Positions 1 to 64,000 of a stretch of 64,000 nucleotides of DNA are shown here, piece after piece. A model generated the notes under the pieces. The model was not told the DNA's origin. It ran no database searches and saw only the letters and a list, made by a program, of their open reading frames with translations. The stretch covers positions 1 to 64,000 of the forward strand of contig CAKRSU010000001.1 in the NCBI GenBank assembly GCA_934401755.1, in the 5' to 3' direction. Source of the DNA: an uncultured Oxalobacter sp. GTDB taxonomy: Bacteria > Pseudomonadota > Gammaproteobacteria > Burkholderiales > Burkholderiaceae_D. A program made the position numbers and the translations under genes. The stretch's first letter is position 1. Each line of letters opens with the position of its first letter.

Positions 1-1661
1 ATTGCAACACCGGCATAGGCATTGTCTTCAACTCGATTGATGTGTTTGTCCATGTTGCCCAATTTCTGGTTGAAGTTAGCCTCAGTTGCTTTCAACTGAG
101 CAAAGTTAACAGCATCGGTATCTTCGGTACCAGCTTTTACGCCATGAACTTGTTGTCCGCCCATATTAATTTCGTTGTTAGTAAAAATAACAGAGGATCC
201 ATTGTCACGTTTGATGGTGATGCCTTCGCTCTTAACAGAAGTGTTTCCAACGTTTACGCTGTCTGAAGCATTTACCTTTTTAACATCGATATCTTCTTTA
301 AGCCCTACTTTGATATCTGTGGTTCCATCTTCATTTTTAGAAACGGATGTAGTGATGTTTGATCCACCTTTAATACCAAGAGCATCTCCTGGTCTTACGT
401 TGGTCGTTTCTCCATCATCTGTTTTATAGTCAGTTCCTTTAACGGAAATTTCAGCAATTCCATCTTTATTTTTAATTTCTACTGAGCTGTCTCCTTTGAT
501 TGTAGCGCTAGCAACTTCGTCATTATTATTGGCATTAATTAAAGAAATCTTAGTTTGGTTGTTTTCTTCATCTACATTTTGTCCGAGTCTGTATTTGGTA
601 TCAGTATCCACAAATTCACCATGAGAAGTACCGCTACCACCATTATCTTTTAACGTCTTTTTAGAAACGACACCAGCTGCTTTATCTTCCTCTGAAATTT
701 CTTCCGGCACTAACTGATAGTCTGATTTTTTAGCTAATTCAAGAGCATCTGTTGCCTCTTTAGTCAAACCAACTTCGTAGTTAAGTGGACTATCTTTAGT
801 ACCTTCACCAGTTGGTTCTCCTACGGTTAAATAACCCTTTGATGCTTCACTTGCACTTACGGAGGTTACGGTGTCATTATCGGTAAAAGTTGTACTTTCA
901 CCATTAACAGAAATAGTTAGTGTTTTTTCGTCTTTTGAAGTTGAAGCTTTAACAACATCACCAGTTCTTGTTGTTGTGGAAACTTTATCCTCTTCTCCTG
1001 TAACTTGTCCTGTTTTTGTTACTGTGTTTGTCTGGAAATATCCTTGTTCTGTTTTATCAATCTTACCTACTGAATACTTGACATCTTCTAGTTCATCAAC
1101 ACTACTTGATAAGTTCAGCATTCTTCCTACATTCGTTGCAGGATTACCTTTCTCATCAACACTGCTGAAATTCCATTTTTTATTTTCTTTATCATATGTG
1201 GCTGTGATCGTATAGTATTTGCTATCAGTTATATTCATTTTGCCAACAAATACATTAGAGCCTCTTTCTTGTTCATAAAGAATAACTCCCGGATTTGGGT
1301 AATTAGTTACTCCCGGTAAATAAGCACTACTTCCTATAGGATGGGCAACAATTGTTCTTACGTCTGCAGCATTCTTTTGTTCTATGGTTAAGCTTGTTTC
1401 TCCCGTTTCTGAATCAGAGTCAGGTAAATAACTATCTTTAGTTGTAGTTAACGCTGTATCGTTATCAGCTCGGTATTTGTCCCAAAAATTAAATGCAAAA
1501 GACGGTATTGCTGTCATTAGTAATGTTCCTATGCCTAAAACTGGAACAATTTTTTTGATGATTGATGTTTGTTGTTTTTTGCCTGCTGTTCGTGCTAATT
1601 CGCTAACTGCGGTGTATTGACCGAGTGTTTTATTAAAGATGATTTTGAATATCCGATTCAT
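1..1661 (-). CDS. Trimeric autotransporter adhesin (YadA/Hia type), partial at window edge
   Basis: Open for 553 codons from an ATG at 1661 with no stop before the window edge. An extended signal peptide region begins MNRIFKIIFNKTLGQYTAVS, typical of large type V secreted proteins, followed by a hydrophobic stretch ending near PSFA, where cleavage is likely. Then come low-complexity Ser/Thr/Asp/Lys-rich passenger segments and a stalk motif (GVKAGTEDTDAVNFAQLKA). At the very edge NMDKHINRVEDNAYAGVA looks like the start of the YadA beta-barrel anchor, so only roughly the last 70 residues should be missing. The mature protein would be a surface trimer used for host attachment. An AAAGGG Shine-Dalgarno lies upstream of the ATG. 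The passenger is short for the family. Confidence 0.9.
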   Translation of the reverse strand, partial: MNRIFKIIFNKTLGQYTAVSELARTAGKKQQTSIIKKIVPVLGIGTLLMTAIPSFAFNFWDKYRADNDTALTTTKDSYLPDSDSETGETSLTIEQKNAADVRTIVAHPIGSSAYLPGVTNYPNPGVILYEQERGSNVFVGKMNITDSKYYTITATYDKENKKWNFSSVDEKGNPATNVGRMLNLSSSVDELEDVKYSVGKIDKTEQGYFQTNTVTKTGQVTGEEDKVSTTTRTGDVVKASTSKDEKTLTISVNGESTTFTDNDTVTSVSASEASKGYLTVGEPTGEGTKDSPLNYEVGLTKEATDALELAKKSDYQLVPEEISEEDKAAGVVSKKTLKDNGGSGTSHGEFVDTDTKYRLGQNVDEENNQTKISLINANNNDEVASATIKGDSSVEIKNKDGIAEISVKGTDYKTDDGETTNVRPGDALGIKGGSNITTSVSKNEDGTTDIKVGLKEDIDVKKVNASDSVNVGNTSVKSEGITIKRDNGSSVIFTNNEINMGGQQVHGVKAGTEDTDAVNFAQLKATEANFNQKLGNMDKHINRVEDNAYAGVA

Positions 1662-1720
1662 CTTGTTGCCCTTTCTAGACATCAATTGATGTTGCTGTCT
1701 GGCTTTGCCGTTCAGTCAAC

Positions 1721-1744
1721 ATCCGTTAATAAGTATTAGCGGAT
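1721..1744 (-). promoter_or_regulatory. Hairpin in the adhesin 5' leader
   Basis: The arms 1721-1731 and 1734-1744 are complementary except for one G.U pair. The hairpin lies about 60 bases upstream of the adhesin ATG. No T-run follows it on the minus strand, so it is not a standard terminator. A role in mRNA stability or translation control is only inferred. Confidence 0.35.
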
Positions 1745-2205
1745 ATTCATTTCGCATTTAATCGATTGTTTTTATTCGTTTTTTTAATTTCTAACGTTAT
1801 TATTTTTTTATAATCTTTTTAAGATACTTCAGGTAATAATCTTAAAATTATCATTTAATTTCATCGAGTTAGTGTTTTAATGTAGATTAATTGTTACAAT
1901 GCTTTACATTGTTTAATACTTATTATGCGATCTTGATTTCCTCTCCCCTTGTTGTAATTTTGCATAACTTGAGTTTTCTCAGACTGATTGTAAAAAATGG
2001 TCTGTGACTAAACCGATTTAGTAGTACTTAAAATCAAAAAAGATAGAACGTCGAAATCCGACGAATCTAGAGAATAAATTGCCAATATAATCAGATAAAA
2101 ATCATGCACTTTTCATGATTAGCTAATGCAGATATCTAAGCTGAATTTGGTTCGTTTTTCGATTATTAATTGGCGTTTCTTCAAAAAAGAGAAGAACTAA
2201 AAGAT

Positions 2206-2234
2206 AGGCATAACACTGAAAAAATGTTATGCCT
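2206..2234. other. 10-bp hairpin ahead of the transposase remnant
   Basis: Perfect inverted repeat with arms 2206-2215 and 2225-2234 and a 9-base loop, 20 bases before the transposase start. It may be a terminator-like structure that shields the transposase from outside transcription, or part of an insertion sequence end. No matching second end was found. Confidence 0.4.
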
Positions 2235-2254
2235 TAAGAAAAAACGGAGTTCTC

Positions 2255-2693
2255 ATGTCATCGCAAACTCTTTTCGAATTACCCGATCTTCGGTTTACAA
2301 AAATTCTCTCAGAAGATCCTCTCATTTATAAAGCCATTTATACTGGCTCTAATACTTGTCCGTATTGTCATCAGACTCAAAGACTCATTCTGACGGTATG
2401 TTAAAAATGGACTTATCTTTGAGAAATGTTGTTCCATTAAAGTACGTTGTCATAAATATCAATGTTTAACCTGTCATCGGCATTTCAATACCCGAATAAG
2501 AGGCATCAAACCTTGGAATCGTTGTACAGAACCTTTTAAACGCAATGTCTTTTCACAATACAATAAAGATGTATCTATCTTTCAAATAGCTCAAGATTTC
2601 CAGATAGGCAAGGCTACAGCAGAACGCTACTATCGACAAATAGTCCAACTTGAAAACCGTAATATTAAAAACAACAGCAAGCCGTCAAAATAA
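2255..2693 (+). pseudogene. ISL3-family (IS1001-like) transposase fragment, frameshifted and truncated
   Basis: The first frame starts at ATG 2255 (RBS CGGAG) and encodes 49 residues ending in a zinc-finger half (CPYCHQTQRLIL) before a stop at 2402. Homology continues in another frame from about 2403: KYQCLTCHRHFN supplies the second Cys pair, then an HTH-like segment (DVSIFQIAQDFQIGKATAER) before a stop at 2691. ISL3 transposases are normally about 400 residues with this zinc-finger plus HTH N-terminus and a DDE core after it. Here the catalytic core is absent. One frameshift plus 3' loss make it non-functional. Bordetella IS1001 is of this family, which fits the lineage. Confidence 0.75.
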
Positions 2694-3058
2694 AAAAGCT
2701 CATAATACTTTCATATAAATAGCCACGAACCTACTCAGAAAATTCTTTCTAAAACAAACGAATTTTGATTAATTAATACTAGAAGAGATGTAGCAAGCTC
2801 TTCTACTTACCAATCATCAATCGAGGAAATATCTGGATTGGAAACAACATACGAAGCGTTGAGCATGAGCTGTTGCTCTTTATTGACAAACCATCTATTG
2901 AAAAAACGGCTACTCAATCAAAATTTTATCAATTATAAGAAAATAATGCTTTTGTACGACACAATATGACATATTAAATGCCATAATACTTGTAGCTTTA
3001 GTTTCAATATCAGTATTGAGTTAATTTAAGTCATTTAAAGGATGGAGAGGAATATATT
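2694..3058. other. Intergenic stretch after the transposase remnant
   Basis: No coding frame of any length is supported. It may contain further decayed insertion-sequence DNA, but no transposase motif was recognised and no second terminal repeat was found. Confidence 0.5.
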
Positions 3059-3328
3059 ATGGCTGCTATAAACGAAGCTTTGGAAACAGGCGAACACCTT
3101 TCAGAAAATTATGAATATTGGTTGAAAAATGTGCAAGAAACCGGATACAAACTATCCGATGTGCCCGAACCATTAAAAACCGCAGAACTTTGCCTAGAAG
3201 GAGTTAAAAGCAATGGATAAGCATTGGAATTTGTTCCAGATGCATTGAAAACAAAAGAATTTTTTGACACTCTCAAAAAGAAATTCCAACAAGCTGGAAA
3301 AGATTATCCAAAATGGTTAAATGGTTGA
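3059..3328 (+). pseudogene. DUF4116-like repeat protein interrupted by an in-frame stop
   Basis: A good ribosome site (AAAGGATGGAGAGG) precedes ATG 3059. The frame encodes 53 residues ending LCLEGVKSNG, hits TAA at 3218, then continues in the same frame with ALEFVPDALKTKEFF to a stop at 3326. The halves match one DUF4116-style repeat pattern (CLEAVKxNGxALEFVPxxLKT), in which the stop replaces a residue that is often Tyr or a similar one. A point mutation to TAA in a short helical-repeat protein is the simplest reading. Function of the family is unknown. It could still be expressed as a 53-residue peptide. Confidence 0.6.
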
Positions 3329-3523
3329 TGAGTGAAATAGACTCAATATCATCAAAAAGAAATTGGACCTTGATTTCAATTCAATATTGGGATCAGAGTC
3401 CAATCTTATGATTCATAAAATGCTCTACTTTTTGGGATAAGGGCAGTTTTTTCTTGCTTTTGTGGCTTTTTTAGTGGCTGGAACAGGAAACTTTCTGTCC
3501 CCTGTTTAGCAACGTAGAATCGA

Positions 3524-4456
3524 TTAGCCTAATGCCTGAATTAACTGCGGAATCACTTCATTGAGATCCCCCTCAATGCCATAATCCGCTGTCAGAAAAA
3601 TAGGAGCATCAATATCTTGATTAATCGCAACGATAACTTTCGCATCTTTAATACCCGCGACATGCTGAACAGCTCCTGATATCCCGACTGCAATATAGAG
3701 ATCCGGGGCAATAATCTTCCCCGTCTGTCCAACTTGCAATTCATTAGAAACATAACCAGCATCCACTGCAGCACGAGATGCGCCAATAGCAGCCCCTAAT
3801 TTATCAGCAAGCTGCTCAATCAATTTGAAATTTTCTTTTGAACCAACACCTTGCCCACCTGCAACAACGACTTTAGCACTTGATAAATCCGGACGATTAG
3901 AACGATCAATTTCTGCTGATAGAAAAACCGTTTTTTTGTCTCCTTGAATCGCATCAATTTTTTCAATCGGTGCCGCAACAGATCCTTTTTCAGCCATTAG
4001 AAAAGCTGCCGTACGAACAGTAATAGCCTTAATAGGATCCATAGTCTGCACGGTTGCAATCGCATTACCCGCATAAATAGGCCGTTCAAACGTATCTTCA
4101 GAAATAACTTTTGTCATTTCAGAAATCTGCTCAATATCAAGTTTTGCGGCAATACGCGGCATAACGGCTTTCCCAAATGCAGTTGCCGGAACCAATAAAT
4201 GTGAATAATTTTGAGCAATGGTCAAAACTTGCTCTGCTTGGTATTCGGGTAAACCATGATCTAACACTGAAGAATCTGCCCAAATAACTTTGGCAACACC
4301 TTGCACTAAAGCCCCTTTTTCCGCTGCTTTTTGACAATTATAACCGGCTACTAATAAATGAACGCCATTGCCACACTGTTGCGCGGCAGTAATGGCACTT
4401 AATGTACCGCTTTTAAGCATACTGTTATTATGATCTGCAATAACCAAAACTGGCAT
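3524..4456 (-). CDS. etfA: Electron transfer flavoprotein alpha subunit
   Basis: 310 residues, full length for the family. ETF alpha/beta heterodimers carry FAD and AMP and pass electrons from acyl-CoA and related dehydrogenases to ETF-quinone oxidoreductase. The FAD-binding C-terminal domain is clear: the GGQGVGSKENF segment near residues 200-210 and SGAVQHVAG near 261-269. The gene lies 21 bases downstream of etfB, in one transcript. No acyl-CoA dehydrogenase gene accompanies the pair in this window, so the electron donor is unknown from context. Confidence 0.95.
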   Translation of the reverse strand: MPVLVIADHNNSMLKSGTLSAITAAQQCGNGVHLLVAGYNCQKAAEKGALVQGVAKVIWADSSVLDHGLPEYQAEQVLTIAQNYSHLLVPATAFGKAVMPRIAAKLDIEQISEMTKVISEDTFERPIYAGNAIATVQTMDPIKAITVRTAAFLMAEKGSVAAPIEKIDAIQGDKKTVFLSAEIDRSNRPDLSSAKVVVAGGQGVGSKENFKLIEQLADKLGAAIGASRAAVDAGYVSNELQVGQTGKIIAPDLYIAVGISGAVQHVAGIKDAKVIVAINQDIDAPIFLTADYGIEGDLNEVIPQLIQALG

Positions 4457-4477
4457 TTCTATATCCTCAATTAATTT

Positions 4478-5227
4478 TTAAATAACTTTGGCTTCATGCT
4501 TTAAACGTTCTACCAATGTTGCTGCATCAGCAAGCATCTGAACGGTTGAACGTGCGGCAGGCTCTGCCACTTTAATGACTTTAATTTTTGATTCAACAGA
4601 AATTCCCAATTCTTCGGGAGTTATTTTTTCAATCGTCTTTTTACGAGCTTTCATCATATTCTGTAACGTAACATAACGCGGCTCATTAAGACGCAAATCA
4701 GCAGTAACGACAGCGGGTAACGATAATTGAATCGTCATAAGTCCATCATCAACTTCTTGAGTGACTGTTGCTAAATTATTTTCTATCACTAATTTCGAAA
4801 TAGCCGTTGCCTGCGAGACATTCATTAATCCCGCCAACATTTGCCCCGTTTGATTAGCATCATCATCCGTTGCTTGTTTTCCTAAAATAATTAGGCTTGG
4901 CTCTTCCTTGTCAACAATCTTTTTTAAGATTTTAGCCACAATTAATGGCGTTAATGAAGCATCAGATTTGACAAGAATTCCTCGATCAGCACCGATTGCC
5001 ATTGCGGTACGAAGCACATCTTGCGCTTTATCTTCACCACAAGAAACGGCAATAACTTCTGTCGCTACACCTGATTCTTTTTGCCTAACTGCCTCTTCAA
5101 TAGCAATTTCATCAAACGGATTCATTGACATTTTGACATTAGCCGTCTCAACATCACTACCATCTTCTTTGATACGAATACGGACGTTATAATCCACTAC
5201 TCGTTTGATAGGAACGAGTATTTTCAT
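4478..5227 (-). CDS. etfB: Electron transfer flavoprotein beta subunit
   Basis: 249 residues from the ATG at 5227, preceded by a GGAGT ribosome site; a TTG codon immediately upstream is a weaker start. MKILVPIKRVVDYNVRI and MSMNPFDEIAIEEAVR are the typical N-terminal ETF-beta sequence, and the AMP-binding loop (LGKQATDDDANQTGQ) is intact. It partners the EtfA encoded next. It follows the TusA-like gene by about 20 bases and probably belongs to the alaS transcript. Confidence 0.95.
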   Translation of the reverse strand: MKILVPIKRVVDYNVRIRIKEDGSDVETANVKMSMNPFDEIAIEEAVRQKESGVATEVIAVSCGEDKAQDVLRTAMAIGADRGILVKSDASLTPLIVAKILKKIVDKEEPSLIILGKQATDDDANQTGQMLAGLMNVSQATAISKLVIENNLATVTQEVDDGLMTIQLSLPAVVTADLRLNEPRYVTLQNMMKARKKTIEKITPEELGISVESKIKVIKVAEPAARSTVQMLADAATLVERLKHEAKVI

Positions 5228-5248
5228 CAATCACTCCTTATTTTTATA

Positions 5249-5491
5249 TTATTTTCTTTTAATGATAATGGCATAAATGCCATTTTTTTCTGTTTGATTA
5301 ATAACAACATTTCCTGTCTGTTGTCCAAAAAATTTAAAATCTCCGACAGCACCAGGATCTGTTGTTAAAACCTTGAGCAATTCGCCTGATGCCATATTCG
5401 ATAAAGCTTTCTTTGCTTTAAGAATCGGCATCGGGCATTTTGTCCCACAAGCATCTACGACCAAATCAACGGTTACAGCAGTATCTTCCAT
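5249..5491 (-). CDS. TusA/SirA-like sulfur-carrier protein
   Basis: 80 residues. The frame is open further upstream, but the likely start is ATG 5491: it lies one base after the alaS stop (TAA-C-ATG), which suggests translational coupling, and the protein then starts just before the conserved fold. The family motif CPMP (residues 19-22) is present with the sulfur-carrying Cys19, and a second Cys15 is in DACGTKC. TusA proteins relay persulfide sulfur to tRNA thiolation, molybdenum cofactor and other pathways; relatives of unknown role are common. Placement between alaS and etfBA does not settle which applies. Confidence 0.85.
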   Translation of the reverse strand: MEDTAVTVDLVVDACGTKCPMPILKAKKALSNMASGELLKVLTTDPGAVGDFKFFGQQTGNVVINQTEKNGIYAIIIKRK

Positions 5492-5492
5492 G

Positions 5493-8108
5493 TTAGCTTG
5501 CCAATTTTTGAGCAATCCAATCTTTAACACTGGCTAATGCAGCGGCTAAAAATTCAGGCTTTGTACCGCCAGCTTGCGCCATATCAGGTCGTCCACCACC
5601 TTTACCGCCAACTTGAGCAGCCACAAAATTAACTAACTCGCCCGCCTTAATTTTGGAAATACTATCAGCAGTCACACCAGCAATGAGATTAACCTTTTCA
5701 TTTTTCACCGTAGCCAGAACAATTGCTGCCGTTTTAAGCTTGTCTTTAAGCTTATCCATCATGTTTCGCAATGCAGGAATATCAGCGCCATCAATACGAG
5801 AAACCAGTACTTTAAGACCATTAACCTCTACTGCTTGATCCAATAAGCGATCTCCTTGGTTTGATGCCAATTTTGCTTTGACTCCAGCCAATTCACGATC
5901 CAACTCTTTAAGGTGTTCTTGCAATTGGTTAATCCGATCTACGACATTATCTGGCTGAGTTTTTAATGCTACCGCAGCATCATTAACACTTTGCGCCAAA
6001 TCTTGAACCCAATGCATTGCCGTTAATCCAGCCACTGCTTCTATACGACGAATTCCTGCAGCGATACCGCTTTCAGAAATAATTTTGAAGCATCCAATAT
6101 CCCCCGTGCTAGATACGTGAGTCCCCCCACATAATTCACAAGACGTCCCAATATCACATACTCGAACAATATCGCCGTATTTTTCTCCAAAAAGAGCCGT
6201 TGCACCATGCGCAATAGCTTCATCATATGACATTTCTTCTGTATGAGTTGGCCGATTGTCCAGAATTTCTTGATTAACAATCTCTTCTATCTGCCGAATT
6301 TGTTCTGCTGTAACAGGCGCATTATGACTAAAGTCAAAACGAGTCTTATCGGGATCAACAAGAGAACCTCGCTGTGCGACATGTGAACCAAGAACTTGAC
6401 GTAATGCTTTATGCATTAAGTGAGTAACGGAATGATGGCGAGCAATTTGTTTACGGCGTTTTACATTAACACTCGCCATCAATTCATCGCCAACAGAAAC
6501 CGCACCTTGTAATACTGTTGCGTGATGGCCAGAAACCCCTGGCTTAATACGCTGCGTATCCGTTACTTCAATTGAAACATTTTCTGCGCTTAATGTTCCT
6601 GTATCACCAACTTGTCCCCCCATTTCCGCATAAAAAGGAGTTGTATTAAGTACAATAACGCCATGCTGCCCCTTTTCAAGCTGAGTAACCGGCACTCCTT
6701 CTCGATAAAGTGCAACAACCACGCCCTTTTCAGCTAACTTATCATACCCAACGAACTGAGTCTTATCTCCTTCATAATCTAATATTGCTGCCATTTTAAA
6801 TTTACCGGAAGCACGTGCGGCTTCCTTTTGTTTTTCCATCGCAGCGTTAAATCCCTCTTCATCAACCGATATTTGACGTTCTCGGCAAATATCTGCTGTT
6901 AAATCCAAAGGAAATCCATACGTATCGTAAAGCGTAAAGGCCGTTTCACCACTTAACTGGTCACCACCCGCAGAAAGCGCCGATTCAAGCATTTTCATGC
7001 CATTATCCAGTGTTTCCCCAAAACGTTCTTCTTCATGACGTAAAACATCCTTGACGTGATCGGCAGCTTCCACCAATTCGGGATAGGCCTCTCCCATTTC
7101 TTTGATCAAATCATCAACTAATGTATAGAAAAATGGCTTTGTTTGCCCTAACTTATAACCATGGCGTAAAGCACGACGAATAATACGACGTAACACATAG
7201 CCATGACCATCACTTCCTGGAATTAAGCCATCCACAATCATGAAAGCTGTTGAACGGATATGATCTGCAATCACTTTCAGTGAATTTTGAGATAAATCAT
7301 TGGTTCCGACGGCTCTTGCTGCGGCTTTGATTAAATGCTGGAATGTATCAATTTCATAATTACTATGAACATGCTGCATAATCGCTGCAAGCCGTTCAAT
7401 CCCCATCCCCGTATCAACACAAGGTTTTGGTAGCGGCGTCATATTACCTTGTTCATCTCGATTGAACTGCATGAAAACAAGATTCCAGATTTCGATATAA
7501 CGGTCCCCATCTTCATCAGGACTTCCTGGAGGCCCACCTGCAACATCAGGTCCATGGTCATAAAAAATTTCACTGCATGGGCCACATGGTCCCGTATCTG
7601 CCATCTGCCAGAAATTATCTGAAGCATAACGCGCGCCTTTATTATCGCCAATGCGAACGATTCGATCCTCAGGAACGCCAATCTCTTTAGACCAAATATC
7701 GTATGCTTCATCATCCTCTTGATAGACGGTCACCCAAAGTTTTTCTTTCGGTAACCGATAAACTGTCGTTAACAATTCCCACGCAAAAGAAATGGCATCA
7801 CGTTTGAAATAATCACCAAAACTGAAGTTTCCCAACATTTCAAAAAATGTATGATGACGCGCGGTGTAACCAACATTTTCAAGATCATTATGCTTACCAC
7901 CTGCCCGGACACAACGTTGGCAAGAGGTGGCCCTTGTATAAGGACGCTTGTCCAATCCAAGGAATACATCCTTAAATTGCACCATACCTGCATTCGTTAG
8001 CATTAAGGTTGGATCATTAGCAGGAACCAAAGAACTTGAACGTACAATGGTATGCCCTTTTTCTTTAAAGAAATTTAGAAATTTCTGACGTATTTCGGCT
8101 GATTTCAT
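5493..8108 (-). CDS. alaS: Alanyl-tRNA synthetase
   Basis: 871 residues, normal length. The class II catalytic N-terminus is present ([20 protein letters not shown], then [11 protein letters not shown]). The editing domain zinc motif is present as HHSVTH and CELCGGTH, and the C-terminal segment ends with the glycine-rich [15 protein letters not shown]. It charges tRNA-Ala and clears mischarged Ser and Gly in the cytoplasm. It follows purL, from which a terminator at 8187-8223 separates it, and leads into the TusA-like gene and etfBA. Confidence 0.97.
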
Positions 8109-8186
8109 TTTTTATCGTAAAGCTATAGGCTGAAACAGTGATTATAGAAAAAAAATATCGAATCGACGACTATCTATACACTGTTT

Positions 8187-8223
8187 AAAAAAACAGAAGC
8201 AGTCTGCTATGCAACAGACCGCT
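8187..8223 (-). terminator. Rho-independent terminator of purL
   Basis: On the minus strand a 9-bp stem (arms at 8215-8223 and 8198-8206, with one G.U pair) is followed by a run of seven T (8187-8193). It lies 22 bases after the purL stop. Confidence 0.75.
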
Positions 8224-8244
8224 ATTTCTTTGAATCAAATCATA

Positions 8245-11200
8245 CTACCCGACCCATTTGCGCGCATTTTGGAACATACGTATCCACGGAGAATATTCTT
8301 CCCAACTATCAGGCGCCCATGAATTTTGAACGGTTCTAAATACTCGTTCTGCATGCGGCATCATCACAGTAAAACGGCCATCTTCCGTTGTAACCGCCGT
8401 CATGCCATCTGGCGACCCATTCGGATTTAACGGATAAACTTCTGTTGGTTGGCCATTATGGTCAATATAACGCATCGCAACTAATGCCTTATTGATATCT
8501 CCTTGTTGAGAAAAATCCGCACGACCTTCACCATGAGAAACCACAATAGGAGCTTGTAACCCTGACATTCCTGAAAAGAAAATTGAAGGAGAATCTGGAA
8601 TCTCAACCATTGTAAAACGCGCCTCAAACTGTTCGGAACAATTACGGACAAATTTTGGCCAAGCACTAGCCCCAGGAATGATTGAGGCAAGATTACTCAT
8701 CATTTGGCAACCATTACAAATCCCCAACGCAAACGTATCCATACGATTAAAGAAATTCTCAAACTGCTCTTTAAGGTCACGATTGAATAAAATTTTCTTC
8801 GCCCAACCTTCACCTGCTCCTAAAACATCACCATAGGAAAAACCGCCAACTGCAATAAGCCCTTTGCAATCGTCTAAATACATACGTTTTTCCATTAAAT
8901 CCGTCATATGAATATCTGCAGCTTCAAATCCAGCTAAATGCATCACATAGGCCGTTTCAACATGTGAATTCGAGCCCTGTTCTCGAAGAATCGCAACTCG
9001 TGGCTTAACGCCTTTATTAATATAAGGGGCCGCAATATTTTCATTCATATCAAAAGGAACAACTGGAGCAATTCCTCGATCGGATTCATCAAGAATCCGA
9101 TCATATTCCATATCGGCACAAACTGGATTATCGCGTAATCTTGCAATACGCCAACTGGTTTCACTCCATAACCGATGTAATTCAATACGTGATTGCTTAT
9201 AAATAGATTTTCCACGCAATCTAAATTCAATATCGGCTCCAGAAACAATTGTTCCCAAACAATGCACCGCATCACCCAGACCAACCGCATTAAACCGTGC
9301 TTTCACCTGAATAAAGTCTTCTTCTTTCACTTGAAGCACGGCTCCTAATTCTTCATTAAATAGGACAGCTAACACACGTTCCATATCAAATGATCGTCTT
9401 CCAACCGACGCATCAACTAATGTATCCAAATCAATACTTAGCCCACAATGCGCAGCAAACGCCATTTCGCATAGCGTTGTAAAAAAGCCTCCATCAGAAC
9501 GATCATGATAAGCAAGCAACAATCCCGCACGATTTAAATCTTGAATGGTATTAAAAAATGCTTTTAAATTTTCAGCACTATCTACATCCGGCACAACCGC
9601 ACCAATTTGGCGAGTCACCTGTGCCAATGCTGAGGCACCTAGACGATTTTTACCAAACCCTAAATCGACTGCGACCAATACACTTTTTCCTTTATCTACA
9701 CGCAATTGTGGCGTCATAGAAAAACGGACATCTTTTACTGGAGAAAATGCTGAAACAATCAATGAAACCGGTGAAATAACTTCCTTATCTTTTTCGCCAT
9801 CTTTCCAGGTTGTCTTCATAGAAAGAGAATCTTTGCCAACAGGAATGCTAATCCCCAAATCTGGACATAAATCTAAGCCAATCGCCTTAACGGTATCATA
9901 TAGTGCGGCGTCTTGCCCGGGTTGTCCGCAAGCTGCCATCCAATTTGCAGATAATTTGATATCAGAAATATTGGCAATAGGCGCTGCAGCAATATTTGTT
10001 AACGCTTCACCAATTGCCATACGCCCTGATGCAGGCGCATTGATAACAGCAATAGGAGTCCTTTCTCCCATTGCCATTGCTTCGCCAGCATATCCTTCAA
10101 AACTCATCAAAGTTACGGCACAATCAGCAACTGGAACTTGCCACGGACCAACCATCTGATCACGACAAGTCATTCCTCCTACCGTACGGTCCCCAATTGT
10201 AATCAAAAACGATTTGCCTCCAACTGTTGGTAACAGTAAAACATCTTGAGCAACCTTTTCCAAAGAAAGCCCTGTTAATTGAATATCAGGATAATCATGA
10301 GTTAGATGAGTCACACGACGATGCATTTTAGGCGGTTTTCCTAACAAAACATTCATCGGCATGTCAACGGGCTCATTATTATAGTCGGGATCAACCACTT
10401 TCAATTGGCGCTCATCAGTTGTCCGCCCAACAATCGCATAAGGACAACATTCCCGCTTACATAATTCATCAAATAATGCAATATCCTCTTTTGCGATCGC
10501 TAAAACATATCTCTCTTGAGATTCATTACTCCAGATTTCACGAGGAGATAATCCTGTTTCCTCTAAAGGAACCTTCCTTAGATCAAATACAGCACCACGA
10601 TCAGCATCATGAGTAATTTCAGGAAATGCGTTTGATAACCCTCCTGCCCCAACGTCATGAATAGAAAGAATCGGGTTTTTCTCTTTCATTGCCCAACAAG
10701 CATTAATGACTTCTTGAGCACGACGCTGCATTTCAGGATTGCCTCGTTGCACCGAATCAAAATCTAAATCAGCGGTATTAGCACCCGTTGCCATAGAAGA
10801 AGCAGCGCCGCCTCCCATGCCAATTCGCATCCCAGGCCCACCTAGTTGAATCAATAATGTATCAACAGGAAGCGCTTGCTTTTGGGTATGAATATCTGAA
10901 ATAGCCCCTAATCCACCCGCTAACATAATAGGCTTATGGTAACCAAAAAACTGATTGCCGATATTTTGTTCATAGGTTCTAAAATATCCGGCTAAATTAG
11001 GGCGACCAAACTCATTATTAAATGCAGCACCCCCAATAGGCCCGTCTATCATAATCTGCAATGGAGAAGCAATACGATCTGGTTTTCCGTAAATGGCTTG
11101 ACTTTCGACATGACTGACCACATCGGAAACATTTTCCCAATCTCTTTTTGCACCAGGTAAATGCAAGTTTGATACCGTAAATCCTGTCAATCCAGCCTTG

Positions 11201-12192
11201 GGTTTTGCGCCACGTCCTGTTGCGCCTTCATCACGAATCTCACCGCCAGCTCCTGTTGCTGCGCCAGGAAATGGAGAAATTGCGGTTGGGTGATTATGCG
11301 TTTCAACCTTCATCAAAATATGGGTTAATTCTTCATTCGGCTGATAAATGCTTTCTCCAGATTGTTTCTCTGGATAAAAACGCATGATTTTTTCCCCTTG
11401 AATAATCGAAGAATTATCTTTATATGCAACAATTGTATTTTCTGGATGTTTTTCGTGAGTATTCCGGATCATGGAAAAAAGGGAGCGACTTTGGGACTTT
11501 CCATCAATCGTCCAATCTGCATTAAAAATTTTATGCCGGCAATGTTCACTATTTGCCTGAGCAAACATCATTAACTCAACATCTGTGGGATTACGATTCG
11601 CTTTAGAAAACGCATCATACAAATAATCAATTTCATCATCAGATAAAGCCAAGCCTAAACTGGAATTAGCACGAACCAACGCTATTTTTCCGCCTTGCTG
11701 AATATCAATTGATTCGAGTGGTTTAGCTTCTAATTCTTGAAAAAGTATTTCCGCTTCTTTTCTGTCTGACAAAACCATCTCTGTCATTCTGTCATACAGA
11801 TTGGAAATCATCTTAAGACGAATAACATCAGAAATAGAAGATACTTTGTTGCGCTTAATCCAATAGGAAATGCCTCTTTCAACGCGTTTTATTTCGTTAA
11901 GAGAACAGCTATGTAAAATTTCAGTTGCTTTAGATGACCAAGGTGAAATAGTCCCTCTTCGAGGAACAACAATAAATTCTTCGCCTTCTTCCTCTTGATC
12001 ATAAGGTTCCCCATAGGTCAGCAAAGTTGTCAAACAGTCAATATCTTTTTGAGAAAGACTATCCCCACCATCTATAAAATGAAGATAACGACCACTGATT
12101 GCTGTTACAGTAGGATCGATCTCTTGAATCGCTGACAACATACGTTGCGCACGAAAAACCGAAAGCGCATTAGAACCTGGCAGAATAAGCAT
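8245..12192 (-). CDS. purL: Phosphoribosylformylglycinamidine synthase, single-chain
   Basis: 1315 residues, the large fused proteobacterial form. It converts FGAR, ATP and glutamine to FGAM in purine synthesis. An N-terminal PurS-like region, two AIRS-type synthetase domains (motifs [14 protein letters not shown] and [14 protein letters not shown]) and a C-terminal glutaminase with nucleophile Cys in [11 protein letters not shown] are all intact. The glutaminase His/Glu region near PHAERVFR is also present. It is transcribed alone, bounded by its terminator and by the sensor kinase gene upstream. Confidence 0.97.
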
Positions 12193-12370
12193 AATAGCAT
12201 CCCGAATGGAAAAAACAACACAAATGGGCTCTCACCCCTAATCTATTATTATACCTTGCCGTCTGAGTAAAAACTAAGCGATAAAAGCTTATTCCGCGAT
12301 TTCACTAATTCTATTCATTGTCTATTCATTGAATCAACAGGAAAAATAGACTTACAGGAACGAATCACTT

Positions 12371-13774
12371 TTAAATAGTTTCAGTTTCATTGAATCGAGG
12401 GAATATAATCTGAATAATAAGACCGCCCCCCGCTCTATTTTTAAGATGCAAACGTCCCTGGCAATTTTTAGTAATTCTTGAGACAATTGCTAATCCTAAG
12501 CCTGAACCATTGGCTTGACCACGTGCATTATCCATTCGAGTAAATGGACGAAGCATTGTTTCAAAATAGGCTTCAGGAACACCTTTACCATGATCAGCAA
12601 TTTCTAAGAGCACTTCATCGCCCGATTGGACACACAAAAAATCCACTTCCGTTAATGACTTGTCTTGAGATTTTCCATAACGAATCGCATTATTCAAAAT
12701 ATTATGAATAATTCTTAGAATATCAACTTCACCAGCAAAAATCTTTAATCCATTCTCAATTTGAGCATTAATGACTAATTCCGATCGAACACGATAAGAT
12801 TCGACAATTTCCGACGCTAATGCACTAAGATCAATGGCCGTTACTTTCCTTGTCTTGGCTTCTAACTTCGCATAATCCATAAACTGCCCAACAATGGCAT
12901 TCATCTGTGAAAGATCCGCTTGCATAGCCATTTTGCTGTCTTCTGGAATAGACAACATTTCGATTTCTAACATCATTCGAGATAATGGCGTCCTAAGATC
13001 ATGTGAAATGCCCGCAAGAATTTCCGCGCGATCTGATTCAACTCGCGCTAAATCTTTAACCATCTGATTGAAATTCTGATTAACCTCTTTGATTTCTGTG
13101 ATGCCACTTTCAGGCAAAGGAGCAGGGCTTTGTCCTATCGCAATAAGTCGAGTTGCCTGAGAAAGCCTGGCTAAGGGTTGATTGAGGAATTTTGAAATAA
13201 ATCCTGCTCCAATCAGTGAAAGGACTAATACAGCGCCACTCCACCCTAACCATCTCAATACCGAAACACCGCCATAACGTCCATTATCCAATCGAAGCCA
13301 ATAGACATCATCTGCATAATCTTCTTGCAACCGAAAGCTCACCCAAAAACCAAGTTCACCATTGACCCGAGGCGAAACAACCGTTCCTGCACCTAATTTT
13401 TGCTGCAAATAAGGTGCAATACTCTGTACCATTTCATGAGCATGATCTAAAGAGTCAACTTGATCGGTCGGCTCCTTCGGGTAAATACGAATTCCTTCTT
13501 TACTCACCAAGTCATAAATTAATTCTTGCCGTGAAGAAGGTGCTGAATGAACTAAAGCCGCTCTTGTAATAGTGACAACAGATGCAATTTGCTCAGAAGC
13601 CGCTTTTGCACGATTATCTCGATCAATCCAATGGAAACTGGCAAACCAAATTCCCATGCTAACGATTAATAAAATGCCAACTAATACAAATGTTCGCAAA
13701 AAAAGCGTACTCTTCCACCAAGGAATCGCCTTCATTCGCATAACCATTTGATTTGAGAGATGCTTCTCATTCAT
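12371..13774 (-). CDS. envZ: EnvZ/RisS-type sensor histidine kinase
   Basis: 467 residues. A membrane helix near 26-46, a periplasmic sensor of about 130 residues, a second helix near 176-195, a HAMP linker, then the phosphoacceptor His258 in GISHDLRTPLSRM. The ATPase core follows: N box NNAIRYG, G1 DHGKGVP, G2 GSGLGLAIV. It should phosphorylate the regulator encoded 14 bases upstream. EnvZ-type pairs control porins and envelope stress; in Bordetella the equivalent pair is RisAS. The signal sensed is not visible from sequence. Confidence 0.9.
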   Translation of the reverse strand: MNEKHLSNQMVMRMKAIPWWKSTLFLRTFVLVGILLIVSMGIWFASFHWIDRDNRAKAASEQIASVVTITRAALVHSAPSSRQELIYDLVSKEGIRIYPKEPTDQVDSLDHAHEMVQSIAPYLQQKLGAGTVVSPRVNGELGFWVSFRLQEDYADDVYWLRLDNGRYGGVSVLRWLGWSGAVLVLSLIGAGFISKFLNQPLARLSQATRLIAIGQSPAPLPESGITEIKEVNQNFNQMVKDLARVESDRAEILAGISHDLRTPLSRMMLEIEMLSIPEDSKMAMQADLSQMNAIVGQFMDYAKLEAKTRKVTAIDLSALASEIVESYRVRSELVINAQIENGLKIFAGEVDILRIIHNILNNAIRYGKSQDKSLTEVDFLCVQSGDEVLLEIADHGKGVPEAYFETMLRPFTRMDNARGQANGSGLGLAIVSRITKNCQGRLHLKNRAGGGLIIQIIFPRFNETETI

Positions 13775-13788
13775 CTCTACACCACTTT

Positions 13789-14541
13789 TTAGTCTTTAGA
13801 AACACTGTCTGGAATAAAAACATACCCTATTCCCCAAACCGTCTGTATATACTGAGGATGAGAAGGATCGGGTTCAATTAATTTACGTAATCGAGAAATC
13901 TGAACATCAAGACTTCTATCAAAGACTTCATATTCTCTTCCCTTGGCCAATGCCATAAGCTTATCCCGTGATAATGATTGACGAGCATTACGCGCAAATG
14001 CTTTAAGAACCGCAAATTCTCCGGTTGTTAGAGAAACTTTTTCGCCATTTTTCTTAAGTGTTCTGCTTCCAAGATCCAATTCAAACTCACCAAAACAAAA
14101 CACTTGCCTATCGTCAGACGGTGCTCCTGGATTTTCATCGGGGCGTTTTCGCCGTAAAACCGCCCCGATGCGGGCTAATAACTCTCGTGGATTAAAAGGC
14201 TTGGGTAAATAATCATCAGCTCCCATCTCAAGCCCAACAATCTTATCGCTATCTTCTCCTTTTGCTGTCAACATGATAATTGGGGTTTGATCACCGCCTC
14301 CTCTTAATCGACGACAAATGGAAAGACCATCTTCTCCTGGAAGCATAAGATCTAATACAAGCATATCAAACCGTTCACGCATCCAAAAACGATTCATCGC
14401 CTTTGCATCTTCTGCTACCGTAACGGTATAACCATTTTCAGAAAGATAACGACGCAAAAGATCTCTTAAGCGAATATCATCATCGACAACCAACACTTTT
14501 GGCTGACGCTCATTTTTTTTCTGAATTTCTACCGCGCACAT
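13789..14541 (-). CDS. ompR: OmpR-type response regulator
   Basis: 250 residues. Receiver domain with acidic pocket VVDDD, phosphoacceptor Asp in MLVLDLMLPGEDG, the LTAK threonine and the PKPF lysine. A winged-helix DNA-binding domain follows, with RSLDVQISRLRKLIEPDPSHP and the C-terminal YIQTVWGIGYVF. It is first in the pair with the EnvZ-like kinase. The porin gene at 55439 is a possible target, but no OmpR site was identified there. Confidence 0.93.
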   Translation of the reverse strand: MCAVEIQKKNERQPKVLVVDDDIRLRDLLRRYLSENGYTVTVAEDAKAMNRFWMRERFDMLVLDLMLPGEDGLSICRRLRGGGDQTPIIMLTAKGEDSDKIVGLEMGADDYLPKPFNPRELLARIGAVLRRKRPDENPGAPSDDRQVFCFGEFELDLGSRTLKKNGEKVSLTTGEFAVLKAFARNARQSLSRDKLMALAKGREYEVFDRSLDVQISRLRKLIEPDPSHPQYIQTVWGIGYVFIPDSVSKD

Positions 14542-14731
14542 TTTCCCACCTAAATAAAAGAAGATAATATCGGAAAAGCTAAACTACTCCATTAAAAGCC
14601 CTAAAGAAGATTACACAAAGTTACAAAGTTTTACGGCTTTTTTCATTGATTATCGCTATATTTGAATATATTAGCTTCAAATTAATGCGATTTCTGCCAT
14701 ACTAATCCTGTTGCAAATTCACTAAAAGCTC

Positions 14732-15025
14732 ATGAGATTCACGATAAAACTGCTTTTCCTCTCAACAGCTGCTATAGCAAGTCTTGCTTTAGCAGATACA
14801 TTCAATACACCCCACACACCCCATAATAACCCGATTTCCCCTTCCTTTAATAGCGATAGATATCTATATAGTCAACAAACACGGTTTATGGCAATTAAGA
14901 CAAACTTTAAAGATCCCATAAAAAACCATAATGCCCATAAATCAAAACGCATGTCTCCGAGTGAACGACATCAACTCAGAAATCAAATTAAAGAAGCGGG
15001 ACATATGAATTTCTACCGTCAATAA
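14732..15025 (+). CDS. Small exported protein with RMSPSERHQLR motif
   Basis: 97 residues. The N-terminus MRFTIKLLFLSTAAIASLALA reads as a Sec signal peptide cut before DTFNTP, leaving a mature basic protein of about 76 residues. The C-terminal motif RMSPSERHQLRNQIKEAGHMNFYR resembles a motif (MSPEERxxLRxQIxxAGxxxY) seen in small exported proteins of Burkholderiales. The gene is divergent from ompR. Function is unknown; an envelope role fits the signal peptide and location but is inference. Confidence 0.6.
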   Translation: MRFTIKLLFLSTAAIASLALADTFNTPHTPHNNPISPSFNSDRYLYSQQTRFMAIKTNFKDPIKNHNAHKSKRMSPSERHQLRNQIKEAGHMNFYRQ

Positions 15026-15211
15026 GAGTAGAAAATCTTGACCATTTCATTAAAACATGTCAAACTTAATAGTTTGAAAGTTTTAGCTGATATGAACTTT
15101 TAACTTTTTATTTGATATTTGGCTTAACCAGGCAAGTGATGAGCAATCAGGTTGAGAAGCAACAATAACCAATGAAGTGCTAATTGGCTACCGAAACGAT
15201 TAGAGGCAATA

Positions 15212-15475
15212 ATGAAAGAAGGCATCCATCCAGAATATCGTGAAGTCGTTTTCCAAGACGTTTCATGTGATTTCAAATTCGTTACACGTTCAACAATTCC
15301 AACTCGTGAAACTATTGAGTTTGAAGGAAAAGAATACCCTCTGGTAAAAGTTGAAGTTTCAGCTGAATCTCATCCTTTTTACACAGGTAAATATAAGATT
15401 GTTGATACAGCTGGTCGTGTTGAAAAATTCCGTCAGAAATATGGGAAAGTTGGATCCAAAATTTCTGGCAGCTAA
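15212..15475 (+). CDS. rpmE2: Ribosomal protein L31 type B
   Basis: 87 residues, with the type B features: start [16 protein letters not shown], longer than zinc-binding L31 and lacking its CxxC pairs (a single Cys at FQDVSCDF). Type B L31 often substitutes for the zinc form under zinc limitation through Zur, but no Zur box was recognised upstream. It has a GAGG ribosome site and a strong terminator, so is probably a single-gene unit. Confidence 0.93.
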
Positions 15476-15490
15476 TTTTTCTTTTCATGA

Positions 15491-15520
15491 AAAAAGAGCA
15501 GCTTCGGCTGCTTTTTTTTT
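15491..15520 (+). terminator. Rho-independent terminator of rpmE2
   Basis: Stem 15497-15502 with 15507-15512 closing a TTCG tetraloop, preceded by A5 and followed by a run of T to 15520. Confidence 0.92.
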
Positions 15521-15573
15521 CAAAAATTCCCATTTTCAGATTAAACTGTCAGCAACAATAGTCCTGATTCTTG

Positions 15574-17337
15574 ATGATGGATACACCAAATAGTCTTATT
15601 CCTTCGAAGAAACCCGTGCGTTTGTCCGCCGCTGCTGCAATATCTTTGCCACGCTGGGGAATTCTATTACTTTGCTTGATTTATATTCTGCCAGGTCTTA
15701 TTGGACGTGATCCTTGGAAAAATAATGATGCCGCTGATTTTGGCACAATGTGGACAATGGCAGAAGGTACTTTTAATGATTGGTTATGGCCCAATGTCAT
15801 GGGATTACCGACTGCAGAATCTGGTCCATTGACATTTTGGATTGGGGCAATTTGCATTAAACTTTTTGGCGGAGTGCTAGGTGCACCAATAGCCGCACGA
15901 ATCGCTACAATCCTTTTTTTCCTACTTGGCGCTTCCTCAATTTGGAAAACAGCAAATTTATTAGGACAACGTGCCGATGCACAACCTATGCATTTGGCCT
16001 TTGGTGGACAACCTGATACCACCGCCTATGGACGTATGCTCGCTGACAGTGCCCTCTTAATTTATTTAGGATCATTAGGTCTGCTGATATACAGCCATGA
16101 AACGAGTGTCAATGCCCTTTTTGTGGCACTAATTGCTTATGTGATGTACCGTTGTACCCGATATATTAATCTCCCGTCGGTTAAAAATGCGTGCATGCTA
16201 GGTGTTGTATTTGCGCTATTAGTCCTAACAAATGGATTTATTGTTCCTGTTGGCCTATATTTTTGCTTAATTGTTGGCATTTTTTTCATTCACCCACCTC
16301 GCAGGCGTCATTTTAGGAATTTAATCATCGCTTTTATTATTTCTATTTGGATAATTGCTATTTGGTGGAGTCTTTTGGAATTAATACAACCCTATGGTAG
16401 TTCCCCATATGACGAATGGATTAACTGGAATATGGGACAAATTACTTGGCCATCATTGCAAACACTTTCTATTTTCGCTAAAAAAAGCGTTTGGTTCTTT
16501 TGGCCTGCATGGCCTTTTGCTTGCTGGGCTATTTATGCTTGGCGACATCAATGGAAAACGGCCGCACATGTCATCATGCCGCTTCTGTTTACTGTCACAT
16601 TTATAATCCTTGCTCTTTTTAGTTCGTTAAATGACGATACCAATTTACTAACATTCATTCCCCCTTTATCTGTACTGGCAGCATTAGGTTTGCCAACCAT
16701 GAAACGAGGTGCGATTAACGCCATTGATTGGTTTTCCATCATGGCATTAACCTTAATCGCACTTTTTATCTGGATTGCATGGTGCGCTCGTCATACGGGT
16801 TGGCCAACAAGTATTGCAAGAAACGCTATTAAACTCGCCCCTGGATTCGTTCCTGAATTAAACATCCCGGTAACAGTCATCGCTTTTTGTACAACATTAG
16901 CTTGGTTAGCCCTTGTCTACTGGCGCATTTCACGTCGCCCTTCTGTTTTAATGCGTGCAGTGGTTCTTTCTTCGGGCGGAATTATGCATTGTTGGATCTT
17001 ATTAGCAACGCTTTGGATGCCATGGATCAACTACAATAAAAGCTATGCGGGTATTGCTCATGAAATGGCCCAACAGATGCCAGAAAAACTGAGCTGTATT
17101 TCATCGAATACAACACCAGCACAACGCGCTTCCTTTGCTTTCTTTGGTCAAGTGCGATTTGAAAAATTTGGTCATGAATCTTGTGCTTACCAGCTAATTA
17201 AAGATCGCGTTCCTAAACGACATCGTCCTAAATCGCCTAAAATGTATGACGGACGCTATCTTATTTGGGAAGGGCATCGCCCCAGTGATCGAGAAGAACG
17301 ATTCCGTTTGTACTATCTAAAAGAGCCTCAAAGATAA
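15574..17337 (+). CDS. ArnT/PMT-like membrane glycosyltransferase
   Basis: 587 residues from ATG 15574 (a TTG at 15571 and an ATG at 15577 are alternatives; no clear Shine-Dalgarno). Around a dozen hydrophobic helices. The first periplasmic loop carries RDPWKNNDAADFGTMW, resembling the acidic catalytic loop of GT83/PMT-type enzymes. These inner-membrane proteins transfer sugars such as L-Ara4N from undecaprenyl phosphate to lipid A or other glycans. Beta-proteobacteria carry a related conserved protein of unverified substrate. No arn pathway genes are nearby, so the substrate cannot be named. Downstream thpR is 32 bases away. Confidence 0.75.
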   Translation: MMDTPNSLIPSKKPVRLSAAAAISLPRWGILLLCLIYILPGLIGRDPWKNNDAADFGTMWTMAEGTFNDWLWPNVMGLPTAESGPLTFWIGAICIKLFGGVLGAPIAARIATILFFLLGASSIWKTANLLGQRADAQPMHLAFGGQPDTTAYGRMLADSALLIYLGSLGLLIYSHETSVNALFVALIAYVMYRCTRYINLPSVKNACMLGVVFALLVLTNGFIVPVGLYFCLIVGIFFIHPPRRRHFRNLIIAFIISIWIIAIWWSLLELIQPYGSSPYDEWINWNMGQITWPSLQTLSIFAKKSVWFFWPAWPFACWAIYAWRHQWKTAAHVIMPLLFTVTFIILALFSSLNDDTNLLTFIPPLSVLAALGLPTMKRGAINAIDWFSIMALTLIALFIWIAWCARHTGWPTSIARNAIKLAPGFVPELNIPVTVIAFCTTLAWLALVYWRISRRPSVLMRAVVLSSGGIMHCWILLATLWMPWINYNKSYAGIAHEMAQQMPEKLSCISSNTTPAQRASFAFFGQVRFEKFGHESCAYQLIKDRVPKRHRPKSPKMYDGRYLIWEGHRPSDREERFRLYYLKEPQR

Positions 17338-17369
17338 TCCCTACGATTTGGCTTTTTATAAAGATTAAT

Positions 17370-17915
17370 ATGGGATCAAAAGAAAATAAGCAACGTGAAT
17401 ATTGTCATACTCATCGGCTTTTTATTGCTCTCCTTCCCGATTCCTATACGGTTAATCAACTGACTCAATTACAGAAACCGATTAAAGGAAAAAAAACATC
17501 AATAGAAAATTTTCATTTGACACTGATGTTTTTAGGCAATCAACCTAAAACCAATATAGCTGCACTAAAAGCTTTTATTGACAGATTACCTTTTGAACCA
17601 TTCGATCTTAAAATCGATCAATATGGTTTTTTCTCAAAATTGAAAATCAGTTGGGCAGGTTTTCAACAAATACCCGCTTCACTTACCAAATTACATAAAA
17701 TAATCTGGAACCATCTTGTTCCAGATTATGTCAATGAAACAAAGTATTCATTTCGCCCTCATATCACACTAGCAAGAAAAGCATTACCACCCCCTTTATC
17801 GTTGGATCAACCTTTTATTTGGCATGTCAATCGCTTAGCCCTTATGGAATCTATCATCAGTGATATTCCGAGAAAACCTGCCTTTTATCGGATTCTCCAT
17901 GAAAAACGTGCATAA
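17370..17915 (+). CDS. thpR: RNA 2',3'-cyclic phosphodiesterase (2H family)
   Basis: 181 residues. The two catalytic H-x-T/S motifs of the 2H phosphoesterase fold are present as HLTL (His49) and HITLAR (His131). The family opens 2',3'-cyclic phosphate ends of RNA and was first known as a tRNA ligase. It probably shares a transcript with the glycosyltransferase and converges with tcdA. Confidence 0.88.
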   Translation: MGSKENKQREYCHTHRLFIALLPDSYTVNQLTQLQKPIKGKKTSIENFHLTLMFLGNQPKTNIAALKAFIDRLPFEPFDLKIDQYGFFSKLKISWAGFQQIPASLTKLHKIIWNHLVPDYVNETKYSFRPHITLARKALPPPLSLDQPFIWHVNRLALMESIISDIPRKPAFYRILHEKRA

Positions 17916-17979
17916 TATGGCATTATTTTTATTCTGCTAGCATCGTGATCAATAAATAAGAAAAATACTTGATGACGGA

Positions 17980-18726
17980 TTATTCTTTGGCTGCTAATTT
18001 TCTTAATACATATGATGCTGCCGCTAAACCAAATCCTGCGGTAACAGGCATTACTGTTCCAAATCCAGCAGGATTCATACCAGCAATAGATTCATTATCC
18101 TTGTTTTCTGGATATCGAATCGGTTCACGAGAATAAACAGCATCAATGCCAAATTTTGTCTTTGGATTGCGAGAAAATCCATATTGACTACGTAACCATT
18201 TTCTAACCTTTGCTAATAATGGCTCTTGATGTGTTCTAGTGAGATCACAAATTTCAATTTGAGTCGGATCGGTTTTACCGCCAGCCCCTCCAGAAACTAA
18301 TAATGGAATAGCATTTTTTTGACAAAACACAATAAGCGCCGTTTTATCAGCCACTTTATCAATGGCATCAATCACAAAATGAGGAGATCTTGAGCCAACA
18401 ATTTCAGCTAAATTATTCTGATTAATAAAAAGCGGTAACGCTTCAACCTGACATGCTGGATTAATTTGGGCAATTCGCTCTTTTAATACCAAAACTTTAG
18501 GTTTTCCAATATTAGAATCTAATGCTTGAATCTGGCGATTCATATTCGATTCTGCAACAACATCACCATCAATTAAAATCAGATGACCAACTCCACTTCT
18601 TGCTAATGATTCAACAGCCCAAGAACCCACACCTCCATTACCGATAATACATACCGTCGAACATTGAAGACGCGCTAAAACATCCTTTCCCCAGAGACGG
18701 GAAATTCCAACAAAACGATTACTCAT
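17980..18726 (-). CDS. tcdA: tRNA threonylcarbamoyladenosine dehydratase
   Basis: 248 residues of the E1-like ThiF fold. The nucleotide loop GNGGVG lies at residues 29-34, followed by an R-x-x-R-Q segment (NMNRQIQ) and the dinucleotide pocket ending near FVIDAIDKVADKTAL. The C-terminal GFGTVMPVTAGFGLAAASYVLR is typical of TcdA (CsdL). It cyclises t6A37 in tRNA to ct6A using ATP. The t6A synthesis gene tsaC is nearby at 20391, although in another unit. Confidence 0.92.
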   Translation of the reverse strand: MSNRFVGISRLWGKDVLARLQCSTVCIIGNGGVGSWAVESLARSGVGHLILIDGDVVAESNMNRQIQALDSNIGKPKVLVLKERIAQINPACQVEALPLFINQNNLAEIVGSRSPHFVIDAIDKVADKTALIVFCQKNAIPLLVSGGAGGKTDPTQIEICDLTRTHQEPLLAKVRKWLRSQYGFSRNPKTKFGIDAVYSREPIRYPENKDNESIAGMNPAGFGTVMPVTAGFGLAAASYVLRKLAAKE

Positions 18727-19080
18727 AATTAAAATCCTATTGATTATTTATACTTACCCTTATATTTTTAAATTTCAAATTATTCTTTCGATTGGCCGCA
18801 GTTTTATCAAAATATTAATGATCATTTTTTAGAAATCCTAAAATATTCCTATTCTCTAAAAACCATAAAACCCTCATGGGTCACAACGATAAGATGGCTT
18901 TTTAAAGCAAAAATCACATTTCGACGATATTCACAATACCAACAAATTTTTCAACAGTATGCTAAATAGACTTACGGTAAAAATAAATCTGTTTTACAAT
19001 CGAAATATTGAGCTAAGGGGACTCATATATATTCTTCGGATGTATAGAGTTATCCAACTAACGAATTTGAGGAGACTATT
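18727..19080. other. Divergent intergenic region between tcdA and cfa
   Basis: 354 bases, AT-rich, holding promoters for both flanking genes. No promoter motif stands out enough to place. The last bases hold the cfa ribosome site (GAGGAG near 19069). No coding frame is supported. Confidence 0.5.
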
Positions 19081-20301
19081 GTGTTCTGGCAAACGAAATT
19101 AGACAAGTGGGTTAAAGATATTCGTGAAAATAATCCCCTGCCATTACGGCTAGAATTATGGACTGGGCAATCTTATGATTTAAAGCCTGGCGTCCCCCCA
19201 AAAGTTACTGTTAGAATTCCTGAACTTGCTTCTCTCGGCTGTTTTTTAAAACCAACGCTAGATAGTCTGGGATCTGCTTATGTAGAAGGAAAAATTGAAG
19301 TTATTGGATCTCTAAAAGACGTTGTTGATCTTGCCAATCAACTCTCTGATACATTTGATTCTCCTGAATCCACCACTGCCGCAAAATTCCGGCACTATTT
19401 TGGCGGATTTCACAATCGAAAAATTGATGCTGAATCAATTGGTTATCATTATGATGTCTCCAATGAATTCTATCAGCAATGGCTTGACCCTAATATGGTT
19501 TATTCCTGTGGTTACTTTGAAAATGAAGATGATGATCTTGCCACAGCTCAAATTAAGAAAATTGACCATATCCTCACTAAAATTAAAGTTAAGCCAGGCG
19601 ATCGTCTTTTAGATATCGGCTGTGGTTGGGGCGCATTAGCTATTCGTGCCGCCGAAAAATTTGGCGCTAAAGTTGTTGGAATCACTTTATCAAAAAATCA
19701 ATATGAACTGGCTCGCCAACGTGTGAAAGAAAAAGGCCTTGAAAATCAAATTGATATTCGAATTCAAGACTACCGCGATGTTAAAGGGACTTTTGATCGC
19801 ATTACCAGTGTTGGTATGTTTGAGCATGTTGGCCTTCGCCATATGGTTGAATATTTTTCCATTATTCACAATCTACTGACTGATGACGGTCTTGCAATGA
19901 ACCATGGCATTACCAGTTGCGATGCAGGCAGTGGGGCAACACCTTTCGGAGGGGGAGAATTTATTGAAAAATATGTATTCCCAAATGGAGAATTGCCACA
20001 CATTGGTCTCGTTCTACAAAATATGCAAAAAGCAGGACTCGAAGCCCTTGATATTGAAAACTTACGTATGCATTATGCTAAAACATGTGCTATTTGGGCC
20101 GAAAATTTTGAGAAAGTAACCGATAAAATAAAACAACTAACAGACGAAAAGCGTTACCGCATTTGGCGCGTTTATCTTGCAGGTTGTTCTTATGCGTTTG
20201 AGTATGATCGCGTTGCTATCTTTCAAGTGCTTTGTACTAAAGCTGGCAAAAGATTCCCTGCTCATGGATGGAATAGGAATTACATCTATAACGGGAATTA
20301 A
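19081..20301 (+). CDS. cfa: Cyclopropane-fatty-acyl-phospholipid synthase
   Basis: 406 residues from a GTG start chosen because GAGGAG lies seven bases upstream. An N-terminal lipid-binding domain (to about 115), then the SAM-binding motif LLDIGCGWGAL at 176-186 and the family segment MVYSCGYFENEDDDL. The enzyme adds a methylene bridge to unsaturated acyl chains of membrane phospholipids, usually in stationary phase or acid stress. It is a single-gene unit with its own terminator. Confidence 0.95.
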   Translation: MFWQTKLDKWVKDIRENNPLPLRLELWTGQSYDLKPGVPPKVTVRIPELASLGCFLKPTLDSLGSAYVEGKIEVIGSLKDVVDLANQLSDTFDSPESTTAAKFRHYFGGFHNRKIDAESIGYHYDVSNEFYQQWLDPNMVYSCGYFENEDDDLATAQIKKIDHILTKIKVKPGDRLLDIGCGWGALAIRAAEKFGAKVVGITLSKNQYELARQRVKEKGLENQIDIRIQDYRDVKGTFDRITSVGMFEHVGLRHMVEYFSIIHNLLTDDGLAMNHGITSCDAGSGATPFGGGEFIEKYVFPNGELPHIGLVLQNMQKAGLEALDIENLRMHYAKTCAIWAENFEKVTDKIKQLTDEKRYRIWRVYLAGCSYAFEYDRVAIFQVLCTKAGKRFPAHGWNRNYIYNGN

Positions 20302-20331
20302 TCTTATTTTAAAAATCAAAGAACTTCCAGC

Positions 20332-20367
20332 AAAAAGGCCCGAACCGTTGAATTCGGGCTTTTTTTA
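20332..20367. terminator. Bidirectional terminator between cfa and tsaC
   Basis: Perfect 7-bp stem (20338-20344 with 20353-20359) flanked by A-run and T-run, so it can serve cfa on the plus strand and the tsaC operon on the minus strand. Confidence 0.9.
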
Positions 20368-20390
20368 AATCTTCAAATAGCATCTAATTG

Positions 20391-21431
20391 CTAATTGAGT
20401 TCAGGGAAAAGAACCGCTTTTTTCTCCTGGCTGAATTGAATAGCTCCCATGATACGATCATAAACGGCTTTCCAATACTGTAAACTAGGAACCGCTTCAA
20501 TCAAAATACAATCAACACAACTCAAATCCAACTTGCGCAATGCCGCATAAAAATGTTGTGAGAAACCTTGCGGAACATTCGGCAAACAAATAACGCTCTC
20601 GGGTGAAAAATGTTTTTTTAATTGATTCGATAAACTCTCTGTATGAACCAGAAAAGCAACTTTTATAGACAACTGTTGCATCATCGGTATACGATGTATT
20701 TCCTCGATTGACAACATAATAGCCGGCGTTACCGGCGCATAATGCTTTTCTACCGACGAAGAATGTTTTTCATGCAAAGTAATCTGATAGCGATTTAGCA
20801 CTTCAGCAATTTGCGCCGCGGTTATAACACCTGAGCGCAAAATAAAAGCGCCTTTCGTATCTAATGCCGATAAATCCAATATTGTCGATTCAATCCCCCA
20901 ATCACAAGCACCACCATCTAAGATCAAGCTAAGTTTTTCGTCAAGCCCAAATTCACTTTTAACATGCTCAGCCGTTGTAGGACTAACATGTCCTGATTTA
21001 TTCGCTGAAGGCGCCGCAATGCCTCCTTGACCACATTTAAAGGTAGCTAGTAATGCCATTGCCAATGGGTGTGAGGGACACCTCAAAGCAACAGAAGCTT
21101 TTCCTCGTGAAACTAAATCTAAAACATGACAACTTTTTTTCAAAACTAATGTTAATGGCCCAGGCCAAAAACAAGTAATGAGATCATGAACAACAGGAGG
21201 AATATCTGATGCCCAATAGGACAAATCCACATCCCGAGAAACACAAATACTGACAGGACGATCAGGCGGACGCCCTTTTAAAGCAAATAACTGCCGAACC
21301 GCAGCAGGATTTTCTGCATCCGCCCCAATGCCATAGACCGTCTCTGTTGGAAATGCGACTAACCGCCCAGATTCGAGCATCTTGGCAGCTGTAACAATCT
21401 GTTTAGAATTAAGATTAGATACTAAAGTCAT
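20391..21431 (-). CDS. tsaC: L-threonylcarbamoyladenylate synthase, two-domain Sua5 form
   Basis: 346 residues. The N-terminal YrdC domain (about 10-200) has the KGRPPDRP and [12 protein letters not shown] motifs. A linker ([11 protein letters not shown]) leads to the C-terminal Sua5 domain. It makes threonylcarbamoyl-AMP for t6A37 of tRNA. The start overlaps the purC stop by four bases (ATGA), so translation is likely coupled. It is last in the pgk-fba-purE-purC-tsaC block. Confidence 0.92.
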
Positions 21432-22306
21432 TCAGTCAAAAGACGAAGCGCCTCATTATATTTTTCAGATGTACGAGCAGCAACATCTTCCGGTAATCGA
21501 GGTGCTGGTGCCTTTTTATTCCATGGCTGAGATGATAACCAATCTCGAACATACTGTTTATCAAAAGATGGCGGAGACATACCAACTTCATAACTGGATG
21601 CAGGCCAAAAACGAGAAGAATCAGGGGTTAAAATTTCATCAATCAAATAAATCTTCCCATCATCATCTTGACCAAATTCAAATTTGGTATCTGCAATAAT
21701 AATCCCCTTAGAAGCAGCGTATTCTGCAGCAGCTTTATACAAAGTAACGGCCATATCACGAACCTTTTCTGCGACGTCTGCGCCAACAATTTCTTTCATT
21801 TTTTCAAAAGAAATATTTTGGTCATGATCCCCAATTTCTGCTTTTGTGGAAGGGGTAAAAATCACTTCAGGCAATTTCTGTGCTTCTTTTAATCCTACTG
21901 GCAATTGGATCCCACAGACAGAACCTGTACTTTGATAATCTTTCCATCCTGTTCCAATAATATATCCTCGAACAATCGCTTCAATTGGCAAAGGTGTAAA
22001 TTTCTTAACAACAATTGCTCGCCCTTTTACCTGATCTCGTTCTTCTGGAGCAACAAGCGTCTCTGGATCGATATCTGTCATATGATTTGGCATTAAATGA
22101 CCAAATTTTTTGAACCAGAAATTAGACATTGCTGTCAAAATTTTTCCTTTTCCTGGAATAGGATCTTCTAAAATAACATCAAACGCAGAAAGACGATCTG
22201 TCTGGACAACAAGCATCTTGTCATCCCCCACTGCATAGATATCACGCACTTTGCCACTATGCAAAAACGGCAATGACTTAATATGAGTTTTCATTAAACC
22301 AGCCAT
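21428..22306 (-). CDS. purC: SAICAR synthetase
   Basis: 292 residues, the longer SAICAR synthetase form usual in betaproteobacteria. Start region [29 protein letters not shown] and the motif [20 protein letters not shown] bind ATP and CAIR. It joins aspartate to CAIR in purine synthesis. It lies 12 bases after purE. Confidence 0.96.
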
Positions 22307-22317
22307 TATTTTCTCCT

Positions 22318-22833
22318 TTAATCAAGTGCAGGCAAAACTGCATTGCGAACCTTTTCTGATTGTTTTGCTCTAAAAGCAATTAATTTTTCCCGAACTGTCG
22401 TATCACTCAATGCTAATACGGCCATAACAGCTAATGCTGCATTAACAGCACCTGCTTCACCGATAGCATGTGTTGAAACAGGGATCCCTCGTGGCATCAT
22501 AACTGTCGATAATAAAGAATCCATTCCCTTCATATATTTGGATGGCATAGGAACGCCAAATACGGGGAGAATCGTACGAGACGCGACAACACCTGCGAGA
22601 TGAGCAGCACCACCTGCTCCAGCAATAATTGCCTTACATCCCTGTTTTTCCATCTCTTCAATCCAATTTTCTAATTCAATCGGTGTTCTATGAGCAGAAA
22701 GTGCTTGCGTATCAAATGGAATTCCAAATTCACGGCAAATTTCTGCAGCCCCCTTCATAATATCCCAGTCAGAAGTAGACCCCATAACAATACCGACTAA
22801 TTTCTTTTCTTTATTGATATTATCTCCAGTCAT
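22318..22833 (-). CDS. purE: N5-carboxyaminoimidazole ribonucleotide mutase, class I
   Basis: 171 residues. [18 protein letters not shown] and the SAHRTP motif are diagnostic; the [14 protein letters not shown] loop follows. Class I PurE converts N5-CAIR to CAIR and needs PurK, which is not next to it in this window as it often is in relatives. Confidence 0.96.
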
Positions 22834-22919
22834 TTTTTACTCTTTAATATTGATTTTTCACAAAACAGACAGGTGCACCAATATGGTTGCACCTGTCTAT
22901 TGCAATAACATTTTTAGAA

Positions 22920-23984
22920 TTATTTCACAATTTGAGACAACTCGCCTTTTTGATACCGTTCTGCCATTTTTTCTAAAGGAATCGGTTTAATCTTAGATGC
23001 TTGTCCGGCACTGCCAAATGCAATATAACGAGATATACATAATTTTTTGGCTTCTTCCTGAGCGGCTTTATTATACTGACGAGGATCAAAATGAGAAGGA
23101 TTTTGCGCCATATAACGACGAATTGCGGCTGTCATCGCCAAACGAATATCGGTATCAATATTGATTTTACGAACACCGTGACGAATACTTTCTTGCAACT
23201 CTTCAACAGGAACACCATAAGTCTCGCGAATATCCCCTCCAAATTCACGAATCACGGCTAATAATTCCTGAGGCACCGATGAAGAACCATGCATCACTAA
23301 ATGGGTATTGGGTAAACGCGCATGAATTTCTTTTAGACGATCAATGGCTAAAATATCTCCTGTAGGCTTACGAGTAAACTTATAGGCCCCATGCGATGTT
23401 CCAATTGCAATGGCTAATGCATCACACTGAGTCTCTCTCACAAAATCTGCAGCCTGTTCAACATCCGTTAATAGCTGCTCACGTGTCATACTGCCTTCAG
23501 CGCCAATACCATCTTCTTTATCCGCTTTTAAGGTTTCCAAAGACCCTAAAACACCTAATTCTGCTTCAACGGTCACGCCAATTGCATGAGAAAAACGAAC
23601 AACCTCTTTAGAGACTGCAACATTGTAATCATAAGTAGAAGGCGTCTTGCCGTCCGACATTAATGACCCATCCATCATAACAGAACTAAAGCCGGAACGA
23701 ATAGCAGCCATGCAAACTGCCGGAGACTGTCCATGGTCCTGATGCATTACAACAGGAATATCTGGATAAGACTCTACCGCAGCTTGAATTAAATGACGCA
23801 AAAAGGCTTCCCCTGCATAACGTCTCGCACCAGCAGACGCTTGCATAATGACAGGAGAATTCACTTCTGAGGCCGCAGCCATAATCGCTCTAACCTGTTC
23901 AAGATTATTGACATTAAAAGCAGGAAGACCATACCCATTTTCAGCAGCATGATCTAATAATTGACGCATAGATACAATAGACAT
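22920..23984 (-). CDS. fba: Class II fructose-bisphosphate aldolase
   Basis: 354 residues of the CbbA/FbaA type. Zinc site and catalytic motifs include [20 protein letters not shown] and the NIDTDIR phosphate loop. It interconverts fructose 1,6-bisphosphate and two triose phosphates. It lies 18 bases after pgk. Confidence 0.96.
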
Positions 23985-24002
23985 TTATTTCTCCTAGACT
24001 TT

Positions 24003-25205
24003 TTAATTGGCTCGCTGCATTAATATTCCAACAGCAGGCAAAATCTTACCTTCTAAAAATTCAAGGAATGCCCCTCCTCCTGTTGAAATATAGCCAATTT
24101 TCTCTGCAATATGATATTTCGCAATTGCAGCTAATGTATCACCACCACCTGCTAGCGAATATGCAACGGAATCGGCTATTGCTAAAGCAACAGCGCGAGT
24201 GCCGCTACCAAACTGATCAAATTCAAAAACACCAACCGGCCCATTCCAAACAATCGTTCCTGTATGAGCAATTATTTGAGCATATTGCTCTGCCGTTTTA
24301 GGACCGATATCAAGAATCATATCATCCGGCTCGACTTCCGAAACTTTTTTGACCGTTGCGACGGCATCTGCTGAAAATGTTTTTGCGCAAACAACATCGA
24401 CAGGCAACGGAACTTCAGCGCCTCTTTCAGCCATAACAGCCATAATACGCCGCGCCTCATTCACTAAATCTTCTTCGACTAACGATTTTCCGACAGGAAA
24501 TCCCGCTGCTAATAAAAAAGTATTTGCAATACCGCCGCCAATAATCAAATTATCAACTTTATCGGCAAGTTGTTTGAGCACTTGCAATTTACCCGAAACC
24601 TTTGCTCCCCCAACAATTGCTAACATAGGACGATGAGGGGTCGCAACCGCCTTTTGAAGGGCATCAAGCTCTGCCGCCATTAACGGTCCTGCACAAGCTA
24701 TTGGCGCAAATTGTGCAATACCATAAGTTGTTGCTTCAGCACGATGCGCTGTACCAAATGCATCGTTAACATAAATATCACACAAAGCGGCAATCTTTTT
24801 GGATAATTGCTCGTCGTTTTTCTTTTCCCCTATATTAAAACGAGCATTTTCAAGTAACACAACTTCTCCGGGAATAAGTTCAACACCATTGACCCAATCA
24901 CGGACTAATTTGACGTCTTGTCCTAATAACTCTCCCATCCGGATAGCAACCTTTGCTAAAGATTCCGTTTCCGAAAATATTCCTTCTTTAGGACGTCCTA
25001 AATGGGAAGTCACCATCACGGCAGCCCCTCCTTTGAGCGCCATTTGAATGGCAGGAATAGACGCACGAATACGGGTATCTTCTGTAATTTCCCCATTAGC
25101 ATTACGTGGAACATTTAGATCGGAACGAATAAAAACGCGTTTGCCTTTTAAAGTTCCTTGATTGACTAAATCCGTCAGACGTTTAAATGAGCTTTCTGCT
25201 TGCAT
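24003..25205 (-). CDS. pgk: Phosphoglycerate kinase
   Basis: 400 residues. [12 protein letters not shown] at the N-terminus, SHLGRPK and the C-terminal GGGDTLAAI nucleotide motif are all intact. It transfers phosphate between 1,3-bisphosphoglycerate and ADP. First gene of the block with fba, purE, purC and tsaC; pyruvate kinase, which sits between pgk and fba in some relatives, is missing here. Confidence 0.97.
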
Positions 25206-25265
25206 AATAATGGTGTTTTTGAAAATAAAGAATATCGTATTTTACCGTACACGGACTATGAATAG

Positions 25266-25293
25266 AAAAAAGCACGGGCATTTCCGTGCTTTT
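25266..25293 (-). terminator. Rho-independent terminator of the aminotransferase gene
   Basis: Stem 25272-25277 with 25284-25289, extended by A/T pairs, and a T-run on the minus strand. It lies between the aminotransferase and pgk, so the pgk block has its own promoter in about 60 bases. Confidence 0.85.
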
Positions 25294-25312
25294 CCAAAAA
25301 ATTTCTATCCTC

Positions 25313-26500
25313 TTACAAAATACTACCTAACCGTTTTATGCCTTCTTCGATGATTTCTTCTGTCGCATTCGTATAATTTAAACGGAATGTATTAACATCA
25401 GGAGCCCCCACATAAAAAGGATTGCCTGGCACAAAAGCCACTTTCTTTTGCATTGCTTTATTAAACAATTCCATGGCAGATCGCCCTTTTTCCATCGTCA
25501 CCCACATAAACATGCCACCCTCTGGACGCGTATATGAAACACTTTTTGGAAAATATTTATCCATTGCGGCTAACATACAAGAAGCTTGTTTGCCATATAA
25601 ATCAACGATTTTTCTAATATGATCTTCATAAGAATTGTTGATTAGATATTCGTTAATTGAATATTGCGTAAATATACTGGTATGCAAATCAGACCCTTGT
25701 TTTGCAGTAACAAGATAACGCATCAATTGCTTATTTCGAGTTGCCAGATACCCTAAACGCATCCCTGGGGTCACCGTTTTTGAAAAAGATCCCATTAAAA
25801 TACTTTGTTCGTCTAAGTATCCGCCACCAATATAAGGCAAAGACTCGCCTTGGAAACGCAATTCTCCATAAGGATCATCTTCAACTAAGACCACATCATA
25901 TCGAGATAAAATATCACGTACCGCTTTGCGTTTTTCCAAAGAATAGGTTAACCCCGTTGGATTTTGAAAATTGGGAACGGTATACATCACTTTTACTGAA
26001 TGATGTTTTAAAACTTCTTCTAGTTTTTCCGTATCAATTCCATCATTTTCTAAAGGAACAGACAAAAACTGGGGTTCACATAACGATAATGCTTGAATTG
26101 CACCTAAATACCCGGGCTCTTCAATCAAAACCTGATCCCCCTTATTCAACATGACCTTACCAATAAGATCTAAAGCCTGTTGAGACCCATTAGTCAGTAA
26201 AATATCATCTGGAGAAAATTCTAATCCAAAACGCTTTTTATACCGCGCAGCGATAGTTTCTTTCAAAGAGACCAATCCCTCAGTTGTGGAATATTGGAAA
26301 AGCCGACTGCCATATTTTCCAATAGCGCTATCAATCGCTTGCTTCATGGCTTCAATTGGAAAAGAAATCGGATTTGGTAAACCACCAGCAAAAGAAATAA
26401 TTTCAGGATCACCCAATACTTTTAAAATATCACGGATGAATGATGAGGGTGTATTCAATATTCTGTCTGAATAATTCATGATAAAGCCAATATTCGTCAT
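25313..26500 (-). CDS. PLP-dependent aminotransferase, MocR/LysN-like fold type I
   Basis: 395 residues. Fold type I features: FAGGLPNPISFP, TNGSQQALDLIGKV, NFQNPTGLT, EDDPYGELRF and the PLP lysine in GSFSKTVTPGMRLGY. This subgroup includes 2-aminoadipate, kynurenine and branched-chain or aromatic aminotransferases, with no DNA-binding domain here. The exact substrate cannot be told. A second ATG at 26479 is a possible start. It stands alone between a terminator and a long intergenic region. Confidence 0.85.
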   Translation of the reverse strand: MTNIGFIMNYSDRILNTPSSFIRDILKVLGDPEIISFAGGLPNPISFPIEAMKQAIDSAIGKYGSRLFQYSTTEGLVSLKETIAARYKKRFGLEFSPDDILLTNGSQQALDLIGKVMLNKGDQVLIEEPGYLGAIQALSLCEPQFLSVPLENDGIDTEKLEEVLKHHSVKVMYTVPNFQNPTGLTYSLEKRKAVRDILSRYDVVLVEDDPYGELRFQGESLPYIGGGYLDEQSILMGSFSKTVTPGMRLGYLATRNKQLMRYLVTAKQGSDLHTSIFTQYSINEYLINNSYEDHIRKIVDLYGKQASCMLAAMDKYFPKSVSYTRPEGGMFMWVTMEKGRSAMELFNKAMQKKVAFVPGNPFYVGAPDVNTFRLNYTNATEEIIEEGIKRLGSIL

Positions 26501-26940
26501 TGTTCTTTGAAAATTATACTGCGGAAAACTAAACCGGAAACCTCATTATCCCGTCAAAAAAACATTTTTATGATCCAAATCAATCTCATTTTTTTGATTT
26601 GTCCATTTTTAGAAACAAGGCTTAAAAAGACAAAAGCAAAATTAGACTCTCACAAACTTATACTTGATCAAAATCGAAATAAAATTTTCTGTCAGAATAA
26701 ATTTCCTCCAACATAAAATGAAAGCTTTCTCCTTTAAATTATTTTGGCAAAATGTTCCCTAATCAACAGAAATTTTTCAACTTTAGCCAATAAAAAAAAT
26801 GGCAAACTAAAGCACAATAGATATTTCTATCAACTGACAGAAAAAAGGATAGCTTCTACTTTTTCCTAAAATTCCCCTTTATTTTTAGGATTTTTATAAA
26901 AAATACTTTCAATACCAATTATCAAGGATTACAATACGCC

Positions 26941-27004
26941 TCGTAATCATTCCTTTTATTAGTTATTTCCCCATCTGAGTATTGCTTAGATGGGGATTTT
27001 TTTA
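26941..27004 (+). ncRNA. Candidate small RNA of about 60 nt
   Basis: A -10-like TACAAT (26930-26935) with TTTCAA 17 bases upstream (26907-26912) would start transcription near 26941. About 30 bases later a perfect 8-bp stem (26969-26976 with 26988-26995) is followed by a T-run, a complete intrinsic terminator with no gene before it. The small RNA is an inference; the terminator is visible. Its place beside the iron locus makes an iron-linked regulator possible, but no Fur box was seen at this promoter. Confidence 0.35.
26969..27004 (+). terminator. Orphan intrinsic terminator
   Basis: Perfect 8-bp CCCCATCT/AGATGGGG stem, 11-base loop and seven T. There is no plus-strand gene upstream for more than 6 kb, so it must end an unannotated transcript or block antisense reading into the ABC gene. 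Confidence 0.85.
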
Positions 27005-27130
27005 TGCACTTTATTTGAAAAATAACTTGATCAGAAAAAAATAAATGTCCCAACACTCCCTTTTGCTACATTGATTTGGGGGATCACAGTCTCAAAAAGG
27101 CGTTGGCACGAAAAACAACAATGAAACCAA

Positions 27131-28903
27131 CTAAGCCACTTTAAACGTAGATTCTAATCTGTTTCGCAATCCATCTGCTTCTGATTCCTTTTTAATCCCA
27201 TTTTTTCTACTGGCGGGCCAAAGATTAAATTCTCGGACTTCTCCGAGCCCTTTAGGTTCACGATGAGCAATGACAATAATACCGCTATGGGGTAATTGTT
27301 CTCGAATAATCCGATAAAGATCATTTTCTGCTTGCCTATCCAGCGAACTGGTTGCTTCATCAAGAACAACCCAATCTGGTGCTGCATAAAGAATGCGAGC
27401 AATCTGCAATCTTTGTTGTTCTCCCCCAGAAAGACGATAATCATCATCTAACGCCGTTTTTTGCTCTAACTGCTGAATATGTCGATCTTCATTTAATCCA
27501 ACCCTTGATAGAATCTGCTGAATTCGCGCAATATCACCTAAAGATTCTGGATAACACACACATTCAGCCAAACTCCCGAGTGGTAAATACACTTTTTGAG
27601 GAGAAAAATAAATTTTCCCAGGAGGAATTTGAATATTTCCCTCACAATATCGCCAAATACCCGACAAGGCTTTAATAAGCGTTGATTTTCCAATACCAGA
27701 AGGCCCATTAATCCAAACGGTCTCTCCAGGATTAATATCCAAACAATTAATATGAATTAACGATTCACCTGATGGCGTATCCACCCATAAATCTCGGATA
27801 TGCAATGCCTGATCGAAAGATTTAACGATTTTCACTCTTTTTTCAACTTCTGCTGCCGCAATCGCATCGGTTTCTTCAATAAAATCCCCGAGACGACGTG
27901 CTGTTGCACTAAGTTCTGCTAATTCACGATATGAGAAAATAAACCAAGATAACGTTGTCACCAATCGGGTAAATGCGGATCCTAATTGCATTAATCCTCC
28001 CAAAGTGACATGTCCCATCAAATAAGCAGGAAATGCTAAAAATAAGGGAATCCGTAATACGGTCATATAATATGGCCGCGTAAAAATGCCCAAAATGAAT
28101 TCTCGGTTCATTCTTTGCTTCCAATTACTGAGAATCTGCTTATAACGCTGATCAATAATATGGCGTTCTGCGCCTTCACCATTTTCTAAAGCAACCGCTT
28201 CTTTCGATTCTCTGAGTCGCGCCAGAGCGAAACGCATATCCGCTTCACGATGCTGGCTAATCACATTTAAACGCATGAGCGGAGCTCCCATCCAGTGCGT
28301 TAATCCACTTGAGATAAGCACATAAATAGGCGCTGCAATAATTAAATAATGATGAATCACAATTTCACGATCCCCCCACGGAATACTTAAAGGAAAATCA
28401 GACAATTTCCAAAGCAAAAAAGCATACGTTGATAATCCCACTAAGCTTGTAAAAAGATCTAATCCTCGACCTGTTAAACGTTCAACAAAAATACGGCAAT
28501 CTTCTGAAATACGCTGATCAGGATTATCCATTGTCGATTGAGTATCCATTTGCATATGCCAGTAAACCTTATGATCAAACCAACGCTTTAACATACAATC
28601 GGTTAATGTGGTACGCCATTTCATTTGAATCAGCTGCCGAATATAAGAAGCCACTAAGAACTGAAACGAATTAATCCCTGTAATGACCGCAAATACGCCA
28701 ATCTGATATAAAGCCCCTAGTCCGTCATATTTTTCTAATGCACTATAAAAATCCTTATTCCAGTGAATCATCTTTAATGCTAAAAAAATCTCTGAAAGAT
28801 TTAACAATAAGACGATGACACAGTAAAGAATCGCAATTCGCCCTCCTTTTCCTTTTATACTAATAGCTGTTAAATTAAAAATTCGTTTAAGTGTCGTATT
28901 CAT
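27131..28903 (-). CDS. SbmA/BacA-like ABC transporter with fused membrane and ATPase domains
   Basis: About 590 residues from ATG 28903, chosen because it falls just after the ChaN stop; an upstream in-frame start would overlap that gene. The N-terminal half is an ABC_membrane_2 (SbmA/BacA, YddA) domain with about six helices. The C-terminal ATPase has Walker A GPSGIGKST, signature LSGGEQQRLQIAR, Walker B DWVVLDEATSS and the switch His in VIAHRE. Relatives move peptides, vitamin B12 or long-chain lipids. Last gene of the tonB-exbBD-receptor-ChaN run, so a role in moving haem or a related ligand is suggested by context only. Confidence 0.85.
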   Translation of the reverse strand: MNTTLKRIFNLTAISIKGKGGRIAILYCVIVLLLNLSEIFLALKMIHWNKDFYSALEKYDGLGALYQIGVFAVITGINSFQFLVASYIRQLIQMKWRTTLTDCMLKRWFDHKVYWHMQMDTQSTMDNPDQRISEDCRIFVERLTGRGLDLFTSLVGLSTYAFLLWKLSDFPLSIPWGDREIVIHHYLIIAAPIYVLISSGLTHWMGAPLMRLNVISQHREADMRFALARLRESKEAVALENGEGAERHIIDQRYKQILSNWKQRMNREFILGIFTRPYYMTVLRIPLFLAFPAYLMGHVTLGGLMQLGSAFTRLVTTLSWFIFSYRELAELSATARRLGDFIEETDAIAAAEVEKRVKIVKSFDQALHIRDLWVDTPSGESLIHINCLDINPGETVWINGPSGIGKSTLIKALSGIWRYCEGNIQIPPGKIYFSPQKVYLPLGSLAECVCYPESLGDIARIQQILSRVGLNEDRHIQQLEQKTALDDDYRLSGGEQQRLQIARILYAAPDWVVLDEATSSLDRQAENDLYRIIREQLPHSGIIVIAHREPKGLGEVREFNLWPASRKNGIKKESEADGLRNRLESTFKVA

Positions 28904-28916
28904 CGGACTATTTGTT

Positions 28917-29912
28917 TTATTTTTTCTTGTGTTCAATTGCTTCACTCAAAGCATTTTTGGGCATATTTTTTCGAATAGCTCGCGCTTCTGGCATATCAAG
29001 CCTGAAAATAGCATCAGCGTAGGGACGTTCAGGCAATCCATTACCCGCTAAAATATTTGGCATTAATGTCCAATTTTCATTCATTGATGGCAACAACACC
29101 GCGGAATTTTTAATCCCCAAATCAAATAATTGATATGGTGTTCCAAATCCATATTCAAGATGCCCTCGCCCTAAAATACCAACAATTAATGGGGCTTTTT
29201 TATTTTTCTGCTGCCAAGTTTCATAAGCATGGTAAATATTGCAAGCAAACGCACGATCCCAAGTTTGCATTGCTCGTAAAAAACGCGCTGAATCCATTGA
29301 CGAGCGTGGCAGAAATGCCGTTTTTTTAGCAGCGAGTGGCTCACGAGCCAATTTTTGCTTGGCATCAAACGAATTACGGCGCATTCCCATTCCTTGAGTC
29401 ATGGCTTGAATATGCTCCCAATACCCGGGTAAAGGAGAAGCCGCCGGCGTTAAGCCATCACGCTCTTCAATGGGAACCGCATCCCATCCTTCTTTACCAA
29501 CACGTGTTACCAATTCACGATAACAATTCAGTGCAAGCATCCGTACACGATATTGGCGACAGAAATGAAAAATCGGTAAATAAATTTCAGCCGGAAATCC
29601 CCAAACTTGATACCACTCTGATTTTTCAATGAACTGTTCTGTCGTCAGTTTTCCCTCAACCCACTCATCTAATACAGGTTGGCAACGCCGAGGAAACATC
29701 TCAAATCCCACCATTATGTCTTGGCGCTGGGTATAAAGAAATGTAATCAAATGTAATTGCCAACGATGAATCTCGGGAATATCATGAGTCTCTCCCATTA
29801 AGACAACCGCTTTTTGGGATAAATTTTCAATCAGACGAGGCAATTCAATCGCTTTACCCGTTGCCGGGTAAAGCCATGTCCCTCGTTGATGGAAAACGTG
29901 ATCAGTTTCCAT
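28917..29912 (-). CDS. ChaN-family haem-binding uptake protein
   Basis: 331 residues of the ChaN/DUF399 family (PF04187): VVLMGETHDIPEIHRWQL and MVGFEMFPRRCQPVLDEWVEG at the N-terminal half, and IVGILGRGHLEYGFGTPYQL near the C-terminus. ChaN of Campylobacter is an iron-regulated lipoprotein that binds stacked haems through a tyrosine. This protein has no signal peptide or lipobox from ATG 29912, so it appears cytoplasmic unless the start is wrong. It begins 11 bases after the receptor stop. Confidence 0.85.
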   Translation of the reverse strand: METDHVFHQRGTWLYPATGKAIELPRLIENLSQKAVVLMGETHDIPEIHRWQLHLITFLYTQRQDIMVGFEMFPRRCQPVLDEWVEGKLTTEQFIEKSEWYQVWGFPAEIYLPIFHFCRQYRVRMLALNCYRELVTRVGKEGWDAVPIEERDGLTPAASPLPGYWEHIQAMTQGMGMRRNSFDAKQKLAREPLAAKKTAFLPRSSMDSARFLRAMQTWDRAFACNIYHAYETWQQKNKKAPLIVGILGRGHLEYGFGTPYQLFDLGIKNSAVLLPSMNENWTLMPNILAGNGLPERPYADAIFRLDMPEARAIRKNMPKNALSEAIEHKKK

Positions 29913-29923
29913 AACGAGACTCC

Positions 29924-32251
29924 TTAAAACGTTGCCTGTAATCCCACACTAAATACCCGTCCTGGTGCAACATATAATTCAAGTGGATTGGTATAGGCAG
30001 AAGACGCACTTGGCGCATCAGCGGTTTGGCCTGCCGCGTTATAATCAAAATAGCGCCGGTTAAAGATATTCGTGACAGCTGCATTGACTTTCAAATATTT
30101 ATTAATCTGCCAATTAATATAGCCATCAAATACGGAATAACCGCCTGGTTTAAAATATTCTTTATCAGAAGTCCGTGTTACGCCACGTGCAAACGTCCCA
30201 AATAATTCCGTCGTTAGTCCATATTCAGGTTGTTCCCATTTCAAACCAATAACAGCAGTTAGTGGTGATGCCCCATCATAGGCCGTCCACTGATCGCTAT
30301 CCCCTTTTTGTTTGCCATATTGCCAATCAATCGAACCATTAACAGACCAATTACGCGCAAATTGCCATTCACCGGATGCCTCAAGTCCCCACAATCTCAC
30401 TTTATCAATATTTAAATAAGTAATTTTGCTATAGTTAGATTCTGGTAAATATTGCCATCCCTGAATAAAGTTTGTATAACGACTATAAAAAGCCCCTAAA
30501 GAGAACCATCCTTTGTCCCATTCTCCTCGCAATCCCAATTCATACGAATCCACTTCTTCAGGCTTGAGATTGGGATTCGGAACAACCGTTATCCCCATTG
30601 ATGGCATATCGTAAGTGGTATATAGCTGCTCTGAAGTCGGCATCTTAAACCCTTTAGCAAAACGACCATATGCCGAATAGATATCATTGAACTTATATAA
30701 AAGACCAATCTGGGGTAACCATTTATCTTCGCCCATCTTCCGTGGTTCATCCCCTTTAATAGCCTTATACCCCCCTCCGGATTCAGGATCTAGCGAATAA
30801 TGCGCCCGACGAACCCCTGGTGTAACCGTTAACCGATCATCAAACAACTTAATCTCATCTTGCAAATACAAATCGGCCCGTGTTGTTTTAGCGTTAGCAA
30901 AAATAGCCCCAGCTGCACTACCTTTTTTAATCGTTGTTTTTCCGTTCGTAAATTCCCGATTGGTCACCGAATAATCCGTTTTTGTATAGTCGCCTTGGAA
31001 TCCATAAGTTAATTTATGGTGGGTATTCATCCAATCGAAACTAGACGTTAACTGAATATCTCCTTGGAGAAAATCTTGATCATATACGTTATTTCTGGAT
31101 GTTTTATAATCATTACCAAACCGAATATATTGATTTTTGCTTTTAACGGTTCGACGTTGAGGCGAATAAGAAAGATGCCAAATCACATTATCTAACCAAG
31201 TTTGATGAGTATCCCATTGATGCTCAAAAGCCAAGCGATAACGACGCATTTCCTGTGTACGAAAATCACGACCATCATTCGCAATATACTTGAGGCCACC
31301 CATCGCCGTACTTGGCTGCATATAATTATAAATATTCTGGCTATCGGTATCTGACGCATACATTTCGCCCGTCAATTTAAATTGATGATCTTGGTTCGGA
31401 CGATAAACCATTTTAGCCATTAAATTATTGACTTCAGCATCTGTTGGATTGAAATCATCACAGCCATAACCAATACGTCCACAAATCCCCCAACGTCCCC
31501 CATCGGCTTTAGCCGTTTTTAAATTAACTTCATGGTATTCACGATGAGTATATGAGACTAACGCAGAAAGATCCTGATTAAATTTTCCGGCAAACATCAC
31601 ATTTTCAGTATTGCCATTATTTAGACCATCATAGTTATAAGAGGCTTTTGCACCAAATAACTTACCGCCTTGTAGCAAATCATCGGGATCTAATGTCCGA
31701 TAGGCCACCATACCGCCCATCGCATCGGCTCCCCATAAAACAGAAGCAGGACCTCGTTGGATTTCGACGGCTTTAATCGTCGACATATCGACAAAATTAC
31801 GACCTCCTTTATTCCCGTTCATTTGATTGGCTTCAGCAACCCGAGAACCATCAACCGTCGTTAAAATTCGATTCAAACCAACACCACGAATGGTAAAACC
31901 ACTACCTTCTCCACCAAACTGACCATTCGCACTCGTTGAAATACGATTGACATGCACTCCTGGCGTATGACGAATCAACTCTTCAATATTATTAACATTA
32001 TGATTTTCAATCGTTTTCCGAGTAATCACATTAACAGTTTGAGGGACATCTAATGCTCTTGCTTTCTGGCGAGTTGCTGTAACAGTAATTGCCTCCATTT
32101 GCATGGCGTCTCCTGCTGATTGCTCGGTTAAAACGCTTTCTTTGGGAGATTCGATGCCTTTTTGTAGCGCATTTTCAGCTCTAGACTGCAATGCTAAAAA
32201 AAGCGCAGAGGCTAAACAAACACCTCTCACAACGTAATACGGTTTCTTCAT
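29924..32251 (-). CDS. TonB-dependent haem/haemoglobin receptor
   Basis: 775 residues. Signal peptide ending near QSRA, TonB box region around EAITVTATR (residues 53-61), plug domain with IEELIRHTPGVHVNR and VEIQRGPASVLWGADAMGG, then a 22-strand barrel ending in VGLQATF. A haem-receptor signature region is present: FKMP at 535-538 in the FRAP position and NPNL at 559-562. The His normally found between them is absent. The context with tonB, exbBD, ChaN and hutX-hutW supports haem as the ligand, though a haem-protein complex or another porphyrin is possible. Confidence 0.87.
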   Translation of the reverse strand: MKKPYYVVRGVCLASALFLALQSRAENALQKGIESPKESVLTEQSAGDAMQMEAITVTATRQKARALDVPQTVNVITRKTIENHNVNNIEELIRHTPGVHVNRISTSANGQFGGEGSGFTIRGVGLNRILTTVDGSRVAEANQMNGNKGGRNFVDMSTIKAVEIQRGPASVLWGADAMGGMVAYRTLDPDDLLQGGKLFGAKASYNYDGLNNGNTENVMFAGKFNQDLSALVSYTHREYHEVNLKTAKADGGRWGICGRIGYGCDDFNPTDAEVNNLMAKMVYRPNQDHQFKLTGEMYASDTDSQNIYNYMQPSTAMGGLKYIANDGRDFRTQEMRRYRLAFEHQWDTHQTWLDNVIWHLSYSPQRRTVKSKNQYIRFGNDYKTSRNNVYDQDFLQGDIQLTSSFDWMNTHHKLTYGFQGDYTKTDYSVTNREFTNGKTTIKKGSAAGAIFANAKTTRADLYLQDEIKLFDDRLTVTPGVRRAHYSLDPESGGGYKAIKGDEPRKMGEDKWLPQIGLLYKFNDIYSAYGRFAKGFKMPTSEQLYTTYDMPSMGITVVPNPNLKPEEVDSYELGLRGEWDKGWFSLGAFYSRYTNFIQGWQYLPESNYSKITYLNIDKVRLWGLEASGEWQFARNWSVNGSIDWQYGKQKGDSDQWTAYDGASPLTAVIGLKWEQPEYGLTTELFGTFARGVTRTSDKEYFKPGGYSVFDGYINWQINKYLKVNAAVTNIFNRRYFDYNAAGQTADAPSASSAYTNPLELYVAPGRVFSVGLQATF

Positions 32252-32306
32252 ATAGAAACTTTCTATTCCTTTTAAAAGTTAAATAAAAATAAGCTCTCCT
32301 GATATT

Positions 32307-32723
32307 TTATTTTTCAGGTTGAGTCACAAATCCGATACGAGTAAGCCCCGATTGACCGGCATCAGACAAGGCTTGTGCAACGGATTGATAATCCGCATGC
32401 TGATCTGCATAAATATGGACTTCTGGCATCGTTTTTTTTTGAGCTGCCGTCATAAAAATCAGACGGCTTTCTTCTCGGCTAACGGCTTTACCATCAATTA
32501 AACGACTGCCATCAGCACGAATGGAAACAGCAATTTTTGCTGGCACTTGAATGTCCCCCGAAGCATTAGCTTGAGGAAGATCAATTTTCATTGCTTGCCC
32601 CATTAATGGCGCTGTTACAATAAAAATGACGAGCAACACCAACATGACATCAATTAATGGAATCATGTTCATCGCACTCATAGGAGAAGCATTTCTGCGA
32701 CTTGAAAATTTACTCTCTAGCAT
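32307..32723 (-). CDS. exbD: ExbD, TonB energising complex
   Basis: 138 residues. One N-terminal membrane helix containing the proton-pathway Asp (MNMIPLIDVMLVLLVIFIV) and a periplasmic domain ending TRIGFVTQPEK. It couples proton flow to TonB with ExbB. Its ATG overlaps the exbB stop by one base (TAATG), indicating coupled translation. Confidence 0.95.
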   Translation of the reverse strand: MLESKFSSRRNASPMSAMNMIPLIDVMLVLLVIFIVTAPLMGQAMKIDLPQANASGDIQVPAKIAVSIRADGSRLIDGKAVSREESRLIFMTAAQKKTMPEVHIYADQHADYQSVAQALSDAGQSGLTRIGFVTQPEK

Positions 32724-33499
32724 TATGCCCCCTTACGATTGATGGCAATAACATTGCCATTTCGCTGATTACGATCAGCTACCTCAGAATCAGGAATAGA
32801 CTGCTTAATGGTATAAAGTTTCCCGGTTGTTAAAAACGTTAACAATTCATTGGCAAATCCATCAAGTTTTCCTAATGTCACGTTATTCATTCTAAGCAAC
32901 CAGTTGTACCCAATAACAGCTGGAATTGCCGTTGCCAAACCAATTCCTGTCATAATCAATGCTTCACCAACGGGACCTGCAATTTGATCTAATCCAAAAG
33001 ATCCCCCTGAGCCAATCCCAATTAACGCATGATAGATTCCCCAAACCGTTCCAAAAAGTCCAACAAACGGCGCGGTAGAAGCAATGGTTGCTAATATTGT
33101 CAAACCATTTTCAAGTTTCGCGGCTTCTTCATCAATGACCATACGCATCGTACGCATAATAAATTCCTGCCGCGTTCCTGCCTCAGAAAGTTTAGAAGCC
33201 CCATAAGTTTCATGATGTGCTTTTGCATGTTGAGCATGAGCCGTAAGATGTGAAAAAGGACAACGGATCCCATGAACTTGGATTTCATGCTGAACACTAT
33301 CGAGTGAAGTCGCATTCCAAAAAAGCAATAAAAAATCTCGACTATTCTTTTTTTGTTTCCAAGCGAAAATCCCTTTTGCGACTAAAATCGTCCACGAAAC
33401 AACAGACATTGCAATTAATACAAAAAAAAGAAATTTTCCTAAAAAATCACTTTGACTAATAAAATGACTAAACCCAAAGGCACTCGTTGATACTTCCAT
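32723..33499 (-). CDS. exbB: ExbB, TonB energising complex
   Basis: 258 residues from ATG 33499, supported by a GAAGGAAG ribosome site; an upstream in-frame start is less likely. MotA/TolQ/ExbB channel domain with three helices and the motif ATIASTAPFVGLFGTVWGIYHA. It partners ExbD and TonB in the inner membrane to drive the receptor. It follows tonB by about 57 bases. Confidence 0.94.
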   Translation of the reverse strand: MEVSTSAFGFSHFISQSDFLGKFLFFVLIAMSVVSWTILVAKGIFAWKQKKNSRDFLLLFWNATSLDSVQHEIQVHGIRCPFSHLTAHAQHAKAHHETYGASKLSEAGTRQEFIMRTMRMVIDEEAAKLENGLTILATIASTAPFVGLFGTVWGIYHALIGIGSGGSFGLDQIAGPVGEALIMTGIGLATAIPAVIGYNWLLRMNNVTLGKLDGFANELLTFLTTGKLYTIKQSIPDSEVADRNQRNGNVIAINRKGA

Positions 33500-33556
33500 T
33501 GTGGCAACTTCCTTCTTTCTAATAACGATCAATCAATGCTTAAAATTAGGCGTTTT

Positions 33557-34381
33557 TTATTCATTCAAGTTAAAGCGGTAAGGAATAATAGCGGCAACCG
33601 TTAACACAACACCATTTTGAATATAGGGATAAAACGAACTGCGTCTAGCTGCCACAAGTGCTGCATCATCTAGTCGCCGATATCCTGATGAACGTTCCAA
33701 TATTGCGGTTTGAACGGAGCCATCCCCCCTCACTACAACTTTAATCATTGCTTGTCCGATTTCATGACGTTCAATTGATATCGCGGGATATTGAGGCCGA
33801 ACAGCATGCCGATAACGCAATGCAGAAGCAGCGACCTTGATGATTTCTGCACGATTTCCCGTACCATTTCCTATACCGTTGCCAACCCCATTTCCAATTC
33901 CATTTCCTTTTCCTGCCCCTATTCCATGACCAACACCTATTCCACGCCCAAATCCAATGCCACCTTCGTTTCCGATTCCCTTTTCACTCGTTGAAGCATT
34001 CGCAACTTGATGAGATACCGTTGGCGTCTTTTGCTGTTTATTGGCAGCCGAAAAGTGAAAATCCTTTTTTTCGATACTTTTAGAAATAATCAGCTGCGAA
34101 TGCTTTTGAACATTAACGGTCTTTACCACACTCTCTTTTTGAGAGATCGGAAAAACATTAACCCTCATAACGGATTCTTCAGCTCCCTTACTTCCTTTTC
34201 CATTACCACCACCGCCCCCTTGAATTGCTGAAGCACTCAAAACCACCGAATTATTTTGAGAAATCATGCCAATTAATAAACAATGAATTAAAGTCACCGT
34301 AATGCAGAGTCCTCGAACGGCTGATTTCGATAATAAATAACGATGCTGATAAAAAAATGGGGACTGATTAGATTCCAACAT
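33557..34381 (-). CDS. tonB: TonB with glycine-rich periplasmic spacer
   Basis: 274 residues. N-terminal membrane anchor near residues 22-45, a variable periplasmic segment, then a C-terminal TonB domain (RPQYPAISIERHEIGQAMIKVVV and LDDAALVAARRSSFYPY). The family usually has a Pro-Lys/Pro-Glu spacer; here it is replaced by repeated G-x-G-x and GNGIGN units (about residues 140-180). First gene of the uptake unit, directly downstream of the Fur-box region. Confidence 0.93.
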   Translation of the reverse strand: MLESNQSPFFYQHRYLLSKSAVRGLCITVTLIHCLLIGMISQNNSVVLSASAIQGGGGGNGKGSKGAEESVMRVNVFPISQKESVVKTVNVQKHSQLIISKSIEKKDFHFSAANKQQKTPTVSHQVANASTSEKGIGNEGGIGFGRGIGVGHGIGAGKGNGIGNGVGNGIGNGTGNRAEIIKVAASALRYRHAVRPQYPAISIERHEIGQAMIKVVVRGDGSVQTAILERSSGYRRLDDAALVAARRSSFYPYIQNGVVLTVAAIIPYRFNLNE

Positions 34382-34545
34382 GCTTCATTCACTTTTTCTT
34401 CACAACTCAATTTCCATTGACGATAAAAATAATTCTCATTATCATCTCGCTTTGTTTAACTGAGAATAATTCTCATTATCATTTCAATGAGTACGAATGA
34501 TAATAGTTCTCATTCTCAATAGCAACAATTTTTTAAGAGGAATGT
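34382..34545. promoter_or_regulatory. Divergent tonB/hutX control region with three Fur-box-like sites
   Basis: Three 19-bp matches to the GATAATGATAATCATTATC pattern on one strand or the other: 34425-34443, 34462-34480 and 34496-34514. Each contains TTCTCATT and AT-rich arms. The last lies about 30 bases before the hutX start. Iron-loaded Fur binding here would repress both units together. Established Fur consensus, with the assignment by eye. Confidence 0.85.
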
Positions 34546-35103
34546 ATGCAAAAAAAACAACGAGAGATAAACAGCAATTTTCCTGAAACAAAAGAAATGC
34601 TACGAGCTCAACTCGCCGAAAAACCGGGAACGATGTTAGAAGCTTTTGCTAAAAATCACGGCTTAACCGTTGCTGAAGTGATTGAATTGCTTCCCAATAA
34701 TACTTGGAAGAAAATGGATAAAGCATTCTTAATCGATTTACTGAAAACACTTCCTGATATCGGTAAAGTAACAACTGTTATTCACACAGCTGATGTCATT
34801 TTTGAATTTTCTGGACACTTTCCACGAGGCGGTATGGCTCATGGATTCTACAATCTCTCATTTAAATCGCCTTTTCATGGTCATATCCGTATAAATAATT
34901 GCCAATCTATCTACTTAATTGAACGCCCTTTCATGAATACACAAACAGTCAGTGTGCAATTCGTTAATACAGAAGGCGACGTTATGTTCAAAGTATTTGC
35001 TGGCAGAGATGAAAATCATCACCTTATCCAAAAACAAGTCGAAACGATGCGGCAATGGTTTACGGATGATTTTCAAAGATCATTGATGGAGAAAACACAA
35101 TGA
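34546..35103 (+). CDS. hutX: Haem-utilisation cytosolic carrier HutX
   Basis: 185 residues of the ChuX/HutX family. A helical N-terminus (LRAQLAEKPGTMLEAFAKNHGLTVAEVIELLP region) leads to the beta-sheet haem-binding body (DVIFEFSGHFPRGGMAHGFYNL). It binds and hands on haem in the cytoplasm. AAGAGG ribosome site precedes ATG 34546. The next gene overlaps its stop by four bases (ATGA). Confidence 0.93.
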   Translation: MQKKQREINSNFPETKEMLRAQLAEKPGTMLEAFAKNHGLTVAEVIELLPNNTWKKMDKAFLIDLLKTLPDIGKVTTVIHTADVIFEFSGHFPRGGMAHGFYNLSFKSPFHGHIRINNCQSIYLIERPFMNTQTVSVQFVNTEGDVMFKVFAGRDENHHLIQKQVETMRQWFTDDFQRSLMEKTQ

Positions 35104-35753
35104 GTGGAATTGATTGGTTATTATTTGGAGGCACAAGAAATACGGGACTAGAAATCGCCAAATTAGCGATTAACCGTGGAAAACGTGTCTCAGCAATGGT
35201 TCGGCCAGAAAGCTATGACTCAGCCTTAAGATCACTGGGAGTATCTATTATTCATGGCGATGCTTTTTCTTTAAACGACTGTATTCATGCCGTTAAATTA
35301 ACCCAACCTCAATATGTTATTAGTACGATGGGCGGCAAAAATAAAGATGGGCGCCGCATCTGTGCGATTGGAAATATTCATGTTGCCAAAGCATTAAGCC
35401 ATGCGAAAAGACTTGAACGTTATTTATTAGTTACGTCTATGGGATGTGGCGATCAATACGCAACAACCAGTGATCAAGTCAAAAAGTTTTTGGGAGAAGC
35501 ACTTTTAGCAAAAACTGAAGCGGAAAATTTTCTACAAGATAGCCAATTACCTTGGACAATCGTCCGTCCAGGAGGACTTGAAAACACACCAGCAAGCGGC
35601 CGTTATTTTTTAACCACAAAACCGGATAAACAACACAAAAGCTACCTTTCTCGTTTAGATGTCGCACAAGCCATTATTCAATTGCTTGAAGATCCATATT
35701 GGTTGCACCGTATTGTATCTGTTCAAAATGCAGCGCTCATGGAGGATAAATAA
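35100..35753 (+). CDS. ChuY-like NAD(P)-binding reductase, probable anaerobilin reductase
   Basis: 217 residues of the atypical SDR/NAD(P)-binding type. N-terminal nucleotide loop FGGTRNTGLEIAKLA, then VISTMGGKNKDG, YLLVTSMGCGDQ and WTIVRPGGLENTP. In enterohaemorrhagic E. coli the equivalent ChuY, next to ChuW and ChuX, reduces the anaerobilin made by ChuW. Here the gene lies between hutX and hutW, overlapping one and three bases from the other, the same trio in another order. Assignment as reductase of the haem-opening product is inferred from position and fold. Confidence 0.8.
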   Translation: MSGIDWLLFGGTRNTGLEIAKLAINRGKRVSAMVRPESYDSALRSLGVSIIHGDAFSLNDCIHAVKLTQPQYVISTMGGKNKDGRRICAIGNIHVAKALSHAKRLERYLLVTSMGCGDQYATTSDQVKKFLGEALLAKTEAENFLQDSQLPWTIVRPGGLENTPASGRYFLTTKPDKQHKSYLSRLDVAQAIIQLLEDPYWLHRIVSVQNAALMEDK

Positions 35754-35756
35754 CGA

Positions 35757-37130
35757 ATGGATCTTTCTCTTTTTTACGCCAAAAAATCTGATTTTCCGAT
35801 ACGAGATGCCTTTACACAAGAAACGATAAAAATGCCTTCTGCAGCAAGCATGATGCAAAAACCGCCTAAATGGACAGGGGGTACTTTTCAAGAATTTGCA
35901 GAAGAGGCTTTTATGGCCGATCCTTCTCGACCACTCGCATTATATCTACATATCCCATTTTGCCATCATCATTGTACGTTTTGTCCTTTTTATATCAATC
36001 AAACCAAAAAGAATTTTAGCCAAGACTATACAACATTGGTGTTACGTGAAATCGAATTAACCGCAGATATTCTAAAACACGTCATTGATAAGCGAAAAGT
36101 CGATACCATTTATTTTGGCGGAGGCACCCCTAGTGACCTTGATGAAGCGGATATGGCAGGACTATTGACCTCACTATTTGATCATTTCAATATCCCCAAA
36201 ACGGCTGAAGTCACTATTGAAGGACGAACAACAGGTTTTAGTGCTTCTAAAGCAAAAACTTGGAAAGCAGCAGGCGCCAATCGCTTCTCATTAGGCATTC
36301 AGTCTGCAAATACTCGATTACGTAAACGATTGGGACGACTGCAAAGTCGTGAAGAATTACAAGCAACCCTAAGCGGTATCGGAGAAAGTGGCGCCTCTTT
36401 AATTATCGATATGCTATATGGGCTCCCTGAACAAACTGAAGAAATTTTACTCAATGATATTCAATTTGTTTCAGAAAAAACGCCAATTGATGGGCTTGAT
36501 CTCTATGAATTACGTATTTTTCCGGGAAGTCCTCTCGCTAAAGCAATTGAACGAGGTAAAATCGCGCCAGCGCCTTCATTTGAAGACACTGCATTAATGT
36601 TTCATTCTGCCTATCATGCTTTAGAAATACAAGGCTTTCGCCATTTTTCCCCAAAACATTGGCGACGGCATCCCAAAGAACGTTCACTATATAATCGTCT
36701 TGCCTCCCAACAATGCGATATGATTCCTTTCGGCTCTGCAAGCGGAGGACGACTGCATAATATTGGCCTTGGTAATGCTCGTGACCTTAAAAGCTATACT
36801 GAAAAAATTGAATCAGGAGTCAAACCTTTAAGCAGAATTGCATCCTCGCCATTACATCATCCTTCAACGGAGTTTAACAAAATACTGTCTTCATATACTG
36901 AATGGTTGTGTTTACCCCCGATTGCACTATGGCCAAAATCACACCGTGAATTCGCTGCAATATTACTCCAGCAATGGCAAGACGCGGGATTACTTTTTCC
37001 CCAAAATCATCTAGATGAAGATCCTTTATTAATGGGCCCAAATGATGGATTTCGTATGACAAGTGCTGGATACTTTTGGAATCGAAAACTGAATGTTTTA
37101 ATTCAACAATTTTTAAATACGCCCGTTTAA
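35757..37130 (+). CDS. hutW: Anaerobic haem-degrading radical SAM methyltransferase HutW/ChuW
   Basis: 457 residues, HemN-like. Radical SAM cluster motif C-x3-C-x2-C at Cys69, Cys73 and Cys76 (HIPFCHHHCTFC), then YFGGGTPSDLD and LGIQSANTRLRKRLGR. The family opens the porphyrin ring without oxygen and frees iron. It is distinguished from coproporphyrinogen dehydrogenase by its neighbours hutX and the ChuY-like gene. No oxygen-dependent haem oxygenase is visible in the window, which suggests anaerobic or low-oxygen growth. Confidence 0.93.
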   Translation: MDLSLFYAKKSDFPIRDAFTQETIKMPSAASMMQKPPKWTGGTFQEFAEEAFMADPSRPLALYLHIPFCHHHCTFCPFYINQTKKNFSQDYTTLVLREIELTADILKHVIDKRKVDTIYFGGGTPSDLDEADMAGLLTSLFDHFNIPKTAEVTIEGRTTGFSASKAKTWKAAGANRFSLGIQSANTRLRKRLGRLQSREELQATLSGIGESGASLIIDMLYGLPEQTEEILLNDIQFVSEKTPIDGLDLYELRIFPGSPLAKAIERGKIAPAPSFEDTALMFHSAYHALEIQGFRHFSPKHWRRHPKERSLYNRLASQQCDMIPFGSASGGRLHNIGLGNARDLKSYTEKIESGVKPLSRIASSPLHHPSTEFNKILSSYTEWLCLPPIALWPKSHREFAAILLQQWQDAGLLFPQNHLDEDPLLMGPNDGFRMTSAGYFWNRKLNVLIQQFLNTPV

Positions 37131-37146
37131 ATCCTCCTATTTAATA

Positions 37147-37179
37147 GGCTTTTCCTACTTCAAAACGGGAAAAGCCTTT
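37147..37179 (+). terminator. Hairpin ending the hutXYW unit
   Basis: Perfect 9-bp stem, 37147-37155 with 37168-37176, followed only by three T. A modest intrinsic terminator between convergent genes. Confidence 0.55.
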
Positions 37180-37192
37180 ATCAACAATATAT

Positions 37193-37612
37193 TTAAAATC
37201 CCTCATCCTGTTTTAAATTATCCTTTTTACGTTTTACGGCTTCACCCTTTTCTTCTGCTGTATCTGAACGCATTGCCATTCGTTCAACTAAAGTTTTGGG
37301 ACCATTTTGTTTAGGAATAGGACGCGATGTCATATAAAACACCCCTAAAATCGTCAAAATACAGATTCCCCAAACAGTAATCGTATCCTGCAAAGAGGGG
37401 GAAATGCCATTAGGAGACGGTAAAAAACTCATCACAGCAGCATATAGAAAAAAATACCCTGGAAATAATCCGATAACAATACCTAAAAAATGAGAAACCA
37501 GTTTTCGTGATCCTTTTCTTTGATTATAAACATAAACACGACGCCAACATAAAAGCCCTATCAAGGCAGATATTATAAAAATGGCAATAAGCATCAGCTC
37601 TTTTCCCTTCAA
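37193..37612 (-). CDS. Small inner-membrane protein of unknown function
   Basis: 139 residues with about three hydrophobic helices (near 5-25, 42-65 and 80-100) and a charged, Lys-rich C-terminal tail (AEEKGEAVKRKKDNLKQDEGF) probably in the cytoplasm. Not recognised as a named family. It lies convergent with hutW and downstream of the aldo/keto reductase, from which a strong terminator separates it. Confidence 0.65.
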   Translation of the reverse strand: MKGKELMLIAIFIISALIGLLCWRRVYVYNQRKGSRKLVSHFLGIVIGLFPGYFFLYAAVMSFLPSPNGISPSLQDTITVWGICILTILGVFYMTSRPIPKQNGPKTLVERMAMRSDTAEEKGEAVKRKKDNLKQDEGF

Positions 37613-37630
37613 TGATTCGTACTAAAAACA

Positions 37631-37669
37631 AAAACCCCGTTGAACGGTATTTTTCTTTCAACGGGGAAA
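37631..37669 (-). terminator. Terminator of the aldo/keto reductase gene
   Basis: Perfect 10-bp stem (37635-37644 with 37657-37666) and T-rich tail on the minus strand; A-rich on the other side, so possibly bidirectional. Confidence 0.88.
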
Positions 37670-37692
37670 AAAGATTGTTCAAACAAAACGGC

Positions 37693-38538
37693 CTAGAATT
37701 TTACTTGATCAGGATGCAAACACATACCACCACAATCGGTTAATGCATCAATATTAGCCGTATCTTCTGCGGTTAATTCAAAATCAAAAACATCTATATT
37801 TTGCAAAATACGAGCAGGAGTTACCGATTTAACCAATGGAAGTAGCCCTTTATCTAACACCCAACGCAAACAAACTTGCGCTGCTGTTCGTTTATATTTT
37901 TCTGCAATTTGATTAATCACCGGATTAATCAATACATCCCCCCGTCCAAGCGGGCTCCATGCTTCAATTTGAATGCCATTTTCTTGACAAAATTCAACGA
38001 CTTCAATTTGTTGATATCCTGGATGATATTCAATCTGATTAATCGCCGGAATGACATCACACTTATCAAGCAATGGTTTCAAATGATGTGGCATAAAATT
38101 ACTAACACCAATAGCACGAATCTTCCCAGCTTTGTATAACTGTTCCATTGCGCGCCAAGTATCATAATTGATCTGCTTCCACGTTTCAGGAAACTGAGTT
38201 GGAATAGCTGGCCAATGAATCAGAAACAGATCAAGATAATCCATTTGTAAATTCTGTAATGTCCGTTCAAACGCTCTGAAAACATTGTCATAACCACGCT
38301 TTGTATTCCACAATTTACTGGTTACAAAAATCTTATCGCGCATCACGCCACTTGCTCGAATAGCTTTACCAACACTTTCTTCATTACGATAAGCTGCCGC
38401 TGTATCAATATGAGTATATCCTGCCTGAGTAATCGCATACTGAATCGCAGAAACCCCTGTTGCATCATTGGGGATTTCCCATGTTCCCAAACCAATCACT
38501 GGAATTTCTATTCCATTATTTAATTTATATGTTTTCAT
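37693..38538 (-). CDS. Aldo/keto reductase
   Basis: 281 residues from the ATG at 38538; another ATG three codons upstream is possible. Conserved AKR tetrad is present: Asp45, Tyr50 (in HIDTAAAYRNEE), Lys75 (VTSKLWN) and His108 (LFLIHWP). A TIM barrel using NADPH to reduce aldehydes such as 2,5-diketogluconate or methylglyoxal. Substrate not predictable. Transcribed alone. Confidence 0.92.
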   Translation of the reverse strand: MKTYKLNNGIEIPVIGLGTWEIPNDATGVSAIQYAITQAGYTHIDTAAAYRNEESVGKAIRASGVMRDKIFVTSKLWNTKRGYDNVFRAFERTLQNLQMDYLDLFLIHWPAIPTQFPETWKQINYDTWRAMEQLYKAGKIRAIGVSNFMPHHLKPLLDKCDVIPAINQIEYHPGYQQIEVVEFCQENGIQIEAWSPLGRGDVLINPVINQIAEKYKRTAAQVCLRWVLDKGLLPLVKSVTPARILQNIDVFDFELTAEDTANIDALTDCGGMCLHPDQVKF

Positions 38539-39168
38539 AAACCTCATCCTTACTTACACGCCATTTCCAACACGATCATTTCCAGCTTCACATATTGATT
38601 GTACCTGAAAACCCAATATTTTCGATGAACAATACATCGATTCCCTCTCACTTATCTCGCCACGACAAAGAGCAGTTATTACTCATTTAACCACTCATTT
38701 GATTGCTTTAAGCACTATTTTCGAAAATAGAGAACAAAAAGAGTAAAGACTGTTTTAAACGGAAATAGTTAATGTTTAGTAAAGAATAGCGATACAGCAA
38801 CTCAATACGAATTTGCTATTATTGATATCCCAAAAAGTCCATTAATCCACGAAACACGAATATTATTTGGCTTACAAAAATGACTCACTTAGCATCATGG
38901 AAAAACACTTTCTGATTCCTCCAAAAAATGCTCACAATTTAAGATAGAAAAAGATATGAAACTGAACAAAATAATGCAATGACCACAAATTGATATCATA
39001 AAGTGAATGAAGCCATAAAAACTTAAAAAATACTAAAATTTGTACGTTAGCAAATCATGCAATACTACATAATTAATCGCCAGAATTCCTTTTTAGAAAT
39101 TAAAAGAATATTCTATAAATATATTATTAATATTAAATAACCATTCTTTTTAGCAAAAATTCAAAACC
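38539..39168. other. AT-rich intergenic region before the Sel1 cluster
   Basis: About 630 bases. No gene is supported; short frames lack ribosome sites and recognisable motifs. It must hold promoters for the reductase and the first Sel1 gene, whose own start lacks a Shine-Dalgarno sequence. Confidence 0.5.
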
Positions 39169-40572
39169 ATGAACAAGATATCCCATCCTAACATCGACAA
39201 CGATCAACTGATTGAGGCTTTAAATGGAAATCAGAATGTTCAATTTGAATTGGGAAACGACTTTGCATCTGGCATTGAGCAAGATATGGAACAAGCCGCC
39301 TTTTGGTTTCGCCAAGCAGCCGATAAAGGACACATCAAAGCGCAATCTCGACTAGGACAAATGTATTTGAATGGAGAAGGCATTCCTAAAAATCATAAAC
39401 AGGCCCTTAATTGGTTACAAAAAGCCGCCAATGAAGGAGACGCTAATGCGCAATACCATCTTGCTATGATGTACAAAAATGGGCAAGGAGTTGCTATTGA
39501 TTTATACCAAACGGCTTACTGGGCAGAAAAAGCGGCTCGTCAAGGACATATTAATGCCCAACACGAAATTGCTTTTTGCTATTACAACGGAAATGGGGTA
39601 ACAGCAGATGCACCCCAAGCATTTCATTGGTGGCATCAAGCCGCAAAAGCTGGACATTGCGATGCTGCATTTTATTTAGGATGGTTATATAGCCAAGGAT
39701 TAGGCATTCCTCATAATGACTCTGATGCCGTCTACTGGTATCAAAAAGCGGCTAATCAAGGGCAAAATGCGGCTCAATTTAATCTTGGCTGCGCCTACCA
39801 TGAAGGAATTGGAATAGAAGCCAATCAAGAATTAGCGCTTTTATGGTGGCAAAAAGCGGCAAAAAATGGCAACGCCAATGCCCAATACAATTTAGGACTC
39901 GCATTTGAAGAGGGATTGGGTACCCCTAAAAATCTCTTAAAAGCACACAATTGGTATCAGCTTGCTGCAAAAAATCATCATACTGAAGCTCAGCTTCGAC
40001 TGGGCAATATGTATCAAGAAGGCATTCCATTTGAAATCAATTTTGAAAAAGCAGTGTATTGGTATCAACAAGCGGCACAACAAGGAAATAGCCAAGCACT
40101 ATTTCACTTAGCTCAAGCCTATCAAGACGGTCATGGGATTACACAAAATCTTGAACAAGCATTGATTTGCTATCAACAATCTGCTCGGAAAAACAACCGA
40201 GATGCACTCTTTAATTTAGGTTGTCTTTATCAAGAGGGAATTATCGTACCGAAAGATTCAATTCACGCATTTTCATATTGGCTAAAAGCTGCGAATGCCA
40301 ACCATCCAAAAGCACAACATAATACGGCCGTTTGTTATGAATATGGTTTCGGGACTGAAAAAGATATAAAAGCCGCATTTGTTTGGTATGAAAAAGCAGC
40401 AAAAAACGGCCAACCTGACGCCCAATTTAATATGGGTAGAGCTTATGAATTGGGGATCACTGTTCCCAAAGACGCTATTCGATCTCAGATTTGGTACAGT
40501 CGTGCTGCAAAACAAGGCCATCAAGACTCGCTCAATAAACTCCTAAAATTAAGAAACAATTTGCTACAATGA
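39169..40572 (+). CDS. Sel1-repeat protein, 12 repeats
   Basis: 467 residues made almost entirely of about twelve 36-residue Sel1 repeats (AQYxLGxxYxxGxGVxxDxxxAxxWxxxAAxxGH). Sel1 arrays form a right-handed superhelix that binds partner proteins. No signal peptide, so cytoplasmic or exported by a non-Sec route. Sel1 proteins often act as adaptors or as secreted effectors in host-associated bacteria. The start has no good Shine-Dalgarno. A second Sel1 gene follows 106 bases on, in the same direction. Confidence 0.88.
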   Translation: MNKISHPNIDNDQLIEALNGNQNVQFELGNDFASGIEQDMEQAAFWFRQAADKGHIKAQSRLGQMYLNGEGIPKNHKQALNWLQKAANEGDANAQYHLAMMYKNGQGVAIDLYQTAYWAEKAARQGHINAQHEIAFCYYNGNGVTADAPQAFHWWHQAAKAGHCDAAFYLGWLYSQGLGIPHNDSDAVYWYQKAANQGQNAAQFNLGCAYHEGIGIEANQELALLWWQKAAKNGNANAQYNLGLAFEEGLGTPKNLLKAHNWYQLAAKNHHTEAQLRLGNMYQEGIPFEINFEKAVYWYQQAAQQGNSQALFHLAQAYQDGHGITQNLEQALICYQQSARKNNRDALFNLGCLYQEGIIVPKDSIHAFSYWLKAANANHPKAQHNTAVCYEYGFGTEKDIKAAFVWYEKAAKNGQPDAQFNMGRAYELGITVPKDAIRSQIWYSRAAKQGHQDSLNKLLKLRNNLLQ

Positions 40573-40678
40573 CCCAAATTTCGCTACTTTCAGAATCATC
40601 ACCTTTTTATTCAGAGAACCTTTTCAAATGGGCTATTTTGCTTTCTGGCCTTTAATTTCACGATAAAACAAAAATATT

Positions 40679-42421
40679 ATGACAGTATTTGAAAATAATA
40701 TAAAAGATCCTCTAACTGCCCCTAAAGACCAGAATTCTACCGAAAAGAAAACTCAATTATTTGACCAAAATACTTTTATCCTAGCGTCTAACGATTATTT
40801 TATTCCGTTTCCAGATCAAGCTGATATAGAAGATGCTCTTGATGATTGTTACGGTCAAAGTACAAAAAATAAGCGATTTTGCGTGCTCGCTAAAAAAGAT
40901 TATTCATCTTTCATTCAAGCAACCTATCAAATCGATCATGCTGAAGAAGATTGTTGGTACTTAGAATGTCAAATTGCTTCAAAAAATGAAATATTTCAGC
41001 ACAGTTATGCCGTAATACCCAACGCAAAAAGTCGACAAACTGCATTCATTAATCAAATGACTCTCATTAAAACAGCATTTGCCAGTTTTTTAAAAAATAA
41101 AGGGGATCACTTTCCCAAAATCAATCTCGAATGGCACAAACTCGATCATGAAACTCATATAACCAATAATGCCATTAAATGGGATAATGATGCCCCAGAT
41201 ATTTTTTGTACTCCTGATGCCTTATTTGATCAAGGAATGGGCTGTCGAGAAAAAGAAGAAGCTTCCCAAGCGGTGATATGGTGGCGAAAAGCAGCCCGAA
41301 TGGGGCATGGTCGTGCACAATGCTTTCTGGCAAGTGCTTATTATACGGGCTATGGCTGTCGAAAGAATTTTGAAAAATTCATTTATTGGGAAAAACAAGC
41401 GGCTAATAATGGAATTATCACGTCTCAATATCATCTAGGACGAGCGCATTATTACGGAGAAAAAGTTAATCAAGATATCCCTATTGCCTACCAATACATT
41501 ACAAAGGCTGTAAAAGCGGGCAGTCCTCGAGCAATGAATGCATTAGCCTACATATGTCTTAATCATCCAACACTGACTTATGAAGGAAATATTGTTGATT
41601 TATTGGAACAATCAGCTAGTCAAGGCATTCAAGCAGCATTACTCAATCTGGGAGATTTGTATTATTGGGGATACAAAAACATCCCTATCGATTATGAACA
41701 AGCTTTCAAATATTTTCAAAAAGCATCAAAATCCCAATCGCTTCATGCGAGATCGATTGCTAAAATTTATTTAGCTTTCATGACTCATTATGCAATGGTC
41801 AAAAAACCAATCGAAAAAAAAACTAAAAAAATAAAAGTAGACGCCTTTAAAGCAATTCAAATCCCGCCTTTTTATCCTGATCCAACAAAACAACTATTGG
41901 TCTATCAAGATCAAGTGATTATCAACGCTCAAGCAGGTCACTCTAAAGACCAATATCAACTAGGCTGCTTTTATTTAAAAGGAACAATCGGTATCAAACA
42001 AAACAAAAAGCGAGCAATTTATTGGTTTCAAAAAGCAGCGGAACAACAAAATGCTGATGCCATGAATGCCTTATTATCTCCTTCTCTTTTAAATACTTCC
42101 AAACAACATCGGATTAATATACTTCGATTATCTATTCCCAACCTTCAAAAAGGCGATCTTCAAACAATCCTCAATATTGCCCGTTTATTGAGTCAAAATA
42201 CCGACTCTTTTGATCACTTAGCAATAAGCTACGCGCTTTATAGATCTGCACTATCTCATCAAATGGATCTTTTAGAAGAATTCCATAACTTCTGTAAACG
42301 ATTAGATAAAAAAACTGGCCGCCGGCTTTTAAAAAAGCCCTCGCTCTCTTTAGAAGAAACCATTAAAAAAATTCAAAAAATGGTTAAACTCCATCTACAC
42401 ACAAAAAGTAATACCCCGTAA
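40679..42421 (+). CDS. Sel1-repeat protein with unique N-terminal domain
   Basis: 580 residues. Residues 1 to about 170 do not match Sel1 and are not recognised; they are acidic and aromatic (ILASNDYFIPFPDQADIEDAL, then WYLECQIASKNE). From about 175 there are Sel1 repeats (AVIWWRKAARMGHGRAQCFLAS and on), a charged linker near 375-410, further repeats, and a helical tail. The build suggests an adaptor with its own input domain. No signal peptide; weak ribosome site. Confidence 0.82.
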   Translation: MTVFENNIKDPLTAPKDQNSTEKKTQLFDQNTFILASNDYFIPFPDQADIEDALDDCYGQSTKNKRFCVLAKKDYSSFIQATYQIDHAEEDCWYLECQIASKNEIFQHSYAVIPNAKSRQTAFINQMTLIKTAFASFLKNKGDHFPKINLEWHKLDHETHITNNAIKWDNDAPDIFCTPDALFDQGMGCREKEEASQAVIWWRKAARMGHGRAQCFLASAYYTGYGCRKNFEKFIYWEKQAANNGIITSQYHLGRAHYYGEKVNQDIPIAYQYITKAVKAGSPRAMNALAYICLNHPTLTYEGNIVDLLEQSASQGIQAALLNLGDLYYWGYKNIPIDYEQAFKYFQKASKSQSLHARSIAKIYLAFMTHYAMVKKPIEKKTKKIKVDAFKAIQIPPFYPDPTKQLLVYQDQVIINAQAGHSKDQYQLGCFYLKGTIGIKQNKKRAIYWFQKAAEQQNADAMNALLSPSLLNTSKQHRINILRLSIPNLQKGDLQTILNIARLLSQNTDSFDHLAISYALYRSALSHQMDLLEEFHNFCKRLDKKTGRRLLKKPSLSLEETIKKIQKMVKLHLHTKSNTP

Positions 42422-42543
42422 AAAATGAGCCGTCGCTTAAAATCAAATTCCTCTACCATATTTATCAATATAAACTGATTACAACAATTTGCTATTTAAC
42501 GTATCGGAAATCTATAATTTCTCCACCAAAATGGAGAGATATT

Positions 42544-43902
42544 TTGAATAGACAAAATAATCAGAATCATTTGATGACCGAAGGTCCAATTGCAAAAAAG
42601 ATTTGCTTTTTTTCAATTCCCTTAATTTTGGGAAACTTTTTGCAATTACTCTACAATACTGTTGATTCCATCATTGTCGGTAATTTTTTAGGAAGTCATG
42701 CATTAGCCGCCGTTGGCTCAACAACTTCGCTTATTTTTCTTTTAGTCGCATTTAGTCAAGGCGCTTCTGTTGGAGCTGGCGTGGTTATGGCCCAATATCT
42801 TGGCGCAGGTAATCTCAAAAATGTCCGAGCAACCACCCACACTGCATTAGCGATTGCATTACTTTTAGGACTAATATTAACGATTGGGGGGATTTTCTTA
42901 AGTCGCCCTTTACTTATTTGGATGAATACGCCATCAGATGTTTTTGCTGACTCATTAAGCTACTTTCAACTCTATTGTGGAGGTCTTCTTTTTAGCGTCA
43001 TTTACAATATGGCCGCTGGTATCATGAATGCAGCAGGCAATTCAAAACGTCCTTTATATTATTTAGGCTGTGCCTCAATCATTAATATGATTTTGGATAT
43101 TGTTTTAGTCAATGGAATCGGTATCGGCATTAATGGGGCTGCAATAGCAACAGATATCAGTCAATTCATTGCCTGTCTATTTGCCATAAAACATTTGATA
43201 GATACCTCGGCAGACTACAAAATTCAGCTAAGTAAAATAGCAATTCATCGCCGAATAGCCAAACAAATTATCCATATTGGCCTTCCTACAGGCATTCAAA
43301 ACATGGTTATTTCCTTTTCAAATGTACTCGTACAATCTGGGGTGAATAGCTTTGGCGCCGCGGCCATGGCGGGTTTTGCTGCCTTTTTACGAATTGATGG
43401 TTTTAACATCCTCCCTATTTTGAGTATCAGCATGGCAATGACAACCTTTACCGGACAAAACTATGGCGCAGGCAATATTGAACGCATCAAAAAAGGAATT
43501 AAAGTCGTCCTTATTATGGGATTTAGCTATACCATTTTTATTGGAAGTCTCGTTTTGGCTTTTTCAGATCCGATCATGAGACTATTTAGTCATGATGCGA
43601 GCGTAATTGCCTATGGTCGTCTCGCGATGCATTATTTTTGTCCCTTTTATTTCCTTTTAGGCATTCTTCAAGGGCTAGCAGGAACGGTCAGAGGAACCGG
43701 AAAAAGCATTCCTCCTATGGTTGTTCTACTTATCTCATTATGCTTATTTAGAATAATATGGCTGCAATTTATTTTGCCATTATTTCATTCTATTGATGGT
43801 CTTTATGCTTTATACCCCGTTTCATGGGCATTAGGCATGTTAATGATGATTTTGTATGCATGGAAAGGTCACTGGCTACAGAACACAAAAAGGGTATCAT
43901 GA
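42544..43902 (+). CDS. MATE-family multidrug/Na+ or H+ efflux protein
   Basis: 452 residues, about twelve helices, with the MATE opening MTEGPIAKKICFFSIPLILGN and the repeat motif at NTVDSIIVGNFLGS. I chose the TTG at 42544 because GGAGAG stands five bases before it; ATG 42574 is the alternative. MATE proteins expel cationic drugs or metabolites using ion gradients. It lies between Sel1 genes, downstream of two in the same direction and convergent with the third. Confidence 0.9.
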   Translation: MNRQNNQNHLMTEGPIAKKICFFSIPLILGNFLQLLYNTVDSIIVGNFLGSHALAAVGSTTSLIFLLVAFSQGASVGAGVVMAQYLGAGNLKNVRATTHTALAIALLLGLILTIGGIFLSRPLLIWMNTPSDVFADSLSYFQLYCGGLLFSVIYNMAAGIMNAAGNSKRPLYYLGCASIINMILDIVLVNGIGIGINGAAIATDISQFIACLFAIKHLIDTSADYKIQLSKIAIHRRIAKQIIHIGLPTGIQNMVISFSNVLVQSGVNSFGAAAMAGFAAFLRIDGFNILPILSISMAMTTFTGQNYGAGNIERIKKGIKVVLIMGFSYTIFIGSLVLAFSDPIMRLFSHDASVIAYGRLAMHYFCPFYFLLGILQGLAGTVRGTGKSIPPMVVLLISLCLFRIIWLQFILPLFHSIDGLYALYPVSWALGMLMMILYAWKGHWLQNTKRVS

Positions 43903-43957
43903 CAATATTCGAAGACAAGTATCTCCTTTCAACACGCTAAAAATGATGACTATTTTT

Positions 43958-46918
43958 TCAGATAATGGTTTCAACCTGATGTAATACTTCATCTACTGTT
44001 AATTTTTCAGCTTGCGCAATTTCAGCAAAACTCATCTCTAAGCTCAAATGAGTGAGCGCTTTTTGAGCTTCGACACGTATTTTTGCTGCATGATAAAGGA
44101 CATAGGCAATGACTGTATTTTCTGAAACAGACATGCCCTCATGCCAAATTTTAGCAAGATTCATCAAAGCCGATAAATTGCCAGCACGAGCTGCTTTTAC
44201 CCATAATCGAATTGCTTTTTTAAAATCTTTTATTATTCCTCCTTTGCCGTCCAAATAATAAGATGCTAAATTATTCATAGCTGCAGGGACATTTTGTTCT
44301 GCAGCCTTATTAAACCAATACGCAGCTTTTCGAGTATTTTTTCGGACACTGTTTCCCATTTCATATTGAATAGCTAATGCTAATTGCGCATTGCAGTCTC
44401 CCGATTCAGCCTGACTGATTAAAACATTAAATTCTTCGCCACTTAAAGCTTGCGGCCAACAAAGGCAATCTTTGGCATTTTGATTCCCCAGTTTAGCGGC
44501 TTTTTGCCAGAGAACTCTCGAATAATGCCGATCTTTTTTGACACCTTGACCGTGATAATACATAAGGCCCAGCAAATACATCGCATCATCATCGCCTTGA
44601 TCAATAATCTGATGAAATAATTTTGCCGCTTTTTTGTAATTTTTGCCCGTTCCTTGTCCATTACGATAACAACAAGCAAGATTAAAAATAGCAATAGGAT
44701 GTTGCTGTATAGCCGCTTGTCGAAATAAAAGAAAGGCTTTTCGCTCATCTTGTCCCACGCCTTCACCATCACGATAAAGCATCCCAAGACAACATTGAGA
44801 AGCAGCAAATCCTTTTTCCGCAGACTGTTGCCAATAACTAATGGCTTTATGAAGATTCTTTCTAACGCCTCTTCCATGATAGTAAGCCATAGCCAGTTCA
44901 TAATTAGCGGCCACATGCCCTTGCTTTGCTGCTAATGTCCAAAGATCAATCGGTCTTTCTTTGCCAACCTTTTTATTTTGATCGATCAAAAGACCAAGAC
45001 GATACTGTGCATCAGGATCTTTCTGAGAAACCGCTTTTCGATACCAATTAGCCGCTAATTCGATATTTTTTTCCGTTCCTTCCCCATGTTCATATGCCCA
45101 CCCCATATAATATTGAGCTCGAATATGATTTTGCCTTGCCGCTTTTTGGTACCAATAGACTGCTTTTTCATGATTAACTTTGACGCCAATTCCCTTATCA
45201 TAAGCCAAACCTAAACTGAACTGAGCATCATCTCGTCCTTGCCTTGCGGCTTTACGAGTCCAAACTGCAGCACGTGAATGACTTTGCCGTACCCCATAAC
45301 CATGCGCATAAGCAATCGCCATGCTAAATTGAGCAATTGGGTAACCATTATCTGCAGATTTTTTAAACCAATGAATCGCTTCAACCTGATCTTTTAATAC
45401 ACCATCTCCATTATAATAAGTCTGCCCAATGCAATATTGAGCCCGAACATCCCCATTTTCTGCTGCTTTAAACCACCAATCCCTAGCTTTAGTGAGATTA
45501 CGCGAAACACCTTCTCCATTCATATAAGCCAGTCCCAAATAAAATTGGGCACTAGGGTGCCCTTGCTCAGCCGATCGTCGCCACCATGCTACGGCTGCTT
45601 TATCATCTTTTTTCATGATAACGCCGTCTGATGATGCAGTTCCTAGAAAAAATAATGCACCGGGATGATTTTGATTAGCCGCTTTACGGTACCATTCAAG
45701 TGCTTTATTAACATCTCGAGGGGCACCTTCTCCTAATGAAAAAGCAATCCCCAAACTATATTGAGCGCTAGCATGCCCTTGTTCTGCGGCACGAAGATAC
45801 CATTTCACGGCAACTAAAGAATCCATTTCAACGCCTTCTCCTCGGCTATACATGAGTCCAAGCGCATATTGAGCTTCACAATCTCCCTGATCTGCTGCCA
45901 AACGATACCAATAAGCGGATTGAAAAGGATCCCGTTTTACACCTATTCCTTCTTCAAAAGCAGATCCCAAATAATACTGTGCTGAAATATGCCCTTCATT
46001 AGCGGCAAGTGTCCACCAATGAATCGCTTGTTGTTCATCTTTTAACATGCCAATTCCTAAACTTAATGCCACGCCTAATCGGAATTGAGCCTCAGAATAT
46101 CCTTGTTGAGCGGCTTTTTTCCACCAATACAACGCCTTTTCGGCATTTTGTAAAATGCCTTCAGCTCCTCGAAAATAAAGTTCTCCCAAAGCAACCTGTG
46201 CAATAGAAAGTCCTCCTTCTGCCGCTAAACGATACCAGTAAACAGCCATAGCGACATCATGCTTAACACCGGAACCATTCATATAAGCACAGCCAAGGTT
46301 ATAATATGAAACGATATCTCCTTGATTGGCAGCTTTTTGATACCAATAAACCGCCAACATTAAATCTTTTTTAGTCCCGCGTCCTTCTTGATAAGCAACG
46401 CCCATACTAAACTGCGCATCACGATGCCCTTGATCTGCGGCTAATAAGCAAAGTCGAACCGCTTGTTCAGGATTTTTCTCAACACCAATCCCATCATAAA
46501 ATCGCATGGCCAAATGATATTGACCATTGGGATCATTTGCTTTAGCTGCCTTTTGCCACCATTCAATGGCTTTGAGAATATCTGGCTCTCCATTTTCTTC
46601 ACCTTTAAAATAGACTTCGCCTAAACGACTCCAAGCTGGCGGATAATTTTGTGCCGCTGATTTACGTAACCAACTTAAACCTTCGTCAATATTTAAAGCA
46701 ATCCCTGTCCCTGTTAAATAAAGAAGCGATAAAGCATATTGTGCTGGCGCATAATTTTGTTTTGCGGCTAACAAAAACCAATTAGCGGCTCTTTGGGAAT
46801 TTTGAGGAACACCTTTCCCATTCTGATACATAACACCTAAGTTATACTGCGAAATAATAAAGCCTTGAGAAGCCGTATTTTGCCACCACTCGATAGCATG
46901 ATTTATTTGAGTTTGCAT
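43958..46918 (-). CDS. Giant Sel1-repeat protein, about 26 repeats
   Basis: 986 residues, composed of about 26 Sel1 units, with one weaker unit near residue 820. The end (TVDEVLHQVETII) is helical and not Sel1. The N-terminus has no signal peptide. One of the largest uninterrupted Sel1 arrays I would expect in a bacterium; the predicted shape is a long solenoid. Convergent with the MATE gene and divergent from nhaC. Role unknown; protein scaffolding is the family inference. Confidence 0.88.
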   Translation of the reverse strand: MQTQINHAIEWWQNTASQGFIISQYNLGVMYQNGKGVPQNSQRAANWFLLAAKQNYAPAQYALSLLYLTGTGIALNIDEGLSWLRKSAAQNYPPAWSRLGEVYFKGEENGEPDILKAIEWWQKAAKANDPNGQYHLAMRFYDGIGVEKNPEQAVRLCLLAADQGHRDAQFSMGVAYQEGRGTKKDLMLAVYWYQKAANQGDIVSYYNLGCAYMNGSGVKHDVAMAVYWYRLAAEGGLSIAQVALGELYFRGAEGILQNAEKALYWWKKAAQQGYSEAQFRLGVALSLGIGMLKDEQQAIHWWTLAANEGHISAQYYLGSAFEEGIGVKRDPFQSAYWYRLAADQGDCEAQYALGLMYSRGEGVEMDSLVAVKWYLRAAEQGHASAQYSLGIAFSLGEGAPRDVNKALEWYRKAANQNHPGALFFLGTASSDGVIMKKDDKAAVAWWRRSAEQGHPSAQFYLGLAYMNGEGVSRNLTKARDWWFKAAENGDVRAQYCIGQTYYNGDGVLKDQVEAIHWFKKSADNGYPIAQFSMAIAYAHGYGVRQSHSRAAVWTRKAARQGRDDAQFSLGLAYDKGIGVKVNHEKAVYWYQKAARQNHIRAQYYMGWAYEHGEGTEKNIELAANWYRKAVSQKDPDAQYRLGLLIDQNKKVGKERPIDLWTLAAKQGHVAANYELAMAYYHGRGVRKNLHKAISYWQQSAEKGFAASQCCLGMLYRDGEGVGQDERKAFLLFRQAAIQQHPIAIFNLACCYRNGQGTGKNYKKAAKLFHQIIDQGDDDAMYLLGLMYYHGQGVKKDRHYSRVLWQKAAKLGNQNAKDCLCWPQALSGEEFNVLISQAESGDCNAQLALAIQYEMGNSVRKNTRKAAYWFNKAAEQNVPAAMNNLASYYLDGKGGIIKDFKKAIRLWVKAARAGNLSALMNLAKIWHEGMSVSENTVIAYVLYHAAKIRVEAQKALTHLSLEMSFAEIAQAEKLTVDEVLHQVETII

Positions 46919-47116
46919 ACTAATATCTTTTTCAATAATGCGCTTATTCTGATGGGGATTGTTTTTTCAAACAAGAAAAATTTTGAACCTATTCCATTCT
47001 CATTTTTCTGCTAATGATCTTTCCATTTTTCAGAATAAAAAAATCGCCATTCATTATGTATAATTTCGGATTTATTTTCTATTCAAAATCCAACTCGTTT
47101 CTCTTACGGCCTCAAA

Positions 47117-48448
47117 ATGCCTTCTTATACTCATACTTCTTCTCAATCATCGGCAATTTCACCTTCAGCATTTGCACTAATGCCATTTGTTGTATTAATA
47201 ACGGTCTATTTACTATTTGCAATCACAATGGGCAATTTATCTAAAGTCCCCATGACCGCTGCTTTTATTGCAGCATCTGCTGCCGCATTAATCATGAATC
47301 GTAATCATTCTGTGACTCACAAAACGGAAGTTTTTGCTGAAGGTATGGGCAACCGTGACATTATGATTATGTGTTTGGTTTTCATTTTAGCGGGCATCTT
47401 TACCGCATCTGCTAAAGCAGCAGGAGGAATAGACGCCGCAGTTTCTATTACCTTATACTTTGTCCCCTCTGAATTTTTAATTGCAGGCATTTTCGTCGTT
47501 TCTGCACTCATTTCACTAGCCATTGGCACATCTTGCGGAACAATTGCCGCGATTGTCCCCATTGCAACGTCACTTGCCCTATCTGTACACATGGACGTTG
47601 GTATCGTGATTGGAGCTGCTGTTGGCGGCGCAATGTTCGGAGATAATTTATCCTTAATTTCCGATACAACTATCGCAGCAACACGCACTCAAGGTGCAAC
47701 CATGCAAGATAAAATGCTAGGAAATTTAAAAATTGTTCTGATTCCTGCTTTGCTCTGCACATTACTTTATATGCTGCCGATCTTCTCTTCTTTTGAAGAA
47801 ACTCCGTTTATTTCATCAATCAGTTGGCACGATTTCGTAAAAATTTTTCCTTATTTACTGTTATTAGGGCTAGGAATCTATGGCGTAAACGTGATGACAC
47901 TACTACTTATTGGCACAATCCTAAACATTATGATAGGACTTTACTATGGCACAATAGATGGAACGAGCGCTATTGCAACATTAGGAGATGGAGCCCTTAA
48001 TATGTCTGAAACATTAATTATTGCATTGCTTGCAGGCGGGCTATTAGCGTTAGTTCGATTCAATGGGGGCATTGAATTTTTATTGAGCATGGCAAAACGA
48101 TGGGTCAAAGGACATCGATCTTGTGAAGCAGTACTCTGTCTTTTGGTTGGCACCATTAATTTATTTACCGCAAACAATACGGTTGCCATTATTACCTCAG
48201 GTTCTGTTGCCCGTGAAATCGCTCAACAACATGGCATATCACCTCAGCGCTCTGCTTGTCTACTTGATACGATGTCATGTGTCATTCAAGGAATAATTCC
48301 TTATGGGGCACAAATTCTCATTGCGACAGGACTGTCCACTGCGGCAAACCTTTCTCCCATCAACATCATGATGGGACTATTCTATCCTCTTTTAATGGCA
48401 CTGGGATTACTAAGCTCAATACTTTTTCATAAAACAGCAAAAGAGTAA
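47117..48448 (+). CDS. nhaC: NhaC-type Na+/H+ antiporter
   Basis: 443 residues, about eleven helices. Family segments are GTSCGTIAAIVPIA, GGAMFGDNLSLISDTTIAATRTQG and TANNTVAIITSGSVAREIA. Exchanges sodium (or substrate pairs such as malate/lactate in some relatives) for protons. No neighbour identifies a specific substrate. Confidence 0.88.
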   Translation: MPSYTHTSSQSSAISPSAFALMPFVVLITVYLLFAITMGNLSKVPMTAAFIAASAAALIMNRNHSVTHKTEVFAEGMGNRDIMIMCLVFILAGIFTASAKAAGGIDAAVSITLYFVPSEFLIAGIFVVSALISLAIGTSCGTIAAIVPIATSLALSVHMDVGIVIGAAVGGAMFGDNLSLISDTTIAATRTQGATMQDKMLGNLKIVLIPALLCTLLYMLPIFSSFEETPFISSISWHDFVKIFPYLLLLGLGIYGVNVMTLLLIGTILNIMIGLYYGTIDGTSAIATLGDGALNMSETLIIALLAGGLLALVRFNGGIEFLLSMAKRWVKGHRSCEAVLCLLVGTINLFTANNTVAIITSGSVAREIAQQHGISPQRSACLLDTMSCVIQGIIPYGAQILIATGLSTAANLSPINIMMGLFYPLLMALGLLSSILFHKTAKE

Positions 48449-48516
48449 AATAACCTTTTTATAACTCTTTTTGCTGAATAGATACTCAGCAAATTAATCA
48501 ATAATAGTGTATCGCT

Positions 48517-48726
48517 ATGGAACGCCTTAAACAAACGAATCCTGAAATGATTGCTGCTATCGTGCTCTGGATTGCAGGAATTATTATCGCGATATTAGAT
48601 GCTCAGGATATATGGTCTCCAGATTATTCTGAACAACTCGAATTTATCATGTATTTAGGTGCTGGCTTATTTGGCATTTATAGTGTTTTCATAAAATGGC
48701 AGCAATCTAAACAACATCATGAATAA
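48517..48726 (+). CDS. Small two-helix membrane protein
   Basis: 69 residues with helices at about 11-30 and 41-60 and a His/Gln-rich tail. Starts 68 bases after nhaC and may be cotranscribed. Not recognised as a named family. Confidence 0.55.
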   Translation: MERLKQTNPEMIAAIVLWIAGIIIAILDAQDIWSPDYSEQLEFIMYLGAGLFGIYSVFIKWQQSKQHHE

Positions 48727-48834
48727 GCCATATCCTAATTTAGGAACAAATTTATTCTTTTTTCTTTTCTAAATTTTATCTGTAATAATAAGGTTAGATT
48801 ACGATATTCACCATTTCCCCATTAAAAAATCCCT

Positions 48835-49452
48835 ATGAAAAAAATCTTGTTAACCACAATAGCAATAAGTGTCTTAACACTCACAGGTTGTATGCATAAA
48901 GCCGGAAATTTAACGGTACTGAAATATAAGGTTTCCAAACAGGATAATATTTCTGATCATGGTCGAAAACGCGTTAGCATCGAAGCTTACATCAAAGATG
49001 AAATGGCAGACCAACAAACACTGACTAGTACTTGCATGGGCGCTTCTAAATATCTTGCTGAACAAACGACAGCCAATTTTGTGGATATGAAATTATATGA
49101 TCAACCCGGAGAAGGTGAAGGACATATTTTACTGGCAACTTGCCAATATGCAGCAGATGGGAAAGGAAAAGACGGTAAAAGTCAGTGGACTTGGAACAAT
49201 ATAACCGCAGCAAATGATACAACTCGTATTGATGTTCGAAATATTGCCAAAAAGATGGGAGAACATCCTCGGTTCAAAGGTGAAACAGATGATGCTTATT
49301 ACGATAGAATTGGCAATGAAATGAGTTTTGGTGTGTTTGAAATTAAAAAAATGATGTCAATGCGCCCAATTCCTTCCCCTATCCAACCGACAACTGAACA
49401 AGAAAACATCGAACCAATTCCTGAAACTTTAAAAGACGGCATTTTAGGTTAG
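48835..49452 (+). CDS. Lipoprotein of unknown function
   Basis: 205 residues. Signal II peptide with lipobox LTGC at residues 16-19 and Met at +2. Mature part is charged, with YDDRIGNEM-like and WTWNNITAAND segments, and ends in a Pro/Glu-rich tail. Probably anchored in the outer membrane. It is the last native-looking gene before the G+C-richer island. Confidence 0.75.
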   Translation: MKKILLTTIAISVLTLTGCMHKAGNLTVLKYKVSKQDNISDHGRKRVSIEAYIKDEMADQQTLTSTCMGASKYLAEQTTANFVDMKLYDQPGEGEGHILLATCQYAADGKGKDGKSQWTWNNITAANDTTRIDVRNIAKKMGEHPRFKGETDDAYYDRIGNEMSFGVFEIKKMMSMRPIPSPIQPTTEQENIEPIPETLKDGILG

Positions 49453-49469
49453 ATTTACGCCTTTTATTT

Positions 49470-49620
49470 TTAAACAACAGGCTCAATGATTATCTTTCCC
49501 GACTCATGCTGATAGGTGCTTTGATGGACTACGACCTTGCCATCTCCGTCTTTCTGCAAGGAAACTTCGGCTTCACCCCATTGTAGTGTCTTGTCTGTGC
49601 CACGTTTGGTCGAACGACAT
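49470..49620 (-). pseudogene. C-terminal fragment of an unrecognised gene
   Basis: An open frame ending HESGKIIIEPVV with a stop at 49470 encodes about 45 residues that look like real protein (KTLQWGEAEVSLQKDGDGK). Its upstream part is replaced at about 49600 by the MFS fragment on the other strand. A gene remnant joined at a deletion or insertion point. Family not recognised. Confidence 0.4.
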
Positions 49621-49970
49621 GGCAATGTAGCTGTCTTGCTCGTAGGACTTGCCCTGCTTGTCATAGGTTTCGTATGGTTAGCAGATGCAAAGAGCAGTGG
49701 AACTTATATTTTCTCTGTATGTCTGCCGATGATATTCATTGGCTTTAAGCAAGGACTTGCGATGAGTCCGCTCACCAACCTTGGCATCGGGGAGGGAATG
49801 TTATGCACCAGATAAGCGGTACCATCGGCTTATCGCTAATGGTATCGACTTCCGATGGTATCACCAACAGCACTCTTCGTTTCAGTCATAGCATGATGAT
49901 AGCCACCCTGCTCATCCTCTCGGCATTCGTCGTCACATTATTTTTTCAACATACTAAAATCTCTAACAAA
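49600..49970 (+). pseudogene. C-terminal remnant of a DHA2-type MFS exporter, frameshifted
   Basis: Two frames carry the last helices of an EmrB/QacA-type transporter: VAVLLVGLALLVIGFVWLA and IFIGFKQGLAMSPLTNLG in one frame (stop near 49814), then MHQISGTIGLSLMVSTSDG and a final helix in another from about 49803. The first ten or so helices are absent. G+C is visibly higher than in flanking genes. Its last frame runs without a stop into the hydrolase that follows. Confidence 0.7.
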
Positions 49971-51020
49971 ATGAAAGCAACTCTTCGCTGTTTACACATG
50001 GGTACATATCTCTTTGCCATCATACTGTTTGCGTGTTCCCTCAAAGCGAAAGCCCAAACCAATCAACCGCTTGTAATACAAGAACAAGGAAGTTTCGCTT
50101 TTGGAGGAACCATCCTCACTGACAGTATCGGACATGAGTTTCATGGCGACCATGCCTATGTGTTTTACCAGAAGCCAGTGCATCCACACAAATATCCTGT
50201 TGTGATGATACATGGCATACACGAGGGACCAAAGACTTGGGAGCCCCCTGATGGGCGTGAGGGATTTCAGAACCTTTTGTTACGCAAGGACTTTAGCACG
50301 TATAATATAACGATGCCTCGCCGTGGCAATGCTGTGCGCAGCACCATTGGAATGACGATCAATCCAGAGTTCGACGAGCAGACATGGTACACTAAATGGC
50401 GCATCGGTGTCTATCCCAACTATTTCGATGGTGTGCAATTTAGTAGAAGCAAGGAAGCCCTCAATCAGTTTATGAGACAGATGACTCCAGAAACAGGTCC
50501 TACCGACTTCGAGCACAACTCCTCAACCATCGCCTCACTTTGCGACAGTTTGGGCGGAGTCATCCTCATGCCTCATTCACAAGGCGTGATGCACACTTGG
50601 AAGATTCTTCCTAAGACTCGTTCCGTCAAGGCAGTGGTAGCTCTTGAGGGCGGAGGATATTTCTCCTTTCCTACAGACGAACCACGCCCGAAGACAGATG
50701 CGAAAGAGGGATTAGAATATATCATGGTTTCGCCAGAGGTGTTCGATTCGTTCACCCATACCCCGATGCTCCTCGTCTATGGCGACAACATTCCTTCCTC
50801 TGCCTCACCGACAGGCATCTATGAACTTGATGTGTGGACTACACGTCTGAGTCTTGCTCGCCAATGGGCGGAGGCGGTGAATCGCAGAGGCGGTGATGTC
50901 ACGATAGTTCATCTGCCTGATGTAGGAATCAAGGGCAACACCCACTTCCCGATGTCAGACTTGAACAACAAGGAGGTGCTTGACTTCATCTGCAAGTGGT
51001 TGAAAGAAAAGAATCTATAA
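49971..51020 (+). CDS. Secreted alpha/beta hydrolase of Bacteroidetes type, probably imported
   Basis: 349 residues from ATG 49971, chosen because it gives a signal peptide (TYLFAIILFACSLKAKAQ). Alpha/beta-hydrolase elements are intact: oxyanion HG at 81-82 (VVMIHGIHEGPKTWEPP), nucleophile Ser203 in PHSQG, acid Asp272 (LLVYGDN) and His325 (GNTHFPMSD). The first Gly of the usual G-x-S-x-G is Pro. Substrate unknown; an esterase-like enzyme is the family inference. The same frame is open upstream through the MFS remnant, so a fused product is possible. G+C near one half by eye, against well under 40% around it. Confidence 0.8.
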   Translation: MKATLRCLHMGTYLFAIILFACSLKAKAQTNQPLVIQEQGSFAFGGTILTDSIGHEFHGDHAYVFYQKPVHPHKYPVVMIHGIHEGPKTWEPPDGREGFQNLLLRKDFSTYNITMPRRGNAVRSTIGMTINPEFDEQTWYTKWRIGVYPNYFDGVQFSRSKEALNQFMRQMTPETGPTDFEHNSSTIASLCDSLGGVILMPHSQGVMHTWKILPKTRSVKAVVALEGGGYFSFPTDEPRPKTDAKEGLEYIMVSPEVFDSFTHTPMLLVYGDNIPSSASPTGIYELDVWTTRLSLARQWAEAVNRRGGDVTIVHLPDVGIKGNTHFPMSDLNNKEVLDFICKWLKEKNL

Positions 51021-51480
51021 ATAGACAACTTGCAACCGAACTTCGCCATTGTTCGGCTGAGGGTGATGTGTCCCATGATGGGAGCCTTTTCGGTCTTGTC
51101 CAATCCGCTATGTACTTACTTTTTTAGTTTGCAAAAATAATCAATCAGTAAGCATTCTCTGTTATCGAAAGTTGTGCAGAACAGTGCAACAAACACTGGT
51201 AATGGACTATTTGTTTCTCACATTGTCAGCAATGTCGTTTTCGGTAACTAACCGCTAACGGTTTGGCAACTGAAAGAACTCAATATCTTGCTCTCTTTTG
51301 CTTTATCGCAATTCTGCAGAATTATGAAATATTACTCATTCTCAACCACTTGCAGTTTATTCTTCTCATCTTCCCTGTTCGTTGCTTTTACTTAAATTGT
51401 GCATATCAATAATCACTCAAGCATCATAAATATAATTAAAACCTCTAAATAATATTATCAAGAATATCTTTATAATATTA
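51021..51480. other. Island right flank, no intact gene
   Basis: 460 bases. The first 90 on the minus strand encode a short peptide start (MDKTEKAPIMGHITLSRTM, ATG near 51103) that looks like a truncated N-terminus of something from the imported segment. A minus-strand TTTTTGCAAA element at 51125-51136 resembles Bacteroidetes promoter sequence (TAnnTTTG type). Composition returns to AT-rich after about 51300. Confidence 0.45.
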
Positions 51481-52797
51481 TTAAAATTTCACAGTAATCA
51501 TCGTTCCTTTTCCGACTTCACTATCTAGCACAATATGAGCTTCGTGAAGCTCTGCAATATGCTTAACAATCGCAAGGCCAAGCCCAGTTCCACCAGTTTC
51601 TCGAGAACGACTTTTATCAACACGATAAAACCGCTCAAAAATACGTTCTTGCTGATCTTTCGGAATCCCAATTCCATTATCTCGAACTTGCAAAAATGGT
51701 CGATTCTCTTTAACCCCTACCTTCACATCAACCCATCCTTCTTTTTTATTATAAGTAATAGCATTTTGAATAAGATTCGTTAATAACTCTTGGATTAAAT
51801 CTTGATCTGCAGAAAGTGTCGTCGCAACGCCATTACAAAATAACTTAATTTCTTTTTGCATGGCATTCATCTGTAAATTCTCACAACACTCTAAAGCAAG
51901 TTGATAAAGATCAAAAGTACGTAATTGTTTCGGACGTTCCATATGATCAAGATTAGACAATTCAATAATGTCATTAATAAGAATCAACAAGCGCTTAGCA
52001 TTATGTCGAATCTGCTTTGCCATATACACATCTTGGTCAGGATCAACCATTCGATTTTCAATCAGTTCAGAATACCCTGATATTGCGGTTAACGGCGTCT
52101 TTAGCTCATGAGAAACATTGGCCGTAAATTCTTGTCGACTTTTTGCGGCGGCAAGAATTTTGTCATGTTGTAGACGAATTTTATCGAAAAAAGGAATGAG
52201 TTCTCGATAAGGAGGAATCGCTACCCCATTATCAAGATGTTCAGCCATTGATTCAATTGGACGAATTAACTGCCGAGTTAATAGATGTGCAACAATTAAA
52301 CAAGCCAGAAATATCACAACCATAATCAATAAGATGATAGGCAATGCATCAAGAAAAACGCTGGTAATCGTTTTGACTTCAGTCGAGACGCGAAGCACCA
52401 TACCATCTTCCAATCGTAATGCATAATTAAATGTATCCGTGCCTAACGTATAAGAATCACGAACACTCTCCCCCTGCCCTGTTTTAAATGCCTGCTGCAC
52501 TTCAGGGCGATGGAGATGATTGTCCATTTTTCGAATATCTGCGTAATTATCGCCTAAAACATTTCCTCTGCTATCGATTAAGGTTACACGCAAATTTTCT
52601 GTACGTAATGTATTGAAAAATGGAGCAACACTCGTATGTGACGAAATCGCTCTACTCAATAACATCGCATGACTGCTTAGCGATTCCCTAACTTGGAACT
52701 TAAAAAGATTGTAATAAATGACAGTGATACCAACCGTCGTTGCTACAACAGCAATTAAAGCAATCAATATCAATCGTAAATTAATTTTTCGTTTCAT
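51481..52797 (-). CDS. PhoR-type sensor histidine kinase without a partner regulator
   Basis: 438 residues: helix at about 8-30, extracytoplasmic sensor with RVTLIDSRGNVLGDNYAD (PAS-like, as in PhoR/ResE kinases), second helix at about 152-173, short linker, phosphoacceptor His230 in NVSHELKTPLTAISGYSEL. ATPase motifs: N box NLIQNAITYN, G1 DNGIGIP, F box FERFYRVD, G2 GGTGLGLAIV. It resembles Firmicutes kinases that follow a response regulator gene, but none adjoins it here. Signal unknown. Confidence 0.85.
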   Translation of the reverse strand: MKRKINLRLILIALIAVVATTVGITVIYYNLFKFQVRESLSSHAMLLSRAISSHTSVAPFFNTLRTENLRVTLIDSRGNVLGDNYADIRKMDNHLHRPEVQQAFKTGQGESVRDSYTLGTDTFNYALRLEDGMVLRVSTEVKTITSVFLDALPIILLIMVVIFLACLIVAHLLTRQLIRPIESMAEHLDNGVAIPPYRELIPFFDKIRLQHDKILAAAKSRQEFTANVSHELKTPLTAISGYSELIENRMVDPDQDVYMAKQIRHNAKRLLILINDIIELSNLDHMERPKQLRTFDLYQLALECCENLQMNAMQKEIKLFCNGVATTLSADQDLIQELLTNLIQNAITYNKKEGWVDVKVGVKENRPFLQVRDNGIGIPKDQQERIFERFYRVDKSRSRETGGTGLGLAIVKHIAELHEAHIVLDSEVGKGTMITVKF

Positions 52798-53235
52798 ACT
52801 CTGATTACTCGCCTTAATACCGATTTATTCAAATGAAAAAGCCATATGATTTTTTCATTATTTTCTCTCATAGAAAATCATTTTTGAAATCCATGAATTC
52901 CCTTACTTATCTCACACACCTTAAAGAATAATCAATAAATATGACTTAACGATTAAATCGATTTCATAAATATTAGCCACTCAAATTCATGCAATACCTT
53001 AAATAGATAGGCATTGAATCGATATCATCAATTGAATCAGTTTGTCGCGCTATTTTGTATCATTTATCTCAACAAATAACCTAAAAATATATCTTTTGCT
53101 TTCATCTTGAAAATTTCTTCCTGCTTTCCTCTAAAAATTTGAGTTTCAAGCTCAGATCTAATATTCGATTATTTAATTTTTATTTCCCTGCAATAAATCC
53201 TAATCTCTAATATTATTCTCAGCGATAAAAAACGA
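52798..53235. other. AT-rich intergenic region before the sensor kinase
   Basis: No gene and no response-regulator remnant were seen. It contains the kinase promoter and the downstream side of the amtB terminator. Confidence 0.5.
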
Positions 53236-53272
53236 CAAAAAAACTCCCGAGAAAAATACAATCTCGGGAGTT
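53236..53272 (-). terminator. Rho-independent terminator of glnK-amtB
   Basis: Perfect 10-bp stem (53242-53251 with 53263-53272), 11-base loop and T-run on the minus strand, 18 bases after the amtB stop. Confidence 0.93.
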
Positions 53273-53289
53273 CAAATTAAACATCTAAA

Positions 53290-54588
53290 TTAATAATGAT
53301 AAGCGGATTCACCATGAGATGTTTTATCCAATCCTTCTTCTTCCTGTTCTTCGGTCACTCGTAATCCCCAAACTTTATCAATGATAAAGTAAGCAACAAC
53401 TGAAACAACACTAGACCAAAGTAAACTAATAATCACACTCTTAAATTGGATCCAAACCTGTTCTACCATGGATAAATCAGTTCCTTGACCTCCTAGACAA
53501 GTATTAACAAATACCCCTGTTAAAATTGCACCAATGATACCGCCAACACCATGTACACCAAATGCATCCAATGCATCATCAACTTTTAACATCCTCTTTA
53601 AGCCAGTAACACCCCATACACAAACAGCCCCTGCAATCAATCCCATCACTAATGCTCCCATAGGGCCAACAAATCCAGCTGCAGGAGTAATGACAACCAA
53701 CCCAGCAACAGCACCTGATGCAGCACCTAACATACTTGGTTTGCCACGAGTAAATGTTTCAACAATACACCAAGATAAAGCTGCTGCTGCCGGTGCAATA
53801 AAAGTATTAACAAAAGCTAATCCTGCTAAACCATTTGCAGCCCCAGCAGAGCCAGCATTAAAACCAAACCAACCAATCCATAACATAGAAGCACCAACCA
53901 TCGTTAATGTTAAAGAATGTGGCATCATGGGTGTCTTACCAAAACCTTTACGTTTACCGACAAAATAAGCACCAATTAATCCAGCAATAGCAGCATTGAT
54001 ATGAACAACCGTCCCCCCTGCAAAATCGATTGCACCATCTGACTGAAGGAATCCGCCTCCCCATACCATATGAGCCTGAGGAACATAACTAAAAGTAAAC
54101 CAAATTGCAATAAATGCCATAACAGCACCGAATTTAATACGTTCTGCAAAGGCGCCAACAATCAAAGTTGCAGTAATACAAGCAAAAGAGCCTTGAAATG
54201 CGACCCAAACATACTCAGGGACTGTGGTCAATACAGAAGAAAGTGTATCAATTGTGATTCCCTTCATAAACACTTTTTCAGCAGTACCAATAACAGGACC
54301 ATCCCCCGTAAAAGCGAAAGAATAACCATAAAGGAACCACAATACGGTCACTAAACAAAATGACATAAATGTTTGCATCAAAATAGACAGCATATTCTTA
54401 GCACGAACTAAACCACCATAAAACAAACCAATAGCAGGCGCTGTCATCAATAATACAAGCATCGTAGACGTTAATACCCAGGCGGTATCACCAGAATCCA
54501 TAACAGAAGTCTCTTCAGCACAAGCGATTCCACTTATCCCAATGCCTATTAAGCCAACGAATAAACTGCTTAATCTCGTTTTCATCAT
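53290..54588 (-). CDS. amtB: Ammonium transporter AmtB
   Basis: 432 residues from the ATG at 54588 (a second ATG follows it); the frame is open upstream but that part lies within glnK on the same strand. Signal peptide to about SGIACA, then an eleven-helix Amt channel. FAGGTVVHINAAIAG, containing a channel His, and the FGVHGVGGIIGA segment are conserved. It is blocked by GlnK when nitrogen is plentiful. It follows glnK by 19 bases. Confidence 0.95.
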   Translation of the reverse strand: MMKTRLSSLFVGLIGIGISGIACAEETSVMDSGDTAWVLTSTMLVLLMTAPAIGLFYGGLVRAKNMLSILMQTFMSFCLVTVLWFLYGYSFAFTGDGPVIGTAEKVFMKGITIDTLSSVLTTVPEYVWVAFQGSFACITATLIVGAFAERIKFGAVMAFIAIWFTFSYVPQAHMVWGGGFLQSDGAIDFAGGTVVHINAAIAGLIGAYFVGKRKGFGKTPMMPHSLTLTMVGASMLWIGWFGFNAGSAGAANGLAGLAFVNTFIAPAAAALSWCIVETFTRGKPSMLGAASGAVAGLVVITPAAGFVGPMGALVMGLIAGAVCVWGVTGLKRMLKVDDALDAFGVHGVGGIIGAILTGVFVNTCLGGQGTDLSMVEQVWIQFKSVIISLLWSSVVSVVAYFIIDKVWGLRVTEEQEEEGLDKTSHGESAYHY

Positions 54589-54607
54589 AATCTCCCTATT
54601 CCTTTTA

Positions 54608-55024
<417 letters not shown>

Positions 55025-55028
55025 TTAT

Positions 55029-55044
55029 TGCAAGTAGCGTGCCA
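55029..55044 (-). promoter_or_regulatory. Sigma-54 promoter of glnK-amtB
   Basis: The minus strand reads TGGCACG-CTAC-TTGCA, an exact match to the RpoN -24/-12 consensus with the right spacing. The -12 GC is about 85 bases from the glnK ATG. Confidence 0.93.
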
Positions 55045-55213
55045 ATTTTGGAAAGTAAAATAAAATAGGGAACTTATAAGAGAAAAACCGTTGATTTAAA
55101 ATAAGAAAATCAGTCAATCCATAAAAATTTTTCTGCCATTTTTCTAAAAAAATAACTCAATTTATCGCTTTACCTGTCAGCCATTCAAATAATGCTCCTA
55201 GCATTAAAAAATA

Positions 55214-55247
55214 TGCCCCAAAAAAGTGCATGCACCTAAAAAAAGCA
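55214..55247. promoter_or_regulatory. Two NtrC-like enhancer sites
   Basis: TGCCCC-N5-AGTGCA at 55214-55230 closely matches the NtrC consensus TGCACC-N5-GGTGCA. A second weaker match, TGCACC-N5-AAAGCA, follows at 55231-55247. They lie about 170-220 bases upstream of the sigma-54 promoter, a normal enhancer distance. Confidence 0.65.
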
Positions 55248-55311
55248 CAAAAGCCGAGTAAAACAACTCAAATAACATTGATTATCTAAGTTTCTTTCTG
55301 ATAATTTCTCT

Positions 55312-55341
55312 CAAAAAAAATCCCTGTAAAAACAGGGATTA
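55312..55341 (-). terminator. Rho-independent terminator of the porin gene
   Basis: On the minus strand a 9-bp stem (AATCCCTGT with ACAGGGATT, short T-rich loop) is followed by eight T. About 100 bases after the porin stop. Confidence 0.85.
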
Positions 55342-55438
55342 AGGAAAATAAAGCTTTCAGAAACAACTTCTGAAATTTTTTCTAAAAGGGAAATATTTCT
55401 GATGTCATCAAGATTTCAATATTTTTGCCAAACTCGTC

Positions 55439-56518
55439 TTAAAATTTATGATTAATACCAAACTGGATGCCAGTAACAGAATCATTTTCAACACCATTGG
55501 TATTATAAATACTTCCTACCGCGCCATTATCACTATCGGTATAAGCAACCATGCCGTATAAAGAAGTTCGTTTCGACATAGCATAACTATATCCCAATGC
55601 ATATTTATTCATATCACCATCATATTGACTGTTACTTTCCAAACTACCCCGATTGTATGAAAATTTGAATGTATGTGGCCCTTCTTCATACATCAATCCC
55701 AAAATCCAGTCTTTTTGTTTAAGTGAAATCCCTTCAATTTCTAATATACTGTCAGCTGTTGCTGCTTTAACAGTCGTTCCCTGATAACCCGCCGTTACAG
55801 TAAATCCGTTATAGGTATATCCAATACCAGCATTCCACAACCACGATTTATCCGAATCTGCCAAACGATCATAATTTGCTGTCAACCATAACCCATCATT
55901 GTCATATTTCACGCCTAGACCAAAGCCATCATTGCCATAAGAATGATAATATCCTTCTGGATGAGTATCTTTTCCCAAAGTATAACTAGCTGATATCGAT
56001 ACCCCCATCATTTCAGGACTATCATAACGAATTGTATTTGATAATTGCTCTGCATAAATTAAATTAGTTGCAGTCCCAGCCATACCAACGCTGAAATAAG
56101 CAAATGGATCAACTGCCCCATAATTTTCAATGGCAATATTATTGACTCGACCTAGCGTGACAGCACCATAATGATCATTACTAATCCCCACATAGGCAGC
56201 TCCTTGCCATTCAGCACCATTACTTCCTTGCAATGTATCTAATGCATTATTATCTGAATACTTTGTGCCATCATTTAAATTAAAACGACGTTCTAATTTA
56301 AAAATTGCTTTGGTCCCACTTCCCAGATCTTCTGTCCCTTTAAAGCCGATAACGCCATCTTCATTATTCCCCATACGAACATCTGATCCGGTTTCTTTAA
56401 TAATGCCAGTATCGACCGTTCCATAAACCGTTACATTTGTCTGCGCAAAACTTTCCCCAATGATCGAGCCAAATATGAACGTAGCAATAAGCGTTTTATT
56501 TACTATGATCTTTTTCAT
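55439..56518 (-). CDS. Gram-negative general porin (porin_4 type)
   Basis: 359 residues from ATG 56518, chosen for its GGGGGA ribosome site; the frame is open further upstream without one. Signal peptide ending at SFAQ, then NVTVYGTVDTGI, a 16-strand porin start typical of beta-proteobacteria, GFKGTEDLGSGTKAIFKLE, and a C-terminal Phe (GINHKF) for BAM insertion. Forms trimeric diffusion pores in the outer membrane. A possible target of the OmpR regulator at 13789. Confidence 0.94.
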   Translation of the reverse strand: MKKIIVNKTLIATFIFGSIIGESFAQTNVTVYGTVDTGIIKETGSDVRMGNNEDGVIGFKGTEDLGSGTKAIFKLERRFNLNDGTKYSDNNALDTLQGSNGAEWQGAAYVGISNDHYGAVTLGRVNNIAIENYGAVDPFAYFSVGMAGTATNLIYAEQLSNTIRYDSPEMMGVSISASYTLGKDTHPEGYYHSYGNDGFGLGVKYDNDGLWLTANYDRLADSDKSWLWNAGIGYTYNGFTVTAGYQGTTVKAATADSILEIEGISLKQKDWILGLMYEEGPHTFKFSYNRGSLESNSQYDGDMNKYALGYSYAMSKRTSLYGMVAYTDSDNGAVGSIYNTNGVENDSVTGIQFGINHKF

Positions 56519-57048
56519 TACGTCCCCCTTATTGTATATAGTGATGTACTCTAAATTAAGCAATTACCATGCCAACATTTAAAAAGAGGGTAAACCCAAT
56601 AACTCAATGATAAAAAAACGCTCAACCAAACATATATGCATTGCAAAAAAATAAGCCTAAGTCCATTAATACAAAATAGGGCTTTTTTATACTCAATTAA
56701 GTTAGTGCAAATTTAACTATTCGTTGTGAGTTTCAAAACAAGTTAACATAAAGTAGAAGCATTTTAGCCTCCATTATTTGGCATAACATCAGCAAAATGC
56801 CCTGAATACGAACACATTTTAAAAGAAAGGGGAAAAATCAGTCTCTATTTTTGTGCATCAGATATAGCTACCGTAAAAAATGCTTAGCCCTATCTATACT
56901 AGGCAAAGATATTGAGCTAGTTTGCAAAATGAATCGTGCTACAACAAAAAAATATTGAATTTAAAAAAATAAAACGCAATATAACGCTTAAAAATAAGCC
57001 AATGCAGACGAATTTTTTCATTCATCTGCATGACTCGCACTTTATTAA
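56519..57048. other. Porin upstream region
   Basis: 530 bases without a gene. A weak plus-strand terminator-like hairpin (56653-56688, imperfect stem, six T) stands alone with no upstream plus-strand gene. The porin promoter should lie within about 100 bases of 56518 but is not clear. Confidence 0.45.
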
Positions 57049-57408
57049 TTAATAGCCGCCACCCAACAATTGGTTACGTTTCATATGACGACAAAAAGCT
57101 CCGCCAACCTGAAGATTTTCAAGATCATCTCTTACCTCAGCATAAGCATCAAGCAAATCCCCTTCATCAATTGCCTCATTAAAATGAGCATAATCAATAT
57201 CATTGATACATTGACTCATCGCCGCAATAACTGCCGCCTTTTTTAAAACAGCACGATAACGATAGTCATACTCCAAGGTTTCTTTGACATTTGCTTGGGG
57301 AAAAATACGTTCAATATCCCCTTTTCGTCTCGCACGAACCAGTAATTCATCTTCATGACAATCGCGCTTAGCAATAGAAAGAAAGCTATTCCTTAATATG
57401 ATCCACAT
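57049..57408 (-). CDS. Conserved hypothetical protein
   Basis: 119 residues. Pattern MWIILRNSFLSIAKRDC followed by LLVRARRKGDIERIF resembles small hypothetical proteins seen in prophages and plasmids and also in chromosomes (starting MWVxTxxGFxSxV with LxVRAR). No catalytic motif or membrane helix. Good ribosome site AGAGGAAA. Function unknown. Confidence 0.65.
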   Translation of the reverse strand: MWIILRNSFLSIAKRDCHEDELLVRARRKGDIERIFPQANVKETLEYDYRYRAVLKKAAVIAAMSQCINDIDYAHFNEAIDEGDLLDAYAEVRDDLENLQVGGAFCRHMKRNQLLGGGY

Positions 57409-57580
57409 TATTTTTCCTCTTAATTTATAGATTATTTTTCACGAACATTCGGATTCTACCTGACCCTCTAATAATCAGCTATTTTAAAGAGAAATAAACC
57501 TTTTTAGAATAATGATTAAATTGTCATTTATCGATGATCAGCGTAGGATATGAATATTTTCAGTTACCTAGATATATTCA

Positions 57581-58744
57581 ATGTCTGCAAATACACATGC
57601 TTCAAAAAAAGACTTTGTTCTCATTATGATAACAACTCTTTTTTTTATGAGCTCTTATGTCATGATCACGCCACTGATCACAGGATTTGCGGAAAGTCTT
57701 GGATCCTCTCATATTGTGATCGGAATCATTGGCGGAATTGCTAATATTGTTTCATTATTTTTCCGCCCTGTTGTGGGTGCCATTATTGCCCGATACACAA
57801 AAATTCGACTCTGTACGCTTGCTAGCATCTTGCAGCTTATTGGTGCTATCGGATATTTTCTATCTTCAGATCCAATCGTTATTCTTCTCTGCCGAATCCT
57901 TACCGGATTAGGCTACGCTACATCATCATTATGCCTATCTACTTGGGTGGCCGAAATGATGCCACCGCACCGTATTGGTTACGGTGTTGCCATGTACGGC
58001 ACCATGAATGCGCTCGGAATGGGACTTGCCCCTGCTATAGGCATATTCATTTACCAGCATTTAGGCTATCGTATTTCTTTTGAACTCGATATTGCCCTTA
58101 TCCTTGGTATGATTTTGCTTCCTTTCTTTATCAAGCATAATGGAAAACCGTCCTTTACCGCATCAAGTACAAAATCACGACTTCAATTTTTTCTACCATC
58201 TATTATTCCCATTGCCATTATTAGTTTGATGTTTACGCTACCGTATTACACGATGCAAACTTTTATTGTGCGATACACAGAAATACGTCATCTTTCCGTC
58301 ATGGTAAGTCTATTTTTTCCATGTTATGCGGTTACCTTATTTCTTATGAGGCTAGGTGCAAAAGATCTTTTTGATAAAGTTTCTTTCATTTGGTTTCTAC
58401 TCTTTTCCTCTTTTACTGCTGGCATTGGTTACCTAGCACTTACCTTTATGACTGGAAATTTCTTAATGTTTCTTGGTGCTATTGGTATGGCAGGTGGATT
58501 TGGATTTGTCTTTTCTGCATGCCAATCTCACGCTATTAAAATTTCTGGTCCTGATAAAAAAGGACTTGCTAATAGCACTTTCTATATTGGCGTCGATATT
58601 GGGATGGCAACAGGACCTTTTTTAGGCGCAATGCTTTTGGAATATGTGCCTATTGAGTATTTTTTCCTAATTCTGTTCTTTTTTACTCCCGCTACGCCAC
58701 TTGTTTGGTGGCTCACTAAACCATTCCGAGAATCAACAAAATAA
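57581..58744 (+). CDS. MFS transporter
   Basis: 387 residues, about twelve helices. Typical loop motif GAIIARYTKIRL between helices 2 and 3, and DKKGLANSTFYIGVDIG in the second half. This resembles YfcJ/YhhS-like or staphylopine/arabinose exporters of the drug-export group. Substrate unknown. Ends in a strong terminator. Confidence 0.85.
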   Translation: MSANTHASKKDFVLIMITTLFFMSSYVMITPLITGFAESLGSSHIVIGIIGGIANIVSLFFRPVVGAIIARYTKIRLCTLASILQLIGAIGYFLSSDPIVILLCRILTGLGYATSSLCLSTWVAEMMPPHRIGYGVAMYGTMNALGMGLAPAIGIFIYQHLGYRISFELDIALILGMILLPFFIKHNGKPSFTASSTKSRLQFFLPSIIPIAIISLMFTLPYYTMQTFIVRYTEIRHLSVMVSLFFPCYAVTLFLMRLGAKDLFDKVSFIWFLLFSSFTAGIGYLALTFMTGNFLMFLGAIGMAGGFGFVFSACQSHAIKISGPDKKGLANSTFYIGVDIGMATGPFLGAMLLEYVPIEYFFLILFFFTPATPLVWWLTKPFRESTK

Positions 58745-59089
58745 ATACGTTTTATAAACAATAGGGGGCTAATGCATTATCCATTTGCTTTATATTGGAT
58801 TGATTGAATAATATAAAGTAAAGAAAAACCTAGCTGTTTTTGAGCAGCTAGGTTTTTCAAAGGTTGAGTATATGCGGTTATTCCGGTTACCATCCTGCAC
58901 TTGCCCACCGAAAGGACAACGGTATCAAAGTGCTGTACTGGTTTTTCCCCACCATGTACTGGGGGTTATGAAGAAAGTTCCTACACTGTTAATGTACCAT
59001 CTTCCTCATTATCGAATTGTTTTATTTTGTAACGCCTCAATAAATATTCCGCATTGCTCATTTTTTGTTTGCTATAAATAGGCTCAACA
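58745..59089. other. MFS gene downstream region
   Basis: 345 bases. Contains the MFS terminator and, after it, a slightly G+C-richer stretch whose 69-codon frame (58872-59081) has no ribosome site or recognisable motif. I see no gene. Confidence 0.5.
58825..58857 (+). terminator. Rho-independent terminator of the MFS gene
   Basis: 12-bp stem (58825-58836 with 58845-58856), 8-base loop, T-run. Confidence 0.92.
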
Positions 59090-59743
59090 TCACTTTTTTG
59101 TCCAGATTTCATCGAATATCTGTTGAAGCTTTTCACGCAAATTTTGATCGCCCGTAACAAACCCCTTTAAACGTTCAAGATATTTTGTCTTAGCTTCTTC
59201 TAAAGACATGGGAACAATTTTTTTTCTAAAATAAGGCAAGTCTGGAATTTCAATACCTTTTGCTTCAATTCCCATCAAATCACGCATTTCCATGGCTGTC
59301 GCAAGATTATTGGCTGCCATCACTTCTTCTTGCATACGAGGCAAATGGAACGCATCACAGATCGCATTATCAAGATCCGTCCTAATTTTCATTGATTCTT
59401 TTAGCATACGAAAAACAGGAGAGGTTCCAACGTAAGCTTTCGAAGCATTACAAAGTAAGCCATTAAAAGAAAACTCAACGGGCAAAATATCTGAAACAAG
59501 CAATGCATGTTGAGCTTCACTAAAAAAAACATGAGTATGCCCATTAAAACGAGGAAGATAGGACAAAGAATGAGCGATATCCATCGGTTTAAAATCTGTT
59601 GGATGTATATCATGGAAATCTAAAACACCGCCGCTATACAGTTTCATTTTTGGCAAAATCTTACCTTCAGGAGAAACTTCGATTTCACCAGCAAAATCAC
59701 CAAACATATCGAAATCGTCATTGCTGGTACTGCTATTAGTCAT
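59090..59743 (-). CDS. Degenerate YfbR-like HD-domain protein
   Basis: 217 residues from ATG 59743, chosen for its AAGGA ribosome site. It follows the layout of YfbR-type HD phosphohydrolases: DIAHSLSYLPRFNGHTHVFFSEAQHALLVS, then the position of the HD motif, then MRDLMGIE. His79 is kept but the HD pair reads Cys98-Asn99 and the later metal Asp reads Asn145/146. These are the metal ligands, so hydrolase activity is unlikely. It may be a pseudoenzyme or a nucleotide-binding regulator. Confidence 0.75.
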   Translation of the reverse strand: MTNSSTSNDDFDMFGDFAGEIEVSPEGKILPKMKLYSGGVLDFHDIHPTDFKPMDIAHSLSYLPRFNGHTHVFFSEAQHALLVSDILPVEFSFNGLLCNASKAYVGTSPVFRMLKESMKIRTDLDNAICDAFHLPRMQEEVMAANNLATAMEMRDLMGIEAKGIEIPDLPYFRKKIVPMSLEEAKTKYLERLKGFVTGDQNLREKLQQIFDEIWTKK

Positions 59744-59987
59744 ATATATTTCCTTTCTGCAATTAAATTTCCATGACATCTAAACAGGTATTTCGGAGCA
59801 CTAATCGTTATAAAATTTTAAATATTTGCTCTAGAAATAAATATAACAGAGATTCACCCAAATACGCTCTGTATTTATTGATACTTAAATTCAAGTCAAT
59901 GAAATATCATACATTATTTTTACTTTCCTCTTCATAAACACCTGAACACCCTCCTTCTCCAAAAACAATCTTTGCTACTTTCAAATT

Positions 59988-59999
59988 ACAGTATACTGT
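59988..59999. promoter_or_regulatory. 12-bp palindrome at the mntP promoter
   Basis: Perfect palindrome ACAGTATACTGT, overlapping a TATACT -10-like element, 37 bases before the mntP ATG. A possible operator for a manganese or other regulator; no regulator family can be assigned. Confidence 0.4.
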
Positions 60000-60035
60000 C
60001 CACCCTTATTTTTCTATCTCCGATAAAGGTACACA

Positions 60036-60614
60036 ATGTTTCTAATCAACAATCTATTTCTTGGTATTGGACTCGCTATGGACGCATTTTCTGTTTCCCT
60101 AGCAAATGGTCTTCAAGAAACTAAGATGTCTATACGCAAAATATGCTTGATTGCAGGAACTTTCGCATTATTTCAGATTGCAATGCCTCTTATCGGATGG
60201 ATAATCGTGCATACAGCTGTTCACTATATGCAAGCAATTTCACCTTTTATTCCATGGGTCGCTCTAGGATTATTGCTATATATTGGTGGCAGTATGGCTT
60301 TGAATTCCTTAAATCATCATGATGAGAATTCTCCTAATACCACCAAAGAACTAACTGGTATATTATTATTCACGCAAGGAATCGCAACTTCTATTGATGC
60401 ATTATCCGTTGGATTCACTATTGCAGATTACAATAGCATATTGGCAATTGCCGCATCATTGATTATTGGAATCGTAACATTCATCATCTGTATCTGCGGC
60501 ATCATCATTGGCAAAAAATTCGGGATGAAGTATGCCAGTAAAGCAGAACTACTCGGTGGTATTATTCTAATTAGTATCGGTATTGAAATTTGGGTGTCTG
60601 GCGTGTTTTTTTGA
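60036..60614 (+). CDS. mntP: Manganese efflux pump MntP
   Basis: 192 residues, six helices. MntP/YebN features: LGIGLAMDAFSVSLANGL in the first half and TSIDALSVGF in the second, with the paired Asp residues. Exports Mn2+ from the cytoplasm. In many bacteria controlled by MntR or a yybP-ykoY riboswitch; neither was recognised here, only the palindrome at 59988-59999. Confidence 0.92.
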   Translation: MFLINNLFLGIGLAMDAFSVSLANGLQETKMSIRKICLIAGTFALFQIAMPLIGWIIVHTAVHYMQAISPFIPWVALGLLLYIGGSMALNSLNHHDENSPNTTKELTGILLFTQGIATSIDALSVGFTIADYNSILAIAASLIIGIVTFIICICGIIIGKKFGMKYASKAELLGGIILISIGIEIWVSGVFF

Positions 60615-60822
60615 AATGCTACTATTGGAAAAATAAAATTTCTTATTATTTTATAATAAGCAAATCATTCAAATTGATAGCCTAATTTCTTATTGCCCAA
60701 TCAAAAATTAACATTTATATTTTTCTAGGATATATTAATCATCGTATGATCCCGTAAATTTAATTTTTCTTATCGATGTTATCAACAATTCTGTACAAGA
60801 TATCTTCTTACAAAATAATAAT

Positions 60823-61068
60823 TCATTTTTTATTGGAAATGTCGTCAATTAGATTGGACAAATCAAATAAAAACTTTTCAGTCATAATAAAATTTTTTTG
60901 TTTACTATGTTGGATAGTCAATTGATTGATACATAATTCTTTTTGCCAAGGTAGAAGATAACTATTCATAATTTGCTGACAACTTTGATGATACGATATA
61001 TCAGAGGCAATATCTACTCCTTGCAATATGTTTTTCAGGATATCCAATACATTCGGGACATAATTCAT
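60823..61068 (-). CDS. Small protein of unknown function
   Basis: 81 residues behind a strong AGGAGG ribosome site six bases from ATG 61068. Helical, amphipathic, with three Cys residues and no signal peptide or membrane helix. Family unknown. Expression is supported mainly by the ribosome site. Confidence 0.5.
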   Translation of the reverse strand: MNYVPNVLDILKNILQGVDIASDISYHQSCQQIMNSYLLPWQKELCINQLTIQHSKQKNFIMTEKFLFDLSNLIDDISNKK

Positions 61069-61437
61069 ATAATCCTCCTAATTTGATAAGTTTTTTATCT
61101 AATTAATCAATTAATATGAATAATTGATATGAGAACTTATTAAGTTTCAAATTTTGAGTAAAAAAATTCAAAAATTATTCGATACATTCTAGTTCCGAAT
61201 TTTACAACTTCCTCATATTAATAAAATTGAAATGAAGCTCTTGATAATCAATATTATATATTGTCCGAATAGAGAATATTTGATAGCATATGCTAAAAGT
61301 ATATGGTGTTTGATTTTATCGTTTGTCTTCAGCAATTATCATATTAGAAGATACCGCAAAAGAATATTAGTGTAGAACCCAAGATCTTCGTGGTATTGAT
61401 TTGATATTCTGCAAAATCCATTAAAGAGAGGAATAAA
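61069..61437. other. Very AT-rich intergenic region
   Basis: 369 bases, no gene supported. It separates two divergent small genes and must hold their promoters. Confidence 0.5.
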
Positions 61438-61719
61438 ATGGCAAAGATATTCGTTGTAGATAAAGAAAACAAGGCTGATATAAAAGTATTTGCCGCTGAC
61501 AAGGAATTCAACGCCGATCTGGTTTTTTGTGAAGTTGATCGTGAATCTGACGCAAAAGGTGATGAACGCTGGTTTTTCGTCAAAAATGAAAAAGATGCTA
61601 CGATAAAAATATTCTGGGTTGATCGAAACAACCAAGCTGACTTGAAAGTATTCAAGACAACGAAGACATCTGGCGCAAAATGGAGAAAAAGCCATACATG
61701 GCGGAATCGCTTGTCCTGA
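61438..61719 (+). CDS. DUF6150-like small beta-repeat protein
   Basis: 93 residues with AGAGAGG ribosome site. Five or six short repeats of strand-turn units (xxFVVDKENKADIKVF; AADKEFNADLVF; KVxDRxNQADLKVF) ending in a basic tail WRKSHTWRNRLS. This is the DUF6150 pattern of alternating Asp-Lys and Ala-Asp-Leu units. From memory, that family has been described as adopting a deeply knotted (7-1) fold. No signal peptide. Function unknown; isolated between AT-rich gaps. Confidence 0.7.
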   Translation: MAKIFVVDKENKADIKVFAADKEFNADLVFCEVDRESDAKGDERWFFVKNEKDATIKIFWVDRNNQADLKVFKTTKTSGAKWRKSHTWRNRLS

Positions 61720-62080
61720 TGACGGAAAGCTGAAATTATTTCATGGCAGTTTGTCAAATTAAGAGCAACTTGAAGGAGATCAGGAATCAAACTGACTTAT
61801 CCATTGGGTTCTCAATTACAAGCAACCTCTGAATACAGAAACGTTGGATAAAACTTGATTTCTGGCACACGTTGAGATAACCACTTAGCATTATCTCATG
61901 TTGGGTATTTATCTGTTTTTTCTATTTTTATCCGTTCGTTAAAATCTTGTGATATCTGCTGATTTTGAGTGTAGAACAGATTAATTGAATCGTTTGGAAT
62001 GGAGTCCTCCCCTCTTTTTGGTGTAGAGCCATTAATTTCGGATGTCACTAAAATAGCAAAAATTACTCTAAGCAACGTGA
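61720..62080. other. Intergenic region between the DUF6150 gene and rnhA
   Basis: 361 bases without a supported gene. It contains an 8-bp perfect inverted repeat (61873-61880 with 61891-61898) lacking a following T-run. Confidence 0.5.
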
Positions 62081-62569
62081 TTATATAACTTGCTCAGCCC
62101 CTCGGTTTGCTAACATATCAGCTCTTTCATTCCCCTCATTACCAGCATGTCCTTTAACCCAATGCCATGTTATTTGATGACGCTGAACTGCTTCGTCCAA
62201 AGCTTGCCATAACTCTGCATTTTTAACGGGCTTTTTATTGGCCGTTTTCCAATTATTTTTTTTCCAATTATTGAGCCACTGAGTAATGCCATTTTTAACA
62301 TATTGACTATCCGTATGAAGATCAATTTGACATGAACGCTTAAGCGTATTCAAAGCTTGAATAACCGCGGTCAGTTCCATACGATTATTGGTAGTTTCTT
62401 TCTCTCCACCGTACAACTCTTTTTCATGCCCACGATAAGTAAGCCAAGCCCCCCATCCGCCAGGACCAGGATTTCCCTTACATGCGCCATCAGTATAAAT
62501 GGTAACGCGATTAACTTTTTGAAGCGCTGAAACTTCATTATTATCCATATCTGTCAATATCATGTTCAT
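62081..62569 (-). CDS. rnhA: Ribonuclease HI
   Basis: 162 residues. All four catalytic acids are visible: Asp27 ([17 protein letters not shown]), Glu65 (NNRMELTAV), Asp87 (HTDSQYV) and Asp151 (NERADMLAN), plus the basic handle ([18 protein letters not shown]). Degrades RNA in RNA/DNA hybrids. ATGs at 62563 and 62548 are alternative starts. Divergent from gloB, 53 bases away, the usual beta- and gammaproteobacterial grouping. Confidence 0.96.
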
Positions 62570-62622
62570 GTATGTTTATGGTTATAATATTTTCTAAAAT
62601 CTATTGCAGAGGAGAATGTGTT

Positions 62623-63408
62623 ATGCCAACCATTAAAGTCGGTTTTATTCGTGCATTTAGAGATAATTATATATGGACTATTGAATATGATTCACGAGTT
62701 GTACTCGTAGATCCAGGGGAAGCAACACCAGTACTCAATGCATTGAAACAACGTAAATTACAACTATCGGGTATTTTACTAACGCATAAACATAACGACC
62801 ATATAGGTGGTGTAACTGATCTGCTGAAAAAATTCTCAGTTCCAGTTTATGGTCCTGTAAATGACAATATTCCATTTATTACCCATCCATTAAAAGAAGG
62901 AGATACTGTTACCTTCGATGAACTAAATGCATGGAAAGTATCTATATTAGATGTGCCAGGACATACGCTAGGACATATTGCTTACTATGCTCCTGTGCAA
63001 AAATGGCTATTTTGCGGCGATGTATTGTTTGGAGCTGGTTGTGGTCGTATTTTTGAAGGTAGTCCAAAGCAGATGTTTGATTCCATTAACAAAATTTCAG
63101 CTTTGCCTGATGATACATTAGTTTATGCAGGACACGAATATACTATTCCTAACCTAAAATTTGCTGCTGAAATTGAGCCTGACAATACAGCAATCGCCAT
63201 GCGAATGAGCACCTGCTTAGATAAACGCAAAAAATATATGCCAACATTACCTTCAACGATTGCAGAAGAAAAAGCGACCAATCCATTCATGCGAACAAAT
63301 CAAGCTACGGTCATTTCTAGAATGGATTCACTTAATAAATTATCTGAACATTCTCCTATCGCAACATTTACAGCGATTAGAGAATGGAAAGATAATTACG
63401 TTGGCTAA
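62623..63408 (+). CDS. gloB: Hydroxyacylglutathione hydrolase (glyoxalase II)
   Basis: 261 residues from ATG 62623, backed by a GAGGAG ribosome site and by homology starting there; frame opens further up but that portion does not look conserved. Metallo-lactamase metal motif THKHNDH at 54-60 with a Lys where many relatives have His or another residue; further ligands in VPGHTLGH, FCGDVLFGAGCGRIF and YAGHEYT. Splits S-lactoylglutathione in methylglyoxal detoxification. Confidence 0.94.
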   Translation: MPTIKVGFIRAFRDNYIWTIEYDSRVVLVDPGEATPVLNALKQRKLQLSGILLTHKHNDHIGGVTDLLKKFSVPVYGPVNDNIPFITHPLKEGDTVTFDELNAWKVSILDVPGHTLGHIAYYAPVQKWLFCGDVLFGAGCGRIFEGSPKQMFDSINKISALPDDTLVYAGHEYTIPNLKFAAEIEPDNTAIAMRMSTCLDKRKKYMPTLPSTIAEEKATNPFMRTNQATVISRMDSLNKLSEHSPIATFTAIREWKDNYVG

Positions 63409-63432
63409 TATAAATTCACTTAAGCTAATCAG

Positions 63433-64000
63433 ATGGTTAATAAAACAATGCATGATTGGCTAGTTTCCCCCATTGGACAGTACATGTTGCAATGGGAGGA
63501 AACTTATTTCTGTGAATTATCTGAAGATATTTTTGGGTTTCATGCTGTTCAAATTGGACTGACCGAATTAGATGCATTAAAAGAAAACAGAGTTACTCAT
63601 CATTGGTATACCAATCCTTTTTTATCCACTTCTGACATGATTAATCCGAAAACTTATAATCATGACACTGAGAAAGGATTAAATGGGTATTCTGTCCCTA
63701 TCTCTTTGGCACATAATGATCTGCAGCTCCCATTTGCAACTGAATCAATAGATCTCGTAGTCTTACCGCACGCGTTTGATTTGGCATCATCCCCTCACCA
63801 ACTTCTACGTGAAATTCATCGAATTTTGATTCCTGAAGGACAAGTGATTGTCAGCGGATTTAATCCAACAAGTTTATGGGGACTTAAACAACGCTGGGGA
63901 AAAATTACTGGTAAATATTTCTTACCAACTGATGCGGCATTTATCAGTCTTTCTCGAATTAAAGATTGGTTTGCATTACTTGGCTTTGAAACGAGCCGAG
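63433..64000 (+). CDS. Class I SAM-dependent methyltransferase, partial at window edge
   Basis: Open to the window end, 189 codons from ATG 63433 (a second ATG at 63448, starting MHDWLVSPIGQYMLQWEE, fits the family better). Methyltransf_11-type middle: LPFATESIDLVVLPHAFDLASSPHQLLREIHRILIPEGQVIVSGFNP. Gene order gloB-methyltransferase-rnhA is conserved in betaproteobacteria. The first glycine-rich SAM loop is not typical. Target unknown. Confidence 0.85.
   Translation, partial: MVNKTMHDWLVSPIGQYMLQWEETYFCELSEDIFGFHAVQIGLTELDALKENRVTHHWYTNPFLSTSDMINPKTYNHDTEKGLNGYSVPISLAHNDLQLPFATESIDLVVLPHAFDLASSPHQLLREIHRILIPEGQVIVSGFNPTSLWGLKQRWGKITGKYFLPTDAAFISLSRIKDWFALLGFETSR

What the first reader, a model, noticed from the sequence alone, without database searches (positions are those of the whole stretch)
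27131..37130. Haem locus with ChaN and an SbmA-like ABC protein in place of the usual periplasmic and inner-membrane haem importer
The two Fur-controlled units include TonB-ExbBD, a haem-type receptor, HutX, a ChuY-like reductase and HutW, but no HmuTUV-type binding protein or permease. A ChaN-family protein and a fused SbmA/BacA-like ABC protein are the only candidates for moving haem past the periplasm. SbmA-like proteins are known for peptides or B12, not haem. A new haem or porphyrin importer route is possible.
Basis: partly seen in the sequence, partly recalled or inferred. Interest (0 to 1): 0.75.

Follow-up and report, generated by a model that had tools for sequence, protein, structure and literature searches.

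The report
Haem locus with YddA-type ABC transporter
A bacterial iron-from-haem gene cluster carries an unusual inner-membrane pump where a dedicated haem importer is normally found, and because the same kind of pump sits beside the same kind of haem receptor in many other bacteria, it is a good candidate for an overlooked way of bringing haem or a related molecule into cells.

Summary
The genes are as described, but two interpretations change. The ABC protein is a full-length YddA/BclA-type (SbmA-related, ATPase-fused) transporter. Among 397 Hyphomicrobiales genomes, 22 carry an orthologue (437-574 bits; next 370). All 22 sit beside a similar TonB haem-type receptor, 20 with an in-line HutX/HemS-like gene; none of 13 inspected paralogue loci does. 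Four plasmid loci repeat the cassette. Gene order is shuffled while linkage persists, so the ABC belongs to the uptake system. (1) The ChaN-family protein has no signal peptide, so it is probably cytosolic, not a periplasmic carrier. (2) 'In place of HmuTUV' holds at the locus but not generally: 18 of 22 ABC-bearing genomes have HmuTUV or HmuV elsewhere, including the one with the window's HutX-HutW layout; four have none that I could identify, three of them sharing the window's gene order. The window's own genome is not held. Best reading: a binding-protein-independent ABC importer of haem or a related tetrapyrrole, delivering to cytosolic HutX/ChaN and, here, HutW/ChuY. Substrate and direction are inferred.

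The parts
27131..28945 (-). YddA/BclA-type (SbmA-related) ABC half-transporter with fused ATPase; probable true start at 28903
   Evidence: PF06472 147.3 bits (cut-off 24.4) and PF00005 71 bits (25); key ATPase-motif residues invariant or at least 90% conserved in 41 sequences; model pLDDT 85.4, best Foldseek match Rv1819c 6tqe
28917..29912 (-). ChaN-family (PF04187) protein without signal peptide, probably cytosolic
   Evidence: PF04187 177 bits vs 27.7; 11 bases separate it from the receptor stop, so a longer N-terminus would overlap the receptor gene; homologue N-termini; model pLDDT 89.9, best match C. jejuni ChaN 2g5g
29924..32251 (-). TonB-dependent haem/haemoglobin-type receptor of a distinct subfamily (GFKMPT..QLY-like box)
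   Evidence: TIGR01786 411.7 bits vs 323.75 and TIGR01785 391.8 vs 316.85; closest solved structure PhuR 8the; subfamily residues in 20 receptors
32307..32723 (-). ExbD/TolR-like protein
   Evidence: PF02472 93 bits vs 25.4; TolR/ExbD models below their cut-offs
32723..33532 (-). ExbB/TolQ-like protein
   Evidence: PF01618 107.4 bits vs 22.9; TolQ/ExbB models below their cut-offs
33557..34381 (-). TonB-like protein with glycine-rich linker
   Evidence: PF03544 55.8 bits vs 24.6; TIGR01352 53.2 vs 27.1
34428..34519 (.). Three Fur-box-like 18-mers at 37-bp spacing in the divergent promoter (34428-34445, 34465-34482, 34502-34519)
   Evidence: the DNA search (pattern read from the window): 3 matches, 0.42 expected, 0 of 100 shuffles reached 3; weaker with a recalled consensus; sequence. 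Regulation by Fur is inferred
34546..35103 (+). HutX, cytosolic haem carrier
   Evidence: TIGR04108 185.2 vs 110; ChuX structures 2ovi and 6u9j E 1e-32
35100..35753 (+). ChuY-like NAD(P)-binding protein (candidate anaerobilin reductase)
   Evidence: PF13460 115.6 vs 27.2; ChuY 5guy E 6e-22 and ShuY-like 5ffq E 1e-21
35757..37130 (+). HutW/ChuW-type radical SAM enzyme (anaerobic haem degradation)
   Evidence: TIGR04107 399.7 vs cut-off 400; radical-SAM cysteine motif CHHHCTFC visible in the translation

Best explanation
The locus is a haem (or closely related tetrapyrrole) uptake and breakdown unit in which the inner-membrane step is carried out by a substrate-binding-protein-independent, YddA/BclA-type ABC half-transporter acting as a homodimer. 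Proposed steps: (1) the TonB-powered receptor brings the tetrapyrrole across the outer membrane; (2) the ABC protein takes it from the periplasm directly and imports it using ATP; (3) cytosolic HutX and the signal-less ChaN-family protein receive it; (4) HutW opens the ring without oxygen and ChuY reduces the product, releasing iron. Shown here: gene identities, linkage, family separation, conserved ATPase motifs, lack of a ChaN signal peptide, Fur-box-like repeats. Inferred: homodimerisation, import direction, substrate, hand-over between cytosolic proteins, Fur control.
For: All 22 ABC orthologues found among 397 Hyphomicrobiales genomes lie beside a receptor 44-61% identical to the module receptors, and 20 of 22 have an in-line HutX/HemS-like gene. 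None of 13 paralogue loci inspected has receptor, HutX or ChaN nearby, nor has the one of G1040. Four plasmid loci repeat the cassette with different gene order. Orthologues and paralogues separate on the ABC tree, with the window among the orthologues (support 1.0 for the paralogue clade, 0.54 for the orthologue clade, midpoint root). ChaN-like and ABC orthologues co-occur: 15 genomes with both against about 1 expected from 22 and 19 of 397 (Fisher p about 1e-18, not corrected for kinship). An alphaproteobacterium (L199) has receptor-ABC-ChaN divergent from HutX-HutW, both over their cut-offs. Importers are known in this fold: Rv1819c takes up B12 and no binding protein was found for it (PMC3603451, passages).
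Against: HmuV over cut-off is present in 14 of 22 ABC-bearing genomes against 16 of 47 others and four more have a HmuTUV locus, among them G1091, the HutW-bearing near-copy of the window. So the ABC is usually an addition to HmuTUV and could handle something other than haem. A dipeptide-type ABC importer set lies next to the cassette in two loci (G001, L003 2758-8130, read by eye; Paracoccus, L050), and E. coli's Dpp can import haem (recalled). The receptors lack any His between the FRAP-like and NPNL-like boxes in 20 of 20, where classical haem receptors carry a ligand (recalled). Direction cannot be read from sequence: structural neighbours include exporters. Seven of 22 ABC-bearing genomes have no ChaN at E 1e-20; two of these have a divergent linked one.
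Confidence: 0.47

Rival explanations
1. The ABC protein is an importer for the receptor's ligand, but the ligand is not free haem: another metalloporphyrin, a haem-peptide or a cobalamin-like tetrapyrrole, while HmuTUV elsewhere imports haem.
For: 18 of 22 ABC-bearing genomes have HmuTUV or HmuV; module receptors are about 25-31% identical to the HmuTUV-linked receptors of four such genomes; FKMP box with invariant Met and no His before the NPNL-like box in 20 of 20; relatives carry B12 or peptides (PMC3603451 passages, PMC13316013 section 6).
Against: The receptors pass the haem/haemoglobin receptor cut-offs in the window and in L199, the neighbours are HutX/HemS-like, and HutW is present in the window and L199. 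Four of 22 genomes show no identifiable HmuTUV.
Confidence: 0.27
2. The ABC protein is an exporter that removes excess haem, porphyrin or a bilin product made during haem uptake.
For: The fold is the exporter-type (type IV) ABC fold, with ABCD1 and ABCC proteins among the structural neighbours; haem uptake loci need protection from haem toxicity (general knowledge).
Against: Constant pairing with a TonB receptor (22 of 22) rather than with degradation enzymes: HutW was seen in 1 of the 22 stretches. Characterised bacterial relatives of the SbmA/BclA group are importers.
Confidence: 0.17
3. The ABC gene is a general peptide transporter that lies in the haem locus by chance or shared regulation, and an unseen HmuTUV (or a Dpp-type importer) does the importing.
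For: The window's genome is not held, so HmuTUV may be elsewhere; 18 of 22 relatives have HmuTUV or HmuV.
Against: 22 of 22 linkage versus 0 of 13 for inspected paralogues, with gene order shuffled among lineages, is not expected from chance.
Confidence: 0.09

Closest known systems
HmuTUV / PhuTUV haem importers
   Same: Follows a TonB-dependent haem receptor and feeds cytosolic HutX/ChuX/HemS-type carriers
   Different: No periplasmic binding protein (PF01497) and no FecCD permease (PF01032) in the window's locus; the ABC has an exporter-type fold with fused ATPase
YddA/BclA full-length ABC transporters (SbmA/BacA relatives)
   Same: Same transmembrane family with fused ATPase; PMC13316013 (abstract and section 6 read) calls the YddA family full-length ABC transporters of unknown function
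   Different: Clade separate from the sampled paralogues and tied to a haem receptor; BclA proteins are described there as peptide transporters
Rv1819c of M. tuberculosis (B12 importer)
   Same: Best Foldseek match and best PDB sequence match; fused half-transporter importing without an identified binding protein
   Different: About 26-28% identity; no TonB receptor cassette (general knowledge)
Campylobacter jejuni ChaN (2g5g)
   Same: PF04187 family and best structural match of the model
   Different: 2g5g is deposited as a putative lipoprotein; the window's protein has no signal peptide and is probably cytosolic
E. coli chuTWXYU / V. cholerae hutWXZ
   Same: HutX, ChuY-like and HutW-type genes for anaerobic haem breakdown (PMC12670364 passages)
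   Different: The chu operons hold chuT, chuU and hmuV for import; here a YddA-type ABC and a ChaN-family protein

Membership tests
HmuTUV-type haem importer | Periplasmic binding protein PF01497 plus FecCD permease PF01032 in the locus | tested here: not met
   None among the nine proteins; the rest of the genome could not be searched
YddA/BclA full-length type IV ABC transporter | SbmA-like transmembrane domain (PF06472/PF05992) fused to an ATPase domain | tested here: met
   PF06472 147.3 vs 24.4, PF05992 66.8 vs 24, PF00005 71 vs 25 on one protein
YddA/BclA full-length type IV ABC transporter | Conserved ATPase motifs | tested here: met
   Residues of Walker A (S416, G417, G419, K420), signature (S506, G508, E509), Walker B (D529, E530) and H-loop (H561) invariant in 41 sequences, L505 and G507 at least 90%
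SbmA/BacA (SLiPT) secondary transporter | No ATPase domain, proton-driven | tested here: not met
   ATPase domain at residues 402-533
ChaN haem-binding lipoprotein | PF04187 domain and ChaN fold | tested here: met
   177 bits vs 27.7; 2g5g first in Foldseek, E 1.9e-11
ChaN haem-binding lipoprotein | Lipoprotein signal peptide and periplasmic site | tested here: not met
   No hydrophobic N-terminus in the window. Of 120 rows (the window's own protein included) 4 have one, 1 matched a loose lipobox pattern, 115 neither; 4 of the 115 could not be scored
ChaN haem-binding lipoprotein | Binds haem | not testable with these tools
   Needs spectroscopy
TonB-dependent haem receptor | Haem receptor profile over cut-off | tested here: met
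   TIGR01786 and TIGR01785 over cut-off
TonB-dependent haem receptor | His between FRAP and NPNL boxes (recalled) | tested here: not met
   Absent in 20 of 20 module receptors
HutW/ChuW | TIGR04107 over cut-off | tested here: inconclusive
   399.7 vs 400 in the window; 490 in the L199 homologue
HutX | TIGR04108 over cut-off | tested here: met
   185.2 vs 110
Haem transporter | Transports haem | not testable with these tools
   Needs uptake assays

The most novel reading that the evidence does not exclude
A second class of bacterial haem (tetrapyrrole) importer: a binding-protein-free, YddA/BclA-type ABC transporter paired with a distinct TonB receptor subfamily and cytosolic HutX/ChaN proteins, present in Alphaproteobacteria and in the window's (apparently betaproteobacterial) lineage, able to stand beside HmuTUV and possibly alone. 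It would assign a function to part of the YddA family and a cytosolic role to a ChaN branch.
Probability: 0.42. Interest if true: 0.8.

Novelty: new variant of a known kind. Interest (0 to 1): 0.6.

Why it matters
Gram-negative haem import is usually described as receptor, binding protein and FecCD-type ABC importer. A conserved cassette that skips the last two would change how haem users are predicted from genomes, give a testable role to the poorly understood YddA/BclA transporters, and explain haem loci without hmuTUV. Genomes that carry the cassette but no identifiable HmuTUV make the question directly testable.

Tried and rejected
Led nowhere or gave little: single-protein related-loci scan (one locus that was not the homologous place but gave a genome handle). 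ChaN in 399 genomes of the order (probably Burkholderiales; groups are not named) of the genome nearest by alanyl-tRNA synthetase (45 matches at E 1e-45, all 39-47% with open frames of 328-628 aa; of these 45 neighbourhoods I read two, G103 and G271), and ChaN in 7 genomes of one genus with 68% alanyl-tRNA synthetase identity (0 of 7, which the tool says shows nothing); so no close relative of the window's organism was found. phmmer of the single ChaN sequence against PDB found nothing; its profile found 2g5g. Paper searches (titles and abstract starts only) listed no report of this cassette; that covers only the open library.

Considered and rejected: ChaN as periplasmic shuttle; general replacement of HmuTUV; anaerobilin exporter as the general role (HutW seen in 1 of 22 stretches). 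In checking this report I first had five HmuTUV-negative genomes; some searches showed a HmuTUV locus in G1091, so it is now four, and I lowered the best reading from 0.50 to 0.47 and the novel case from 0.45 to 0.42.

Caveats: one search scored only the top 3 ABC candidates per genome and only 32, so both counts are lower bounds. The group 'Hyphomicrobiales' is the order of G001 (Pseudochelatococcus contaminans); the tool did not name it. HmuV loci were inspected in 15 of the 22 ABC-bearing genomes and in G198; for G787, G825, G886, G952, G985, G1025 and G1012 only the HmuV score was seen. In the control genomes HmuV rang in 13 of 14 but was over cut-off in 4, so only the cut-off is informative. 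For G001, G835, G940 and G900 every listed sub-cut-off hit was inspected (5, 6, 3 and 2), but one search reports more matches (13, 9 and 8 for the first three) than it lists; best HmuT there 53 bits and best HmuU 176, against at least 125 and 210 in the loci called HmuTUV. Genome completeness was not told. Of 27 genomes with lower-scoring ABC matches I inspected 14 (13, G1040).
Full report
What is there. The window carries two divergent units. On the minus strand: TonB, ExbB-like, ExbD-like, a TonB-dependent receptor, a ChaN-family protein and a fused ABC transporter. On the plus strand: HutX, a ChuY-like protein and HutW. Pfam and NCBIfam support the labels: receptor over both haem-receptor cut-offs, HutX over its cut-off, HutW 0.3 bit under its cut-off. 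ExbB/ExbD score higher as TolQ/TolR and pass neither cut-off. The divergent promoter holds three Fur-box-like 18-mers at 37-bp spacing, two identical and one with 3 mismatches (pattern taken from the window). A recalled Fur consensus gave one match with 3 mismatches, which 6 of 100 shuffles also reached. No binding protein or FecCD permease is among the nine proteins. The whole genome is not held.

Linkage to a haem receptor. A plasmid search with the ABC protein (135 records at E 1e-60) gave, as its five best records, five of the six records that hold ChaN matches at E 1e-20. I opened four of these five; each is receptor-ABC-HutX/HemS-like-ChaN, with no HmuTUV annotated in the stretch (Devosia, Rhizobium, Paracoccus, Pannonibacter), though Devosia's stretch holds another iron ABC set and Paracoccus's a dipeptide-type set. 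The sixth ChaN record (Azoarcus KH32C) has a longer ChaN without the ABC, and the next ABC match (Bradyrhizobium, 35%) is not in a haem locus. In 397 Hyphomicrobiales genomes the ABC query gave 49 genomes at E 1e-95, split into 22 at 437-574 bits and 27 at 370 bits or less (only the top 3 candidates per genome were scored). All 22 high scorers lie beside a receptor 44-61% identical to the module receptors; 20 of 22 have an in-line HutX/HemS-like gene. Of the 27 lower scorers I inspected 14: none has receptor, HutX or ChaN match over 50 bits in the fetched stretch (mostly 8-10 kb each side, less where a piece or contig ended; 13, G1040). Orthologues and paralogues separate on the tree (paralogue clade support 1.0, orthologue clade 0.54, midpoint root, 27 and 19 sequences). 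There the window groups with G001, G835 and G940, which share its receptor, ChaN, ABC order, with HutX in line. In the protein database at least 17 contig lengths are shared between the best 120 ABC and best 120 ChaN proteins, which suggests that the pair lies on the same contigs, including relatives with 67-68% ABC identity.

A near-copy of the window's plan. In G1091 (L199) HutW (490 bits vs 400) and HutX (201.7 vs 110), followed by an epimerase-like gene, run divergently from receptor (344.2 vs 323.75), ABC and a divergent signal-less ChaN (27%). This joins the ABC with anaerobic haem degradation in an alphaproteobacterium. But G1091 also has a HmuTUV locus elsewhere (HmuT 42%, HmuU 54%, HmuV matched in two pieces). 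G900 (L198) has receptor, ABC and a similar divergent ChaN; its contig ends there.

ChaN. Eleven bases separate the window's gene from the receptor stop and the protein has no signal peptide. Of 120 rows (the window's own included), 4 have a hydrophobic N-terminus by my threshold, 1 matched a loose lipobox pattern, 115 neither (4 of these not scorable); one further row looks like a truncated signal by eye. So this branch is probably cytosolic. The model (pLDDT 89.9) matches C. jejuni ChaN 2g5g first and erythromycin-esterase-like proteins next. Of the 22 ABC genomes, ChaN is linked in 9 (2 of them the divergent kind), elsewhere in the genome in 8, and not found in 5. Four genomes have a ChaN match without the ABC orthologue: two near 40% with longer frames (G800, G912), one with the match in two pieces (G198), and G1040.

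The receptor. In an alignment of 20 module receptors (the window, 15 genome loci and 4 plasmid loci; those of the seven genomes not included) all share the FKMP box with Met and a Cys pair, and none has His between that box and the NPNL-like box. HmuTUV-linked receptors of ABC-bearing genomes, where compared (four genomes), are about 25-31% identical to them. The closest solved receptor is PhuR. This could mean a different way of holding haem or a different tetrapyrrole.

HmuTUV elsewhere. HmuV (NF010068) over its cut-off occurs in 14 of the 22 ABC-bearing genomes and in 16 of 47 genomes without ABC orthologue or ChaN (Fisher p 0.036). Four more have a HmuTUV locus with a low-scoring or split HmuV: G875, G901, G943 and G1091. 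For G001, G835, G940 and G900 every listed HmuV-like hit was inspected; none has a HmuT or HmuU match in the range of the HmuTUV loci (best 53 and 176 bits against at least 125 and 210), and the loci look like siderophore or B12 systems. Not every match was listed, and only 32 candidates per genome were scored, so this is not proof of absence. The cassette is therefore usually additional to HmuTUV and in a few genomes possibly alone; three of those four share the window's gene order.

Mechanism and limits. The best-supported reading is a binding-protein-independent importer: receptor, then ABC, then cytosolic HutX/ChaN, then HutW/ChuY here. Precedent: Rv1819c-mediated B12 import for which no binding protein was found (PMC3603451, passages); IrtAB as a siderophore importer of exporter fold is recalled, its structures appear. 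HutW, HutX and ChuY functions follow PMC12670364 (passages). Against it: a dipeptide-type importer set stands next to the cassette in G001 (by eye) and in Paracoccus, and E. coli Dpp can import haem (recalled). Direction and substrate are inferred; an exporter and a non-haem ligand remain open. No paper describing this cassette appeared in the listings.

Noticed in passing
window 33557-34381: The TonB-like protein has a glycine-rich repeat (GIGNG.. type) where proline-rich TonB linkers are usual (recalled), before its C-terminal domain.
   Followed up: no
window 34428-34519: Three Fur-box-like copies at 37-bp spacing, two of them identical over 18 bases.
   Followed up: partly
window 39169-46918: Three large proteins that look built almost wholly of Sel1-type repeats (467, 580 and 986 aa) flank a MATE-like transporter; labels by eye, no family search.
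   Followed up: no
window 32307-33532: ExbB/ExbD partners of the TonB gene score higher as TolQ/TolR than as ExbB/ExbD and pass no cut-off.
   Followed up: no
L199 3550-11831: Alphaproteobacterial near-copy of the window's divergent HutX-HutW / receptor-ABC-ChaN layout, with a divergent ChaN and an epimerase-like gene beside HutX.
   Followed up: yes
L003 2758-8130: A dipeptide-type ABC importer set (binding protein, two permeases, double ATPase, by eye) runs towards the cassette in Pseudochelatococcus contaminans; a similar set is near it in Paracoccus (L050 12632-17480).
   Followed up: no
L043 8175-8573 (G198): The ChaN-like match in this genome lies in two pieces and no ABC orthologue was found; intact copies exist in other genomes.
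   Followed up: no
L048 9840-10379: In Devosia neptuniae an invasion-associated-locus-B family gene directly follows the haem cassette.
   Followed up: no
model of window 28917-29912: The ChaN-family model also resembles erythromycin-esterase-like proteins, and residues E41, H43, E71 and H251 are invariant in 54 sequences, so it may be an enzyme rather than only a carrier.
   Followed up: partly
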